From the NCBI GenBank assembly GCA_942159475.1, contig OW804098.1:80097178-80161177 (forward strand): DNA of 64,000 nucleotides. The letters are read 5' to 3'. Source of the DNA: Sthenelais limicola. Its lineage: Eukaryota; Annelida; Polychaeta; Phyllodocida; Sigalionidae. Positions 1 through 64,000 of this stretch are shown in pieces; the first letter of the stretch is position 1, and each line of letters opens with the position of its first letter. The position numbers and the translations under genes are program-made. The notes below the pieces were generated by a model, which was given only the letters and a program-made list of their open reading frames with translations, was not told where the DNA came from and made no database searches.

Positions 1-346
1 CTCTCTTCAGAATTGTCGCAACCTGGTCGCACCTTCATGAAGCACAAATCAAAATAATTATATTGTTCATGGTCTTTGTTTTTCTTTTCCTTTCATGTAA
101 CACAAATCAAATATTGTTATCCCCATATGTCATCTTATGTTTCTTGTTCTTGTTTTTATTTTTTTCATATAATGTTTTTTTCCTAAATTTCAATTGCTTC
201 ATATGACTTAGATGTACAGCAGCTGTATCTGAGAACACCCTTGCTTGGTTGGCATATTATTAGTTTAGATGCAACTTTTCCAATTGATAGTTTCCTGGAT
301 GGTTATCGTCCAGTCACTCTAGCAAGCATCTATCATAGAATCTTAC

Positions 347-474
347 CTTAAACTCAGTGCTTCTGTCCTCAACAGGTGCAGGTTTGCATTCACAGATCTC
401 ACATCCATCCTCTCCTCTCTTATAGCCATGGTCACAGTGCAGGCCACAGGCTGATACACTAACTACAGGGCAAG
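347..474 (-). CDS. Exon 5 of protease inhibitor: second antistasin-like module
   Basis: 128 nt, acceptor TGTTACAG, donor AAG|GTAAGA, phase 1 to 0. Core CGLHCDHGYKRGEDGCEIC matches the antistasin spacing seen in exon 2. The strong donor suggests more modules to the left of the window; otherwise the ORF stops at 314 after eight more residues plus a stop. Confidence 0.8.
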
Positions 475-3400
475 CTGTAACAGTAACGGCAACCGTTTTG
501 AGGATCATGCACCAAGCAGAAAACCAGCAGGCCCGAAATGGACGTTTTGAATTATTTTAGTCACTGCCTACGTTGGCTATGGACCCAGGCCCATATAAGA
601 CAGTAACTGATAAGATATTATATAATGGTAAATGTTGGTCCAGCATCAGTCATAAGTAGGGTAGGATCTCAGCTAGATTAAGTACCAATTCTAATATGCT
701 TACATATGTTCCAATTATCACCAGAATTATGTGAAAGATTGAGCAGTATTCTGTTGCATCATATGAAGCTTTAGTCCCCATGCACAACACGAATGGCATT
801 CTCATCCAACTGCAACCATTTTCTAAATACAATCTGCCTAATTACTCATAACAAGTAGTATTTATCATAATATATTGTAATAATGAAATTAATACAATTA
901 GATATCATTATACAGAACATTTGCCAAATGCACAATTTGCCAGATATTATGATACCATAGGAAGTTAGTTATTCATCTGTTAATCTTATCAGTGATGAAG
1001 TATATGATTTACCACCCACTTTATTCTGACTCATGTGTGATTTATTACCCTCTCTGATGAATACATGACTACTTAGTGTTATCATGGATTAGTCACTAGA
1101 GATCAGCATTTCTCAGGCAAGAAACCTTTATTGCTTTAAGTGAAAATGCGTATACATTCATGCATATTGTATACTTATGTATTCTTGTATCCATACCTAT
1201 TTTATTATATTGCAAGCGCTCATCCGTACGTCTTAAACTATTATTAATCTTACCGACAGACAGCTTCAGAATTCGGCTGGGAATTGGTCAGTGTGTCCCT
1301 CAACCGAACAAATTCCCTATGTTGGATACTATGTTGGATACTATTGGTTGGCTTACACGTTATGCATTCCAATTTAATTCCGTTCATATATGCGTCCTCT
1401 AGGCTCCTTCAAGGATGCAGAACTATGCATTTCCAAAATTACTCATATTTTATGTTTTCTGAGAAAATGAGCCTTAAGTCGCAAGGATTGAATTTTGTGA
1501 TACCATTTTAAATTAAATTTTGTATTGTATTGGCCTTCAACTGAGTACAAAAAAATCAAAAAATCAAATTGCATTAAATATCCCAACACGTCTATTTGAT
1601 TGTGCTACATTGTATGAATAAAATAGCCATTATTTCTTCCGACCTTTGGAATTTCCACCTTTTTTTGCAATCATAGCAAGTACAGTACATGTTTGGAGTT
1701 TGCCATGGCGGTAGTTTGCTGTGGCAGCAGTTTTCCGGCTTTTTTATGGCGAGAGTTTGCCATGGCAGCAGATCATATAGCGGTACTTCAGCTGGCGACA
1801 CTTCGCCTGCTGATAACTCGCCTGACACCAGAGAATATAGAAAACAATAAATCTGTTTGTGGAGAAGTAAAACTTTGTAACCAAGAAACCATGATGCATC
1901 TGGCAGTTTATACATTCTTTTCCATTCATTGAAACCATGGCATATGGACCGAATAGAAGCTAGAAATATTATTAAACTAATGAGATTTACAACATAATGA
2001 GCTTATTTTAGTGAAGTACTCCAAGTTAAAATAATAGGGTATGACAGAGAATATTAGACTTACATTTGCATGCTTTGACACATTGCTCCATGTTCTCAAA
2101 CCTGTTGTGGTTGCCCTTACAGCCTCCATAAGTAAATTCCTGACACATGTCTGAGTCTGTGTCATAAAACCATTTGATCTTTCGTGCTCTGCATGGACCC
2201 ACATCTATGGGGGATTGGCACTGACTGGGCAGAGAAATATCTGGTGGAGGAAACGTATACAGTGGCAGGATGGTGAACATGCAGTATGTGTCGAAAGAAG
2301 GATAACGTGCTGGAGAATTAGTGATCTACTGAACAAATGAATACTAATCCGTTTGCACAGGTATCGTATGTACAGGTTGTGAAACACGGTTAGCAAGGTA
2401 GAAGATATGTGTAGAAGAATGGCCTGTTATTGGTCCAGCATCAGTCATGATCAAAGGATAAAGATGGGGGAATTTAATAGATAAGTGGGCAGGGGGATAA
2501 CTGAGGAGAGAGTTTACATACATTTTTTTTTGTTTAATGAATCAGTGTAAAAGCGTGTAACAGTGAGGGTTGGACATGACTCTATTTTCCCTGTTTAGGT
2601 GATAGCCTATGAGTGACCACAGGGTTGTGGATTAGAGTTAAAGTGGCATTCTCAGTTAGCGATCAAAAACGATTTTGCTCCTTTCTTTTCCTACCCATCT
2701 GAAGGTCATTGGAACTCAATTATAGAGGATTTCATTCAGTTGTTTTAATACAGGCCTTCATAAAAGCTAAGAATGCAGCATTGATAAGACATGCCAGTCC
2801 CTGTTCTCAACATGTATTCTAAGAGTACGAGACATGAACTCGGGAGGATGTAGGTCTCACCTTCATAGTAGATTTATCATACAGTTAAGATAATACTTTG
2901 AACAGTACCTACCCACACACTTGGGGACATTAGACGAGCTACTTGTGTCAAGGAATACTCGGCAATCTTTCCCTTCCTCACATTTAAAACCCTGAAGGGA
3001 ACAATGAAAATAGCATAACAAATTTAAGAACAATCTTAGATAAATATTATGATAAGGAATGTAATTCTACTGTGAGTTGACTTAAGTAGCCATTGAGTAT
3101 AGTTCTTTATATCGCATGTACTGTATAGTCGGTCTACTTTGTTAGCACGGGGCTCGCACCAACCTCGGCAGCCATCATACTTTGGTGACCTACTTATCCT
3201 GCGTGGCGCGGTTTTCTCTTTTTCGCGTTGCATTTTAGCTGGAGGAACAATTATTCCTCATATTGACTGGTCGTGGCTGAAAATTCTAATTGCTTTCTTT
3301 CTCCCTCCCTTACCCTTCCAGTCCCTTTTCTCTCTCGCTCTCCTACCCGGGGAACAAACGCCATTTAGGATGGAAACTTATGTATGAAAATAAAAGTATT

Positions 3401-5785
3401 TAGATATAGTATTTAGCATTTGGAGGAAGTAGATGCAGAAATTTCGTCGGAAAAGTCCTCTAATGTATTATAATTACTTGGCATTTGTTAACTATGAACA
3501 CATTTCATTGGAAGCTAACTTTAACAAGGTGTTTTGTCCCGTGACAATATTATTTAACCATTTTACAATAAATTGCCATTAGGGAAACACTCATCGAATT
3601 CTTATTTTTCCAGGTATCCCCATTCCTTGAATGAATTTATCCTACCTGGCATTCTGCTTCTAAACACATACACGTGGAGCAACCCTTGGCGTCTCTCTCA
3701 AACCCATAATTACACGGACTCATGCATTCAATATCTGGACAGAGTGGTGTCTTAGGTGTAATAATATCTGAAGGGAAAGTTAATATATTGGCATTAAAAC
3801 ATGTACTTATGTTATACACATTAATAAATGCAAAATTATAAATCGAAATCATTTTTAAGATATATCCCCCAAGAGAATCCTACAAGGTAATACTGGTAAA
3901 GCTTTTCGAGCAATGGCTACTTATTCCTCCCCAATAATGTCCAGGGTGGAAGATGTACTGCTGTATAGAAATATGCCTCGGAAGGTGTTAAATGGTTTTT
4001 ACCAAGAAATCTTTCCCAGTATGGAGTAAATATTATTATAGCAAAGAGCCAGCTTCGAGAACCGAAATATTAAGAGAAAGAATATGGTCTAATAGGCTTA
4101 TTAAAGAAAAGAAAAAAATGTTTTACTACCACAGCTGGGAGAAGAGTGGAATTATATGTATAGGCGATATGGTAAACCAGCAAGAAAAATTAATGTCAAA
4201 CCTAGAGGTTAAAAGACAATATGGTTTCATCCCAGATTTTTTCTTGATGAGAGGCCTAAGAAAGGCTATACCTAAAGAGTGGCTCAGGCTAATACAAACC
4301 TCCCCCACCATGCGAGGACAAAGGGAGTATAGAGATAAACGTCAACAGTAAATGTATCGATGTTCTAGCAAGAAATTGTATAATGCATTGATCGAAAAAA
4401 TGAAGGTGAAAAGGGAAAAACTCAATTCGTGGCAAAAATTGCTAGAATTGAGCGATGAAGAATTTAGCCAATTGGATTGGAAAAAAAATCTTTCTCAACC
4501 CCTACAAGGCCTCTTGTGAAACAAGGCTACAGGTTTTGCAATATAGATTCCTTCATAAGACCATCACGTGTAACTATTATCTTAAGAATGCTGCAATTAA
4601 AGACCTACCGATATGCTCCTTTTGTACAAAAAGGGAAGATATAGTCCACTTCTTTATGTCATGTAATAACACTAAGATCCTATGGCAGAAGGTCTTCGAA
4701 TTTATAGACTCTATGGGTTACTTAAATGAAGACATAGGAGGGAAGAAAGTAGTCAAAAAAATGAAAAAGGTGAGTTTGATACCAGAAAAATAAATATTAT
4801 GTTTGGATTCGACAAGAAGGGTACAAATGTTAAAATCATAAACTGGATAGTGCTGGTGACAAAAGCGTTTATTCATCGCCAAATACTATTCCACGATGGC
4901 ATGATAGGGTGGTATATCTTCTGTTATGAATTTAGATCGAAAATCTCCATCATTTTGTATCAAAACAGCTTCTTGGAAGTAGACAAGGAAGAAAAAAGAA
5001 AATGGAGAAATCTGTTTTCAGACTTGTCGGATCTAATAGAAAGAAAGAAATAGTTTATTAGCTCTTTTCCCTGTGCAACTTGGTTAAACCAACAAGTTAA
5101 ATGCCTCTAAGGGAGGTGTTAAAGTATAATATCATACAGTAAATATCTAGTAATTGTACTTCCAAAATGTACCCAATTAGGAAGGTGCGAAGACAACAAA
5201 ATTATAAGTTAATTGTAAAAAAAACAGGTAACAAGAGAAGGACATATGTAATTTTCGATGTAGACTTGTCCTGGAGAGAGGAACAGATTTGTTGACATAT
5301 TGAATAAAAGAAGTTGTCGTAAAAACAAAAAAAAAGATATATCCCCCGACAGGAGAATGGATTGTTGGTTTACTTGTAATACCTCGGTTTTCTATTTATT
5401 TACAAAATAAACCATGTTAAAATCATGAGCTTCTTGAATGTACATAATTTAGAATGAATGACCTAATCCTAGGGCGGGCAATGGCACCTTATATATAACA
5501 TATTTATTTTCCGTCAGAACAAATAGAAATTTCTTCATACATCTGACCAAAATTAAACCCCCAAAACAAAATAGACCTATGGATACGTCCGTATTTCTGA
5601 AATTCAGAATAAAGGTTAAACCCGGGATATAAGGTAAGACTTATTACTATGATCAGGTACAATAATACCGAATAATTTGTTAATAGGTTAAATATGTTTA
5701 ATAAATATAAATCACTACCTGATGACACGGTGTAGAATAAAGACAATGCAACAAAAGTTGCTAAAAGTATATTCTGAGACTCCAT
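347..5785 (-). CDS. Secreted antistasin/Kunitz multidomain protease inhibitor (5 exons, 3' end outside window)
   Basis: Minus-strand gene built from exons 5719-5785, 3646-3767, 2913-2991, 2064-2240 and 347-474. All joins have GT-AG borders and agree in phase (1, 0, 1, 1), giving one open frame of about 190 residues. Order: signal peptide, antistasin-like module, small Cys-rich segment, Kunitz domain, second antistasin-like module. Kunitz and antistasin domains are known canonical inhibitors of serine proteases, so a secreted trypsin-like protease inhibitor is inferred. The last exon ends at a good donor (AAG|GTAAGA at 346-341), so the gene probably continues past position 1. If that donor is not used, translation stops at 314. 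The start is the ATG at 5785; the in-frame triplet further upstream is TTG, not ATG. Intron 1 contains a LINE insertion. Confidence 0.85.
2064..2240 (-). CDS. Exon 4 of protease inhibitor: Kunitz/BPTI domain
   Basis: 177 nt, acceptor CCACCAG, donor AAT|GTAAGT, phase 1 to 1. All six cysteines of a Kunitz domain are present, with the hallmark FTYGGCKGNHNRF. The reactive-site loop reads GPCRA, placing Arg at P1, which in this family usually means trypsin-like targets. The domain is full length (about 51 residues from first to last Cys). Confidence 0.93.
2913..2991 (-). CDS. Exon 3 of protease inhibitor: small Cys-rich linker
   Basis: 79 nt between acceptor CTTCAG and donor TGTGG|GTAGGT, phase 0 to 1. 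It encodes GFKCEEGKDCRVFL and then, eleven residues later, PKCV. Spacing is C-x5-C-x13-C, with one more Cys just upstream in exon 2. Similar short segments occur beside Kunitz and WAP domains in invertebrate inhibitors. No domain name is claimed. It was found from splice phase because it is too short to stand out as an ORF. Confidence 0.72.
3646..3767 (-). CDS. Exon 2 of protease inhibitor: antistasin-like module
   Basis: Acceptor TTTCCCTTCAG, donor CAG|GTAGGA, 122 nt, phase 1 to 0. The Cys pattern includes the typical antistasin core, CNYGFERDAKGCSTCMC. Six or more cysteines fall within about 30 residues, as in short antistasin repeats. Confidence 0.82.
3871..5334 (+). mobile_element. 5'-truncated LINE (non-LTR retrotransposon) with 13-bp target-site duplication
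   Basis: The 13-mer AGATATATCCCCC occurs at 3858-3870 and again at 5335-5347, right after an A-rich tail. The interval holds broken plus-strand frames (about 3992-4351, 4455-4793, 4799-5053) typical of the region downstream of a LINE reverse transcriptase. They include a zinc-knuckle-like C-x2-C-x7-H-x4-C (CSFCTKREDIVHFFMSC) followed by a conserved W. Only the 3' end is present, as expected for 5' truncation during target-primed insertion. A frame shift near 4490 shows it is dead. It lies antisense inside intron 1 of the protease-inhibitor gene. Confidence 0.88.
5719..5785 (-). CDS. Exon 1 of protease inhibitor: signal peptide
   Basis: Encodes 22 codons plus one base from ATG 5785: a short polar start (MESQN), a hydrophobic core (ILLATFVALSLFY) and a small-residue region (TVSS) suited to signal peptidase cleavage. 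It ends at CAG|GTAGTG, phase 1. The G completes an Asp codon with exon 2. Confidence 0.82.
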
Positions 5786-6556
5786 ATTCCTCCCTTGTGT
5801 GTGAAACACCTTGTTTCCTCCTTTCAATGAGATGACAGCACTTGTAAAGGTAATCCCACTAATAGTCCTCGGCTGTAAATGATGGTGTTACCCGAGCGTA
5901 CTCCGTAATCTCCTCTGTAAGTATGAACAGATACGCCATATTTATATGACAAGTATTGATATTTAGGTTGAGTGAATGAGTAAGTGAGTGTGTGAGTGAG
6001 TGTGTAGGTGGGGTTGTGTGTAGAGGAATTAATCACTGCTTCATGTAAGGGAACACGAAATTTCCCAACATTTTTAGAATCACTTGTCTTCCCTTCAAAA
6101 CAAATGACAATACAATAATGATACTCACTTTGGTGAAAACTATTGAAAAATAATAAAATGATGATGACTATGTTCTTCCTTTAACCAATATGTAACATAA
6201 ATGTCAAATTATATATGTCTTGAATATATTTAAATGTAATCTTTGTTTCTTCGTCTATTTCGTTATTCTATTTCTATGCCCGATAAAATAAGGAAACTGG
6301 TATTATCAAAAAAGGAAAATGTTACGGCTATTGACCTAAGAATATTTTCCCAACTGAGATATTCCTCCTGTAGCTATCATTGTTTTGAGTTACCTCGAAA
6401 TCGATCGAGAAGAACCCCTAAATAAGTACAACCACTCAGTCCAGTTTTTAGTAGTTTATTGTAGCATGTCCTGACTTGTTTCGTACTTAAGTTGCGATTA
6501 CACCAAAACAAGTATCCCAGCAGTTTTTGTATTTGTAGTTTATTCAGAGTCGAATT

Positions 6557-6591
6557 CCAACGTTTCGGGTCAGAGTCGACCCTTCACCAGG
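6557..6591 (-). repeat. Hairpin motif with CTGGTGAAG...CGAAACGTTGG core
   Basis: On the minus strand an 8-nt left flank (CTGGTGAA) is followed by stem GGGTC, loop GACTCT, stem GACCC, then GAAACGTTGG. The same layout with a different stem occurs at 26420-26451. This looks like a transcribed structural element of a retroelement 3' region; the element itself is not recognisable. Confidence 0.55.
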
Positions 6592-7867
6592 GAATGTTTC
6601 GAGCTAACACCTGATTTGATCGATTCCGGTGGTAAAGTTCGTGTGAGGCTCCAGGTATTTTATAAAGTAAATGCATGAGAGAATCAGTTTCATTCTCCTA
6701 ATCATATCGTATATTTTCTGATTGACACGTGTCAAGAACCCCAAGTTGAAATCATTGTTATGATTAGATCATTATTTATTTTAAACTCATAAACTGTCTT
6801 ACAGAAGTGGGGAAAGGGGGATGAATGTAGGATTGTAAGACCTACGATATTAAGGCCGATTTAACGGTAAAGGCAGGGTAGGGAAGGGGATCATGTATTA
6901 TTGTTAATGTGTAAACCCTAGACTTAAGGACACATTGGGTTAACTCCCAATTTAATGTCTTATGTTTATTACTTTATTTCATCACCGTCCAGTATAGGCG
7001 GGAGGATTAATCAATACAATTAATTGTCTAGAATGAACAGTGTAGTTCACTCTTTTCATTTATAATCACGAATTGTATTAGCATAACTATACTGACAGTA
7101 CAGACAGTATAGGTCTCCTGGTATGTACGTGAAATGTTTTCACTTTTTATAAAATTGCAAAGGATGTGTTTTCACTTTTCCACTTTTATAAAATTGTAAT
7201 GAAGACTAAATTGTTAATCACTATTCTCTAAGAACGCCTTATAAAAACATAAATGAATGGAGTCTTACCTATCATCACTCCATATAGGACAATTTAATAC
7301 TTGGACTCTAAACTGCATTTTCTAATCAATACTATTGTATGTACATGTTCAACACTACCGAACTGTTCAATGTAATTAACTTAATTTCAATTTGTTTAAG
7401 GGTACCCTGGAAGACCTATCCTTAGAGGGGACCAACCCGTTTATGTATACGATTGATTGTGTCATAATAAAAGTTGATAATAATAATTATAAAGTTGACA
7501 AAGTTGGAATCATGAGACTTCCAAGGCACAACTTCAATAAGCACATCACATAAACATATTGAATTATCATTATCATGTCTCGCTTTCGTCTTTTAACATA
7601 ACATGATATATTGGCATGATCCACTGTTAATTCCCCGGATTCCTGCCATATCTTAGAGATGAGGTGGATATTGACTATTTCCTATTTCCTATTATAGCAT
7701 GACACATGGTTTATCTTGATAAGGTATCCAAATAACAAACTACTGAGATTGCAAGATATGTGAGAGATAAGTACCACTCACAGGCAACTAATAGATTAAT
7801 CTGCAAACAACAAACTCGGTAAGGGGAATCACTGAGGGGTCTTACGGAGATAATGCGAATTGCATGA

Positions 7868-8030
7868 AGATTCACCTTCACCTCTCTCTCAAATAACCCA
7901 AATTTCAAACAGAAATGAGGTTCACAATACACAATGTACTCATTATTCATCCTTTTCCGTCTAATTTTGGAGGTTTTACTAAATGTGTGGAGCTACCGAT
8001 TGTACATATTCCGATGATTTGACCCGTATA
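7868..8030. repeat. Dispersed repeat related to the MITE at 36830-37031
   Basis: Two blocks match the 36.8-37.0 kb element. One begins AATAACCCAAATTTCA, the other begins TTTACTAAATGTGT and ends with GACCC followed by TATA. The copy is diverged and its outer ends are not clear. Confidence 0.5.
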
Positions 8031-11000
8031 TAATTATATGCAGACACTTGCAAGTTTCCACTTTCCATAATGTCAACTATGAATATGAACAGATATACTT
8101 TTAAGAAAAATAGAAATTGGGAGGATGTAATTCATTGTTGGGAGTGAACATTTTTTCATAATTTCGAAAACATCATTTGCAAAATCATTATAAGCAATAT
8201 ATGATTGCCTTAGATTGTCGTATAGCTTTTCTCTCCCCGGCCTTTGCTATATTTATTTTTACTACCACTACCAACTCCAAAGCACTTTATAATTTATATA
8301 TGTATGCGATGTGGAACTTTTATTTTTATTTTAATAAACATTTTATTTTGACTGGGTAACCCAATGTGACCAATTTCCTTGGGTGGGGGTTTTAAATGCC
8401 ACAGTACAAAGGCAGAAGAACACACAATGGTTGCACATAAGGATAGTGCTAGCGAGCAGATGAACTAATGCTCAATGTTGTACAGTGCACGCTGAATCAG
8501 TATGTGTCCTTAGATGTTAAGGTGCGAAGGTCTAGGTGTGAAACTTCATTATCCATTGCTTAACAACTAGAGACCTACATAGAGATGCAGAAAGAAAATG
8601 ATGAGGTCCCAGGAACATGGATAATTAAAGATTGATGTAGCAGTAGTGGTGTATTGAGTCTGAGTTATATAATATATATCTCTAATAGCATGCTTATCAC
8701 AGAGAAGGCACCAAATAAAAAATAGATAACCTACGTTACTAGCTAAATTTGATTCTTTCATTTTATATATCAACTCTACCTATCCCGTAGACATATTGAC
8801 AATTTTTCTCATTCATTGCGGTGTCCACCTTGCAGGGAACTGCGTATAGTGGCCTCGCACCCAATCCAGGAATTCAAGTTAGATGAATTGTAGAGAATTG
8901 ATCTCATAATTTAGAAAATAGTTCTCCCTATCGGTTGTATACAGCTCACACACTTAAAACAACTTTTGAATGAAAGTTGAAGTTAAAACATAGATCCTTA
9001 TATCTGAAAATAGTTAGGTGCTACTCAATTCTTGCTATTGCATACGTACGTGAAGTACCATATAATGTCTCCACACACATATTAAGTGTTACCTTTGTGT
9101 CTTATTTACTATAATATTATATGTACTGTAATACAAATATTATTTTATATATATATACCAGGAAAATGAGTCTTTCCTCTGCCAATCAGTTGATTGTTCT
9201 TGAACACATCCAATCCCATAAATCTCATCAATAGGATTACCGGTATCAATTCCCGGATATATAGACATACTAAATGAATCAACGCCATGCATCTTATCTA
9301 GTACTTCAAATAATAGGTGCCCAAACAAGAATCGTGGAATCTCATCAGAAGGAACATTTTCAGGCTATAAATTTGCTTTTCCCTCTCTTTTCTTTGTGTG
9401 ACAGCCTCTTCTGATATGCAAACTGCATAACATATTTGGACGCTGTCATATCACATGGGTATATGATAACGACAAAGACACATTTTTCAACAGCTACATC
9501 AATATCCATCACATGAATCACTGTTGTTGAAACGTGCACAGTAAAACCTACTTATATATAATGGGGAGGCTTTACTGTATCACAGATGTATTCCTAATTA
9601 ATGTGGGTTTTTTTCGGATTACCACGCTGTGGAACACAAAATCAGGTATATGGCTGGGACCTATTACATAACAACTGTTTACTTAACTGTCCTTGCTATG
9701 CTATCTGGTAATAATGGGATGTATTGCAAAAAGAATCGTTAGGAATGATGCCAGAGAGTCATATCTTTAAAAGTGTTGCAGAATTTGGTCTCGCTCACCT
9801 TCTGCCTCGTATCATTTCTCATCGCTCCGTATAATAAAATTCAATATACCACCGCCTACATATGGCCCAGAAGTGAATAGGGTTCAGCGGTATTAAACGA
9901 GCCAATCCGCCTATTTTTGTGTATAGGTGGCTGGACATTAATTCCATAAATGTTACGATAAGTAGATTCTAATTACGATATGTGGCGATCCTAAGTACCT
10001 CATAACTTTACCCACATTTTTGTCGGAAAACATTGATTGCCGTAAATGATGCGATAGCCTCAATACGAGTTTTCGTTAGCCCTATATAAATATATAATAG
10101 CATTGTTTGAATAGGGAATTCCTCCCCAAAAGGTTCTTATACCACTTGCGTAGCAAGGAATAATAGCTAAGCTAGGAACATATTTAGGAAGGAATGTTAT
10201 GAACACTTCATTCACACTGGAGAGGTTGGACATTAATCTTAAGCCCAATATCCACTACCACGCCAAACCAGACGTCACAAATTAACTTCCAAGCGGAAGA
10301 CCTGAGATTTGCATTCGAGCTTTAGCTCATTTTCCAGTCTATGAGACAAAGCCCTAATGACCCCCTAACTTTTAGGGACCAGGTGTTTCCCATTAACTCC
10401 TCGTCGCTCCTTCTGGACGAGGCTTTGTCTTCAGTGAGGCTCTTTGTGGATGGGTTGGGAAGGCAACAATAATGTTTTTAGCAATTTCAATTCGGATTTG
10501 ACTGTTTGAATGCAAATTATTTTTTCCAAATAGTAGAAAATCCTAAAAATAACAGTAATAATAGTTTATGAGTGTGCATTGCTCTCCGCTCAACCTCCTA
10601 TATCATTGCCTATGAAGCTCACCATATCCACCCTGGTTGGGGTAGAGAGCCCCACAAGGAGGAGGATGCAGGCCGGACGGCCTTGTTTGTGGTTAAGCTT
10701 ATCACCATAATCTGCAGTCAGGCAGAACGCTGGGCAAAATCTGCTTTGTACTACAGACTGTTTCGTCTATTCTTCATCTAAATATAAATGATTGTCAATG
10801 CAAATGATCTATATTTCAAATTCAAAAGCATCTTCTTCCCTTGGAAGTGTTGACGCATGGCTTAACATGACGTTCAACACAACGTAGTAGTGGACATCAA
10901 GATTTAGTCAGCGCCTTGATCAGTCAAGGGGCTATAACAGCATAAGGCAGATACTAAATACATTAATAACCTCCTGATCTCGGGCCTGCTGGTGCACAGT

Positions 11001-12521
11001 AATCCCGAGGAGAAGCCGGTGAAATATACTCCAAATTCCCCTCAACTCCCCTCAACGATACTCCTTAATATCACCATATGGTGCTTATTATAGCCCATAG
11101 CTTGCGCTGAACAGATTATTAACAATATCATCTAAGTTTGTTTTGTGTGATATCGAACTATAAAGTTTGGAGTTTGTTTATAATCAAAATGAAAAGTATT
11201 GGTATTTTCCCCTCATATTTCTGCCCTTTTCAAGTTAAAAGAAAAGAGGAGAACAACAACCGGGAAGATCTTTGCAAACGCAGAAATGTAAACACTGACT
11301 TGGTACTGATTTGGAAAATTTCAATATATATAAATATACAGATGGTCGTTTAACATACGGTATAGTGATATGTTGTACTAATCATTAAAGTATATCCTCA
11401 GTTTATAACTGGGTCAAGAGTCAAATCCAAAATCCCAAACATTGGCTATTTCCAAATTAGTCGAAATATTATATAATTCAAAACGTGCAACCCTGCATGC
11501 TACAAAAGTCTGATCCCCGATTCCATTGATCCGCTTCAACAATACATGTAGCATGGTTAATATCAGGATCGTTTGACCTGATCGTATTGATAAATTAGCC
11601 CACCTTCAGACATATGATAAGTTTTAAATTTAGACAAAAATAGTCCAGAAATAGCCTACTTATAGGGCAAATTAATAGCCATTGACTAGATATTCAACGA
11701 AGTATAATTTTTTAAACAATCAAAATCATTTAAACTGCGCAATAACAAAATTAATAATCAGACGTTTCTTTTTTCTTTTTTTTTTATTCATTTGAGGCGT
11801 ATAATATATTTAATCAGTTACATTGAAAAGACGCAGTATTCTGTAGAAGGAAAAAACTAATGAAGCATTACGTAGAGACATGATTAGAACTCTGACCTAG
11901 ACACATGGTTGAAACATCAAAGTTATGGCAAACATGCCCCTCTTTATGAATCACATTAACTTGTAAAAGGACATCACCATTTCCCCAAATTAATTAGAGT
12001 GTTTACATTACCTTGTCGCCCTTATTTCCGTAGTGTTAAATATATAGTTTGTAGACGCTTAATTCCCAGTTAGTGGTGGTAGGCAGGTAAGAAGAGGTGA
12101 AATAAAACACTAGTCTTACCGGTAACATGGCCGGGCTCAAACCTGATACATGGCAGCTAGGTTAGGCAGGCTATTCCATTCAGACGGTACAAAGTCTGCT
12201 GTATACTGATAAGGAGTTGTAGTATCACAGGTGAGTTCCCCTAATTGCCTCGAGCCTGTGGTGGGAGGGAGCAGTATATCAGACCATTCATCCAAAGATA
12301 CGTGGTGGGCCACGCATGAGGGAATTCTTATTAAAGAATTATATACTGAACCAGAGAGGTAGAATCTAGTAGTTGAATCAATCAGACTACTCATTTAATA
12401 ATGCTTATTTAAGAATCTAAAGTTTGTATAATTTCCTGAAAGATTTGATGTTCCAAATCCCCCTGATACCAGAATTCAGTCTATACTGTTCCAGTTTTCT
12501 GATTAAAGGAATGTCTAGACT

Positions 12522-12564
12522 TATGTCTAGGAAAGATACACAATATGTCTAGGAAAGATACACA
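12522..12564. repeat. Two-copy 21-bp tandem duplication
   Basis: TATGTCTAGGAAAGATACAC followed by A occurs at 12522-12542 and again at 12544-12564 with one base between. Recent small duplication; no gene nearby. Confidence 0.85.
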
Positions 12565-13309
12565 GCATTGTTATATACTGCAACTAAACATGACTGTAAC
12601 TAGAAATCCACTAAGGATTTAAGTGCAGCGTCTATCCCTTTCCCTTCCCTAAATCCATGCTGGCATTTAGACAGCAAACATTTATATAAAGGTTATCATT
12701 TTACCCATAAATATATTTTATCGAATATCTTCCCAATAATTAGGGTGATATAGATTGTTTTCTTGTTTCATTGATGCTTCGAGCATTTGGAACCCTTGGA
12801 ATCAATGTGCATTGACCTGCCTTCCATACATGTATCCGGGTAAATACCCGTTCCTTGGGGTCTATTTTCTAGGATTTCCTCTATATTATCGATATCCGCG
12901 ATGACAAACGTCTTAAAGCATGCATTATTTATGCCTAATGATGACACGAATTTCAGCCTCAGAAATCTCCACGTTCCATATAAATGTCTATTTTGGTAAC
13001 TATTATACCTTCTGTAAGTTTTTTGTATACAATTAACCTAAATGTGATTGCTTGATAGCGTTTCCTCCTATCTCTCTCCTTGTCCATGTCACAGGCATAT
13101 TATATTGGCGCGGTATCGCTAAATATATGTAGGATTCTTATCTTTATTGATACAGACTTAATCTTATCCCTTGCATTAGGTTATTAACGAACGGGAGGAA
13201 GTATAATGTAGAAACATGGGTCAGAGCGTGAAAATGTACAGTTTGCTGCTTTACAAATTTAGTAAATTCTGCTGATTCAGGTTGAACATGGTGATAAATA
13301 ATAGATGGA

Positions 13310-13490
13310 CAATTCCACCAATTTGACAACATTTGGCCCCCTAGACCCCACTGGGTACCCAGAAATGATTTTTACATTAATCAGTCCAGTTGTTATATTT
13401 TATCAATCTTATATATACACATGTGCGCATTGATCTGCCAAGTATGGAACCATTCTGATTATTAGGAATTGTTTACAGGGGGTCGAAAAA
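13310..13490 (+). repeat. Partial copy of the inverted-repeat element found at 49.4 kb
   Basis: About 180 bp align almost base for base with 49399-49573. The match includes AATTCCACCAATTTGACAAC, a block reading GGGTACCCA, and an end at TTTACAGGGGG. Only the left end of the element is present here. Confidence 0.85.
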
Positions 13491-13606
13491 TAGCTCCCAA
13501 ATAATGAAAATGAATAATGAAAACTTCTAAACGTCATAGTATGCCAATAAGAACATAAACTTCAAGTAAGTAATGTTGATATTATGCCTATGCAGTTATT
13601 GGAGTG

Positions 13607-13636
13607 CTTCGCAGAGAGCCTTGGCTCTCCGTGAAG
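13607..13636. repeat. Short imperfect hairpin
   Basis: Arms CTTCGCAGAGAGCC and GGCTCTCCGTGAAG pair at 12 of 14 positions across a 2-nt loop. Isolated; could be part of a MITE. Confidence 0.6.
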
Positions 13637-13964
13637 TATATCAACAAATCCACAGGCATAGGCCTGCAGTGCGGGGGTCATGTCAGACAACCATTTTAGA
13701 CAACATTTTAGACAACCACATTTTTATCGTACGCATACCATAATATATTTTTATTGCACCCCACTTATTGCACCTCTCAAATAATTTTAAAGCAAATAAT
13801 CAAAGTTTAGAACATTGATGAACAGTTGAAGGGTAAAGGTAAGTTTTCTTATTTGGCACTGGCTGTCTCTTGAGCATATAAGATGCAAGGTCGGTGGCAC
13901 CATCTATTTGCTTAGAATTAAACTGACTACTGCTTGGTAGCCATCGAATCCACAATACCTCTTT

Positions 13965-14395
13965 TTAAATTTAGAAACCATTTACAAAAATTGCCACATT
14001 TTCCCGTAATTATCTATTCTTTAACTTCAAAATAGATTTTCCTTGTAATTTAGAGTCTTCCAGAGGTGGTCTCTTAATTTAAAGCCACCTCTGGAGTTAT
14101 TTCCTAATTAGATTAAAGATAAAAGATATTCACTTTTATTCTATCGAAAAATAAAATTTCTGCTTGCTTAGAGGTTTTTCTGCATAAGAATCTTTACAAA
14201 ATCATTCACAAAAATTGGCATATTTGCCACTAAATATCTCTTCTTCAACTTCAAAATCAATTTTTCTAGTAACTTAGATTCTTCCAGAGGTAGTCCCTTA
14301 TTAGTTTAAAGCCTTTCAGTTATTTTCTAATTAGGTTAAAGATAAAAGATATTTCCTTTTATTTTATCAAAAAATAAAATTGCTGTTCGCTAATT
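13965..14395. repeat. Two-copy tandem duplication, unit about 228 bp
   Basis: The unit beginning near 13965 recurs near 14193. Shared blocks include ACAAAAATTG, AACTTCAAAAT, CTTCCAGAGGT and AAAGATAAAAGATATT. Divergence is about 20-25% by eye. In copy 1 the middle holds a perfect 10-bp inverted repeat, CCAGAGGTGG / CCACCTCTGG, which is broken in copy 2. Confidence 0.75.
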
Positions 14396-15970
14396 ATAGG
14401 TGTGTCTGTCTAACAATGATAAATCTATGAGATGAGATGTCAGCAGCAACGACCATATCTGAGGCTTGGTTGTTAATGAGGCTTGGATAGAGGCTTCCTT
14501 GATACCATTTCTTTCAGAGAGTCATTTTAACATAATATGATATTGAGGTCTGAAATCATAATTACCTTCTAATAATTTCCCGGACAAGTTAAACAAGCTA
14601 AGCTAAATAAGCTAAGCTAAAAAAACAAAAACCTTAAATGTTGTGGCCGAGGAAATTAAAGTAAATGTTATCAGCATCTATGTGCTGATACAAAGACAGC
14701 ATACAAAGACAATGGTGAGCCCAACCTAGGCCCTCATCCCCCATGCTCAAGTGACTTTCGAATACATACTAGTTTTTGACTTTGCACAACAAGTGCACTT
14801 ACTTTACTAGCTAGGCCTACAAAATTGTATCTGCCACATTGATGTCAGTAGGTCCACCCTTATATATTGTGATGTAGGACGCGCCATCTTAGGCGGAGTG
14901 TCTCAGAGTTGTAGTGGTTAATAATAAGCTCAGTTAGTGACATCAGACTCTTGTACGTTCAGCAGTTGATTCTTATTCTTCAGAGTTATTCCTCGTTATT
15001 CGTTAGTGTACTATCTAATCACTGATGACACAACGATCTCACAACATGAAGATTTCCACTTCCTGTCCATAGAAAGTAGAATTGCATGGTGGTAGGGTGG
15101 ATGTGTCACATAGTCATGTCATGTTTATAAATATACAAAAGCGGAAATAAAGAACGTTAGAAGGGATGACTTCATCCAAGACAACATTTTTATATAATTG
15201 ACCTTAAGAACAGTACACAATAATCACTGAAATAAAGGCAGGCTACAACATCATTGGCCAATCGGTGCAGATACATGAAGATATGTAATATGTTGTATGT
15301 TGCAAGTGATCCTTACCACTTGCATTGATTGGCCGGAGAGCTGCCTAACACGCCTACAAAATATCATCTGTTCCCTGATTGGCAGTTCTCAACAATCACA
15401 TACATTTCTTATGATGATTATGCTTTAATGATTGGCACTTAATTTGTTCTCTCTAGACATTTACACAATTGACGCACAATAAAGGCTAACTAGATCAAGT
15501 TAAATTTCAATATTGGTATACATAGAGCAGGTCATAGGTTCGAGTCCTACTCAGTGCTGATTTTTCTCATTATGTAAAATTCTCCCCAATGGTAGATATC
15601 TTTGTGTTCTCCATATTTGAAAAATAATAGAAATAATTGTATCTTATACAGGTAGGTATACAGTATTAATGCATAATATTCTTTTCCAACCTTCTATTTC
15701 TTCAATGTCGCGTTGTCTTGGGGTTAATTCATTCCATGATTGAGCTGCCTTAAATGGTTATAGTGTTCTGGCCTGTTTTTGTTCTTAATCTTGATATTTT
15801 TAAAATTGGGTTTTCTAGTCCCTTTGAAGGTTAGTACTTGTAGGTGTACTTTTCTATGACGTTCTAGAAGGGGTACTTTTGCCTGACTATGGAGTAAGTC
15901 AATGGGTGTATCTTGTACCATGTGTGACTGTCCTGGGAGCGGGGACACTTCGTTAATAATTACTCTGTCG
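14396..15970. other. Non-coding stretch, nothing assigned
   Basis: No gene recognised. A tRNA-like box B (GGTTCGAGTCC near 15536) lacks a tRNA body. The stretch around 14880-15050 has a more balanced base composition and may be an old repeat. Confidence 0.4.
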
Positions 15971-16459
15971 TTATGCACTTGTCAATTGCAACCCCCACCC
16001 CCACCCCCACCCCTACCCCCAGGGATGTGGGGGAATGTCCTGGGAGCTTTGGGAAATATGATGAAATCCACAGGGCAAGAGATTTGTGTAAATTCCCCAA
16101 TGCCAGGCGCATATTTTAGAACTCCGCTGTCCAGTCACAGCAAGTTGTGGATAACCTCTTAGGGTTCCCAACTTTCAGTGGTTTCTGATATGTGTGGGCC
16201 AGGCAAGGCTAAGAGCAAAACTTATGTAGCTCCCCATAATATATATGGGAAAAGTGTCACCTTTGAACATGACAGGGTTTTTGATGTCAGCTGTGTGTTA
16301 GACTATCACCCCTGAACTATACTGGATGTATGCAATGTAGACAATAGCTGAATGTCTGAACTAACAGAGCCTGAGCTGTCCAGTAACTTTGGCACACTAG
16401 AACTGTACAGGAAAACTCCAATGCTATACAAAGAGAACATCGGAACTATGGGCACTGTA

Positions 16460-16620
16460 CAGTGGAATCTCACATAAAGACCACCCCTTTACAAAGACCA
16501 CCCCTCTATTAAGACCAGTTTTTCTCAGTCCCAAATTGTTTCCCTCTATTAGATGTTTAAGAAATTCCCACCATAGAAACCACTTCTTTATAAAGACCAC
16601 TTCATGCTATGACAACCAGT
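16460..16620. repeat. Possible Tc1/mariner-pogo-like TIR remnant
   Basis: CAGTGGAATCTCACATAAAG is followed by repeated AAGACCACC-type segments, a pattern typical of pogo/Tigger-like terminal sequences (CAGT...CTC...AAGACCAC). It is nested inside the 15.97-18.87 kb element. No partner end was located. Confidence 0.35.
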
Positions 16621-18255
16621 CCAGCCTGGTCACTCCCCTCCCCCTCCCCTTAATCATGTCCATCTTCCCACCTATCCTTGCCCCCTCCCCTTGCCAGTCC
16701 AGATAACAACTTAGTTGTCATATTTGTATGAATGAATCTGTAATTGAATCTTATGGAAGCCCAAGGCTGCCATCTCGCCTCTCACCTGTCACATTTAAAG
16801 TCTTGCCTCTCGCCTCTTGGCGTTTAAATCTCGCCTCTCACCTCTCACCTTTCACACTCCACCATGTTTCCCATATGCTTACTGCAGATTCCACCTTTCA
16901 CAATTTCATTTTTGGTAAACTGATGTTTCATACTCTGATTACCCATTCTATTAACCTCACTTATGCCTGATATTGCATATGACTGTTTATTGGGGTATAT
17001 TATATTCAACATATTAATTACCTTGGAATTAATGTATCTATATATTGGGTGCACCTCCTGTCAAGGTCACATATAGCAAACCCAGGGCTGCCAACAATCC
17101 AGCCACTCCATGTGCTGCCCTACCCCTCTCACCCACATCCCTTTACTGCCACTGATGGCCCATATGTATGGGAGAGAAGGTGGGTTAGATATATTCTAAA
17201 TGACTCAATGCCAAACTATTGTAGGGGCTAGATATAGAGGTATTCAAAATCCACACAGCTCAGGAGTGTATCTCTCAATAATCCTGTGTATGCCCAGAAA
17301 AGGCTTCTACCAAGCCCAGGTCCGAAGTGAACTGACCTTACACACAAGGCAACACACATGGGATAGGACAGGAATCATATATACAAACTTTAAACACTAA
17401 ACCTAGTCTTAGACAAGAGTCTAAAGCCATGTCAGACAGTGTATTCAATGATTTACTTTGACATTGTAACTGGCATGGATAATTAGATAAACATGGTTGT
17501 GTGCCTAAATGTGAGGGGGCAGATTAGGCTGTGACACTTGTAACTGATGAACAAACATTACCAACGGTTGTACTCTTTAGACTCAACTACCCAAGATACT
17601 CAGTGCAATCCGACCTCTTTATTTTCGTAATTAAAGACCTCCAATTGCCAGATATTAAATGATATTAAAGTGTACCTCTGTCTATATGCTACTATGGTGC
17701 AGCAACGGCCACTACTTCTCCATCCAAACCCAAAACAAAGGCTAGTAGTGCAGGGGTGATGGGATAGGGTCAAAGTTTATCCCAGCCATATAAGGGGTGT
17801 GGGGATGAGTTAGATGTTAATCACCGACCGGTCGGTCTACAAACAGATCTTGTGCCCGCCCTTTAAGATTATTTAATACTTTCATCAAGGCTTGAATCAA
17901 GATCAATTTTAGGTTAGAAATAATATTTTTTCCTGCAACAATTTTCTTTATGCAGGCTATTAATCCTTTGCCCAAATTTGAAGAGATTCTTAGTAGAAAA
18001 TCACAGGTCACAACAGATATGCATTTATTTTACCACGCTGAAATAATGTTAATTAACGGCCATTTTGAGGAATAAATACATATAATAAGTGCATTACCGG
18101 TACCTCCATATATTTCTTAGCTAGATGAGTTCATATTTCCAAAACATATTTGGAATTTATAAGATTAAGCATTTGTTGGTTATAATTTGGCTCTGACTCT
18201 TCTCAAAATCACCAGAGTGCCCTGAAATAGCTGTCATTTTTCTCAAATCTTTCCC

Positions 18256-18273
18256 GGGGGGGGGGGGGGGGGG
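18256..18273. repeat. G homopolymer, 18 bp
   Basis: An uninterrupted run of G inside the 15.97-18.87 kb element, followed by CATGCCCCC. Its length is probably polymorphic or sequencing-sensitive. Confidence 0.9.
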
Positions 18274-19766
18274 CATGCCCCCGGACCCTCCTAGCAGCAG
18301 TGCCTGCCTTTAGCAGCCACCATACTTGGACACAAAAAACCTCAGGCTTTTGGGGCTTCCAAAAGTTGGCAGCCCTGCAAGCTCTGCCTGCCTTTGGCAT
18401 GCTAGTATTTAGTTGTTAGTATTTAGTTGTATTTTTATTCATCAAAGGATAATAATAATTATAATTCAAACCAATAACATAGGACTGGGTTAATTAGAGA
18501 TATGAATAATAATATATATAGTTTGTGATGTGCTACAGGAAAATGAGTCACAACTCACAAGCTGATTCCAATGATAGTAAGCACTTGGGCATCTAATAAG
18601 TATTTTAATGTAAGCATTGGTTGACCTAAAAAATGCATAGATAAACAGCACAAGAATCAAAACATTCTGAGCAAGGGTTCTCCTGGATAAATCACTTTCA
18701 AAATTATATAAAAAAATATAAACCTTGATGACAATCCCCCACCCTTGAGGATGTGCCTGATACTTTGGTAAACAAAGGAAATTCCCCGCCTGGTGGTGGC
18801 ATATTTTCCTGGACATCCCCCTACCATTCCCCCACATCATGTGGTCGGGGGGGGTGTTGCAATTGACAAGTGCATTATAGGGAATTGTCTCAGTCTGGGG
18901 CCTGATGGATAATTACTAATAATGGTTTGTGTGAGTCTAGTTGATCGTTTATTACATACTTGTGATTTCACGGGTGCTATTCGGGGGTGCTATTCGAAAT
19001 GTCAAATAGCACCCGGGTGCTATTCGGACCGAACTACTTTTGTGGGTCATGTGACTAGATTGACCAATGAGAAGCCTCAAAATTGATCGTTTGCTAAAGC
19101 CCCTGAAAATGGACGTAGATGAGTATTTACGCGATTTTGTCGACTCAAAAGTGGCGAAAAACACCAAAAGAGCGAATGAGACGGTCGGGAGGAAATTTAC
19201 GAGCTTCGTGAGAAGTAAAGGTATTGTGGACGAATTGAAAAACATTGAACCTTACCGTATGAACACCTTGATCGGTGAGTTCGTCAAAACTGCCGTCCAA
19301 AAGGATGGCCAGGAATACGAACCAGACTCCCTCACGACCATGCATAGAGCATTGGCTAGGTATTTGCAAGATGACTTGAAGTATCCACACAACATTATTA
19401 CTGGCGACAAATTTAACCTCAGTAGAATGGTCTTGCATGCGAAAAAAAAGAGTTAAAACAGCTTGGTAAAGGAAACAAGCCCAACAAGGCCGAAGTTCTC
19501 TCGGTAGACGACGAGAAGAAGCTTTGGACATCAGGATGCCTAGGCGTGGACTATCCCGGCCAGTTGCTGTCATCAGTATGGTTTAACAACACAAAATACT
19601 TGGGATTTAGAGGCAATGACGAGTCCAGGCAGCTAAGGTGGGGGGACATCACCCTCAAGAAAGATCTCGGCCATGGCAGTTACCTGGAATGGAACGAACG
19701 TTCAACTAAGACACGCCAAGGCAAAGGTAAAATATTAATAAATATCAAATGAAATTAAATGGCGTC

Positions 19767-19810
19767 AATAAAGACGAAAGTTATGGTTTGTTGACAATTT
19801 TTGTGAACGG
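19767..19810 (+). repeat. 44-bp direct repeat, copy 1 (inside Crypton intron)
   Basis: Begins AATAAAGACGAAAGTTATGG and ends TTTTTGTGAACGG. It differs from copy 2 at 20693-20736 at only two positions. It lies in the probable intron of the Crypton remnant. Confidence 0.9.
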
Positions 19811-20692
19811 ATAGATTTTTGTGAGCGCATAGATTCATCTCGTTGAAGTAAGATGGCACAGCAGTTTGTCAAGGCGCATGATTTCTTTTCATCGACGTAA
19901 GGTGGCAGCACTTCAATTGTTCAATGTACGATATCAAGGTTAGAAAACGAAATAAAAAAATATATATGTTCAATTTCAGGCACTCACCTTCGCTCGTTCC
20001 TGCCTAAAATGTTTCCCAACAGTGAGAACCTGGAACGATGCCCAGTGGCCATGGTGTCGGCCTATGCTTCTCATCGACCAGTAGAAATGTTGGCCCCCGC
20101 ATCGCCTTTCTACCTCGCTGTCAAAACAAATGGGAGAGCAGGCGACTACGTATAGTATAAATGTACTCCTCTCAGTGTTAATATGTTGAAAGCGATGTTG
20201 CCGAAAATGTGTCATGCGGCTGGCATTGCAGGGAAGAAAACGAACCATTCTGTTTGTCGCACAATGACAAATAGACTATTGGATAGCGGTGTCTCCGCAC
20301 ACGCCACTGCCCAACTCGCCGGCCACAAGAATGTGTTGTCAGTAGCTTCATATGCTGTACCAAGCCGTTGCTGAATCAACAACATGGGATGTTGTCAGTA
20401 CTGATGGGAGAGTCACAGCAAAAATGCTTTCCAAGTATAGTTCCTAATGGCCAGACCCCACTGCGAAGCATCAAGGCTGCTCCTGTCAACAATAATCCGC
20501 ATGCTCTCATCACAAGATCTGATGACAATATGGCCGTCAACACGCATCAGCAACAAGCCATGTACGGCATGTTTGCCGGGGCAAACATTAGTGGAGGCAG
20601 CTTCACTTTCAATGTAAATACTTGATATATAGGTGATCTGAATTTGTAATATATTCTTCATATCTATTAATCTGTTGTCTGTTAAAAGTCTA

Positions 20693-20736
20693 AATAAAGA
20701 TGAAAGTTATGGTTTGTTGACAATTTTTGTGAATGG
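20693..20736 (+). repeat. 44-bp direct repeat, copy 2 (Crypton 3' end)
   Basis: Begins AATAAAGATGAAAGTTATGG and ends TTTTTGTGAATGG. It lies shortly after the Crypton reading frame and starts with AATAAA, so it may be the element's 3' UTR. Confidence 0.9.
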
Positions 20737-21089
20737 TGTCATGACTTGGTAACCAGGGAGAGAAAAAGTAGTCCCCATCTGAAGAATTTCAAGCTATATA
20801 TCGTGATCCATCAGATAGAAAACCAAATACATACCTTTAATGTCCAGTTCGAGTTATATTAATTCCGAAGAAATCAGACGTAGAAACATAATATTAAAGA
20901 AAAATCGAACGCGTATCTCACAATGAAGCCATGGTAGTGAAAAGTCTCAGCGCGCAATGATATAACTTACTTCCGCCACCATGGCTTCCGCTGTCATTTT
21001 TGTTCAAGACCGATGTCTGCAAACTTGATGGAAACCAAGGTAAAATGTCATTAAATTCGTCTTTCTCTTGTTGATTTAGTATGAAATGA

Positions 21090-21222
21090 ATATTAAATAG
21101 CCCTCTGTTGGTGTCAAATCGATCTCGACGTCGGGTCAAATCACACTCCACCCCTTCGGGATGTCGTGCGATTTGACCCTCCGTCTCGATCAATTTGACA
21201 TCGACATTGGGCTATTTAATAT
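21090..21222. mobile_element. Foldback MITE, 57-bp arms
   Basis: The left arm begins ATATTAAATAGCCC and the right arm ends GGGCTATTTAATAT. The arms are about 57 bp, pair with roughly 10 mismatches, and enclose a loop of about 19 bp. No coding content. Confidence 0.85.
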
Positions 21223-21294
21223 AAGAATTGCACTAGCTCTATAATAATAACTCTAGTAGAGCAAAGGTCTGCATTGGAGTGCTGAATAGGCTTT

Positions 21295-23773
21295 ATCCCG
21301 ACGGGCAAATGAACGCGATTCTACGCGATTTTTGAGGCGCAATCATCTCGCCATAGTTCTGTGATGAGAGTGGAAGCTCTATATAGTGAATTATGTAATC
21401 ATTATTTCCATCCTGTAAGAGGGCCGCATTGCTGGGAAGGGTTATTCCAGTTCTACCTGTAATCAGAGTGGTCCAGTCTATTTCAGCTAATGAAGTATGC
21501 AATGATAGGGGGTATTTTGATCAAAACATTTTTCCACTTTAAACAACTAAATTAAACAAATAAACTATTGAGGTATGTCACTTATAAGATACCTATGTAC
21601 ATGATGTGGAATATCTATAGTGTATAAATGCCCCACAAGTGTATTAGCTGCACTTTCATTGGAAAAGAAATTGTATATGCACCCAAGTTATGAGTAGCGC
21701 CACCTGCTGACAATAAATAATGAGTATTTAGACGTGATTTTTATTGCGCATTATATGCGCAATTTAGAACGCACCATATTTTGAACATCTTGCTGTATAT
21801 ATCTGGAACTTACTATAATTGTATTACCAGAAATGTGAATATACTAGTCATGTTTTCTTAACCAAATCCTCACCACGACTACTGAATATCTAGACTCTAC
21901 TAGCCAATAACCTTTTCACCATTTCACCTCATGCCATCTCATCTCATTATTTATCTATCATGTAAAACACATTTGTAATAGGCCCCATCTATATATCAAT
22001 TAATTCAGGTCGGAGAAAGTACACACATTTACTGCAGAACTAGGAACATGTGGCAAAACCTCCATAGAACACACTGGTCTGTTTGAAAAGTTGCAGAAGA
22101 GAAGAAAATGTCTTTTCCCCCAGTAGACTTTACAAATTTAGGTAAGGAAATTGAGCGGAGGTGTCTGCATATCATAGTTCCGAAATTGAATAGGAATTCC
22201 ACTTGTTGAGCTGTTCAGAGATCAAGTAAAAGATCAATTCTATTGGCATATTGTATAGTTCTTTGCTTTCTTATATTCTCCATGGAGTCGGCTATCTTTT
22301 CATTGTCCAGATATGTGTGATATTTTTAAAGTTATACATTGGTTTGCCTTTGGTCTTCTCTCCAGTCCACCTTGCGTTCCATCCTTAGGCTACATTTATA
22401 TCCTTCCCCACACGATTATTAACATCTTCCTCCATGTTTTCCTTTTTAGTTTTCCAAGTAAGAACGACCCTCACACGATGGTAGTATTTGAATGAGTGTT
22501 TAATAGAACTGAGACTTGGGCGCTCCTGGTAGAATACATACATATGAATGAGCGTGGGTAACCCTACACCCCAATGGGAGCTATGGGAAGGCTATATGCC
22601 TATATAACAATATCATCTCGCACACACAATGTAAGATAGATAAATGTATATTTCTGAACCTCAAATTGTATTTGGTAATTACTAGAAAACTTATGTTTAT
22701 TTAATAACTTTCAATCGGTCATTGATATAAGCGATATTGTTACTCTAGTAATCATTGATACAACCATGTTTAAGACCAGAGCAAAAATCACATACATCTG
22801 GAACGACAATAACTTTATTGATTGACTTCTGACTTCCCCTTTACCACTGTACAAAGTTTTTAGAGCCAAGTGTTAGTATAATGACATTTGAGAGTGTCAT
22901 AATCAATCACTCAATATCATACTGCATGCGGATACCCATTTATTATGAACTGTAAGAGAGGTTCTCTGTTATAAAGGCAGGGGTGGCAGTCATAAGCTAG
23001 TGTTTATTTTCGGCGAAAATGGTTTTCACACGGGCCATGATTCGTCTAGGAGATGCATTTACATTTGGAATCGTTAGCTTAATATCCAGAACAAATCTCA
23101 TGATTCCAACATCATTCCTCGATCAGTAAATTAGAATTTTATGAAAAGAATCCATATGAATACACAATTCTGGCGAATACACATTCAAAAATGGCTGGAG
23201 AATATAAATTGTGTATTCTTATTGTATTAAATCAGTAAGTAAATCAAGTATTTTCTTTAGTAATATTGAGCTAGGTTTACATCATTTAGCTTTGTGTGTA
23301 GGGGTTTCTTTGACTTGGTATGTATCAGAGAGTGAGTATGGAGTGACAGAGGATGGAGTGTCAGTGTCAAATGCGCGACAGTAAGTGTGAATGCTAGGTG
23401 AGTGAGCAGTGTCAGGTATGCATTATGATGAGTATTTAGACGCGATTTTGAATGCGCATTATATGCGCAATTGAGATCACACCCATATTATTGACCTTTG
23501 AAGAAAACATGTATTCACAAATACAATTGGTTGAGTAACATATGTTTAATACAAACATAAATGAATATCAATGAGAACTTGATCCAACACAAGTGTGAGA
23601 CCACCAACAACATGGGAGGAAATAGACGCAATGGATTTCACATAATGGTTGCTAATGGCATGTCCATTTCACTGTGATTCATAGCCATAAGTATCACACT
23701 TCACTAGTTTACAGTCAATCACAAAATGATCGCATTGCTATCACACTCAATTGCACTCAGTGCCCGTCGGGAT
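21295..23773. mobile_element. Candidate inverted-repeat element, about 2.5 kb
   Basis: ATCCCGACGGGCA at 21295-21307 is exactly inverted at 23761-23773. Inside, two direct copies of a block beginning GAGTATTTAGACG and containing GCGCATTATATGCGCAATT lie at about 21722-21775 and 23430-23485, and CGCGATTTT-type motifs cluster near the left end. No transposase frame was recognised, and the target-site duplication is not clear. Confidence 0.5.
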
Positions 23774-24260
23774 TGGTTCCAATCTTGTAACATCTCAAAC
23801 AGTCAATAGAGTATGTATAGGAAACGGACCATAGTCAGAGCGTGCAGTCAAGTCAGTCAGTCAGTAAGCGTAAGTCCATTGGAAGAAGTAGTGTCAGCGT
23901 GGAGGTGAAGTTTTGAGAGGTCTGGCTCTACTAAGACCTGGGGGCCTTCATATATAATTAAGGATTTGTCATCCTTACTGGGCCTTGCAGCAATGTTCTA
24001 GAACATTCTAGCAAACCCCTAGTAACATGGCATTAGAATTACTTAGTATAGAAGGGTAGAGATGGGGCTTGCATACAGCCGGATGTCCAAGGATGAACAA
24101 GGGAGCAACTCATCCATGGTGCAATGCACTCCATATATGGGAGGAGCAGATCTGGCGCAATACCCTGACTCATGCCATCATGGGGGGCAATGTCTCAGAC
24201 TCTGTCCCATTGTGAAATCGGATAACATACTCACTGACTATGGACTAAGTTCATAAATAC

Positions 24261-24266
24261 TTTATT
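24261..24266 (-). promoter_or_regulatory. Candidate poly(A) signal of the glycosyltransferase gene
   Basis: AATAAA on the minus strand about 90 bp after the stop codon at 24354. Confidence 0.5.
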
Positions 24267-24353
24267 CACACATATCTTGAATAATTAACTCAAAGTAATA
24301 AAATTTTAATCCAAAACATACATAAAACTTAGTTTGTTTTAAAGTAAAATAAT

Positions 24354-25433
24354 TTACCTTCCAAAAAGATACATTCTTTTCCCATTCCAGTTGTATCTCT
24401 TCAGGTGTCTTGGGAAATTGGTAAATTCATCACGCCATATCTTGACTCTCTGGTCTGCAACAAACCCATACTTCTGAAAATGTGCACCTTTTACTTTTCT
24501 ATTGCTGGTCAAACTAGAAGGCGTTGTGCCGTTAACCGCATAGAGACTAATATGGAGATTGAACAGTTTATTCTCTTTTACAAACCTATTGAAATGAATC
24601 TCATGGAGAACTAGATCTGTTATATTTCTCTTTTGATGACTTTGCCAAATACTCTGTCCAACCCCGGCTTGTGGGAACCCGGGATCGAAGCTTGGATCTT
24701 TTGACACACGCTTAAACCAATCTTGAAATGCTCTCCAATGATGGGGATGGGGAACGAAACCCCATGTGCACCAGGGACGAGCAAGATAAACTACATCTGA
24801 ACCTGTTTCAAGCCTATGGAATCTATTTTTCCCATAGGTAATAGGTGGGTTCTGGTCGTTCAGGCAGTACCCTGCGATATCAGTGTAATATTTACTGTAG
24901 TAGTCATGAACTTTTCTGACGAACTTATAAGTATATGGAGAAACATCTAGATCATCTTCAACAAAGAGGGCAAGTTCTTTGGTTGATTCCAGTGGCCTCC
25001 AACTATAGATCCATTGATATGCTATGCTAGCATGTCGCTCTTGAACATGCACAAATGTTTCTCCTTTTTCCCACCTGAATGATTTACACATCTTGTACGT
25101 TTCTTCATCTAATTTGTTGTTCACATCTAGATCGATCCACAAGTGCAGTGATGCGTGCTCAGTTGGGGGGATGATAAGTTTGTTAATTTCACCCAAAGTT
25201 TGATAGAGTGACGATGGTCTGTTGAATGTCAAAATTATCACTCGGAAGTCCCATTCGTCTTCGCTTTCCCTGAATTGCAGATCTGATATATATTTGGATG
25301 TAGTCATGTTTGCTATATTTGAATGAACATCTTCTGTTTTACATCCGTATTTCTGAGGCATATAACAGATGTAGATGAACATCGAAGTTACTAAGATAAT
25401 ATAACAGAATTCACGAGTTCGCCGTCTTATCAT
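24354..25433 (-). CDS. Single-exon type II membrane glycosyltransferase (GT-A fold, GNT-I/GT2-like)
   Basis: 359 residues on one exon. A short basic N-terminus (MIRRRTREF) precedes one hydrophobic segment (residues about 9-25), the layout of a Golgi type II enzyme with a lumenal catalytic domain. The catalytic domain starts with RVIILTFNRPSSL near residue 64, the nucleotide-sugar binding strand seen in GT-A enzymes such as MGAT1. The acidic metal-site motif FVEDDLDVSP lies near residue 158, and WCTWGFVP near residue 222. A Golgi or ER sugar-transfer role is inferred; donor and acceptor cannot be told from sequence. The ATG at 25433 is preceded by a plausible acceptor (TCTTTGCAG), so a 5' UTR intron is possible. 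Confidence 0.85.
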   Translation of the reverse strand: MIRRRTREFCYIILVTSMFIYICYMPQKYGCKTEDVHSNIANMTTSKYISDLQFRESEDEWDFRVIILTFNRPSSLYQTLGEINKLIIPPTEHASLHLWIDLDVNNKLDEETYKMCKSFRWEKGETFVHVQERHASIAYQWIYSWRPLESTKELALFVEDDLDVSPYTYKFVRKVHDYYSKYYTDIAGYCLNDQNPPITYGKNRFHRLETGSDVVYLARPWCTWGFVPHPHHWRAFQDWFKRVSKDPSFDPGFPQAGVGQSIWQSHQKRNITDLVLHEIHFNRFVKENKLFNLHISLYAVNGTTPSSLTSNRKVKGAHFQKYGFVADQRVKIWRDEFTNFPRHLKRYNWNGKRMYLFGR

Positions 25434-26228
25434 TTTTCAGAGTCTATGACGATTTAAGATCTGCAAAGATACGATTGTAGATTTAATATAAATGCAGTTG
25501 TGGTAACAATACAGTTAATGAAATTTGAGTATAATATATCTGAGGAGAAAAGGAAATCGCAAAACAATAACATTGGACATGTATATGATTATATTCATTT
25601 GATGAAGATATGTTAATGCAGCTAGAATTACCAGAAGTCAAAAATTAAGAGACACAAATACAGCCAAAAAGGGATTTTTAGATCTCTACTTATTATATAT
25701 GTTGACTTGTGAAGGGAGATGTAAATAATATACTTTTAGTATACGAATCCACTATGGTGCACACCATGTTAAAATGCCCCAGTAGTTTACGCTCCGTTTT
25801 TTTGCTTGACTTCAGATCCTTCTCAGGGGAAATAAATGGTTATTGTTATTTTGCAAGGGTTATCTACCAAGATTCGAACAATAAGCTGCTTCTGAACTAT
25901 CATCAGGAATAAATACTGGTTATACTTTTAGTATACGAATCTATTGTCACTAAGGATACAAATCCATAGTTTTCATGTTAGAATTACATTAATTGCTGAA
26001 CCATGCACCCTTAATATAGCATGTCTAGAAAGTATTATTATCTTAACTTACTTTTAGTTCTTTTACCATTCTTCAAGTCGTATTGGTTGATAGTGATTGC
26101 GTTTAGCATAACATATTACATCCTTTCAATGAGTTGTACTGCCTTAGGGTGAAAAAAGATGATTGTTTAAAGAAACCAAACTTGGCAAATTGCTGCAATG
26201 CCTTATTGACTATACATGTGTTAATGGC

Positions 26229-26262
26229 GAAACCAAAACCAAAACCAAACCAAAACCAAAAT
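26229..26262. repeat. ACCAAA-type microsatellite
   Basis: Alternating ACCAAAA and ACCAAA units over 34 bp. Confidence 0.85.
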
Positions 26263-26419
26263 TTACAACTCAAATACTTGTCAATATTACCTCTAACTTG
26301 AAATGAGATGTACAGTGGCTTGCCACACTCATAAAATCCAACCAGTGACAATGGTAGAGAGCCAATTGTGGAGGAGGCTAAAGAAGGATATTTAAGAATA
26401 TTTAAGAACTTTAAGAACC

Positions 26420-26451
26420 CTGATGAAGGTGTAAAGACACCGAAACGTTGG
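26420..26451 (+). repeat. Hairpin motif with CTGATGAAG...CGAAACGTTGG core
   Basis: CTGATGAA, then stem GGTGT, loop AAAG, stem ACACC, then GAAACGTTGG. The flanks match 6557-6591 while the stem differs but still pairs. It resembles the conserved core of hammerhead motifs known from Penelope-like retroelements, with one extra A before the stem. Confidence 0.55.
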
Positions 26452-29400
26452 TTCACATCTATTGAATAACCTAATACAGCAACCTGACACTCAATCATTG
26501 CTTCTTACTCCGGCTGCGATGTTAAACTCCCCTTTATGATATTAAAGAATATGTTAATGTTTCAAAAACATGATTAGATCCTGTCGATCTTCAAGCACTC
26601 TGATATCTTCCATAAATGTACCAACTATCTAGTTGTAACTTTTGATGAACACGTTTCACAAATAAACAAACAAGTAGAAACATCTAGGCCAAGGCATCCC
26701 TGCTATACAAGTACTTATAATAGAGTCTTTAATCTTTTACTTCTGATGTAAAAGATAATGTAGTTTTGCACACACATTGGTATAAAAGTATAACATGATA
26801 ACTATGTATAATGGTAACAATGATTATAATTATAATTTATAAGGGTAGAGTTAAGAATGTTTTGAAATAGTACAAAGTTTAGCCTACCTGAGTGTACGTA
26901 CTGACAACCTATTACTGCCACACCTACGGCTCCATGTATGGCATGTGGGGTGCAGCGAACATGTATACATAGTATAGTTAATGGTTTGGATTCACTGAAT
27001 GTGATTTTAAAATTAAGAGTGGTAATAATGTGTGCAGCCACCCTTGCTTTCGGCATGACTGAATGCAGGCGCTGGGTGCACCAGGTGAGAAGGAGAAAAA
27101 GGGGTAATACCTAACGAGGCAGATAAATTCAGGGTCGACCTTGGACAACGATGTGCCAGTTATACAATGTCATGTGCCAGCAAAAAGTTACACTGGGTAA
27201 ACTGTGGGTTAAAATTAAAAACACTTAAACTGAGAAAGGTTACGCATAACTAGCCTGTCAAAAATAGGGTTTTGAGATATCATTATATTTGTAAAAATTA
27301 AATCAAGCGGATTCTGTTGATAATGAACAGTAGGCAGTATTTCTATATCTTAAGTTTGATATTTGAACTTTTGAAAAAGAAAATTTGCACTATTTCTGGA
27401 TGGACATTTACTGGCAAAGATGACATGCATGATGGATATATGCATTACACTCTCTTGAAATCTGAAAAAATGTATTCATGCTACAAACAGCGTTAGGCAC
27501 CCCAAAAATGAGAAGATTCGTACAAAGAGATCTTGTGAACAAACCACTTTGAAAAATAATCATTTTTGCGACTTCAGTCACATAATTATAGACAGACCTC
27601 GACCATCTCCCTGGACTCACAAATAGACATATTCTCAATAACTTCTCTAAGTCGCTCTTTAATTGTTATAGTCCATTAAAATTTTACATGTGCGGTAACT
27701 TCACGCATAATTCCCTCCCTTCCCTATACTTTTCTCAACTTTAGCGCCAACTATTTAGAAGTGTGTCACTAATATGCTGTTGCTGGGAAAAGGCAATCAA
27801 AGCTACATGGGCTAGTTGGTATACTAGTGCCAACCACAGCACTGCAAGTAGATCAAATTCCAGTCTTGTCACAGGAAAATCGCAACATTATACATGTTAT
27901 TATTTATTGTTTATTTTTCGTATTACCTCCAAGCACCGTTGTTGGTATACTATTGCAAGTTGTTCATTATAACACACTTGAACTGTCTCGATTTGATCAG
28001 TGCATTTGCATTCTACAGACAGATTCGTATGTTGTCCGTTCAATCATATTCCAGACATTTATGTACATCTATATGCTCGTTATACTTCTACCTCTGCCTT
28101 CTCCAACTACTCTAGGTCCAAACCCTCAGATCAGATAAGAATGGTATGTCATCCTGCTTCGCTAATCAGTCTCCTCGCCTAAGACTCGGCGTTTTAATGC
28201 TATTAATTAAATTACGCATGTCATTTGTATAATCCTGGTGTAAAAAGACTGATTAAAGTGTGTAATTTGGGGAGATTTATCACCTTTAATTTCATCAGAA
28301 AGAGGTCGCAGAGCAAGCTAAATACAATAAATTAATTTCACAATAAAACAATATACGAATCAGACCAGATAGGAATAGAACTGAGACCTTTGAGGAATTA
28401 TCTAATATATAGGAAATATTGGTCATGCTTTATTTTATTATTTCTACATAAATGTCTCAGGGTTATAATATACCCGGGCCTATTAGCTCGTTAGAAGTGA
28501 TTGCTCCAGCTAAAACTGTATGATTACCTCCATGTAGGTCTAAATGTCCACATTTATTAACATATACATAACATTACATCTAATTATGCCATTTTTTATA
28601 TTTAATTCCTTCCAGAATCTATCTCAGACATTAGACACCACCTGTATTCCTATGTATTTGCATAGAACTAGAGGTCACTAGTTCTATGGTATGTGTATAG
28701 GTAGGAGGCTTCGCGCTGTCAATAAAGATGAAAGCGAGCTACGAGGTGTGAAATGCCAATTGCACTCACCTCGGCAGCCATAATACTTTTCACCGCGGGA
28801 AGATCTGGGTCAACCTACCCCCTTTATAGGGACGCAACGCCATACGTGTATGTGTATGGACGTGCGCCCTTTTACATCATCTGCATCTTATCGTCTATTT
28901 GTGCATTCTATATATGTTTACTGTTATATAACATGGCGTAACTTTACATAGCTGTTACGAGTATTTTAACTACTTTATACCTTTAAAGGGTATCGTTACT
29001 CGTACTTAATTGTATGATTGTAGTTTTGATTGCGTAACAGGGGCAACGCATCTTTGTTAGCTATTTGCCTACCTAATTCCAACTAGATTATAACATCATG
29101 AATTTAATTTGTTTTGGGCATACATGTATTTTGTCATGGCTAAAATGCCCTAAAACACCTTGTACCTATGTCGTAACAATCTCGCTAAGGTTTGAATGAG
29201 AAATAAGTCACACATTCAGTTTTTAGAATATAGTGATATTTATATATACTTATGATACTTGTCTAATTCTAGTCTATTTTCAATACTGTAACTCTGAAAC
29301 ATGAAGAACAACAGGAAAGAAGAATAGGAAAAAATCTCCTCCCCGCTCACCCCCTTTCCCCATCCTCCTCTCCTGAAGTTCATCTCCAGTCGTCATTCAA

Positions 29401-31903
29401 CATAAATATGTATGGTATTTCCTTTAGATTTGGGATCTTTAAGAAAGCACGTAGGAATCGCTTAAATCTCCATTAATCATGTATTGGTTATCTGCCCAAG
29501 TATATTTGTTAACCTTTCTTTAAACCACAAATCAATACATATCGCCTTCCATCAACCCTACTACCCCCACATGTATCCTGTAGTATTCCTGTGGCTGTGG
29601 GCCTGGCCAGACACCTGTCAATCATTGATTTTATCTTCTATAACACTCTGTTGAATCTGATTTCATCTGATTTCCTCCCAAGAATCACACGGATAAAGCA
29701 ATGGTGACATACAAGACCAAATCGAGGTCTTCCCTTTGCGCATGCTATGTATATGATTACATTTCTAGCCAACCACATTCGAGCAAGAAATACTTGGTGT
29801 GACTGAAGACCCTTATAGAATAGTCTCTTATAATAAGTTATTCAAGTCTCTCTGGATGGTTGGAAGTCTCCTATTTGACTGCAAGCGTGCTTGCTACGGG
29901 ACAGCATCAGACACTTATAATATAAATAATAGAAAATGTAATGTGCATAATAGCTCTTATTCTCACAAGAGGGCAGCAGCGTACGCTGCTGAACTTTACA
30001 CCAGGAGGATATGATGTGTGAGTTTAGGGTAACAACCACCGCCACATTAAGGCTAACGTCCCGGATATCTCGGCCTTTCTTCCTCAAGGAGTCGTTCTGA
30101 AAGGAGCTGAACTTTGGGGACGAAATTTGGAATTAAATTGAACTGCTTTTGTCTCTATCTGGAGAAAGAGGGCATTAGCTGATACTAGCTGATACTGATA
30201 GCCTATATGGGGAAGACAACCTCCACGCTTGGATGGCCAAGCCACACTAAGCCAAATACAGGTGGTGGGTTGACGTGGTAATGGTTGGCCTACTATTGGT
30301 GAGTTAACTTAAGATGTAAAAAGTTATATATATGTGGGTCAGATCTCACACGCTGGTAACTCCTCAAGTCGGATCCATTGACCCACAAATTGTCTTTACC
30401 ACAATACCAGAGCTAGCTGAAGCATATACAAATCCAAATGTCTTCTGCATGAGTGCATGCAATTATATATAGGCCTACCTCTTTTTTATTTCGTATAATG
30501 TCGGTGTCCAGTCGTTTCTCTTTAGACTTATCTTATTTGATGCATATATTACAATAGTTTCTACACACTTGCGTTGAGCTGGTTAGCTCTGGTTCTGTAG
30601 GTGGAGAGGAACTGCTCCGGAACTGCTCCTTACAAGGTTCACTGGCCTATTGTTTGCATAATACCTGTATAATACCGTTGCGATTCCTTTTTGTTGTTTA
30701 ATTAATGTAATTATAGTCAATTAATGATAAAATAAAATACTATCTAAATAAATACTATGTTTCTATTGTATGAACGGATATATCTAAACTATACCTATAT
30801 AGTCACCATTGAATGCAACTTTATACAAAATAAACATGTTAGTGGTTATTAGTATTCAACAACATTTAACATTATCATGATTTGGGATAGTCCAGAAACC
30901 CTATATTCGAGGCTATCGAAACAGTTCCCCGGGATTTCCCCCGGGATTTGCCCTAAGACTTGCGACTATGTGTCACCATTTCCAGATCCCGCTGAGCTCG
31001 AGTCTGAACTCACTGTAGTACGCCGCCTGTTCTTTACTTGGAGGGGAGCCTGGATAAAACGGCAGACAGTGATGACGTGGCCACACTCCAGGGCCGCGGT
31101 TATTCCACTGCCTTCTATAACCACGGTATAACCACGTCTTAGTTTCACCCACCCACCCACATACACACACATAATAACTGACGTATAGGCATAGCCATAA
31201 TATGTGCAGGTATACATGTACATGTCTTACCTGACCAATACCATCCCAGCTCATTAGATCAGATGGGGTGGATAATTAAAACTGTACGAATAAATACGTT
31301 TGCTATATAGACCTTTACGGTCGTTCTTTTAAAAGTATTTCGAGAGAAAAAAGTAATCGGGGATTTAGCTGCATGGCTACATTGCCATCTGTGGATAAAA
31401 TCGTAGGCACCTTGACTAGCCAAATGAACAAGTTTACATGTATGGTGTTTGTTCGTTTAGAGGGTAGCTATAGAAAGACAACCTCCACGCACGCTATCCT
31501 AGCTAGCAATGGTACTAGCACGGTAAATTAATTATACTCGTTGACTAGAGTAGCTTACATATTGGCATTATTATACATTATATATTACCCTACTTGGCGT
31601 GAAGTCTGCAGTGCATATTTGCGTACAAGATGCCAGTTTTCTCGATTTTCATTTAAAAAAAATAGATTTTTATTCAGTCAAAAGCATTGTGTAACAGTAC
31701 ATTATTCTCAGAATTGAATATGTGGAAGATTCAAAGACAATATATTCTGTTTGGTCTTGAATAGCCATTAATTTGTATCGTATTTTTGTAATGTGTATAC
31801 ATGTGTGTATTTGTTATTTAATTTAATAAAGTATTTAGTTTTAATTTAATACTATTCCAACATTCGCAGTGCAGAAGTCGATTCAGCCTTGTATGACGAA
31901 ACC

Positions 31904-31946
31904 ATGGCTGCAAATAGTGCTTTGACCGGTGAGGAGTATCCTACAG
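31904..31946 (+). CDS. NLR-like gene exon 1: start codon
   Basis: Starts MAANSALTGEEYPT and ends ACAG|GTGAAC in phase 1. The start is chosen for its strong ACCATGG context. An acceptor-like TTCGCAG at 31863-31869 precedes it with an open frame between, so this may be an internal or UTR-containing exon. Confidence 0.6.
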
Positions 31947-34900
31947 GTGAACCATAATATTATCTGTAATTTACCTAGTTCTTTAATCTCTGATAACCCA
32001 TAGTTGTTATATATATAGTGACTGAATGGCATTTGTATTTCATTAGGCGATATCTATAAATCGATGATACACACAAGGGATAAGGTTCTCAAAGAATTGA
32101 TTTAAGTTCAATCAAATCAATCAATAAGTATGTCAGTCATATAAAGCTTGGTATATGTATGCTATGCAAAGTAAAATGTTTCCAATTAAAGAAAATGAGT
32201 GTTTTAATGCCATTTTGAACCCCTCTGTGGATCTAGGACCTCCTTCGTCGTTTTCCCCTCAGAGAATAGATGCACAGGAAGAGGAGATAAACAGGTAAAA
32301 TAATTTGGATATGAGTATTAATTTACTTCACTAATAATTATAAGCCTCATTCCCTTATCTTAAAGGTGCCTCCAACCCCCCCCCCCCCCCCCCGCCCCCC
32401 CTCTTTTTATTTTGTCACCCTAGCGAAATATATGGAGACGAAGCTAGGCAGTAGATGGACAATAATTATCATGACAAGACGCATAGCAATAAATTATATT
32501 CCGCATATATACTCAGTGGATTTTGAACCTTGATCGTGCACAGATGCAGTGTACTGGTTGCCATCTTTTTTTAAATATATTATTTATGATTTATTTTATT
32601 GAATTGTTTTTATCTTTGCCATGACCTGTTCCCTTTTGTTCCATTGTTTCCCTTGGTCATTTTCATCCTTTGGCTATACCAACTATTAATGTTGTGCATT
32701 AATGTACAGGATCTTGCTATGTGAGGGAGATCACTATGGCATTCTACAAATTGAGGGAAGAGGGAGCTGTGCATTAGCGGAGGTGAGGAAGGCCTATAAG
32801 CGGCTCTCCTTGTTAATCCACCCGGATAAAAATCCTTTCCACCAAGAAGCAACCGAAGCATTCAGAGGTTGGTTGCATTATACACTTGTGCAATAATCCC
32901 AGTGACCCGAAATGAAATACCTTTAAACTCACATGATATTGACAAATGTTAAGGTTTACTACATGATTAATATATTTGTACATACACAATATAAATACAT
33001 TTTCTTGTAAATAATGGCAAAGGTTTCACCAAATGAGGCACACATTCAGTAGCAAGGATAAGCAGGCAGTGCGAATTGCTTTGAGCTAAATCTAACCTAT
33101 CATGAGTCGATGCATCGGTCACTAGCATTAGGTTTCATCATAAAGTGGGTACCTTATTACTTACAGTTACACCCTGTTCGCTGAAACTCCTGTGATTCTG
33201 AAGCGATTTTTGTTTTTAAAAAGAACTCGTTTGGACAAGAAATCCAGCCAGGGCTACTTCAATTGATTACTTCAATAAAAATGATTTAAATGAATAAAAT
33301 CAATTAACATTATATAAGAGATGAAAATGAAATTTAAAGATAATTAGGCAGGGAGCGAGGAGCGAGAGGGGGAGAGGTGGGATGTTTTGTATGGGGCAAA
33401 ACTGACCAGAAATAACTTTTTTAAAACAAATGTATTTCCTTAAGTCTGAGATATATGATATTCCCACGTTTTGTTGACAATTAATGCCATGATTGAAATG
33501 AGTGCACATAGGTGTTGATTGTAAGGGCCAATCTAAAATCTGGAGGCAGAATCTCAAAATGGAAATAGAAATTTCACTAGGGGGTACAGAATGTTTGAGG
33601 GTGGCATCCACCATGCATTGTTGTCACCCCATGCAGAATCACATCGAATGATGATTCAGATGATGAATTATTTTTATTTGTTTTACTTAAATTCAAAAAC
33701 CTTTTGATCCATTTCATGACAGTATATTCAATTTTACATGGGAAGCAATAGATGGGTGACTTGATACCAGAAACCCAAGCTACAAACATTTGTAATAGTA
33801 CGTAAGTAGGAGGTTTTTTAATTGAACTGATAATGGGGATGTGCTTTGTAATTGTTATGAATTCATACAAATATGTGTTTAACTCTATCAATAGACGGTT
33901 TTTGCACAGTTGTGGGGCACATTTGCACGGGGTATATTTCCTGGGTATATTTTAGATAATATTCTATACAGAAATACCTCCATTTCAACATAAAATATCT
34001 CCTGGTTACAGTGACGTGACTCAGCGCATGCAGGAGTTTGTCCATGCATTTTCTAGTACCACACTACCGAGGGGTGAAATAATCATCTACACTCTATAGT
34101 GTCTGTGATGGTAAAATCTGACTTCATGGCGATATGAATGTAATGCCATGTCAACACCACAATATCGCCAAGGCAATTGAATGTTGTGAAAAAAGGAGCT
34201 CGGCCCTGGGGAGGGGTTGACGAGGTTAAGGTAGACTAAAAGGTATATGTCGCATATTTGCTTTGACGGACCAGTTTGACTGTGCATCAAGAAATAGCGC
34301 CAGAACACAAAATGTTATCATTTTTTTAACATGTTGGCGTGTGTAATTTTTAAGTCTTAACTCCCGGGATTTAAGACTTTTGCTCATGCCTGTATCCATT
34401 AGAGCGTTCTTTCTGGTTGCGGCTAAGACCAATGGGATAAGGGAGAATAAATTGCCTTGGGGAAGAGGCTGGGTTCTTTGTGTGCATTGGGTATTCAACC
34501 TCAACTTTGGGGAACAGCCGGCAAAAAAGATATATATTGGGTCTACCGGGGAGTAGACTCAAAGAGAGCTGTACACACACAAGTGCATGCTTATGAACTG
34601 GTATACATGCATGCTTATACACTGTGCATGCTTATGAACTGAATATGGATCGTTTTGAGAGATATTGCCTCAGACTCTTTACACTTGCATTATGGATTCA
34701 TGTATCGTGGAACATCACATTGGTTTGCTGTCGATATAATAATACCCAACCAAATCTGTCTACATACAAGCTCAGCCTTCGTTTCTCATTAGCCTTCGTT
34801 TCTCATTACCTGGCTCTACCTGAGGAGCTAGAAGATCGAAGCACGTACGGTACATAACGCCAGGGAAAATATCTTAAACAGTAGTTGACGCTTCTCAAGA

Positions 34901-37900
34901 AGAGTTCCCCCACTAGATCAATTAATCATACTATTAATTAAGATCCCTCGAAGGCGCAGATAAAAAAACGTAATTATTAAAGAACTACAGCATGTTGAGT
35001 CAAGTGGTTGCTATCAATAGGATAGGAATTCCTTGGTTTGTCCCAACATGTCAGTTTTCTTCAGAGTTATTTCCAAAAGTCTTGATAAAGTAACATTTAA
35101 TCGGCCATCTTGGATTTTCTCAGCATAATTATAGTATGCACGTGGTATCCAACCTGAAGATAATCAGTGTTGGTCAGGCTAACAATCCATGGTGGATGAC
35201 ACCCTCTATCATTCCGTCTGACTACCGCTGACAACATGCCTAGAGAAACTGACTCTCCCCTCCATTCTTCTCCACTCAGTTGGCCAATACACCTGTTGAA
35301 AATGTGTATAGAACTTATATATAAGAATCTATTTAATATCTTATGAAAAAAGCCAATTCATCTGCTTTAACTTTACCGTAATGCAGCACTATCTGAGGCC
35401 TATCGGCAGATTGCAGGCCCCTTGGAGAGAGACGAGGTGGAAGCTGTGCCAAATGAAGAACTTCATTCAGAAGGTAACCAACTTTTCTTTGTTTTTAGAT
35501 TGAACAATAAAACTCCAGTCGAACTTGCCACTCTCGATGATATACATACACTAACTGCTTAAGCAGTTCTTCCAGTTTCAAGTAATCATTTGCATTGTGT
35601 TCATGGGAAAAGATCACAATATAAATGTGACATTAAATGACTCACTGTGAACGTAATAACCTTGTTCTCTACTGAACCTATTTACCATCTTTGTTTCCGG
35701 AAGAGACTGCAATAGAACATTTTATCTAAAATACTTTACTTGCTTCTGCATTGCAGCGGAGGATGTGTTCTCGAGTTTCTTTCCTCAGGGATATCCTTCA
35801 GGTATGTTCTGAAATAACGATAATTGTTTGTAATGAAATAGAATTTCCTATTTCTATTTTATAAACCAAAGTGTAATGCGCGAATGAGCTATCAATAAAA
35901 GTATCTTATAGGTGCTATATAACTGTTAGCCCTCGAGGGGCTAAACATGCTAAAATCCTGAAGGTGTGAGGAGCCACGCGGCCAAGAATTAAGACTCACT
36001 CTCAGACTTGGAAGTTTGGCATTGCTTTTGATTTCCAAGAATTATTTTCCAAAATTCGCATTGTTACAAGCCATGGGACCACTCCTTCCCATGACAAAGA
36101 AGAGTAATTGAACAGCTCTTTCTCGCGCCCTCTAGAGTGGGCTTGTGATATCTCGTAAAGGATATAAATATTTGTTTATACTTCAATAATCTTCAAACTA
36201 CAAAAATACATCTTCAAACAATATGACATACTTAGAAAGCAAAATATATCATGTTTCTATCATCATCAATTTAGAAAAGTTATATTATGACAACTTTAAA
36301 TAAATCCTTCAATACTCCGTCCCTCCTAGCCCCCCCCCCCCCCCCCCCACGCCCCGCTCAAGCTAAACTTAGAGCCCTGCTAATGCGACCGTCTCGCTAT
36401 GCTACCAAAAATCTCTCAGTGCAAAGGGTGGTCACGTATGTACGCATATATAATAATATGGGGAACTATTCATTCAATCAAATCTCTAGGGAATCTGCGT
36501 GATGAACGGATCATTCTTGAAATTGGCAAGCAGCTGGGATCCGAGTGGTATGAGTTGGCAGTGCGCCTTGGTCATGACTTCTCGCGATTACAGCAATTCA
36601 CAGGGTCTGAGTCCAAGAATTCCCTGCCACTGAGGATGCTGCTCACCTGGAGACAGCGACATGACCTGGATGATGAACTGCTCCTCCGTGCACAACTCAG
36701 GAGAGCCCTGTATGACATTGAAATGCTCGATCTAGCTAATACTGTCGCCAACTCTACAGGTATGTTTTGTTTGCCTACTAGGACCAGCCACTTAAAAGGG
36801 ACAAATATATATATATATGTGTGAAATTGCCAGAAAATGTACAGTTCATCTTCACCAATCCTGTTAAATAACCCAAATTTCAGACGAAAATAAAGTTCAA
36901 AATACAGTTCAACCTAACCAAACAGATTGCTAGAATTGATGCAATGACGAATGTACTCGAATTTACCTAGTTGCAGCCTAATTAAGCAGGATTTACTAAA
37001 TGTGTACAACTGCTAAATGTACATTTTCTGGAAATCTGACCCATATATGTGTGTGTGAAAAAGATGCGGGTAGAACATCCTATGGGTGGACTCAATTTAA
37101 CGATCACTCACAGGCCTTCCTGGGAGACCTCACTTTGCAACAGTAAAAAGCTAGTTGTAACAGCAATGAAAAAAGGACGTACAATTACTATAATTATGTT
37201 ATCGAATTAAATGTGATCTGATGAGGCCTGAATCCGGTTGCTAAGCATTTATGTTTTTTCCATCAATTTATTGGATCGGCCTGATAATTGTTATTCTGAG
37301 GGACGTTTAAACGATAGTTTGCCGATTCTTTATAACATCCTCACTCAATCTTTCCTCTTCAAAGAACCTCACCGCACATGCTAAATATAAGGAATCTGTT
37401 AGATGTATGCAGCTGGAAATTTCTTTTATTTCATGTGGTACTCCGGGCTCCACATGTGGCCTCAATGTGTGGTCACCTCCCCTCTCCCTCTCCCTCCACC
37501 TCTAAATCTCATTGGTTGATGCCTGAGTGAAGTTCATTCAATCAACAATCAAATGCCATGTTTATTTGACTAAATTGCTACAAATATGTGTCAAAGGTGG
37601 GACAATACCAACAGAGTGGAAGGAATATTGTATTTCTCCTTTCTGTAAATCAGGGAATTTACGTATTCTGAATAATCCTAGACCAATCGCCATCGTCCCC
37701 CTGCCTTCAAAATTGATTGAAAATTTCATATGCAAAGCCTTTCAGACACATTTAGACCTAATGGTCACATATTATTCACAATTAATATATATAATGTATG
37801 TTTCGGATATAGCAGCAATGCATAAAACAAATGAACAGGGTTTGCTGCGAAACCCTCATGGTAGCAACCCAGGTTTCACTAGAATATATTGCAAAACTAT

Positions 37901-40900
37901 TGTTATAACGCTAGGTGGCGCAGCGTCCTTATATTCATCGGCAATAAATGACAGTTATAAATATGTTATGTAAACTGTTCCCCCCCCCCCCCCCCCAATT
38001 ACCGGCCTGTTGAACCTATACATGTAGACTGTCCTTCCGATTACAGGCCCACTGAACATAATCTCATGTAAGCTGTTTCCTATCAATTATAGACCCACTG
38101 AACTTATTGTTCACTGACATATACAAACACCTGCACTTACGTTGGAGGGAGCTTGGAGGGAAGCTGGATCTTCGCAAACATGACCTAGACCACCTGGAGG
38201 CCTCTGTATGGGTCCCTTCTAGTGAGGAAGCCAAGGATAAAATGTTGGAGAAGTGGAGGACCTCGCATGAGCGAGATGAGGACATGATAGTGGCACTTCA
38301 TCAGGTTGGACGATCGGATATTATCGCAATGCTAGGTAGGCTTTCAAGATTTTGTATCATCTTACCGCATGCTGAACAGTGAAAGGGGACATTAGGGAGG
38401 TTTTGATTCATTAATTATGGATAATCTTTATATCCTGTTACTGTGTAGCAAATAAAACGCAGGCTTGGGGGACAGGAGTTTTGATCCAGGAAAGCATGTT
38501 GAATAGCATAGGTTACAGGATAAATAACGTTGTTCAATTCATAACTCCAAAGTTCTATGCTAATTTACCTACTTCAGGTTACAGGTCCTTTATTTAGAAT
38601 GTAGAAATTTAATTTTCAACGTTTACGGTTTAGGTTATACTTAAGTCAGTGTGTTGTACCTTCACCCACTCACTGTTCCAATCTATCTATTCTGACTACT
38701 TTATAAGTCGCATATTTTAAATGTAAAGACTATAAATGCTGGCTTTCCAGGACTCTGAATCATGCTAATAGTCCAGTAGACAAACCCCCAAATATGGAGG
38801 AAGCGTGACTTGGAGTACTACTACGATTTTTATAAGGGCTATTATTGCGTTCAATACATCGTTTCAAGAAATATTGTTCCAGTGGCTTCTTGCTAGCAAA
38901 ATTGGATAACATAAGTTGAATTCACTTCAATAAATATAAGTTCCCAATCCCGCACAATCAGCTAAGTTAACAAAATATTACCATGAAGAAATAATGAATG
39001 TTTAACGTTGGTGTTAGCTTATATATCTTAAGTGTTGTTGTATTTCAGAGGAATCGTGCGGTATTGTTCCATTGAAACCGCTACATAACTCCAACCCGTT
39101 TCCCTCTATACAGTATCAAAAGGTAATATAGGAAAAATGTGTGTTGAATTGACAGTTATAGGTACCACCTCCAGTCACATATACATACTCATGTCATATG
39201 GTGATTATATATGGCGACCTTTTTGGTCATATTATTTGGTCATAATATTCTATATACTGATATCCCAAATATTTGTTGATATCAATTAACGAATTATCAG
39301 TATCTCTAATGTTCAAATTGATATCGATAAACCTCAGTTTGATATCGCTAAATACATTACTGGTATCACAAATCCATATTATCGATATATATGATATAAT
39401 TATGCAAACCAAACTAACGTTTGATATTGACAATTGTAAAACTGATATCGTCAATTATAAAACATATGATTAAATCAAATTTGATTTTAGAGATATAAAT
39501 AAATACATTAACAATATCTTTTGTGATTCCACTGTTAGGTATTAGAGATATTGGTACTAGGATTAATGATAAGTATCAATATATTTAAAGATCTTGATAG
39601 TTCCATTAATGATATCAGTATTTTAGATCGTTGATATCAGGAATATGAAATAGGAATATTAAAATTGGTGGTATAAAGTAATTGTATCTATATAAAACAA
39701 ATAATTGATTTGTTTAATTCAAAATACGTTTGTTGCTCCACACTCTCGATATCAGTATTGAATTCATGACCCAATTGCTCGCCATAATTATAATACAAAT
39801 ACCTATATATTGTATACGATTATTAAGAAAAAAGATTCTGAGCAATTAAAAACCTGAAGCTGATTTATGATATAATTGGCCCAATACCGGAGGTGGAGTG
39901 TTGGTTAAATTAAACTAACAATGGTCGAGGGATGGAAGGAGCTAGGGGGTCTATTTCGTTTAATCAACTAAATATCATATCAATTAAAAAGGGTAAGATT
40001 AATCATGTTTTTTTTTATAAATATGACAAAATCCTTCGAGCAGTCTGTTATAACTTTTCGGGTCTGTTTAGGATGCTACAATATGCCTGCAAAAATGCAG
40101 CAATGGCTCAATCAGTGAACATTTCTATCGTCCTTTTCATCTAACTACACTTAATTAAGTTTGAGAAACATATAAAACCCAATAGTATAGATTCCCTTAC
40201 AAAAAGACTTTCTTAACTGCTCTTGCTTTTGCTAGGATGGCAGAAACAAATTTACTGAGCAGTCGCAATTGCACCAATTTGAGGCTACATGTAGGAAAGG
40301 TTATGGGAAATGAATGAATGATAATAATAATCGAATAAATATTTAGCTGGAGTGGATGAGGCAACCTGAAATAAAGTGGACAGAAGTTGAGTATTTAATT
40401 GAGGTTTGTTTATTGAGGTCCCAATGTTTCAGGTTGCATAAGTATTTCAGCAAGGAGGGTTAATATGATGTTGCTTCAGCTTAGAAATATCACTTTTAAT
40501 AATAGGTCAGCCATCACACAAGTACATGAGATGGGGTTGTATCTGATGTATTGTATTTACCTTATAGGTTGTTGAACCAGACGTTTGCCAATATTGGAGC
40601 TCATTATTGGAGGATCTCATTGTGAATGAAGAGTTGCTTGACATCCTTCAATCAAAAGGGATTCTTCAACCGTACCACCGTACTGTACTTGAGGTTTGTT
40701 TTATCGCCTTATTGAAAACACAACACCCACCAAAATCGTTTGAGTAGATCTCCATTCGAAAAGAAAAATATTCACTAGCTTTAGTATCATAAATACCTGC
40801 TACATGAGTAATTCTGGATGAAATAAAATAATGAACGACCGTTTGCTTTCTTCTGCAATGTGTCAGCAATATATAAAGGTCTAGTTAAATAATACATTCT

Positions 40901-43900
40901 GGTATTAATATATATAAAGCCATTATTTACCCAGTATACTGATTTTTACTAGAGACCTCTTCTGCCACACCTGTTCTTAATTTCGTGTTTTTATTGTTGC
41001 ATTTGATAGAGAATCATAAATTATTTCAGAGATGTCATTTCATTCAATCTTTGTTTACTATACTGGGGTATTCATACAACTGAATTTCCTACAAGCAGGA
41101 AGAATAAGTGGGTTTAATAGTTTGTTGATTTCTAAACAATACCGAAAAGGCATGGCCAGCGATGTAAGCACGTCTGTGATTGGTCAATATAGATATGTTG
41201 TCCTTCCGTTGTGAATTGTAATAACTGAGTTCGAGATGAAGTTGGCCTGAACCACGATAGCGAGGTTTATTCACCATAAACATATACAATTAGATAAAAG
41301 AAAACATTTTGTTCAACAAGTGGACACAACCATCTATCTCGAGTTTAAGAACAACTTTTGTGATTCAATGGCTCTTGTTAAAACTTAATTTTGCATCCAA
41401 CCAGTGGCCACAGGTCACTCATTGGATACAAAATAAAGTGTTAACTTGAGCTGTTTAATCACACAAACAGTTTTAACTTCTCAATCAGTTCTATCTAATT
41501 ATTAAAAAATATGGTATTGGGTAACCAAAGTATCACATGAAGATTAAAATTATATCTAATTCATATAATTTGTAGGGATGCGACCCCAAAACAAAAGTAT
41601 CAAGGCTGGTTGAATTTCTTCTACGTGACTCAAGAAAAATGTTTAAAGAGACAGTGGAATCCTTCATGCGCGCTAATCAGTATGGCCCAGCTAACATGCT
41701 CCTTCAAATTGGTCAAATGTCATGGGAGTCACCAACAGTTGGAAATATTGCTCCTCGGCTTGATGAAGGTAACTTTCTTTATACTGTCGCTCACTTTATC
41801 TTTCCGTCATGCCCTTCTCTTGCTCTCACTGTACCACTTATCTTTCCTTGTTTCTCTCCTTCCCTTTCATTTTCTCTGTCCCTCTTTCTGGCTGTCCCTC
41901 TTTCTTGCGCGCTCTCTCTCTCCCTTTCTCTTCCTTTCTCTCAATCCCTCTCTGTGTTTCTCTCTAACTGTGTCCGCCATTCTTCATTTGTCTATTTGCC
42001 TCTATCAATCTGTACTTCTATACAATCAGATACCAACATTGTTGAAACTCTGAGGCCACCAGCTGTTCTGTATTAGTAGCCTTTTGGAAATTGAATTTCG
42101 GAGCTATCTGTCCATGTTTATGCATATTTTCTATTTTCAATCTAGATGAATATCACCTAATTCAGAAAACTCCTGTCAAAACTGTATAAAATGTCTTATT
42201 TACTGACTTTTATTTTCCTGTATTTTAAAGATTTCAAAGACTCGGTCAAGAGGCTTGTGGACAAGAATCTTCACTTTTATAAGACTCAGGACATACTAAA
42301 GAAAGGGGAAGGAGCATCAATGATCTCTGACATGTCTAAACTCTTCACAAAGCTCAAATTGGTAGAGAAAACCAACTGTTCCACAATTAGGTAGTTTATC
42401 AAAATAAGAATTCAAAACGTATTACAATGTAGTTGGACATGATGATCATAATAAGCAAATACACATGCCCTTGTTTTTATTTCCACAGTGTATTCATATA
42501 ATTTCCCTTATATTTGATATCACCACTTGCAGTTACTAATAATCATTTGTAATTAATAACCCATGCAATATTGCCTACGGATTTTATGTATAGACGTTTC
42601 ATTGTAGTAATTCACATAATTTACACTTGTACTTTTGATCTCCACACAATGCCTCAAAAAGTAGTGAATAGTTGTAGGGGTAGTGGAGGTGCATGGTGTC
42701 ATGCATAGCGGTAGAAATGCTAACGATTACACCACCAAGGTTGTCTATTTGATAAGGCTACCACTACCAACTAGCTCAACCACTCAGACCACCACAAACA
42801 TATTTTATTTGTTCGATAAGTTTTACAGAAAGGGGATACCCTTCTAGAATTTAATCCAGGTTACCCCAAAAGAATCCTGCATAAGATATGTTGTGGTATA
42901 TATCTGGTTGATGAATATGTAGTGTGGTAATTAAAGTACTTAGGTATTTCAGTTAAATAAAACTAAATTAGGAGATCCTACCAGTTTATTTACAAATGTT
43001 ACAATTTATTATGTTTCTCTATATGAAAAAATGAATCAAATCAATTACAGTGATCATGCTGAGTCTGGAGAGGAGGTTAACCTGAATCAAGTTCTTGAGA
43101 TGGATACAAAAGCTGTCCTGCTTATGGGAGCAACTGGAGCTGGAAAGTCTTGCCTCATTCTTGAAATTGCTGTCATTGCTGGGAAATGCCTAACAGGGGA
43201 GATTTCATCGCCCCCTGCCATTTTCAGTAACCTGAAAAATGTGGTGTATCTAAGACCACAAGACTGCAAGGAATCATTTGAAAAAACCATTGAGTCTGTG
43301 TTCAAGGACCGATTACAGAAAACTCAAGCGTTTGCTGCCTTACACCACTTTAAGAGTAAACCAACTGAAACTGGAGTGTTTGTCGACTCACTGGATGAAA
43401 TTTCGCACAAAAAAGACCTCATTGTAGAATTGTTCAGACAAATGGATGAAAGGCTTGTCATTTGTGGAGTCCGTACTAACCATCATGTTATTGATCCTTT
43501 AAGAAGCACATATGGCTTGCAAAGGATATTGGTTGAGGGATTCGAGGAACCAGACATTTGTACCTACATAGAAAGGTTCTTCAGTGACAGGTTTGACATT
43601 GTGAAAGAATTTCAAGGAATGGTGAATAAACACAAAAGGTTAAGAGGGCTCTTGTCTAATCCCTTGACTCTCTGTCTCGTCTGTTATCTGGTAAAGAAAG
43701 GCACCCAGAAAGTTAAGGACCTCACAGAAATTACCAAAGTGAAGATCTACTCAAAGGTTGAACAGTTGGCATGTTCACGTGAGAAATTGGACAAAGCAGA
43801 GGCAGAAAAGAACCTCAAACTGGCTCATAGTCATGCACTTATTACCTTGCTGGAAGGAGGTGACTTTCACTACAACGATATGAAGAACAAAGAAATAAAT

Positions 43901-46900
43901 GTGGAAGCATTACCATTTGTGACAATTGAACACGAGGAATATGATGATGATGAAAAGGGTAGGAAAGTGAGATGGCTACACTGGTCATATATTGAATATA
44001 GTGCTGCAAAAGCTCTTGAAGAATGTGATGAACGGGCTAGGAATGCTCAACTGATTTACATAGCTTCACAGACTCATTTGAACCAAGTACTTTTCTTCAT
44101 TATAGAACTCCTACCATTGGAATCACAGATTATAACATCTATTGTCAATGTCATCTTGGCAACACAGTGTCCAATTGAAACTCCGTGGTCCATGCATTGG
44201 CTGTTTGGTAAATGCAACAGTGGTGTGAACCGGCGTTTGACTGAGAGCATGAACTCTATCAAAATCAAAGACCTCATGTCCATGGAAGATTTTCAATACA
44301 GACTTGATCGGATCACCCCATGTGTTAAATGTTGGGATAAATTTGCAATAACTTCATGCACTGAACCACGATCAGATGAGACCTACTTCCGTGGAGGAAA
44401 GGCATCCATCATGAAAGGCAAGCGAGCTCTCCAAAACGCATTGCACTGTATTCATTGCATTGAAAGCGAAGATATTCGAATCGATACTTCCATCAAAACA
44501 TTAGCCCATTTTATCCCAGCAGAGTAAGTATACATGTACATCTATATTATGATAAATATGATGTCAATCCATTTTTTCCCATTCAATCAACTGATTTGGT
44601 AACTAAAAAGTGTAATATATTCATTTTATCTTTATTATTAGGGGCATGAAACTTGAAGTGCCTAACTCGGATAGGGAGGTCGATGTGAGAAAGCCATGTA
44701 AAACCACCCTTCATATCACTGCCAAGAAAATAGAGGACATTTCCGAGACCAGAGCCTTCTGTTTAGCTGGGGACGTCCACTTAAATGAAGTTCATCTGAA
44801 GTTGACAGATACCCCAGCTCAAGAAAGTAAGATGCTACATTCTGGGTGGAAGTCCATTTTCAAAAATCTGACCGAAAATACAAATTCCTTCACAGCTTCT
44901 GGATCAGTGGCAATTGATATTCCAGGGAGTATTGATCTGTTGCTGAGGATTTTACTTGACAATGTTGCACAACTAAATAAACATGGGATTCAAAGTATAA
45001 AGCTTCCTGACTTGAAAGGAAGCTCGGAGTTTATTGGAGAATTTGTGAAGAATCTGAAGAATAACAATTGGGTGCTAAAATCAAGGGACGATTACTCAGC
45101 GTTAGTACTGAAGATGATGCGTAAGCAAACAGAAAATAAAATCATCCTGGGGTGAGTTTGAACTTTATGATAGTAAAGACAATACTCTCATCAACAACTT
45201 GTTTTGCACTTATCATGTGGTGACCAGTGGAATTGCACCTTCAAGGGTGATATTCAATGTAAAGAAATGCAGTAAAAATATTTTCAGATGTGTTTAAAAT
45301 TATTTTGATATTTTGTAAATGTTTGTTATAGAAAATATTTTCATTAAGACTATTCATGTTATTGTGACTAACCATCCACTTTACATCATTTGAGTTTTCC
45401 CTCATTTTCATTTCTCCAGTGTTCCAGACAAGAAGATAACTGTTTGTGTCCCACGCAGTAACAAAGAAGTGAAAATAGTCTCCACAACCCGTGCACAACT
45501 GGTAGAGGCTTCATCACCCCTAGATCCTGTGCTGGCCAACAGTCTAAACCTTCTGACTGAGATATCAAATCTCCACATTGATATCAAACCTGGGGAAAGT
45601 AGCTCAAGCTCCTCGTTAGAGAACCTCACAAGTCACTGGGCATATTTTCTAAAATCTCTGTTGGAAAATGTCAATCATTTGCACAAACAAGGTCAACTGC
45701 ATTTAAATGCAAGTCCATGTGATGTTGAAGCTTTCCTGACCTGTGCTGCTGGTTCTTATGAAGATATAGCTGATGCAGGTTTCAAGAGTGTCCATCTGCC
45801 CCAAGTTGCAGAAGCTCCAAAAGGGTTTGGGAAGTTCCTCAAAACTCTGAAGAACACTGAACATTGGGACACGTCCTACAAAAACAAATGTTATGAACTG
45901 TATTTGCCTTCTGCCAAGTTCAAGGTCGTCTTGAAGTAGGTTTATAGGATATTTTTTAGAATTTTATACTGAGTCATATCTGACTTTAAAATCGTATATA
46001 TATAATACACAAACATACAATACAGTTTTAGACCTGGGTATGTTTGTAAAAGCTACATCAGAATGTTACTGAATATCTGAAAGAACAAAATCAACATAAT
46101 TCTAAATACAATATGTGGGAAATATGAAAGGGAATATCAGTAAAGTTTTTAATTTTCTTAATTTTTCTCAATAATTTTTCAGGTTAACAAAGCATCCACT
46201 CATGCTGCCAATACCAAACACAGATCGTCATGTGCTAATAGCAATTGAAGAGACCTGCAAATACATCCAAACATTTACAATCACAGATATTACAAAATCC
46301 CATGCTCTGTGTGTTCTGGGAAAGCCGGAGGTATTGAATGTGCGAATATCTGACCAAATCCCAATTAGGGGACCTGGAACATTGGAAACATTATTGATAT
46401 GCATCAAGAATGATTTGGAGAAGTTCTGTGGCCAGAGATTGCTAGAATTGGAATCTCCTACATCAGATTTGGTTAGCTTAATTGATCCTCTTGCCAATTA
46501 TCACCAAATGCTCTTTGACAAAGGCCTAAGAGAAATTACCATATCCGGACCAAAGTTTGGTTCAAACCTTGGTAAAATCTTAAAGGGTCTCATGAAAAAG
46601 AGATGGAAGATTACACGCAACCACCATGGCCATATCAGCGTCAAGTCAATCTATGGCTTGTCGATCTGCCTCACCATGTAAGGACCGAATCTTATAATAT
46701 TATTCTTTCTTTAATCTAGATCCTCACCATTTTAGAGTATTGTAGTGGTGTTCGTTCTATCATTTATAATATAAATATCTTAATTGAAAGGCAGGCTTAT
46801 GTCAAACTAACTGAGATCTTTCCATCAAATTCAGGGTGCATAAGGAGTTTGATTTCGTTCTCCCGAACGGTGGAAGGATATCTATCAAGGCAGAACAGCA

Positions 46901-49900
46901 AAAAAGGCACATCTCTGCACAGAACCCAAGACATTTGAGTCAATACAACACGTTTGGTTTTCTTGGGGAAACTGAACTATTGACATTGGAGTGTTCCAAC
47001 ATCTTCAACGTTGAGAATGAGCATGTCTCTTCAGACATATGGGAGTCAGTGCTGAGGGACATGAAAGATAGCATGATGCCATTCACTGGCGAGGGCAAAA
47101 TTATCTTGAAAACTGCCACAGTAAATCATCTAGAATTCATGAGGGCTGTATGTAAGCAAGAAATGATGGTTGCCACACATGAAGTCAAATCCATTGATTT
47201 GACTCATGTTGCAGCACTGACAAACGATTTTGTCAAATTTCTAAAGAAGCAGCAAGCAAACGACTGGAGATTGCAGTTCTTAGAGAAAGATCTGGAAATA
47301 AACCAAATTGTACTTTGGTCTGGGCACTATCCATTTCACATCAATTTGTGGTATGTTTGATTAGCATTATATTAAAAAAATGATATGATATTACTCAAGT
47401 GTTTGTTTCTCTATAATAAGATAAAATGTAATGCGATGTAATACCCTATCATCTGACAGTGATAATTAATATTCTGTTGTTATGATTCCAGTTTCAAAAC
47501 AGCTCCAATAAATATTGTGGCTTCCCCAGCATCCTGCTATGTCCAGATAAAAGGTACACCAGAGCTACCCATCATACAAGTTGAACATCCAGCAGACATT
47601 TCTTCTTCCGGTGTGATCAATATCTTTGTGGGTTTCAATCAAATTACAATCCATGTCGGCAAACCTGAGAAACAGGCAGCCATCAAGAGAATGGGTTCAC
47701 AGACAAACACTGAAGAGCAGCTAGCCAATGTTCAAACTTCATGGGATAATGCTGTCACAGCGTTTATACTTGATTTGCCTGCACTGCCACAAACTTCGAG
47801 ACGCCTAATGATCAATGCAGAAGAATTTCACATTGCAGCTTTTCTCATGGTGTGTAGTGCAAGGCACCAGGAAATTAGTGCACATGGTTTCCGAGAGATA
47901 GAGCTTGGGCCACTCTCACATGTGACACCAGAGATTGCTTCTGTATTACTCATGATGGAAGAGACGCAATGGAAAATGAGTCTCGAGAGGGAAAGCTGTA
48001 TTGATGTTGTTGGACCAGGGGGTAAATTGCAGATTAAAATCCGGTATGTTCAGCTATCATAATTATGTATGACTTTTCTGATTTTTATCAATTAAGGGGA
48101 AAAGGGGTGGTGAATTTCTTACCAGGGGTCGCATACCTAAACAAATGTAATGGAATGTAAAATAAGTTCATTAATCAAATATGGTTAATGAAAATAAACT
48201 ACATTTTTCATGCATATGGAATATTATCTAGAAGAGTTTTCTAAGTTTTTAAAACCTGAAAGTTGGCACCGAGTCTGAAGGTGCTAATTTGTCATCTCCA
48301 TACTTGGTTTGCAGATTTTCAAGCAGAGCTGTCCAAGTGTTTTCCACTCAGGGTCAACAAACTTGTTCAATCACGGCTAGAGAAAAAAGAATCACAATTG
48401 AAGTTCAAAAACCTGAGGATGTTGCAGGAGTTCAGGCATTCAACTTTATAGGTGTCACTGAGTGCATTGAGTTGAAAACCACTCATGAATACTGTGATAA
48501 GCAAGGCCCAGTCGGCTGGAAAGCTCTACTTGAACACTTCACAAAAAACAAAACACTTCTTACAGGCAAAGGCGAGTTGGTTCTCAGCGTGCCTTCTTCC
48601 CAGTTGAAGGGCTTCTTTCTTGCCCTGCAAGTTGAAGGCATGTGTGAGAGGTTGGGAGGCACTGGCCTGCAGAAAGTGCATGTACCAAATATCATGACCC
48701 TGCTAGCTGATGCATCAGGAGTGCTGAAGGAGATGACCAGTAAGGAGTGGAGAGCCGAATGTCAACATGGCGATCAACTCTATCTCACCCAGGAGTTTGG
48801 CAAAGTTCAAGTGCTTATTGGGTTTGTGGCTATATGATACATTCCAATCATAGGGGCATTTTTATGTTAAAACCTGTGTCAAAACCATTATTGCTTAACA
48901 GGTTTCAAAGGTGAATGCCAGCATTCAATCAAAATAGAAGGAATCATGGATTTGGATTTAGAAAGAACATGGTTGGGGGAATCCGAAAAGCTGATAAAAA
49001 CCATGTCATTGAATTAGTTTTTATTTTAGGGACCATTGAAATAATACTACAACTCCCTACAGGAGTCAATGAAAAAAAAATCTTTTCCCCCATTTTTTCA
49101 GAATTTCAGATGACTGAATCTTGCGATTTCCTTTAAAATCTGCATATACATAGCTGACATATTATTTTTTACACTTAGCACATATTGGGCGTGTTGAAGA
49201 ATCGCACAAACGTAAAGAACACGATCATAGGCATATGAATAGCCTATAACACCTGCTGGGCTATATTCTACGCTGGAGATTGAATTCTTTTTTTTTCGTC
49301 CTTGCAGAGAACGAGTCCTATAAGTTGATTATTATTGATGCCTTATTTTGTCAGTAAAATATACATAATTTCAATAAATAATATAATTGTCCATATGGCC
49401 AATTCCACCAATTTGACAACATTTGGCCCCCTAGACCCCCCCTGGGTACCCAAAAATATTTTTTACATTAATCAGTTGAGTTGTTATTTTTTATCAACCT
49501 CATATATATGCACATTGAACTACCAAGTATGGAACCATTGTGATTATTAGTTATTTTTTTACAGGGGGTTGAAATAAGAAATAAGAAAAAAATGCCAAAA
49601 ATAGCATGTCGTGTGCCGTCACGCTACATGAATAAGAAAATAGAATACAAGTTAATTAAATATTTTCATTGTATTTGCCACCATAGCATATAATACGTAT
49701 AGGAAAAGACTTCGAAATTGATATAAAATGAATAATGACAGTAAATGTTTATAAATTTATGACAAATCAAGCTGGAAAATAAGGTTATATTTTCAGCTTT
49801 ACTTCTTGGCAGTGCCTAACAAAGAGACGTAATATAAATGTAAATAGTGTGGAAAGACATTCGATTTAAAAGGTGAGAACATTTTACCAGACACTAATGT

Positions 49901-52900
49901 TTTTCCCAGTATGGACTTGTGTCTAAAACTTCACATTATATTAATTTTATATACTATGAATACAATATAATAATTTCAGGGAACTCTCATATACAAACAT
50001 TGCTATGGGGAGGAAATGTTGTGTGCCGTCACAAAATGATGGAAAATCATGAAAAATAATGATGATAAGGGCACCGAATAATGGTACATATTTCTACATA
50101 AATGAGTATTTAAATTAGAAATAAATAACACTACTATGCACATAATGTATTGAACTATTTTGTACTTGAAAGGTCTCGACATAAGGGTGATAACAGTTTT
50201 TAGTTTGTGAAAATATTCTAACTAGAAGAAAAGTTAGAGCCAAATAACCATTCAGTAATGGTAATCATAATGGTAGCGGTAAGGCTGACAGGTCATTGAC
50301 CCTCTGCCCATACACATTATATTACTCATTGTATTTAGAATATGTATATTATTTATTACCCTTGTTTTTATCTTTTTAAGTTGATTCGAATATTTGTATT
50401 GATTGTTCCTGTTCTGTTTAAGTATTTAGAGGCAAAATCTTCAAGGATAAAGGTTCTAATATTATGTATATATGTTAGAGAGATATAAGTTCTGACATTA
50501 TGTGACAGCAAATGTGACGTCACACGACACAACGTGACGGCACACGACACAACGTGACGGCAAATTTTTAAAGCATTTTGCCTTAAGAATCATGTAAAAA
50601 CTACTCGGGAATCATGAATTTCAATCTACATAGATTGGTATCAAGCAAAGTCAATAATAAATGTCAAATTTAAAGTTTACTATTAAAGTTGTGCCTTATA
50701 AGACTCTAAAATCCCTAAAATAGGCGTGACGGCACACGACAGGAGCTAGGGTACCAACCACCTTTTGTCACTATGTTATTTCTCTGCTACAATTCAAGAA
50801 AAACTAATATCAATACATTTGATGTTCTATACATATATAATCCCATGCATTTTATCATTATTCATCATAATTTGATATATTTTTATTTTTTTTATTTTTT
50901 TAATCCACCTTAGACACACAACGTGACGGCACACGACATGGGGGGTGCCCCACACAAAAAAAAATCGGTTTTTGATGGCTTTTGGCAAAAAAATAATTTT
51001 TTTTCATTTTTTTTTTACACAGATCATGTTGACGTAACCTACTATCACAACATATAAAAATGTGGTTCCGCAGGTTGGTAGAACCATCCAATCAAAAAAA
51101 AATTCAAATTAATTGTAATTAATTTGATTTAAGCCCATTTTATCACTTTCCACGGTTGGGGGCCATATGTTGTCAAATTGGTGGAATTGGCCATATCTGC
51201 TTTTCTTTAGATGTGGAAATGTTCATTTAATCTGATGGGGATACAGAGCCACTTACTCATGACACTGTCCATCGGTTGTTACATAATACGTTCTTAACAA
51301 ATCAAACATCTCCAACTTCCTTGAACTTTAATGGACATTCAAATTTGAGAATATTACAACAACCAAAAATAAGTCAAACCTCTCTGATTCACTTTAAATG
51401 GGCTTAGCAAAGGGAGAAAATCAAAACAGAAACAGAACTGTTTTTCTTTTTCAAATTAGTCGTTTCTCCGAATTTAAATTTGGAACTTTTTATTTTGATT
51501 GCCTATTTTATAAGACCAAAATAGATAAAGGATTTTTTTTAAAAAAATGTTCACATGTGCAAGTTGTGAGATTACGGAAATGAAACACACAAGAAATTTG
51601 GAAGTTTCTGAAAATTTGTGTTTCACAAAACTTGAGGGAAATTAAGTTTCAGAAAACATAGTAAAAGTTGCTGAAAGTTTGAATTAGAGAAATATCTCCC
51701 AATATTATAGAAAGATTTCTCATTCTGAGGACTCAGCATTCTGGCATTTCAGTGACCTGACGTCTTAGCATCCTGCCGTTTTAACATTCAGTTCTTTTAG
51801 TGTTCAGATGGTTTAGCATTCTGAATTTTAGCATTCATACATTTAAGCGTTAATAATGCAAGGTATATTGGTTGACAGCTGAACCTTAATGCCTCATCAT
51901 TAGTGAATTTAAAAGTTTCAGTTCCATTATACATTGACACATGTTGGATGGATTTTAGTCTCATTATAAATGGTATACTAAATGGTCTATGATCTATATG
52001 GAACATCATGATATTCTTGCATTTTGCTTGCACTAAATATCACACCCAACCTTGCCTTTTATTACATACACATGAATATTTTTCATTATGATTATGAATA
52101 GAATAATAGAAGCAGGATAGGTATTACAGTTTGGGGATAGCTTTTGCCTTGCCAATTTATTTCTGAACCATACCAACATCATAGATTTTAATCGTTAAAC
52201 AGTATTAACAGACTTTAAACAACTTATACTGCATAATTTGTTCTAGTAAGCTTGTCCCTATATTTTGATATTTGTATCTAGTCTGCATTAGCCTTTTCCA
52301 TACTAGAATAACACAAGTAAAAACGGTACATTTGAGTCAATATTACAAATTTTTCTTTTCTGCTAAAAGTGTTTTCACATACATGAATTTAGTACCAGGT
52401 ATAACTTGCACAACTTTACAATGAGTTCATCAGTCTCTTCCATAGAATATAATTGTTCCCAACCTAACAATCATGGTACTCTTGAAGGACATAATAAAAT
52501 CAAATGAAAACATTCCCCTATTATACATCTCTTTATATAAAGAATGTTGCTTCTAAAAACATAGTGGCACCAATAAATTATTAATAGTTATTAAATTGTA
52601 TGATTATAGATTCGAGAATAAAAGGATCGCGCTGGCTGTCCCTGGCACTGATCGCTCCATTGAAATTCTAAGCACCAATGAAGGGACTATGAAAGTAAAA
52701 GTCTCAACTCCCCAAGATGTTGTTGCCACCAACATTTTGAGCTATCTTGGAGCTACAAAATCTCTTGATGTCATCATTGCAACTGAAATTGATTTATCAG
52801 CTCCATCTCTTCACACAGAATGGGAGTCATTCCTTAAAGATCTCCCAAGCAAGATTGCTATCACTTCAGAAGAAAATGTGGTCACTCTAACTCTCACATC

Positions 52901-53921
52901 CTCACTCTTCCACCTAGAAGCCCTGTCAGCGAGTATTTCCATTGAAGATGTACAGAGGGCTCTTTTGGCAGCGGGAATCAATGTTGTAGATGTGGCACCA
53001 CCATATGTGAAACTATTGAATCCTGACCCTGGTTCCTCTGATCATGAATACATCCTAACCCAGCCTGAAAGCAGCGTGAAGATTATTTTCAGGTAGGTGC
53101 CTCTATAATTTGAACGGAACCCTCCAATAATTTTGAGAAATTTACAAACCTTTTCATCAGCAACCAGTCACGACTTATGGCTGCTATTTGATTAGATGTG
53201 CATGACTTCAAATTGATTCAGCAACAACTTCATGAATTTTATTCACAGATGTATCGAGTGGAAGACCAGGCATGTTGTGTGCAAGTCTCAACAGAAGGTA
53301 CTTCTCAGGGTCAATTCTTCTGAAGCCAGAATAGAAGCTGGACAACCACAAGACATCATTGACAGTGGTGCACTCCACAATTTAGGCAGGATGACAAGCA
53401 ATCAACTTGTATTTAAACTAACCGGTAAAGGAGAAGATAAACCACTCGTTGGAGATGCCTGGTCATCATTTTGTGAAGCCCTGGTTCAGTCCTCTACCTA
53501 TGAAAAGGTGATGTTTGACTGTGATGGTCAGAGGTATGACAAGCTTTTACTGGCAATTGCTAATTGCCTGTCATCCCTTCATCTCCAAGGTACAAGGAAT
53601 CTTGTTTTCTACCATGGTGCCTTCAAAGCATCTGATATTTGTAGGTTGATTTCCTGCTTATATCAGCACGGATGGAGTACAAAAGCTTGGTTTCATAAAG
53701 GATATGACAATCTGACAATAAGTGTGAGCAAGGATTCCTCCTTGAATATCCTGATAGAGTTGAACAGTGTGGTTTTAGAAGGGAAAAAGATGAAGAATGG
53801 CACCTTTCAAAGCACTAGGCTAGATTCTTTCACTCTATTTGTTTATTTCTATCTATGCATTCAATTTCTTCTCAAGCTATACAGCTTGATGAATCTTCCA
53901 AGAGTAATCTTCCGAAGATGA
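31904..53921 (+). CDS. NLR-like giant protein: J domain - Death - Death - CARD - NACHT - eight novel repeats
   Basis: Twenty coding exons: 31904-31946, 32237-32294, 32710-32867, 35387-35473, 35757-35801, 36490-36759, 38093-38335, 39049-39122, 40568-40693, 41576-41768, 42231-42390, 43051-44523, 44642-45151, 45420-45935, 46183-46677, 46835-47350, 47492-48043, 48315-48821, 52610-53092, 53249-53921. All borders are GT-AG, all phases agree, and the sum is 7182 nt, giving about 2393 residues. Regions: J about 41-97, Death 131-220 and 221-301, CARD 327-410, linker 433-486, NACHT from 487, repeats 977-2393. NACHT proteins with Death/CARD adaptors are cytosolic pattern sensors that oligomerise and recruit caspase-type effectors. 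That role is inferred here, with the repeat array as sensor and the J domain recruiting Hsp70. ATG 31904 has context ACCATGG. The frame is open upstream to a possible acceptor at 31869, so an upstream exon cannot be excluded. Confidence 0.82.
32237..32294 (+). CDS. NLR-like gene exon 2: low-complexity linker
   Basis: 58 nt, acceptor ATCTAG, donor ACAG|GTAAAA, phase 1 to 2. Encodes GPPSSFSPQRIDAQEEEIN: disordered, acidic at the end. It leads straight into the J domain. Confidence 0.65.
32376..32393 (+). repeat. C homopolymer, 18 bp
   Basis: Uninterrupted C run in intron 2 of the NLR-like gene, followed by G and seven more C. Confidence 0.9.
32710..32867 (+). CDS. NLR-like gene exon 3: J (DnaJ) domain, helices I-III
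   Basis: 158 nt, acceptor TGTACAG, donor AGAG|GTTGGT, phase 2 to 1. Contains HYGILQIEG, EVRKAYKRLSLLIHPDKNP and EATEAFR. The HPD tripeptide that stimulates Hsp70 ATPase activity is intact. The frame runs on to a stop at 32896 if unspliced, but the missing helix IV appears, in phase, in exon 4. Confidence 0.9.
32868..35386 (+). other. Intron 3 of the NLR-like gene
   Basis: 2.5 kb within the J domain, between helices III and IV. Contains short direct duplications (GTGCATGCTTATGAACTG near 34581 and 34625; AGCCTTCGTTTCTCATT twice near 34772). No other gene seen. Confidence 0.6.
35387..35473 (+). CDS. NLR-like gene exon 4: J-domain helix IV and acidic linker
   Basis: 87 nt, acceptor AATGCAG, donor GAAG|GTAACC, phase 1 to 1. 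ALSEAYRQIAG completes the J domain; compare the family's usual 'INEAYEVLSD'. An acidic stretch with no fold signal follows. This exon is the main evidence that the J domain is spliced into a longer protein. Confidence 0.8.
35757..35801 (+). CDS. NLR-like gene exon 5: short linker
   Basis: 45 nt, acceptor CATTGCAG, donor TCAG|GTATGT, phase 1 to 1. Encodes AEDVFSSFFPQGYPS, similar in flavour to exon 2 (SSFSPQ), so the two may be related by duplication. Confidence 0.65.
36330..36348 (+). repeat. C homopolymer, 19 bp
   Basis: Uninterrupted C run about 140 bp upstream of the first Death-domain exon. Confidence 0.9.
36490..36759 (+). CDS. NLR-like gene exon 6: first Death domain
   Basis: 270 nt, acceptor TCTCTAG, donor ACAG|GTATGT, phase 1 to 1. 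Shows the Death-fold pattern: LGSEWYELAVRLG, then a six-helix amphipathic layout with MLLTWRQR and LRRALYDIEMLDLANTV. A symmetric phase 1-1 exon is well suited to exon shuffling. Confidence 0.88.
36830..37031. mobile_element. Short inverted-repeat element (MITE-like), about 200 bp
   Basis: Ends CCAGAAAATGTACA and TGTACATTTTCTGG are exact inverted repeats, with TATATATG-type sequence on both sides. Inner blocks match 7868-8030. It lies in the intron between the two Death domains. Confidence 0.75.
37545..37770 (+). pseudogene. LINE reverse-transcriptase fragment
   Basis: The plus-strand frame contains GGTIPTEWKEYCISPFCKSG and PRPIAIVPLPSKLIENFI, matching the N-terminal part of non-LTR reverse transcriptases (the 'P..WK...I.PI.K.G....N.RPI...P..SK..E' pattern). 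Only this fragment is present. Intron insertion between the two Death exons. Confidence 0.8.
37980..37996 (+). repeat. C homopolymer, 17 bp
   Basis: C run directly before the tandem repeat that ends at the exon 7 acceptor. Confidence 0.9.
37997..38110 (+). repeat. Imperfect tandem repeat spanning the exon 7 splice acceptor
   Basis: Three related units begin ATTACCGGCC, ATTACAGGCCCACTGAAC (about 38040) and TTATAGACCCACTGAAC (about 38087), at about 47-bp spacing. The third contains the acceptor used for the second Death domain; the second contains a similar TTACAG. Confidence 0.75.
38093..38335 (+). CDS. NLR-like gene exon 7: second Death domain
   Basis: 243 nt, acceptor CAATTATAG, donor CTAG|GTAGGC, phase 1 to 1. 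Death-type features: HLRWRELGGKLDL, DHLEAS, KMLEKWRTSHERDED, MIVALHQVGRSDIIAML. It is more divergent from exon 6 than a recent duplicate would be. The acceptor lies in the third unit of an imperfect tandem repeat (37997-38110). Confidence 0.85.
39049..39122 (+). CDS. NLR-like gene exon 8: linker
   Basis: 74 nt, acceptor ATTTCAG, donor AAAAG|GTAATA, phase 1 to 0. Encodes EESCGIVPLKPLHNSNPFPS followed by IQYQK. No recognisable domain. Confidence 0.7.
39245..39760. repeat. GATATC-rich degenerate minisatellite
   Basis: GATAT(C/T) or its complement recurs more than a dozen times, often at 25-35 bp spacing, for example TTGATATCGATAAACC and TTTGATATCGCTAAATAC. It lies in the intron before the CARD exons. 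Confidence 0.65.
40568..40693 (+). CDS. NLR-like gene exon 9: CARD, first half
   Basis: 126 nt, acceptor CCTTATAG, donor GAG|GTTTGT, phase 0 to 0. YWSSLLEDLIVNEELLDIL and SKGILQPYHRTVLE match CARD helices 1-3, including the usual 'L...gil' turn. Confidence 0.82.
41576..41768 (+). CDS. NLR-like gene exon 10: CARD, second half
   Basis: 193 nt, acceptor ATTTGTAG, donor GAAG|GTAACT, phase 0 to 1. KVSRLVEFLLRDSRKMFKE and FMRANQYGPANMLL give CARD helices 4-6. Reading past the donor enters a CT-rich intron tract, and the longer frames there are not real. Confidence 0.82.
41790..42010 (+). repeat. Pyrimidine-rich intron tract
   Basis: Starts about 20 bp after the CARD exon 10 donor. CT-rich with short TCTC runs. 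It produces long spurious frames on the plus strand. Confidence 0.8.
42231..42390 (+). CDS. NLR-like gene exon 11: linker before NACHT
   Basis: 160 nt, acceptor TTTTAAAG, donor TTAG|GTAGTT, phase 1 to 2. Encodes a Lys-rich helical stretch (DFKDSVKRLVDKNLHFYKT). No domain assigned. The final AG joins T of exon 12 as Ser. Confidence 0.7.
43051..44523 (+). CDS. NLR-like gene exon 12: NACHT NTPase domain
   Basis: 1473 nt in one exon, acceptor AATTACAG, donor AGA|GTAAGT, phase 2 to 2. Walker A is GATGAGKS (residues about 512-519). Walker B is VFVDSLDEI (about 595-603), with the extended acidic signature that separates NACHT from ordinary ABC-type ATPases. A later LLSNPLTLCLVCYLVKKG is the typical NACHT helical segment. 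Both nucleotide-binding motifs are intact, so ATP/GTP binding and switch-like oligomerisation are expected from the family. The region after about residue 740 probably holds winged-helix and superhelical parts but was not resolved. Confidence 0.95.
44642..45151 (+). CDS. NLR-like gene exon 13: novel repeat 1
   Basis: 510 nt, phase 2 to 2. Contains VPNSDREVDV at the N-end, GWKSIFKNL mid-way, GIQSIKLPDL, and NNNWVL near the C-end. These mark the repeat pattern shared with exons 14-20. Confidence 0.85.
45420..45935 (+). CDS. NLR-like gene exon 14: novel repeat 2
   Basis: 516 nt, acceptor TTTCTCCAG, donor TTGAA|GTAGGT, phase 2 to 2. Landmarks: HWAYFLKSLLENV, GQLHLNASP, AGFKSVHLPQV, FGKFLKTLK, EHWDT. 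An insertion rich in Ser (KPGESSSSSS) precedes the first Trp. Confidence 0.85.
46183..46677 (+). CDS. NLR-like gene exon 15: novel repeat 3
   Basis: 495 nt, acceptor TTTTTCAG, donor CCAT|GTAAGG, phase 2 to 2. Landmarks: PIPNTDRHVLIAI, LETLLICIKNDL in place of the usual W-x3-FL block (Trp missing), KGLREITISGP, LKGLMKKRWKI. Confidence 0.85.
46835..47350 (+). CDS. NLR-like gene exon 16: novel repeat 4
   Basis: 516 nt, acceptor AAATTCAG, donor TTGTG|GTATGT, phase 2 to 2. Landmarks: VLPNGGRISI, FGFLGETELL, IWESVLRDM, GEGKIILKT, EVKSIDLTHV, NDWRLQ. Confidence 0.85.
47492..48043 (+). CDS. NLR-like gene exon 17: novel repeat 5
   Basis: 552 nt, acceptor GATTCCAG, donor ATCCG|GTATGT, phase 2 to 2. 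Landmarks: SWDNAVTAF, HGFREIELGPL, ETQWKM. It is the longest internal copy, with an insertion after the first beta-rich part. Confidence 0.85.
48315..48821 (+). CDS. NLR-like gene exon 18: novel repeat 6
   Basis: 507 nt, acceptor GTTTGCAG, phase 2 to 2. Landmarks: FNFIGVTECIEL, GWKALLEHF, GKGELVLSVPS, TGLQKVHVPNI, SKEWRAE. The donor that keeps phase is ATTGG|GTTTGT, which is weak. Without splicing the frame ends six codons later at TGA 48835-48837. Confidence 0.75.
49397..51192. mobile_element. Inverted-repeat DNA transposon (non-autonomous) with internal GTGACGGCACACGAC repeats
   Basis: The left end GGCCAATTCCACCAATTTGA (49397) is inverted at the right end, TCAAATTGGTGGAATTGGCC (ending 51192), with pairing over about 34 bp and flanking ATAT on both sides. 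Inside, GTGACGGCACACGAC occurs at 50534, 50726 and 50923, with a variant at 50515 and a truncated copy at about 50554. It appears inverted (GTCGTGTGCCGTCAC) at 49608, with a variant at 50018. No transposase frame. A partial second copy lies at 13310-13490. Confidence 0.85.
51721..51845. repeat. Degenerate tandem GCATTCTG-type repeat
   Basis: Variants of TTTAGCATTCTG recur about every 15-20 bp, for example CAGCATTCTGG, TTAGCATCCTG, TTAACATTCAG, TTAGCATTCTG, TTAGCATTCAT. Old minisatellite within an intron. Confidence 0.6.
52610..53092 (+). CDS. NLR-like gene exon 19: novel repeat 7
   Basis: 483 nt, acceptor GATTATAG, donor TTCAG|GTAGGT, phase 2 to 2. Landmarks: AVPGTDRSIEIL, LSYLGATKSLDV, EWESFLKDLPS, AAGINVVDVAPP. 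The C-terminal Trp of other copies is missing. Confidence 0.83.
53249..53921 (+). CDS. NLR-like gene exon 20: novel repeat 8 and hydrophobic tail
   Basis: 673 nt, acceptor TTATTCACAG, stop TGA 53919-53921. Repeat landmarks: LHNLGRMTSNQLV, AWSSFCEAL, GTRNLVFYHGAF, YQHGWSTK. After the repeat come about 33 residues with a hydrophobic stretch (FTLFVYFYLCIQFLLKLYSL, 53829-53888) and a basic end (VIFRR). A weak donor-like GA|GTTGAA near 53759 would end the exon where the other repeats end, so the tail could be intron read-through. Confidence 0.78.
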
Positions 53922-56900
53922 ATAGGGGAGAAGTGTGAGTAAGTGAAATGTTTAAAACTCGAACACCCTGGAGGTAAACGATTTAAGTGCATTCAAGTAA
54001 GAAATTATGGTTTCATGAGCAAACATATATTCAGAAATATTGGGATCAATGTCTAGCTCTAATGTTATAGGCCTAGAACCAGAGCACAACCTCCCCAAGG
54101 GCATAGCTTTCGTCCTTCATCAATCATCATTGGTGTTGCCATTAGGTATTTTTTCATCAAATAAAGAATGCAATGTGAGCTGAACCTAGAGCTGTATTCC
54201 CTGTTTTACGGTCCAAATGTTCTTAATTCTTGCATTATTTGATAATAACCAAAAATGTCATTAAAGAACTATGTTATTATGTCTAATGATCTTGGAAATG
54301 AAGAAATTTCTACACTCTTCAAATCGTTTATTAAGATATACATACATATCTGTCATATTTGTCAAAAGAAATATGAAATTTATCAACTTAATTACCTTCC
54401 TAGTCATAATCAGATCATGTCACGAGGATACGACAACATAGGCATTTGAAGAAGTTAAATTATAGCATACAAACAAAATCATAGAAAGATTATAGATTCA
54501 AAGGTAACATTAAATCAATCATCATTGGCAACAGAATTGGATTTCATGGTGGTTATCTATTGAGTCATTGCTTTGTCATTATTGTGATAAAAAGAGTCAT
54601 GTCAGTTTGAATTTTCTCCAGAGAATATATCACCTCTGTGTATTTACTGGTGTTAGGATGATATAATTGAAAAGAATCGTGAAAATATCTATGCATCATC
54701 TTTTTTTATTATTATTAGGAGTCTAGCAACTTAAATGTAATCTATCTATGTTAATACACTGCGCTAGTAGCCTGGCAAGCATAATAAAAAATACAAAGCC
54801 ATGTGAAATGAAAGAAAGGGCTATGTGATTGTTCCAATTATTTCATAGTGAGTATGTTTAATAAAAATTAGGTTCCGACATGAAAATATGCAAAAGCTGT
54901 GTGCATCAACTGTTCAAACTGTGCCACCTTTTGGTGAACGAGTTCTATATGTTTATGGATTGTTGTTATGAAAACTCATTTTGATCTATTGATAATAACG
55001 GCAGTTTTGAATTATGGTTTGAAACTGATTTAGTGTCTTAAAATGTTTTTGTATTAATCGCTTTATTCAGTTATTCAACTTCATTACCGACTGGAAACAC
55101 AAATATTTCTCCGCAATTAGGAATTTATATATCAATGTATTCTTATTTTAACGCAAGAGGTCATTCCCTGAAATCAATCTATACAACTATTTCGACTTAC
55201 AACTAAAGGATCTATGCATTACATTGAATAATCATTAGGTTTTAAATTGATATAGTTATGAGTGCTTGAAGCAAATGAGGTAGTTAAAACTATTTCAATA
55301 TTATCATTTATTACCTCATTTATGCACGTGTATATGTATGCAACTCTTTCATCTCTGGAGCTATGAGATGTTAGATATAAACAATGCGCCCTAATTTGCC
55401 CAATGTTGCCTATTCAAGACAGAGAACCATTGTTGTCAGACAGAAATGCTGTGTTTACGGCTATGTAACATTCAAATAAAATAGTTGATGAAATTATAAT
55501 TCTGTCGCGTAATATGTTACTCTTTTCAAACCCTGATTATGCTAGATTGGGCCTCCTGGAATTAGATATTGATTACTATATTCTTTATGACATTATTCAA
55601 GTTGACACAGAGGGTTGTAAACAGCATAAGATCTTCCTGTGTGCACGAGTTGATCATCGCTACGTCTGATCAGGTGGACCAATTGACCTTGAGTAACATC
55701 CAGGACTTGACGCTAAAGGACTTCAGGAATAGTGAACCTGTACACCGCACTCATGGAGTGTTCACTGAGATACTGAAAGCTGAAAGATTTCACTAGGGCA
55801 GTGGGTTGGGTATTTACCAGGAGGCTCTCGGTATTAACACCCAGGAGACGAATAAATGTTACAAATTCCCAGATAATAAGAAGCATTACCCAGCTAAATT
55901 GGCTGCAGAGGCGACAGAAGTTGAATTCTGACAGCCAGGGTTTGGCTATCTCCGAAGATAGCCTTGAATCTGGGGATGAGGCTCTTGTAACCACTATCTG
56001 GTCACTACCACTATTCTATAAATCTACTAATTCAAAGTTTTCTTAACTCAAAACATAATGGCTTCTGATAGCTTTTAATCTCCCGAGGGCTCTATCATAT
56101 CTTGAAGATCTGTTATTTATGGAAAGCCATTTATAAACATAACTCCATTACTCTAAATTTGGAAGATTAGCATGCTGATGAGCAATACTGTAGTAAGAAT
56201 AGCCATAGGAAAAGGTTGCAGAATTGTTCAGCCGGGGGATAGCGCCCAACACACACTCTTCCTATTCTTCTAATCCCTTACATATTAGGAAGTTAGTAGT
56301 CTTCTATTTTCATATTTCCTGATTGCCCATGACGAATTCCTGAACAGCAGAATGCATTTCCTGATCTTCCCTGTGTTGGCAGCAAGTCCGCAACACGTTT
56401 TCCTGTTCAGCAATCTTCCACATTTCTGTTTCCCCAGCCCACACCTGGTTAGCCTATGTATTTCCTGAATGAACAAACACTTTTGTGATGTGTTACAGGG
56501 AATTGATAGATATATAGATGGTAATGAAAACACAAATATATATATATATATGGTTAGATGCTACTGAAAACACGAATATAGTCAAATAGTCAAATAACTG
56601 GATAATTTAAAAGTAGTGGTGTAAACGCCAGTATATCAAATATGAATTAGTCATTCAACCCTCAAAGTTTGTAGTGTATTGCCAATAATGTGAGTTGACT
56701 GAAATTCCTGCCAATATTATAGAAAGGGTGCTGTGGGTTTGGCTGGAGAGCAATGATATCATTTATAATTTTATCTTAATAATAATTATATCGCTGGCAT
56801 TACTAAGTTTTATTTCTTTTAATTTACTAAAGTGATGGCTCTTATTCTGAAAATATGGTGGCCTTTAGTCTATTCAGGAATGAAGATTGCAGACCGAGCT

Positions 56901-58569
56901 CCTAAGCCGCATGTCAAGCAAGAGACAAATTGTTAATCACCATGACAGCACCCTAAGCCATCTGCGCTGGGCTACCAGCCCCGCGCAGTATGAGGCTGAA
57001 CAGGACCAGTAGTTATAAGGCTGAATGGGACTTATCCTAGTCAAATTTGGCGGATTTGAGTAATGTATTTGGTTTTCGATAGTTATTAACTTGTTTGATG
57101 GAAAGGTCCTCTTATACTTTCCCTGTTGGGACTGTATTTCCAACTAAACGCTTAGCTTGAAATACCTGGTTTTCGTCTTAAACACGAGGTGGCACCAAAA
57201 GGTCTTTTTAAAATCAAGTCGTGCCTCCTCTATGTGAGAGTTCGTGGTTTCTGATTTCAAACTAGGCGGCTCTGAATGCAACAACACATCCCAACTTCTA
57301 TGTAAGGTGTTACCTTAAATGGAGGTTTCACTATCACTCTAACGGATGTTACAAAGGCAAGACATTGCAATAGAAAATCAGTTAAGTACTACACTTTTTC
57401 GAAGCAACAGGACCAGACAGAACCTAGAATTTGAAAAGGACCAAGTCGTCCAGGAATTATAGCTGAAATAATCGTGCCTAAGAAAAGTTATTAAAATATG
57501 TCAGTTTCATCCAATTAGTGCAGAATGTATGTGTGCGGTGTGAGCACTATTATTTATCTTTATGCTGGATAGTAGGGCATGGTGTCAATGAGGATGGATA
57601 AGGTCATGGACGTCACTTGACAGTTTCTTTTAACAATATATATCTTAAAGTAGGCATGAGAGAGGCAAAATTGGTATACCCTGAATACCAAATATATATA
57701 ATTATTAACACAAACAGATATGTATAAATTTATTAAGTTATATTCTTTTAAGCAACCCCCGTTTTTATATCAGCATTATAAATACTCAACAATCCACACC
57801 CATCTGGACATGTCAAGCGAACGATTGTCAACTCTAATTAAGTATTTATAAGTTAACCATGAACACATCTGCTGACTACACCGGTCGAGATTGTGGTCCA
57901 ATTTATAGAACTGGTGACATATATTATCTTATTAAAGATACACATTAATGTAATAATTATGGATAGAGCTGCCCTAAATCAATGTGCCGATGCAAAAGTA
58001 AAAGGCGTGTACATATAGTAATATATATATCATCCCGATCCCAGTATAGTTGGAAATAGCAAGTTTCAAGCTACAAACCCCGAATATCATCCGATAGACA
58101 AACAGACATATATTTGTACTAGTATACAAGCTTTCTAAATTAGAACTACATTGAATTTTCAGTAACTTGTGAGACAGTTTTAACGCTTGATATCAATCCA
58201 ATGTAAGATTTGCATTGATTCAACCTGAGTCAAGCGCAAAATTATTGTGGATAGTAATCTTTAGATATAATCTGTATTAAAAGGCATATCCCACTTTCTC
58301 ACGCTCCTTTCGCCCTCCTTTTCCCATAGCTACTCTTTCAAGTCCTCCCACCTTTCTCCCTGTCTATCGGTCCTTCCCTTCTCCCCTTTCTCTCACCCTC
58401 CTCTGTAGCATCCCTCCTCCTTAAAATATATCACTTAATCATACCTCTGTCTCCTTTGCTCCCTCTCTATTTTCATCTCTCACTCTCCCTCCCTCCCTCC
58501 AACTACCTTCCGCCCTTCTATCCCCACTTCTCTTGATCCCCACATTCTATTATCCCTACATATATGATT
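53922..58569. other. Intergenic stretch downstream of the NLR-like gene
   Basis: AT-rich, no convincing gene. A 60-codon frame at about 55614-55796 after a weak acceptor (TTGACACAG) looks coding-like (HELIIATSDQVDQLTLSNI) but has no recognised domain. A CT-rich tract covers 58285-58545. Confidence 0.5.
54160..54165 (+). promoter_or_regulatory. Candidate poly(A) signal of the NLR-like gene
   Basis: AATAAA about 240 bp after the stop at 53921; the first good signal downstream. Confidence 0.5.
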
Positions 58570-58755
58570 CAAATTCTAGGAATACTAGAGCTTATGCTGT
58601 ACCCCTTTTAAAAACAAGATATCGAATCAAAATTGGTCAAAATTCTGTTCAAGCCAAAACTGCCAACACTTGGATTGAGTTACCTCCTAGAATTCGAATG
58701 ATTGCTACCATTGAGATTTTCAAATCATTACAACATAATTGGCTCATATCAACCA
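58570..58755 (+). pseudogene. LINE reverse-transcriptase C-terminal fragment
   Basis: TRYRIKIGQNSVQAKTANTW followed by IELPPRIR and then IEIFKSLQHNWL matches the end of many CR1/Jockey-type reverse transcriptases ('G..s...r....WN.LP..iR....i..FK..L'). The rest of the element is not present. Confidence 0.7.
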
Positions 58756-60863
58756 TTACCCAAAAATTAATATTTTACACTGCTGCTGTAGTATTGCACT
58801 CCTTTTCAGGGACCACGCTCCATGATAGTGGCTTCTCCCTGCATCTTTGTTCTGAAACCTACAAACCTTTCTTGAGAAGTTAGTTTCCTGATTCATTCAT
58901 ACTTTAAAATGTCATACTGAACATGGGTCAGACTCATGGCTAGTGGCCATCCCCATGAAAAAACCTATTATTGGATTCCCAATTTTTCTGTTCATTTGAA
59001 AATCCCATATCAATGGGAAATGTTATCCCAATATGAATAAAATCTTTTTAAAAATCTACCTACCCCACTGCCTTATTTCGCTAGCCCTCTCTTCCTCCCC
59101 CTCTTTCCCCCTTCCCCTCCGTTCCCCGTCCCTCCCATCTTCCAGATTAGCTCAGTTAAAAATTAACGTAGGACCTCTTATATATCTATAGACATCATTA
59201 TACGAGGAATCAGTCCAATGTGAAACATTAATTAATAAGGACAACATTGGGGAGGATAAAGACCTGAGATAATGGAGATATTGTAACTAGACTTGAACAT
59301 GTAGAAGCTGTTTACGGTTGAGGAAGGTATACCTCGACCCAGAATAAGCTGTAGACTAAGGTGAGGTTGTAAATGTACTCATTTACACAAGGAAACGGCA
59401 GTAATTATTCCCAGCACATCCCACTTACTCCCTCCAGAAATCTCCAAGGATACTAATGTCAATATTCTTTGAGTGCACGTCATCCAAGAACGCCCGTAAC
59501 GTCATTAGCTCTCACGTCATGACCCAGCAAAAATGACGTCACTTAGCACATGGCTTCCTGCGTCATTACGTCACAGGTTTCCCAGACAGGAAGAGGCTTG
59601 TGGGTAATCAGTGTCAGGGCGGAAGTTGATGAAGTGGGTGATAATGGATGAAATGAGCAGATAAAGTAGGGACATCTTCCAGTTCTATATAAGATTCCTC
59701 TTAAAGGTACATCATTAGCAGGGGCAAGAAACAACACTTTTTAGCTGGCATTTACCCTGCTTTTACCAGTCTTTTCCATTAAAGACCAATATTTTATTTA
59801 TACATTTCAATAAGAATGCATATCCTTGCAATGCCATATCAAAACAATGCCATATCAAAACGTAACAATGCCATATCAAAACGGGGTGAAACATCCTTTA
59901 CAAGTAGATTTTCCTGATGACCCAAATATATATATATATATGTTATGTTATATGTTTATACAAGAATTTTGAAGTAGAATCGGTTGAGCTAAAAGCACTG
60001 GAAAAAAAAACCTGTTTTTACTTTTTAAATCCTTATCCAATCCTTACTAAATCCACATACTTAGGAAATATGTGTGCATCTGGACACGGCCAATTCATCC
60101 TCATAAATCCCTAAGTGATGGTGCATCCTGTGTAAATCTGAACGGGCCGGGTATTGTTTACTTTAAACAATTGATATCAATTCCCACTAATTGGATTACC
60201 ATGGTCCGGCTCGCTTATACCAATTACCGCGCTATATACACAAGGCCATTGTAAGAGTGGGAGGGCTGTGGTTTGTATTGCTACATAAGAGGTTCACTAC
60301 TTTTCTGTACATGCATGCGGGACAGTAGATTCGGTACATTTACCAGAATGGAATGCAGCATATAAATATTGACGGGTGATTGGGGTTTTATGTATAGAAT
60401 AAATGTAATTATGAGTAATGAGTAAACGGGCAGCATTTCATTTCAGGAGGCTATTCTTTTAGAAAAAATAAAATTTGTTGAATCTCTACAATTGTTGGCG
60501 TACATATAGCAGGGAACATCAGCATAATGCAGAGAAAGTTTGGGAAGGCTTGGGCATATATTTTGATTCCTATATTATATTAAGAAATATCAGTTTTATT
60601 ATTATGTATACGATACAACTACTGTGCTATAGGAGGGTCTCTTTATCTGTAATAAGTCTCAAGAATTTTATGTAAGAGAATTAAATGTTATAGAGACAGC
60701 GTTGGTTAATAACTTTTATTTTTATCAAAATATACAGACTTATACATCTTCCCTTCTAAAAGATTATATGCAATTTAATATTGATGGTTTCTCTTGGGGT
60801 ATCGGCAAGAACTACATAAATTGTGATCCAAGTACCTTTTAGCTCATATATTACATTAAAACC
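58756..60863. other. Non-coding stretch between LINE fragment and the 61-63 kb gene
   Basis: Nothing coding recognised. Contains a CT-rich segment (59085-59145) and a small tandem repeat (59829-59882). Confidence 0.5.
59829..59882. repeat. CAATGCCATATCAAAA tandem repeat, three copies
   Basis: Copies start at about 59829, 59845 and 59865. The last two are separated by four extra bases. Confidence 0.85.
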
Positions 60864-60869
60864 TTTATT
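60864..60869 (-). promoter_or_regulatory. Candidate poly(A) signal of the 61-63 kb gene
   Basis: AATAAA on the minus strand about 110 bp past the stop at 60978. Confidence 0.5.
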
Positions 60870-60977
60870 TCAATATTTATTGTCTTGTCTCATGAATTAG
60901 ATTCTTATGTTGTATAAATTCCGTTGAAATTAACTCGTGATGACGAAGAATGTAATGTCATTGTTTTTAAAATAACC

Positions 60978-62994
60978 TCATCTGTCATTTACATATTTCA
61001 CAGCCCATTTCACTGGGTTGATTGGTAAAGCGCGCTCTGAAACCTTGTCATCTTTCCGTGATATTGGCGCAAGTTTTCTTTGTTGTGCCGAAGTCATCAT
61101 TGTCTTATATTGGTCATCCAGCCGCCTCTTGATTACCGTCAACTCCTCACTTTCCCAGGGGATAGTTAGTGCCACCCTCTGACCATGGATTTTGCCGTTT
61201 TCAGTCTCCAATTCCTCCTCACTTGACATGTAATCATGTACCATGACATTCTGTATCCGATCCTTTTGTGCAGCAGGCCACTCGATTCTTGCTAGGGCAT
61301 CCTTCCTTCTATTCAGTTTCTGGAGAATGGACATAGAAGAATGGATGTTAGTCAGGTCACTAATAAGAAAGCCATAAGTCCCATTTATCAACCAAACCTA
61401 TTACGTAATTGGTGTCACTGCTTTTTGTGCCACTTACAGGCTTGCAGGCAGTGGCACATGATACATTCCATAGTCTCTTAACGTTAGAGTCTTAATGTTA
61501 TGTTAAGGGATTAGGAGGGGAGCTACAATAATGGTGTGCGGGACAGCTAATTCTCATTCTCATAAATATGCTCAGCATATAGAACCTAGGAAACATATTC
61601 ATCTATACAACCTAAAATTACTCATATAAGCTAAAGTTTCACAAATCATAAATGATATTTCAATAAAATAATTATAACATGCGTCAGGAGATGCCAGATA
61701 TTTTCACATAGTGCATAGTGTTAGTGCAGACTTTCATTAACTCATCAACAATCTATAACAAAAGGAGTCAGTAAAATGCTAATTAGAGCTGGCAAATTGC
61801 GCTTATATGATTGAATGAAATGAAATGAATGAAACCATTGTATTGTATAATGTATCCAGATTATCTCTATTTGATTTGTATGATGAATAGCGCAGGCTTT
61901 GCAAATTTGAAAGTTATTTACAGTTAAAATATTTATGGTATGAATATAATGTTCACAGAGCTCATCATATTCATATTCTTATGGATATAGACTTGAGTAT
62001 TTCTGCAAATACACTAATATGCTATTGTAATTGAATTTAGGCTTACCCTTTGTCGATAGTGGTACTGCTTCACATTTTCCTTGTATGAATCACATGATCC
62101 CCTCTGTTCACGCCGGTGTTTGTCAGTCAGCGTTTTATGATATCCCCTGCAGGCTTCTGAAATCAAGGTCAGGAATATTTAAAGACAAGTCAGCAACATA
62201 TTAATTCATACAATTGTATGAAATTAATTAAATGTATAGATGTATATAATATATTTCCAGTTGTGGATGTTTCCTCACCTTTCATTTCTGCTCTGGAAAT
62301 TGGTCCATGAGTAGACTTATACTTCTTACGAAGTGCTTTTGTTACTCTTTGATTTGCTTCACTGGCAAAGGGTAGTCCAGGTCCGACTTGAAACTGATCA
62401 ATTTTTCCCTGCGCGATCAACTTGTTGTACAACTCTCTGATTCGTTTCTGAAAACATTTTGATATAGTATACAATTATACAAAGTGCCTCTTGGACAAAC
62501 ATAAAAATAGAATAAAGTTTATCAATGTTGAAAAATCATAATTATGGTACTTATAATATTATACAATTAACCATAATGTATACATATTTACGCCTATAGA
62601 AATGTTGATGAGTTATGAACCATAACACTGTTCTACATTCCATGATTAATTTCAACCCTTAACAGTCAAACAAACGATTATATGATAAAATAGTTACCCG
62701 GGTTTCTGTTGTAACAGGTTTCTTTTTCATGGCCTTAAACGAAGCAAGCTCCATCAAAGTTGCCTTGTGGTCCTCCTCTAAAGCATTATGCTTTCCCTCC
62801 AAAATGCAGTACTTTTCCCTCCATTCTGTCATCCCATCTTGGAGATCCTTGATCTGTGCCTTCATGCGTGCCACAGATTTAGGCCTTGACATAGGGATGA
62901 AAGAGGTATCATTGTCATCAGATAAATGGCTGATGTCATATGCATCAGCCACAGATGTCGATGGCGTTGAGAAAAGTGGTTGAGATGAATCCAT
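60978..62994 (-). CDS. Conserved uncharacterised invertebrate protein (4 exons, about 305 residues)
   Basis: Exons 62698-62994, 62279-62447, 62047-62156 and 60978-61319 join in phase (0, 1, 0) with GT-AG borders, from ATG 62994 to TGA 60978. N-terminal part: a Ser/Thr-rich start and a coiled-coil-like stretch (MKAQIKDLQDG to about residue 90). Middle: basic and helical (RIRELYNKLIAQGKIDQFQV, KALRKKYKS). C-terminal part: RKDALARIEWPAAQKDRI, an acidic DYMSSEEE, then IPWESEELTVIKRRLDDQY and a basic end. This C-terminal layout resembles an uncharacterised multicopy family I associate with cnidarian and other invertebrate genomes. Function unknown, and a transposon-derived origin is possible. A long basic stretch suggests nuclear or nucleic-acid contact (inference). 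Confidence 0.72.
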
Positions 62995-64000
62995 ATTAGA
63001 AAAAGAATGTTTATGTGATGTTTATGACGGTGCACCTGTCTATATATCTCCTCTCGCCGAGAGGATGGATAAGTATTTGTTAGATGGCTGATAGTCCAGA
63101 GACAAGGCGGACAACAGGCAGACTACCCACATCACACCAGTTGGGATGCATTCGTTAATACCAAATTGCATTTGTTTGATCAGTAATTGAATGGTTGTAT
63201 CACCAGTAGACAAAACATACTTCGGAAAGACAAAGCAGCGCCTTTGCTTTGCACGCAGCAACTTAAATGTGCTGTCCAATCATTCTTCAAACAGTGTTGT
63301 ACAATATGCAAAACTAAGTTTCTCATCACCCGCCAATTTGGCCACTGAATGCAACTCCTTCCAAGAGTAGAGACGGGCCTTTGCTTTGTTTTTGACCAAA
63401 TTCTTCCATATTCTATACAGGTGCCGTAGAGTCTCCCTACGAGAGCTTTTTTCCCATCCTTCATTCCCCAATACTAAGGCAAAATACATGCATATGATAA
63501 AGCGATTTTTAGGCTGCATTGGGGAGGTATTGATAGATGAGCGAGAGGTGATATAGCTGTTGTGGATGGGAAACGCCTGATTGTTATTATGGCAAGTCAT
63601 TAGTGGATAAACAATTCAGGGTGAATTGTAATTGCAAGGGTAGGCCGTACGCCTTTGTTGCTTGATAACTGGCAATTCAAACTGAACCTCACAGGAAAAG
63701 GCAGCACACTCAGCAGGCACTCAGCCTAATCACCCCCTCCCGCCGTTCTCATGAAATATATAATGATTGGGAAAAGGGTGATCTGTAAAACGCATCATTT
63801 GTTGTCAATATAATGTTACTAATAATTGTATCGGAAGAAAATGTAGTATTATTTGTTGTATAACCCTAGAGATACCAACGTGTACAGCCGAATATAAAGA
63901 GTATATTAATTATTTTGGGTGTTCTTATCTTTTATTTGGCTTATAAGTGGAAACTATGGACAGGGGGACACTTGAAGGGGTACACATTGGTATCACCACT
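62995..64000. other. Upstream of the 61-63 kb gene, no recognised gene
   Basis: Two minus-strand frames of 79-106 codons (63040-63279, 63280-63600) carry no known motif and no clear splice link to the gene below. They may be part of the same repeat-like unit or chance frames. Confidence 0.45.

Follow-up and report, generated by a model that had tools for sequence, protein, structure and literature searches.

Can a single animal gene join a J domain, two Death domains, a CARD, a NACHT ATPase and a long array of repeats, and what would a cell do with the product? The question is raised by a locus on Sthenelais limicola chromosome 5 (80,097,178-80,161,177; this whole 64-kb stretch is called the window below), for which an earlier note, made from the letters alone, had proposed such a gene. 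The genome searched here comprises 1.13 Gb (1,130.6 Mb) in 161 contigs, nine of them large, and the covered part of the published account of the wpSthLimi1.1 assembly gives 1,131.1 Mb, 201 scaffolds and nine chromosomes (PMC10352628). The mitochondrial COX1 of the searched genome shares 94% identity with a record from a Phyllodocida annelid. The reading that I favour, and hold to be somewhat probable, is that of a single gene for an NLR-like intracellular sensor in which a J-Death-Death block has been grafted onto a CARD-NACHT-repeat core, so that the sensor would have its own Hsp70-recruiting module.

The twenty exons that the earlier note had spliced in phase between positions 31904 and 53921 hold up: on the plus strand they splice to a single open frame, 2,393 residues long, that ends in TGA, all 19 introns are GT-AG, and the stops in the spliced message that the note had named as grounds for giving up the gene were looked for and number zero. 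A pseudogene is ruled out by the same absence of internal stops across the 20 exons, and chance open frames are ruled out by the 3 to 46 stops that the other frames contain in exons 12-20, where the frame used is the sole open one (in exon 20, up to its stop). Comparison with paralogues set the junction of exons 11 and 12 at 42390/43051, giving 2,393 residues instead of 2,416. Toward the two ends of the model, exons 1-2 and the start ATG were placed by open frame and splice sites and found no homology support, with a second in-frame ATG at 32702, just 5' of the exon 3 acceptor; the last 54 residues, beyond the final repeat, likewise follow the reading frame with no homology support, and an AATAAA lies at 54160, beyond the stop. 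The intron phases are 1-1 for exons 4-7, 1-0 for exon 8, 0-0 and 0-1 for the two CARD exons, 1-2 for exon 11 and 2-2 for exons 12-19 (Table 1).

Table 1. Parts of the gene model, in window positions
Feature	Position	Strand	Basis
Exons 1-2, proposed N-terminus, weakest part of the model	31904-31946, 32237-32294	+	Open frame, splice sites
Exons 3-4, J domain, HPD at 32819-32827	32710-32867, 35387-35473	+	PF00226
Exon 5, EDVFSSFFPQGYPS, a short motif that separates J from Death 1	35757..35801	+	Paralogues L040, L041
Exon 6, Death domain 1	36490..36759	+	PF00531
Exon 7, Death domain 2	38093..38335	+	PF00531, PDB TNFR1
Exon 8, linker, intron phase changes from 1 to 0	39049..39122	+	Splice phases
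Exons 9-10, putative CARD split by a phase-0 intron	40568-40693, 41576-41768	+	Own-genome CARD profile
Exon 11, linker before NACHT (KLFTKLKLV)	42231..42390	+	Counterpart DLAKLYTNLRLV in the C5:3.79 Mb paralogue
Exon 12, NACHT-winged-helix ATPase	43051..44523	+	PF05729, NLRP3 profile match, Walker motifs
Exons 13-20, eight repeat units of ~170 residues, one per exon	44642..53756	+	Alignment A1
Exon 20, C-terminal tail, hydrophobic stretch, up to the stop TGA	53757..53921	+	Reading frame

The window also holds features that lie outside this protein. Intron 18 contains a 1.8-kb inverted-repeat element (49393..51196) with 39-nt arms that are 97% complementary and with repeated GTGACGGCACACGACA motifs in both orientations, which is probably a non-autonomous DNA transposon lengthening the intron. 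Matches to zf-RVT at window positions 4452-4790 and at L045 (1.9e-6 and 2.5e-5) are probably retrotransposon remnants. A 360-codon open frame on the minus strand (24357-25436) has an N-terminal hydrophobic segment and no Pfam match, and looks like a type II membrane protein; a weak match to the QRICH1 domain on the plus strand (19064-19453; 4.1e-5, 24.1 bits) falls below the cut-off of 30.8, and Rfam gave no match in the window.

Within the gene, exons 3-5, when spliced, match PF00226 (DnaJ) in Pfam with E=1.1e-13, the HPD motif of this J domain is intact, its closest relative in the PDB is DNAJB12 (1.5e-9), and the domain is interrupted after ..EAFR by an intron in phase 1. Both HPD and this intron site recur in 18 of the 19 J exons that were fetched from the 25 J-Death loci described below, and HPD is also present in the J domains of the paralogues L039, L040 and L041, of which L040 and L041 share the short motif of exon 5 and L039 was not found to have it. 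Both Death domains exceed the curated PF00531 cut-off of 22.6 bits, the one in exon 6 with 25.4 bits (1.6e-5) and the one spliced from exons 7-8 with 40.8 bits (2.4e-10), and the latter also matches the Death domain of TNFR1 in the PDB (0.0022).

The CARD is a subtler case, as the piece gave no match to PF00619 or to any other Pfam family up to E=5, and its sole PDB match up to E=10 is a weak one (E=1.1) to a design on template 1cy5, which I take to be the APAF-1 CARD. When it was scored against a profile of 12 other CARDs from the same genome, it reached 18.6 bits (E 1.4e-4), and the best of 2,000 shuffles reached 9.8. Furthermore, the NACHT relative at C8:80.03 Mb has a two-exon CARD on its 5' side with the same phase-0 intron (E 0.057 and 0.02 for the halves, in a small search set), and the relative at C5:5.27 Mb has the first CARD half on its 5' side (profile E 2.7e-4, again in a small set) with a phase-0 splice site at the same place; the second half was not found there. 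Profile and gene structure thus support the assignment of exons 9-10 as a predicted CARD.

Exon 12 alone matches PF05729 with 8.5e-5 and 22.9 bits, which is below the curated cut-off of 26.7, and this NACHT is absent from the results of the genome-wide Pfam NACHT search. Its family speaks more clearly. A genome search with the exon returned 71 places, among them, besides itself, 39 relatives at 31-36% identity and at least 190 bits. When 18 sequences were aligned (the window's own and 17 same-genome relatives), 16 of them, including that of the window, matched PF05729 at 1e-3, and the best PDB matches of their profile were to NLRP3 (1.2e-5). The 18 share invariant core residues of the Walker A and Walker B motifs (GATGAGKS at 43127-43150 and FVDSLDE within 43373-43399 in the window) and have the winged-helix motif in common. 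The counterpart of the exon 11 linker in the C5:3.79 Mb paralogue lies just 5' of its NACHT and is weak by phmmer (0.58). Across the genome there is a large expansion of NACHT sequences, with 226 merged places from three genome searches, several classes, and some single open frames of more than 1,000 codons.

What follows the ATPase is more difficult to name. A profile of only the eight window units (A1) found a unit within ~1.5 kb 3' of the NACHT at 27 of 29 paralogous loci, several of which are recent copies of one another (the near-identical L030 and L031 both carry the repeat 3' of NACHT), and found none at L011 and L023. With a second alignment (A2; 20 members, four of them window units), Pfam gave four isolated one-member matches, the best with E 0.013 and none convincing, the other four window units had no match at E <= 0.1, and a PDB search with the two profiles gave best E values of 0.083 (A1) and 0.49 (A2), again none convincing. 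No LRR family is among the Pfam matches at E <= 0.1 of the 20 A2 sequences and the four remaining window units, nor are NB-ARC or WD40 among the Pfam matches of the NACHT or repeat sequences, and exon 18, used as a protein database query, found only itself (4 candidates scored). These units, one to an exon, may have grown in number by exon duplication. The J-Death/NACHT receptor family also supplies a large type of sensor repeat for which neither Pfam nor the PDB gave a convincing match by sequence.

Taken together, the order J, Death, Death, CARD, NACHT and repeat array put forward in the earlier note holds up against Pfam and own-genome profiles, and so does its description of a sensor of NLR type that combines three modules of the Death fold with a chaperone module and an array of non-standard kind. 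The Pfam search that it had recommended succeeded in part, recovering DnaJ and both Death domains, placing the single-exon NACHT below its curated cut-off and staying silent on the CARD. The protein combines a NACHT ATPase, in which Walker A, Walker B and the winged helix are present, with an N-terminal Death-fold effector region (two Death domains by Pfam, the CARD by own-genome profile and gene structure); since Pfam showed no C-terminal LRR array at E <= 0.1, I use the term NLR-like and not NLR in the strict sense.

Is this gene one of a kind? Pfam scans of the genome gave 66 J places and 54 Death places, and at 25 of the 66 a Death on the same strand follows within 50 kb downstream, with two distinct Deaths at 14 of these 25; not one of the 66 has a Death upstream or on the opposite strand within that distance. 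Using Pfam Death places alone the count is 18 of 66, compared with a random mean of 0.08 and a maximum of 2 in 2,000 trials, and a query with the window's Death 1 found 29 places, 22 of which (the window's own included) have a J within 50 kb upstream. That all J hits are ordinary DNAJ genes is ruled out by the 25 Death neighbours; the other 41 J places probably include such genes. Of the 25 J-Death loci, 14 are followed by a NACHT no more than 60 kb downstream (11 within 30 kb, five within 4-9 kb), where a uniform null had a mean of 0.24 and a regional null a mean of 1.14 with a maximum of 5 in 2,000, and this count, which used the 226 merged places, falls to seven when the search with the second NACHT class is left out and Pfam and window-exon places alone are used. 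At the other 11 of the 25 no NACHT was detected within 60 kb at the sensitivity used, so the J-Death block may also work without one. Three of the 25 loci also have a same-strand NACHT upstream and two have one on the other strand, as expected from tandem arrays, yet they weaken the pairing of J-Death with NACHT; and because the loci cluster, the J-Death counts are not independent events. Judged by its sequence, the window gene is an especially elaborate member of a genome-wide J-Death(-NACHT) family.

The family has variants. In L039 (C5:1.77 Mb) the order is J-Death-Death-NACHT and the NACHT belongs to a different class (24% identity), which occurs at ten places including L039 itself (68-100% identity), eight of the ten lying no more than 60 kb downstream of a J-Death locus. 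L041-L042 (C4:32.2 Mb) has the same order, its second Death being a weak partial match; its NACHT exon continues into hydrophobic, membrane-like stretches. L040 (C8:43.8 Mb; also L044) keeps J-Death-Death, and no P-loop was seen in its NACHT-like open frame, although an unseen upstream exon could hold one; this relative is possibly a sensor without an ATPase or a regulator of others. At C5:3.79 and C7:114.04 Mb, J and Death accompany the window's own NACHT class, and at C5:3.79 Mb the repeat follows the NACHT and the J exon reads HPE and then diverges, which suggests that J may be dispensable there. The own-genome CARD profile found no CARD in the stretches read at these two places, so the window gene is, to date, the one place where the version with three Death-fold modules has been seen. 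No J or Death match lies within 0.9 Mb of the two CARD-NACHT relatives (C5:5.27 and C8:80.03 Mb). Block (J-Death-Death) and core (NACHT-repeat) thus also occur apart, and because they do and because the intron phases change at the join, the window gene may be described as the former grafted onto a CARD-NACHT-repeat core; a phase-1 block followed by the CARD-NACHT core has the phases that a graft between two modules would leave.

The same separateness can be turned against a single gene, for there may instead be two neighbours, an adaptor of the form J-Death-Death(-CARD) and, downstream of it, a sensor of the form (CARD-)NACHT-repeat, which would act together and be transcribed apart. The CARD-NACHT relatives that stand alone, the 11 J-Death loci with no detected NACHT and the lack of homology support for exons 1-2 all fit such a pair, whereas the frame and phase that stay open through every exon, and the recurrence of the order and strand at 14 of 25 loci with five of them so tightly spaced, speak for continuity, and I consider two genes unlikely, if the least unlikely of the alternatives. 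The earlier note's claim of a single gene is strongly supported by the paralogues, and one mRNA across the whole locus is predicted.

The J domain may also be read in another way. Plant NLRs carry integrated target domains, and the J domain could be an integrated decoy of this sort, luring a pathogen factor directed at Hsp40/Hsp70; a sensor family that is diverse, has expanded in clusters and has gained an additional domain by fusion is in keeping with this, but J sits outermost at the N-terminus beside the signalling domains, is tied to Death domains and not to one sensor type, and conserves the HPD that a pure decoy need not keep, so that a decoy strikes me as rather doubtful, a little more so than two genes. 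One could also question whether the protein is an immune sensor at all, since Death domains and J domains act in development and stress as well, and it could be a housekeeping, chaperone-linked scaffold regulating apoptosis or proteostasis in the worm; a family that is large, clustered and divergent, with NACHT and with back ends that vary, shows instead the usual pattern of immune receptors, and I regard the scaffold as the least probable of the readings, very unlikely indeed.

I therefore return to the NLR-like sensor with a grafted J-Death-Death block. Domain content and order, the frame, the conserved ATPase and HPD residues and the recurrence of the family can be read directly from the DNA; a single transcript, oligomerisation, partners, the use of Hsp70 and an immune role are predicted from them. 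The repeat array would bind a ligand or keep the ATPase closed, a signal would lead the NACHT to exchange its nucleotide and oligomerise, and oligomerisation would cluster the CARD and both Death domains, which could then draw in caspases, adaptors or kinases as CARD/Death partners and lead to cell death or inflammation; the switch and the clustering are proposed because they are established for NLRs and APAF-1. HPD is needed for the stimulation of Hsp70 and, because the motif is conserved, the J domain is proposed to recruit Hsp70 and trigger its ATPase through it, so that the sensor would carry its own chaperone recruiter, which might keep the resting protein switchable or dismantle the active assembly. 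A bolder version is that chaperone occupancy is itself the signal, with J keeping Hsp70 on the resting receptor until misfolded or foreign protein withdraws it and releases Death and CARD for NACHT-driven assembly, in which case the receptor would guard proteostasis directly; this I think quite improbable, hardly above the scaffold. In plants and vertebrates, the chaperones that tune NLRs are separate proteins. If a chaperone recruiter is indeed built into a Death/NACHT receptor, then how Hsp70 sets, senses or resets an NLR becomes a question for point mutations.

How, then, does this gene relate to what is already known? Databases that include UniRef and nr entries gave no match at E <= 1e-3 to residues 1-1000 (6,750 candidates, for which shared 5-residue words and similar length were required) and none at E <= 1e-5 to the 18-sequence NACHT alignment (7,998 candidates sharing most words), and since these entries were searched with no match, it is improbable that they include an annotated relative that is both close and of similar length. 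NLRP3, the best PDB profile match of the window's NACHT class (1.2e-5), differs in that it carries a single PYD, has LRRs and lacks a J domain. The APAF-1 apoptosome is alike in that its STAND ATPase carries a CARD and has a repeat sensor, and differs in having NB-ARC and WD40 repeats in place of NACHT and the window array, and neither J nor Death. J-domain proteins, of which DNAJB12 is nearest in the PDB, have the J fold with HPD in common with the window gene, and none of them is known to have Death, CARD or NACHT as well.

For the fusion as a whole, the claim that this combination had not been described stands as far as the open-access literature searched here goes, where no description of a J-NLR fusion or of J-Death-Death-CARD-NACHT was found. 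In bacteria, the covered part of a report on GAP1-N2 conflict systems places a J domain in a defence system beside Hsp70 genes, with the difference that these are separate proteins and that J is fused to FNIII-repeat proteins and not to Death/NACHT (PMC7159879). Lineage-specific expansions of apoptosis-type architectures are known from marine invertebrates, in an account whose covered part has no match for DnaJ, 'J domain' or annelid (PMC8195603). A metazoan NLR survey records invertebrate NLRs of the CARD and Death types, also from annelids, and the part of it covered here has no counted mention of DnaJ (PMC11508797). It is the animal NLRs of that survey, NLRC and the Death types of sea urchin and amphioxus, that the window gene recalls, with a Death-fold N-terminus, NACHT-winged helix, long C-terminal repeats and marine-invertebrate expansion, and to which it adds J and two Death domains before the CARD, and an array that is not LRR by Pfam (PMC11508797, in the same part). 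The receptor is thus NLR-like with an added J module, and not a new kind of system.
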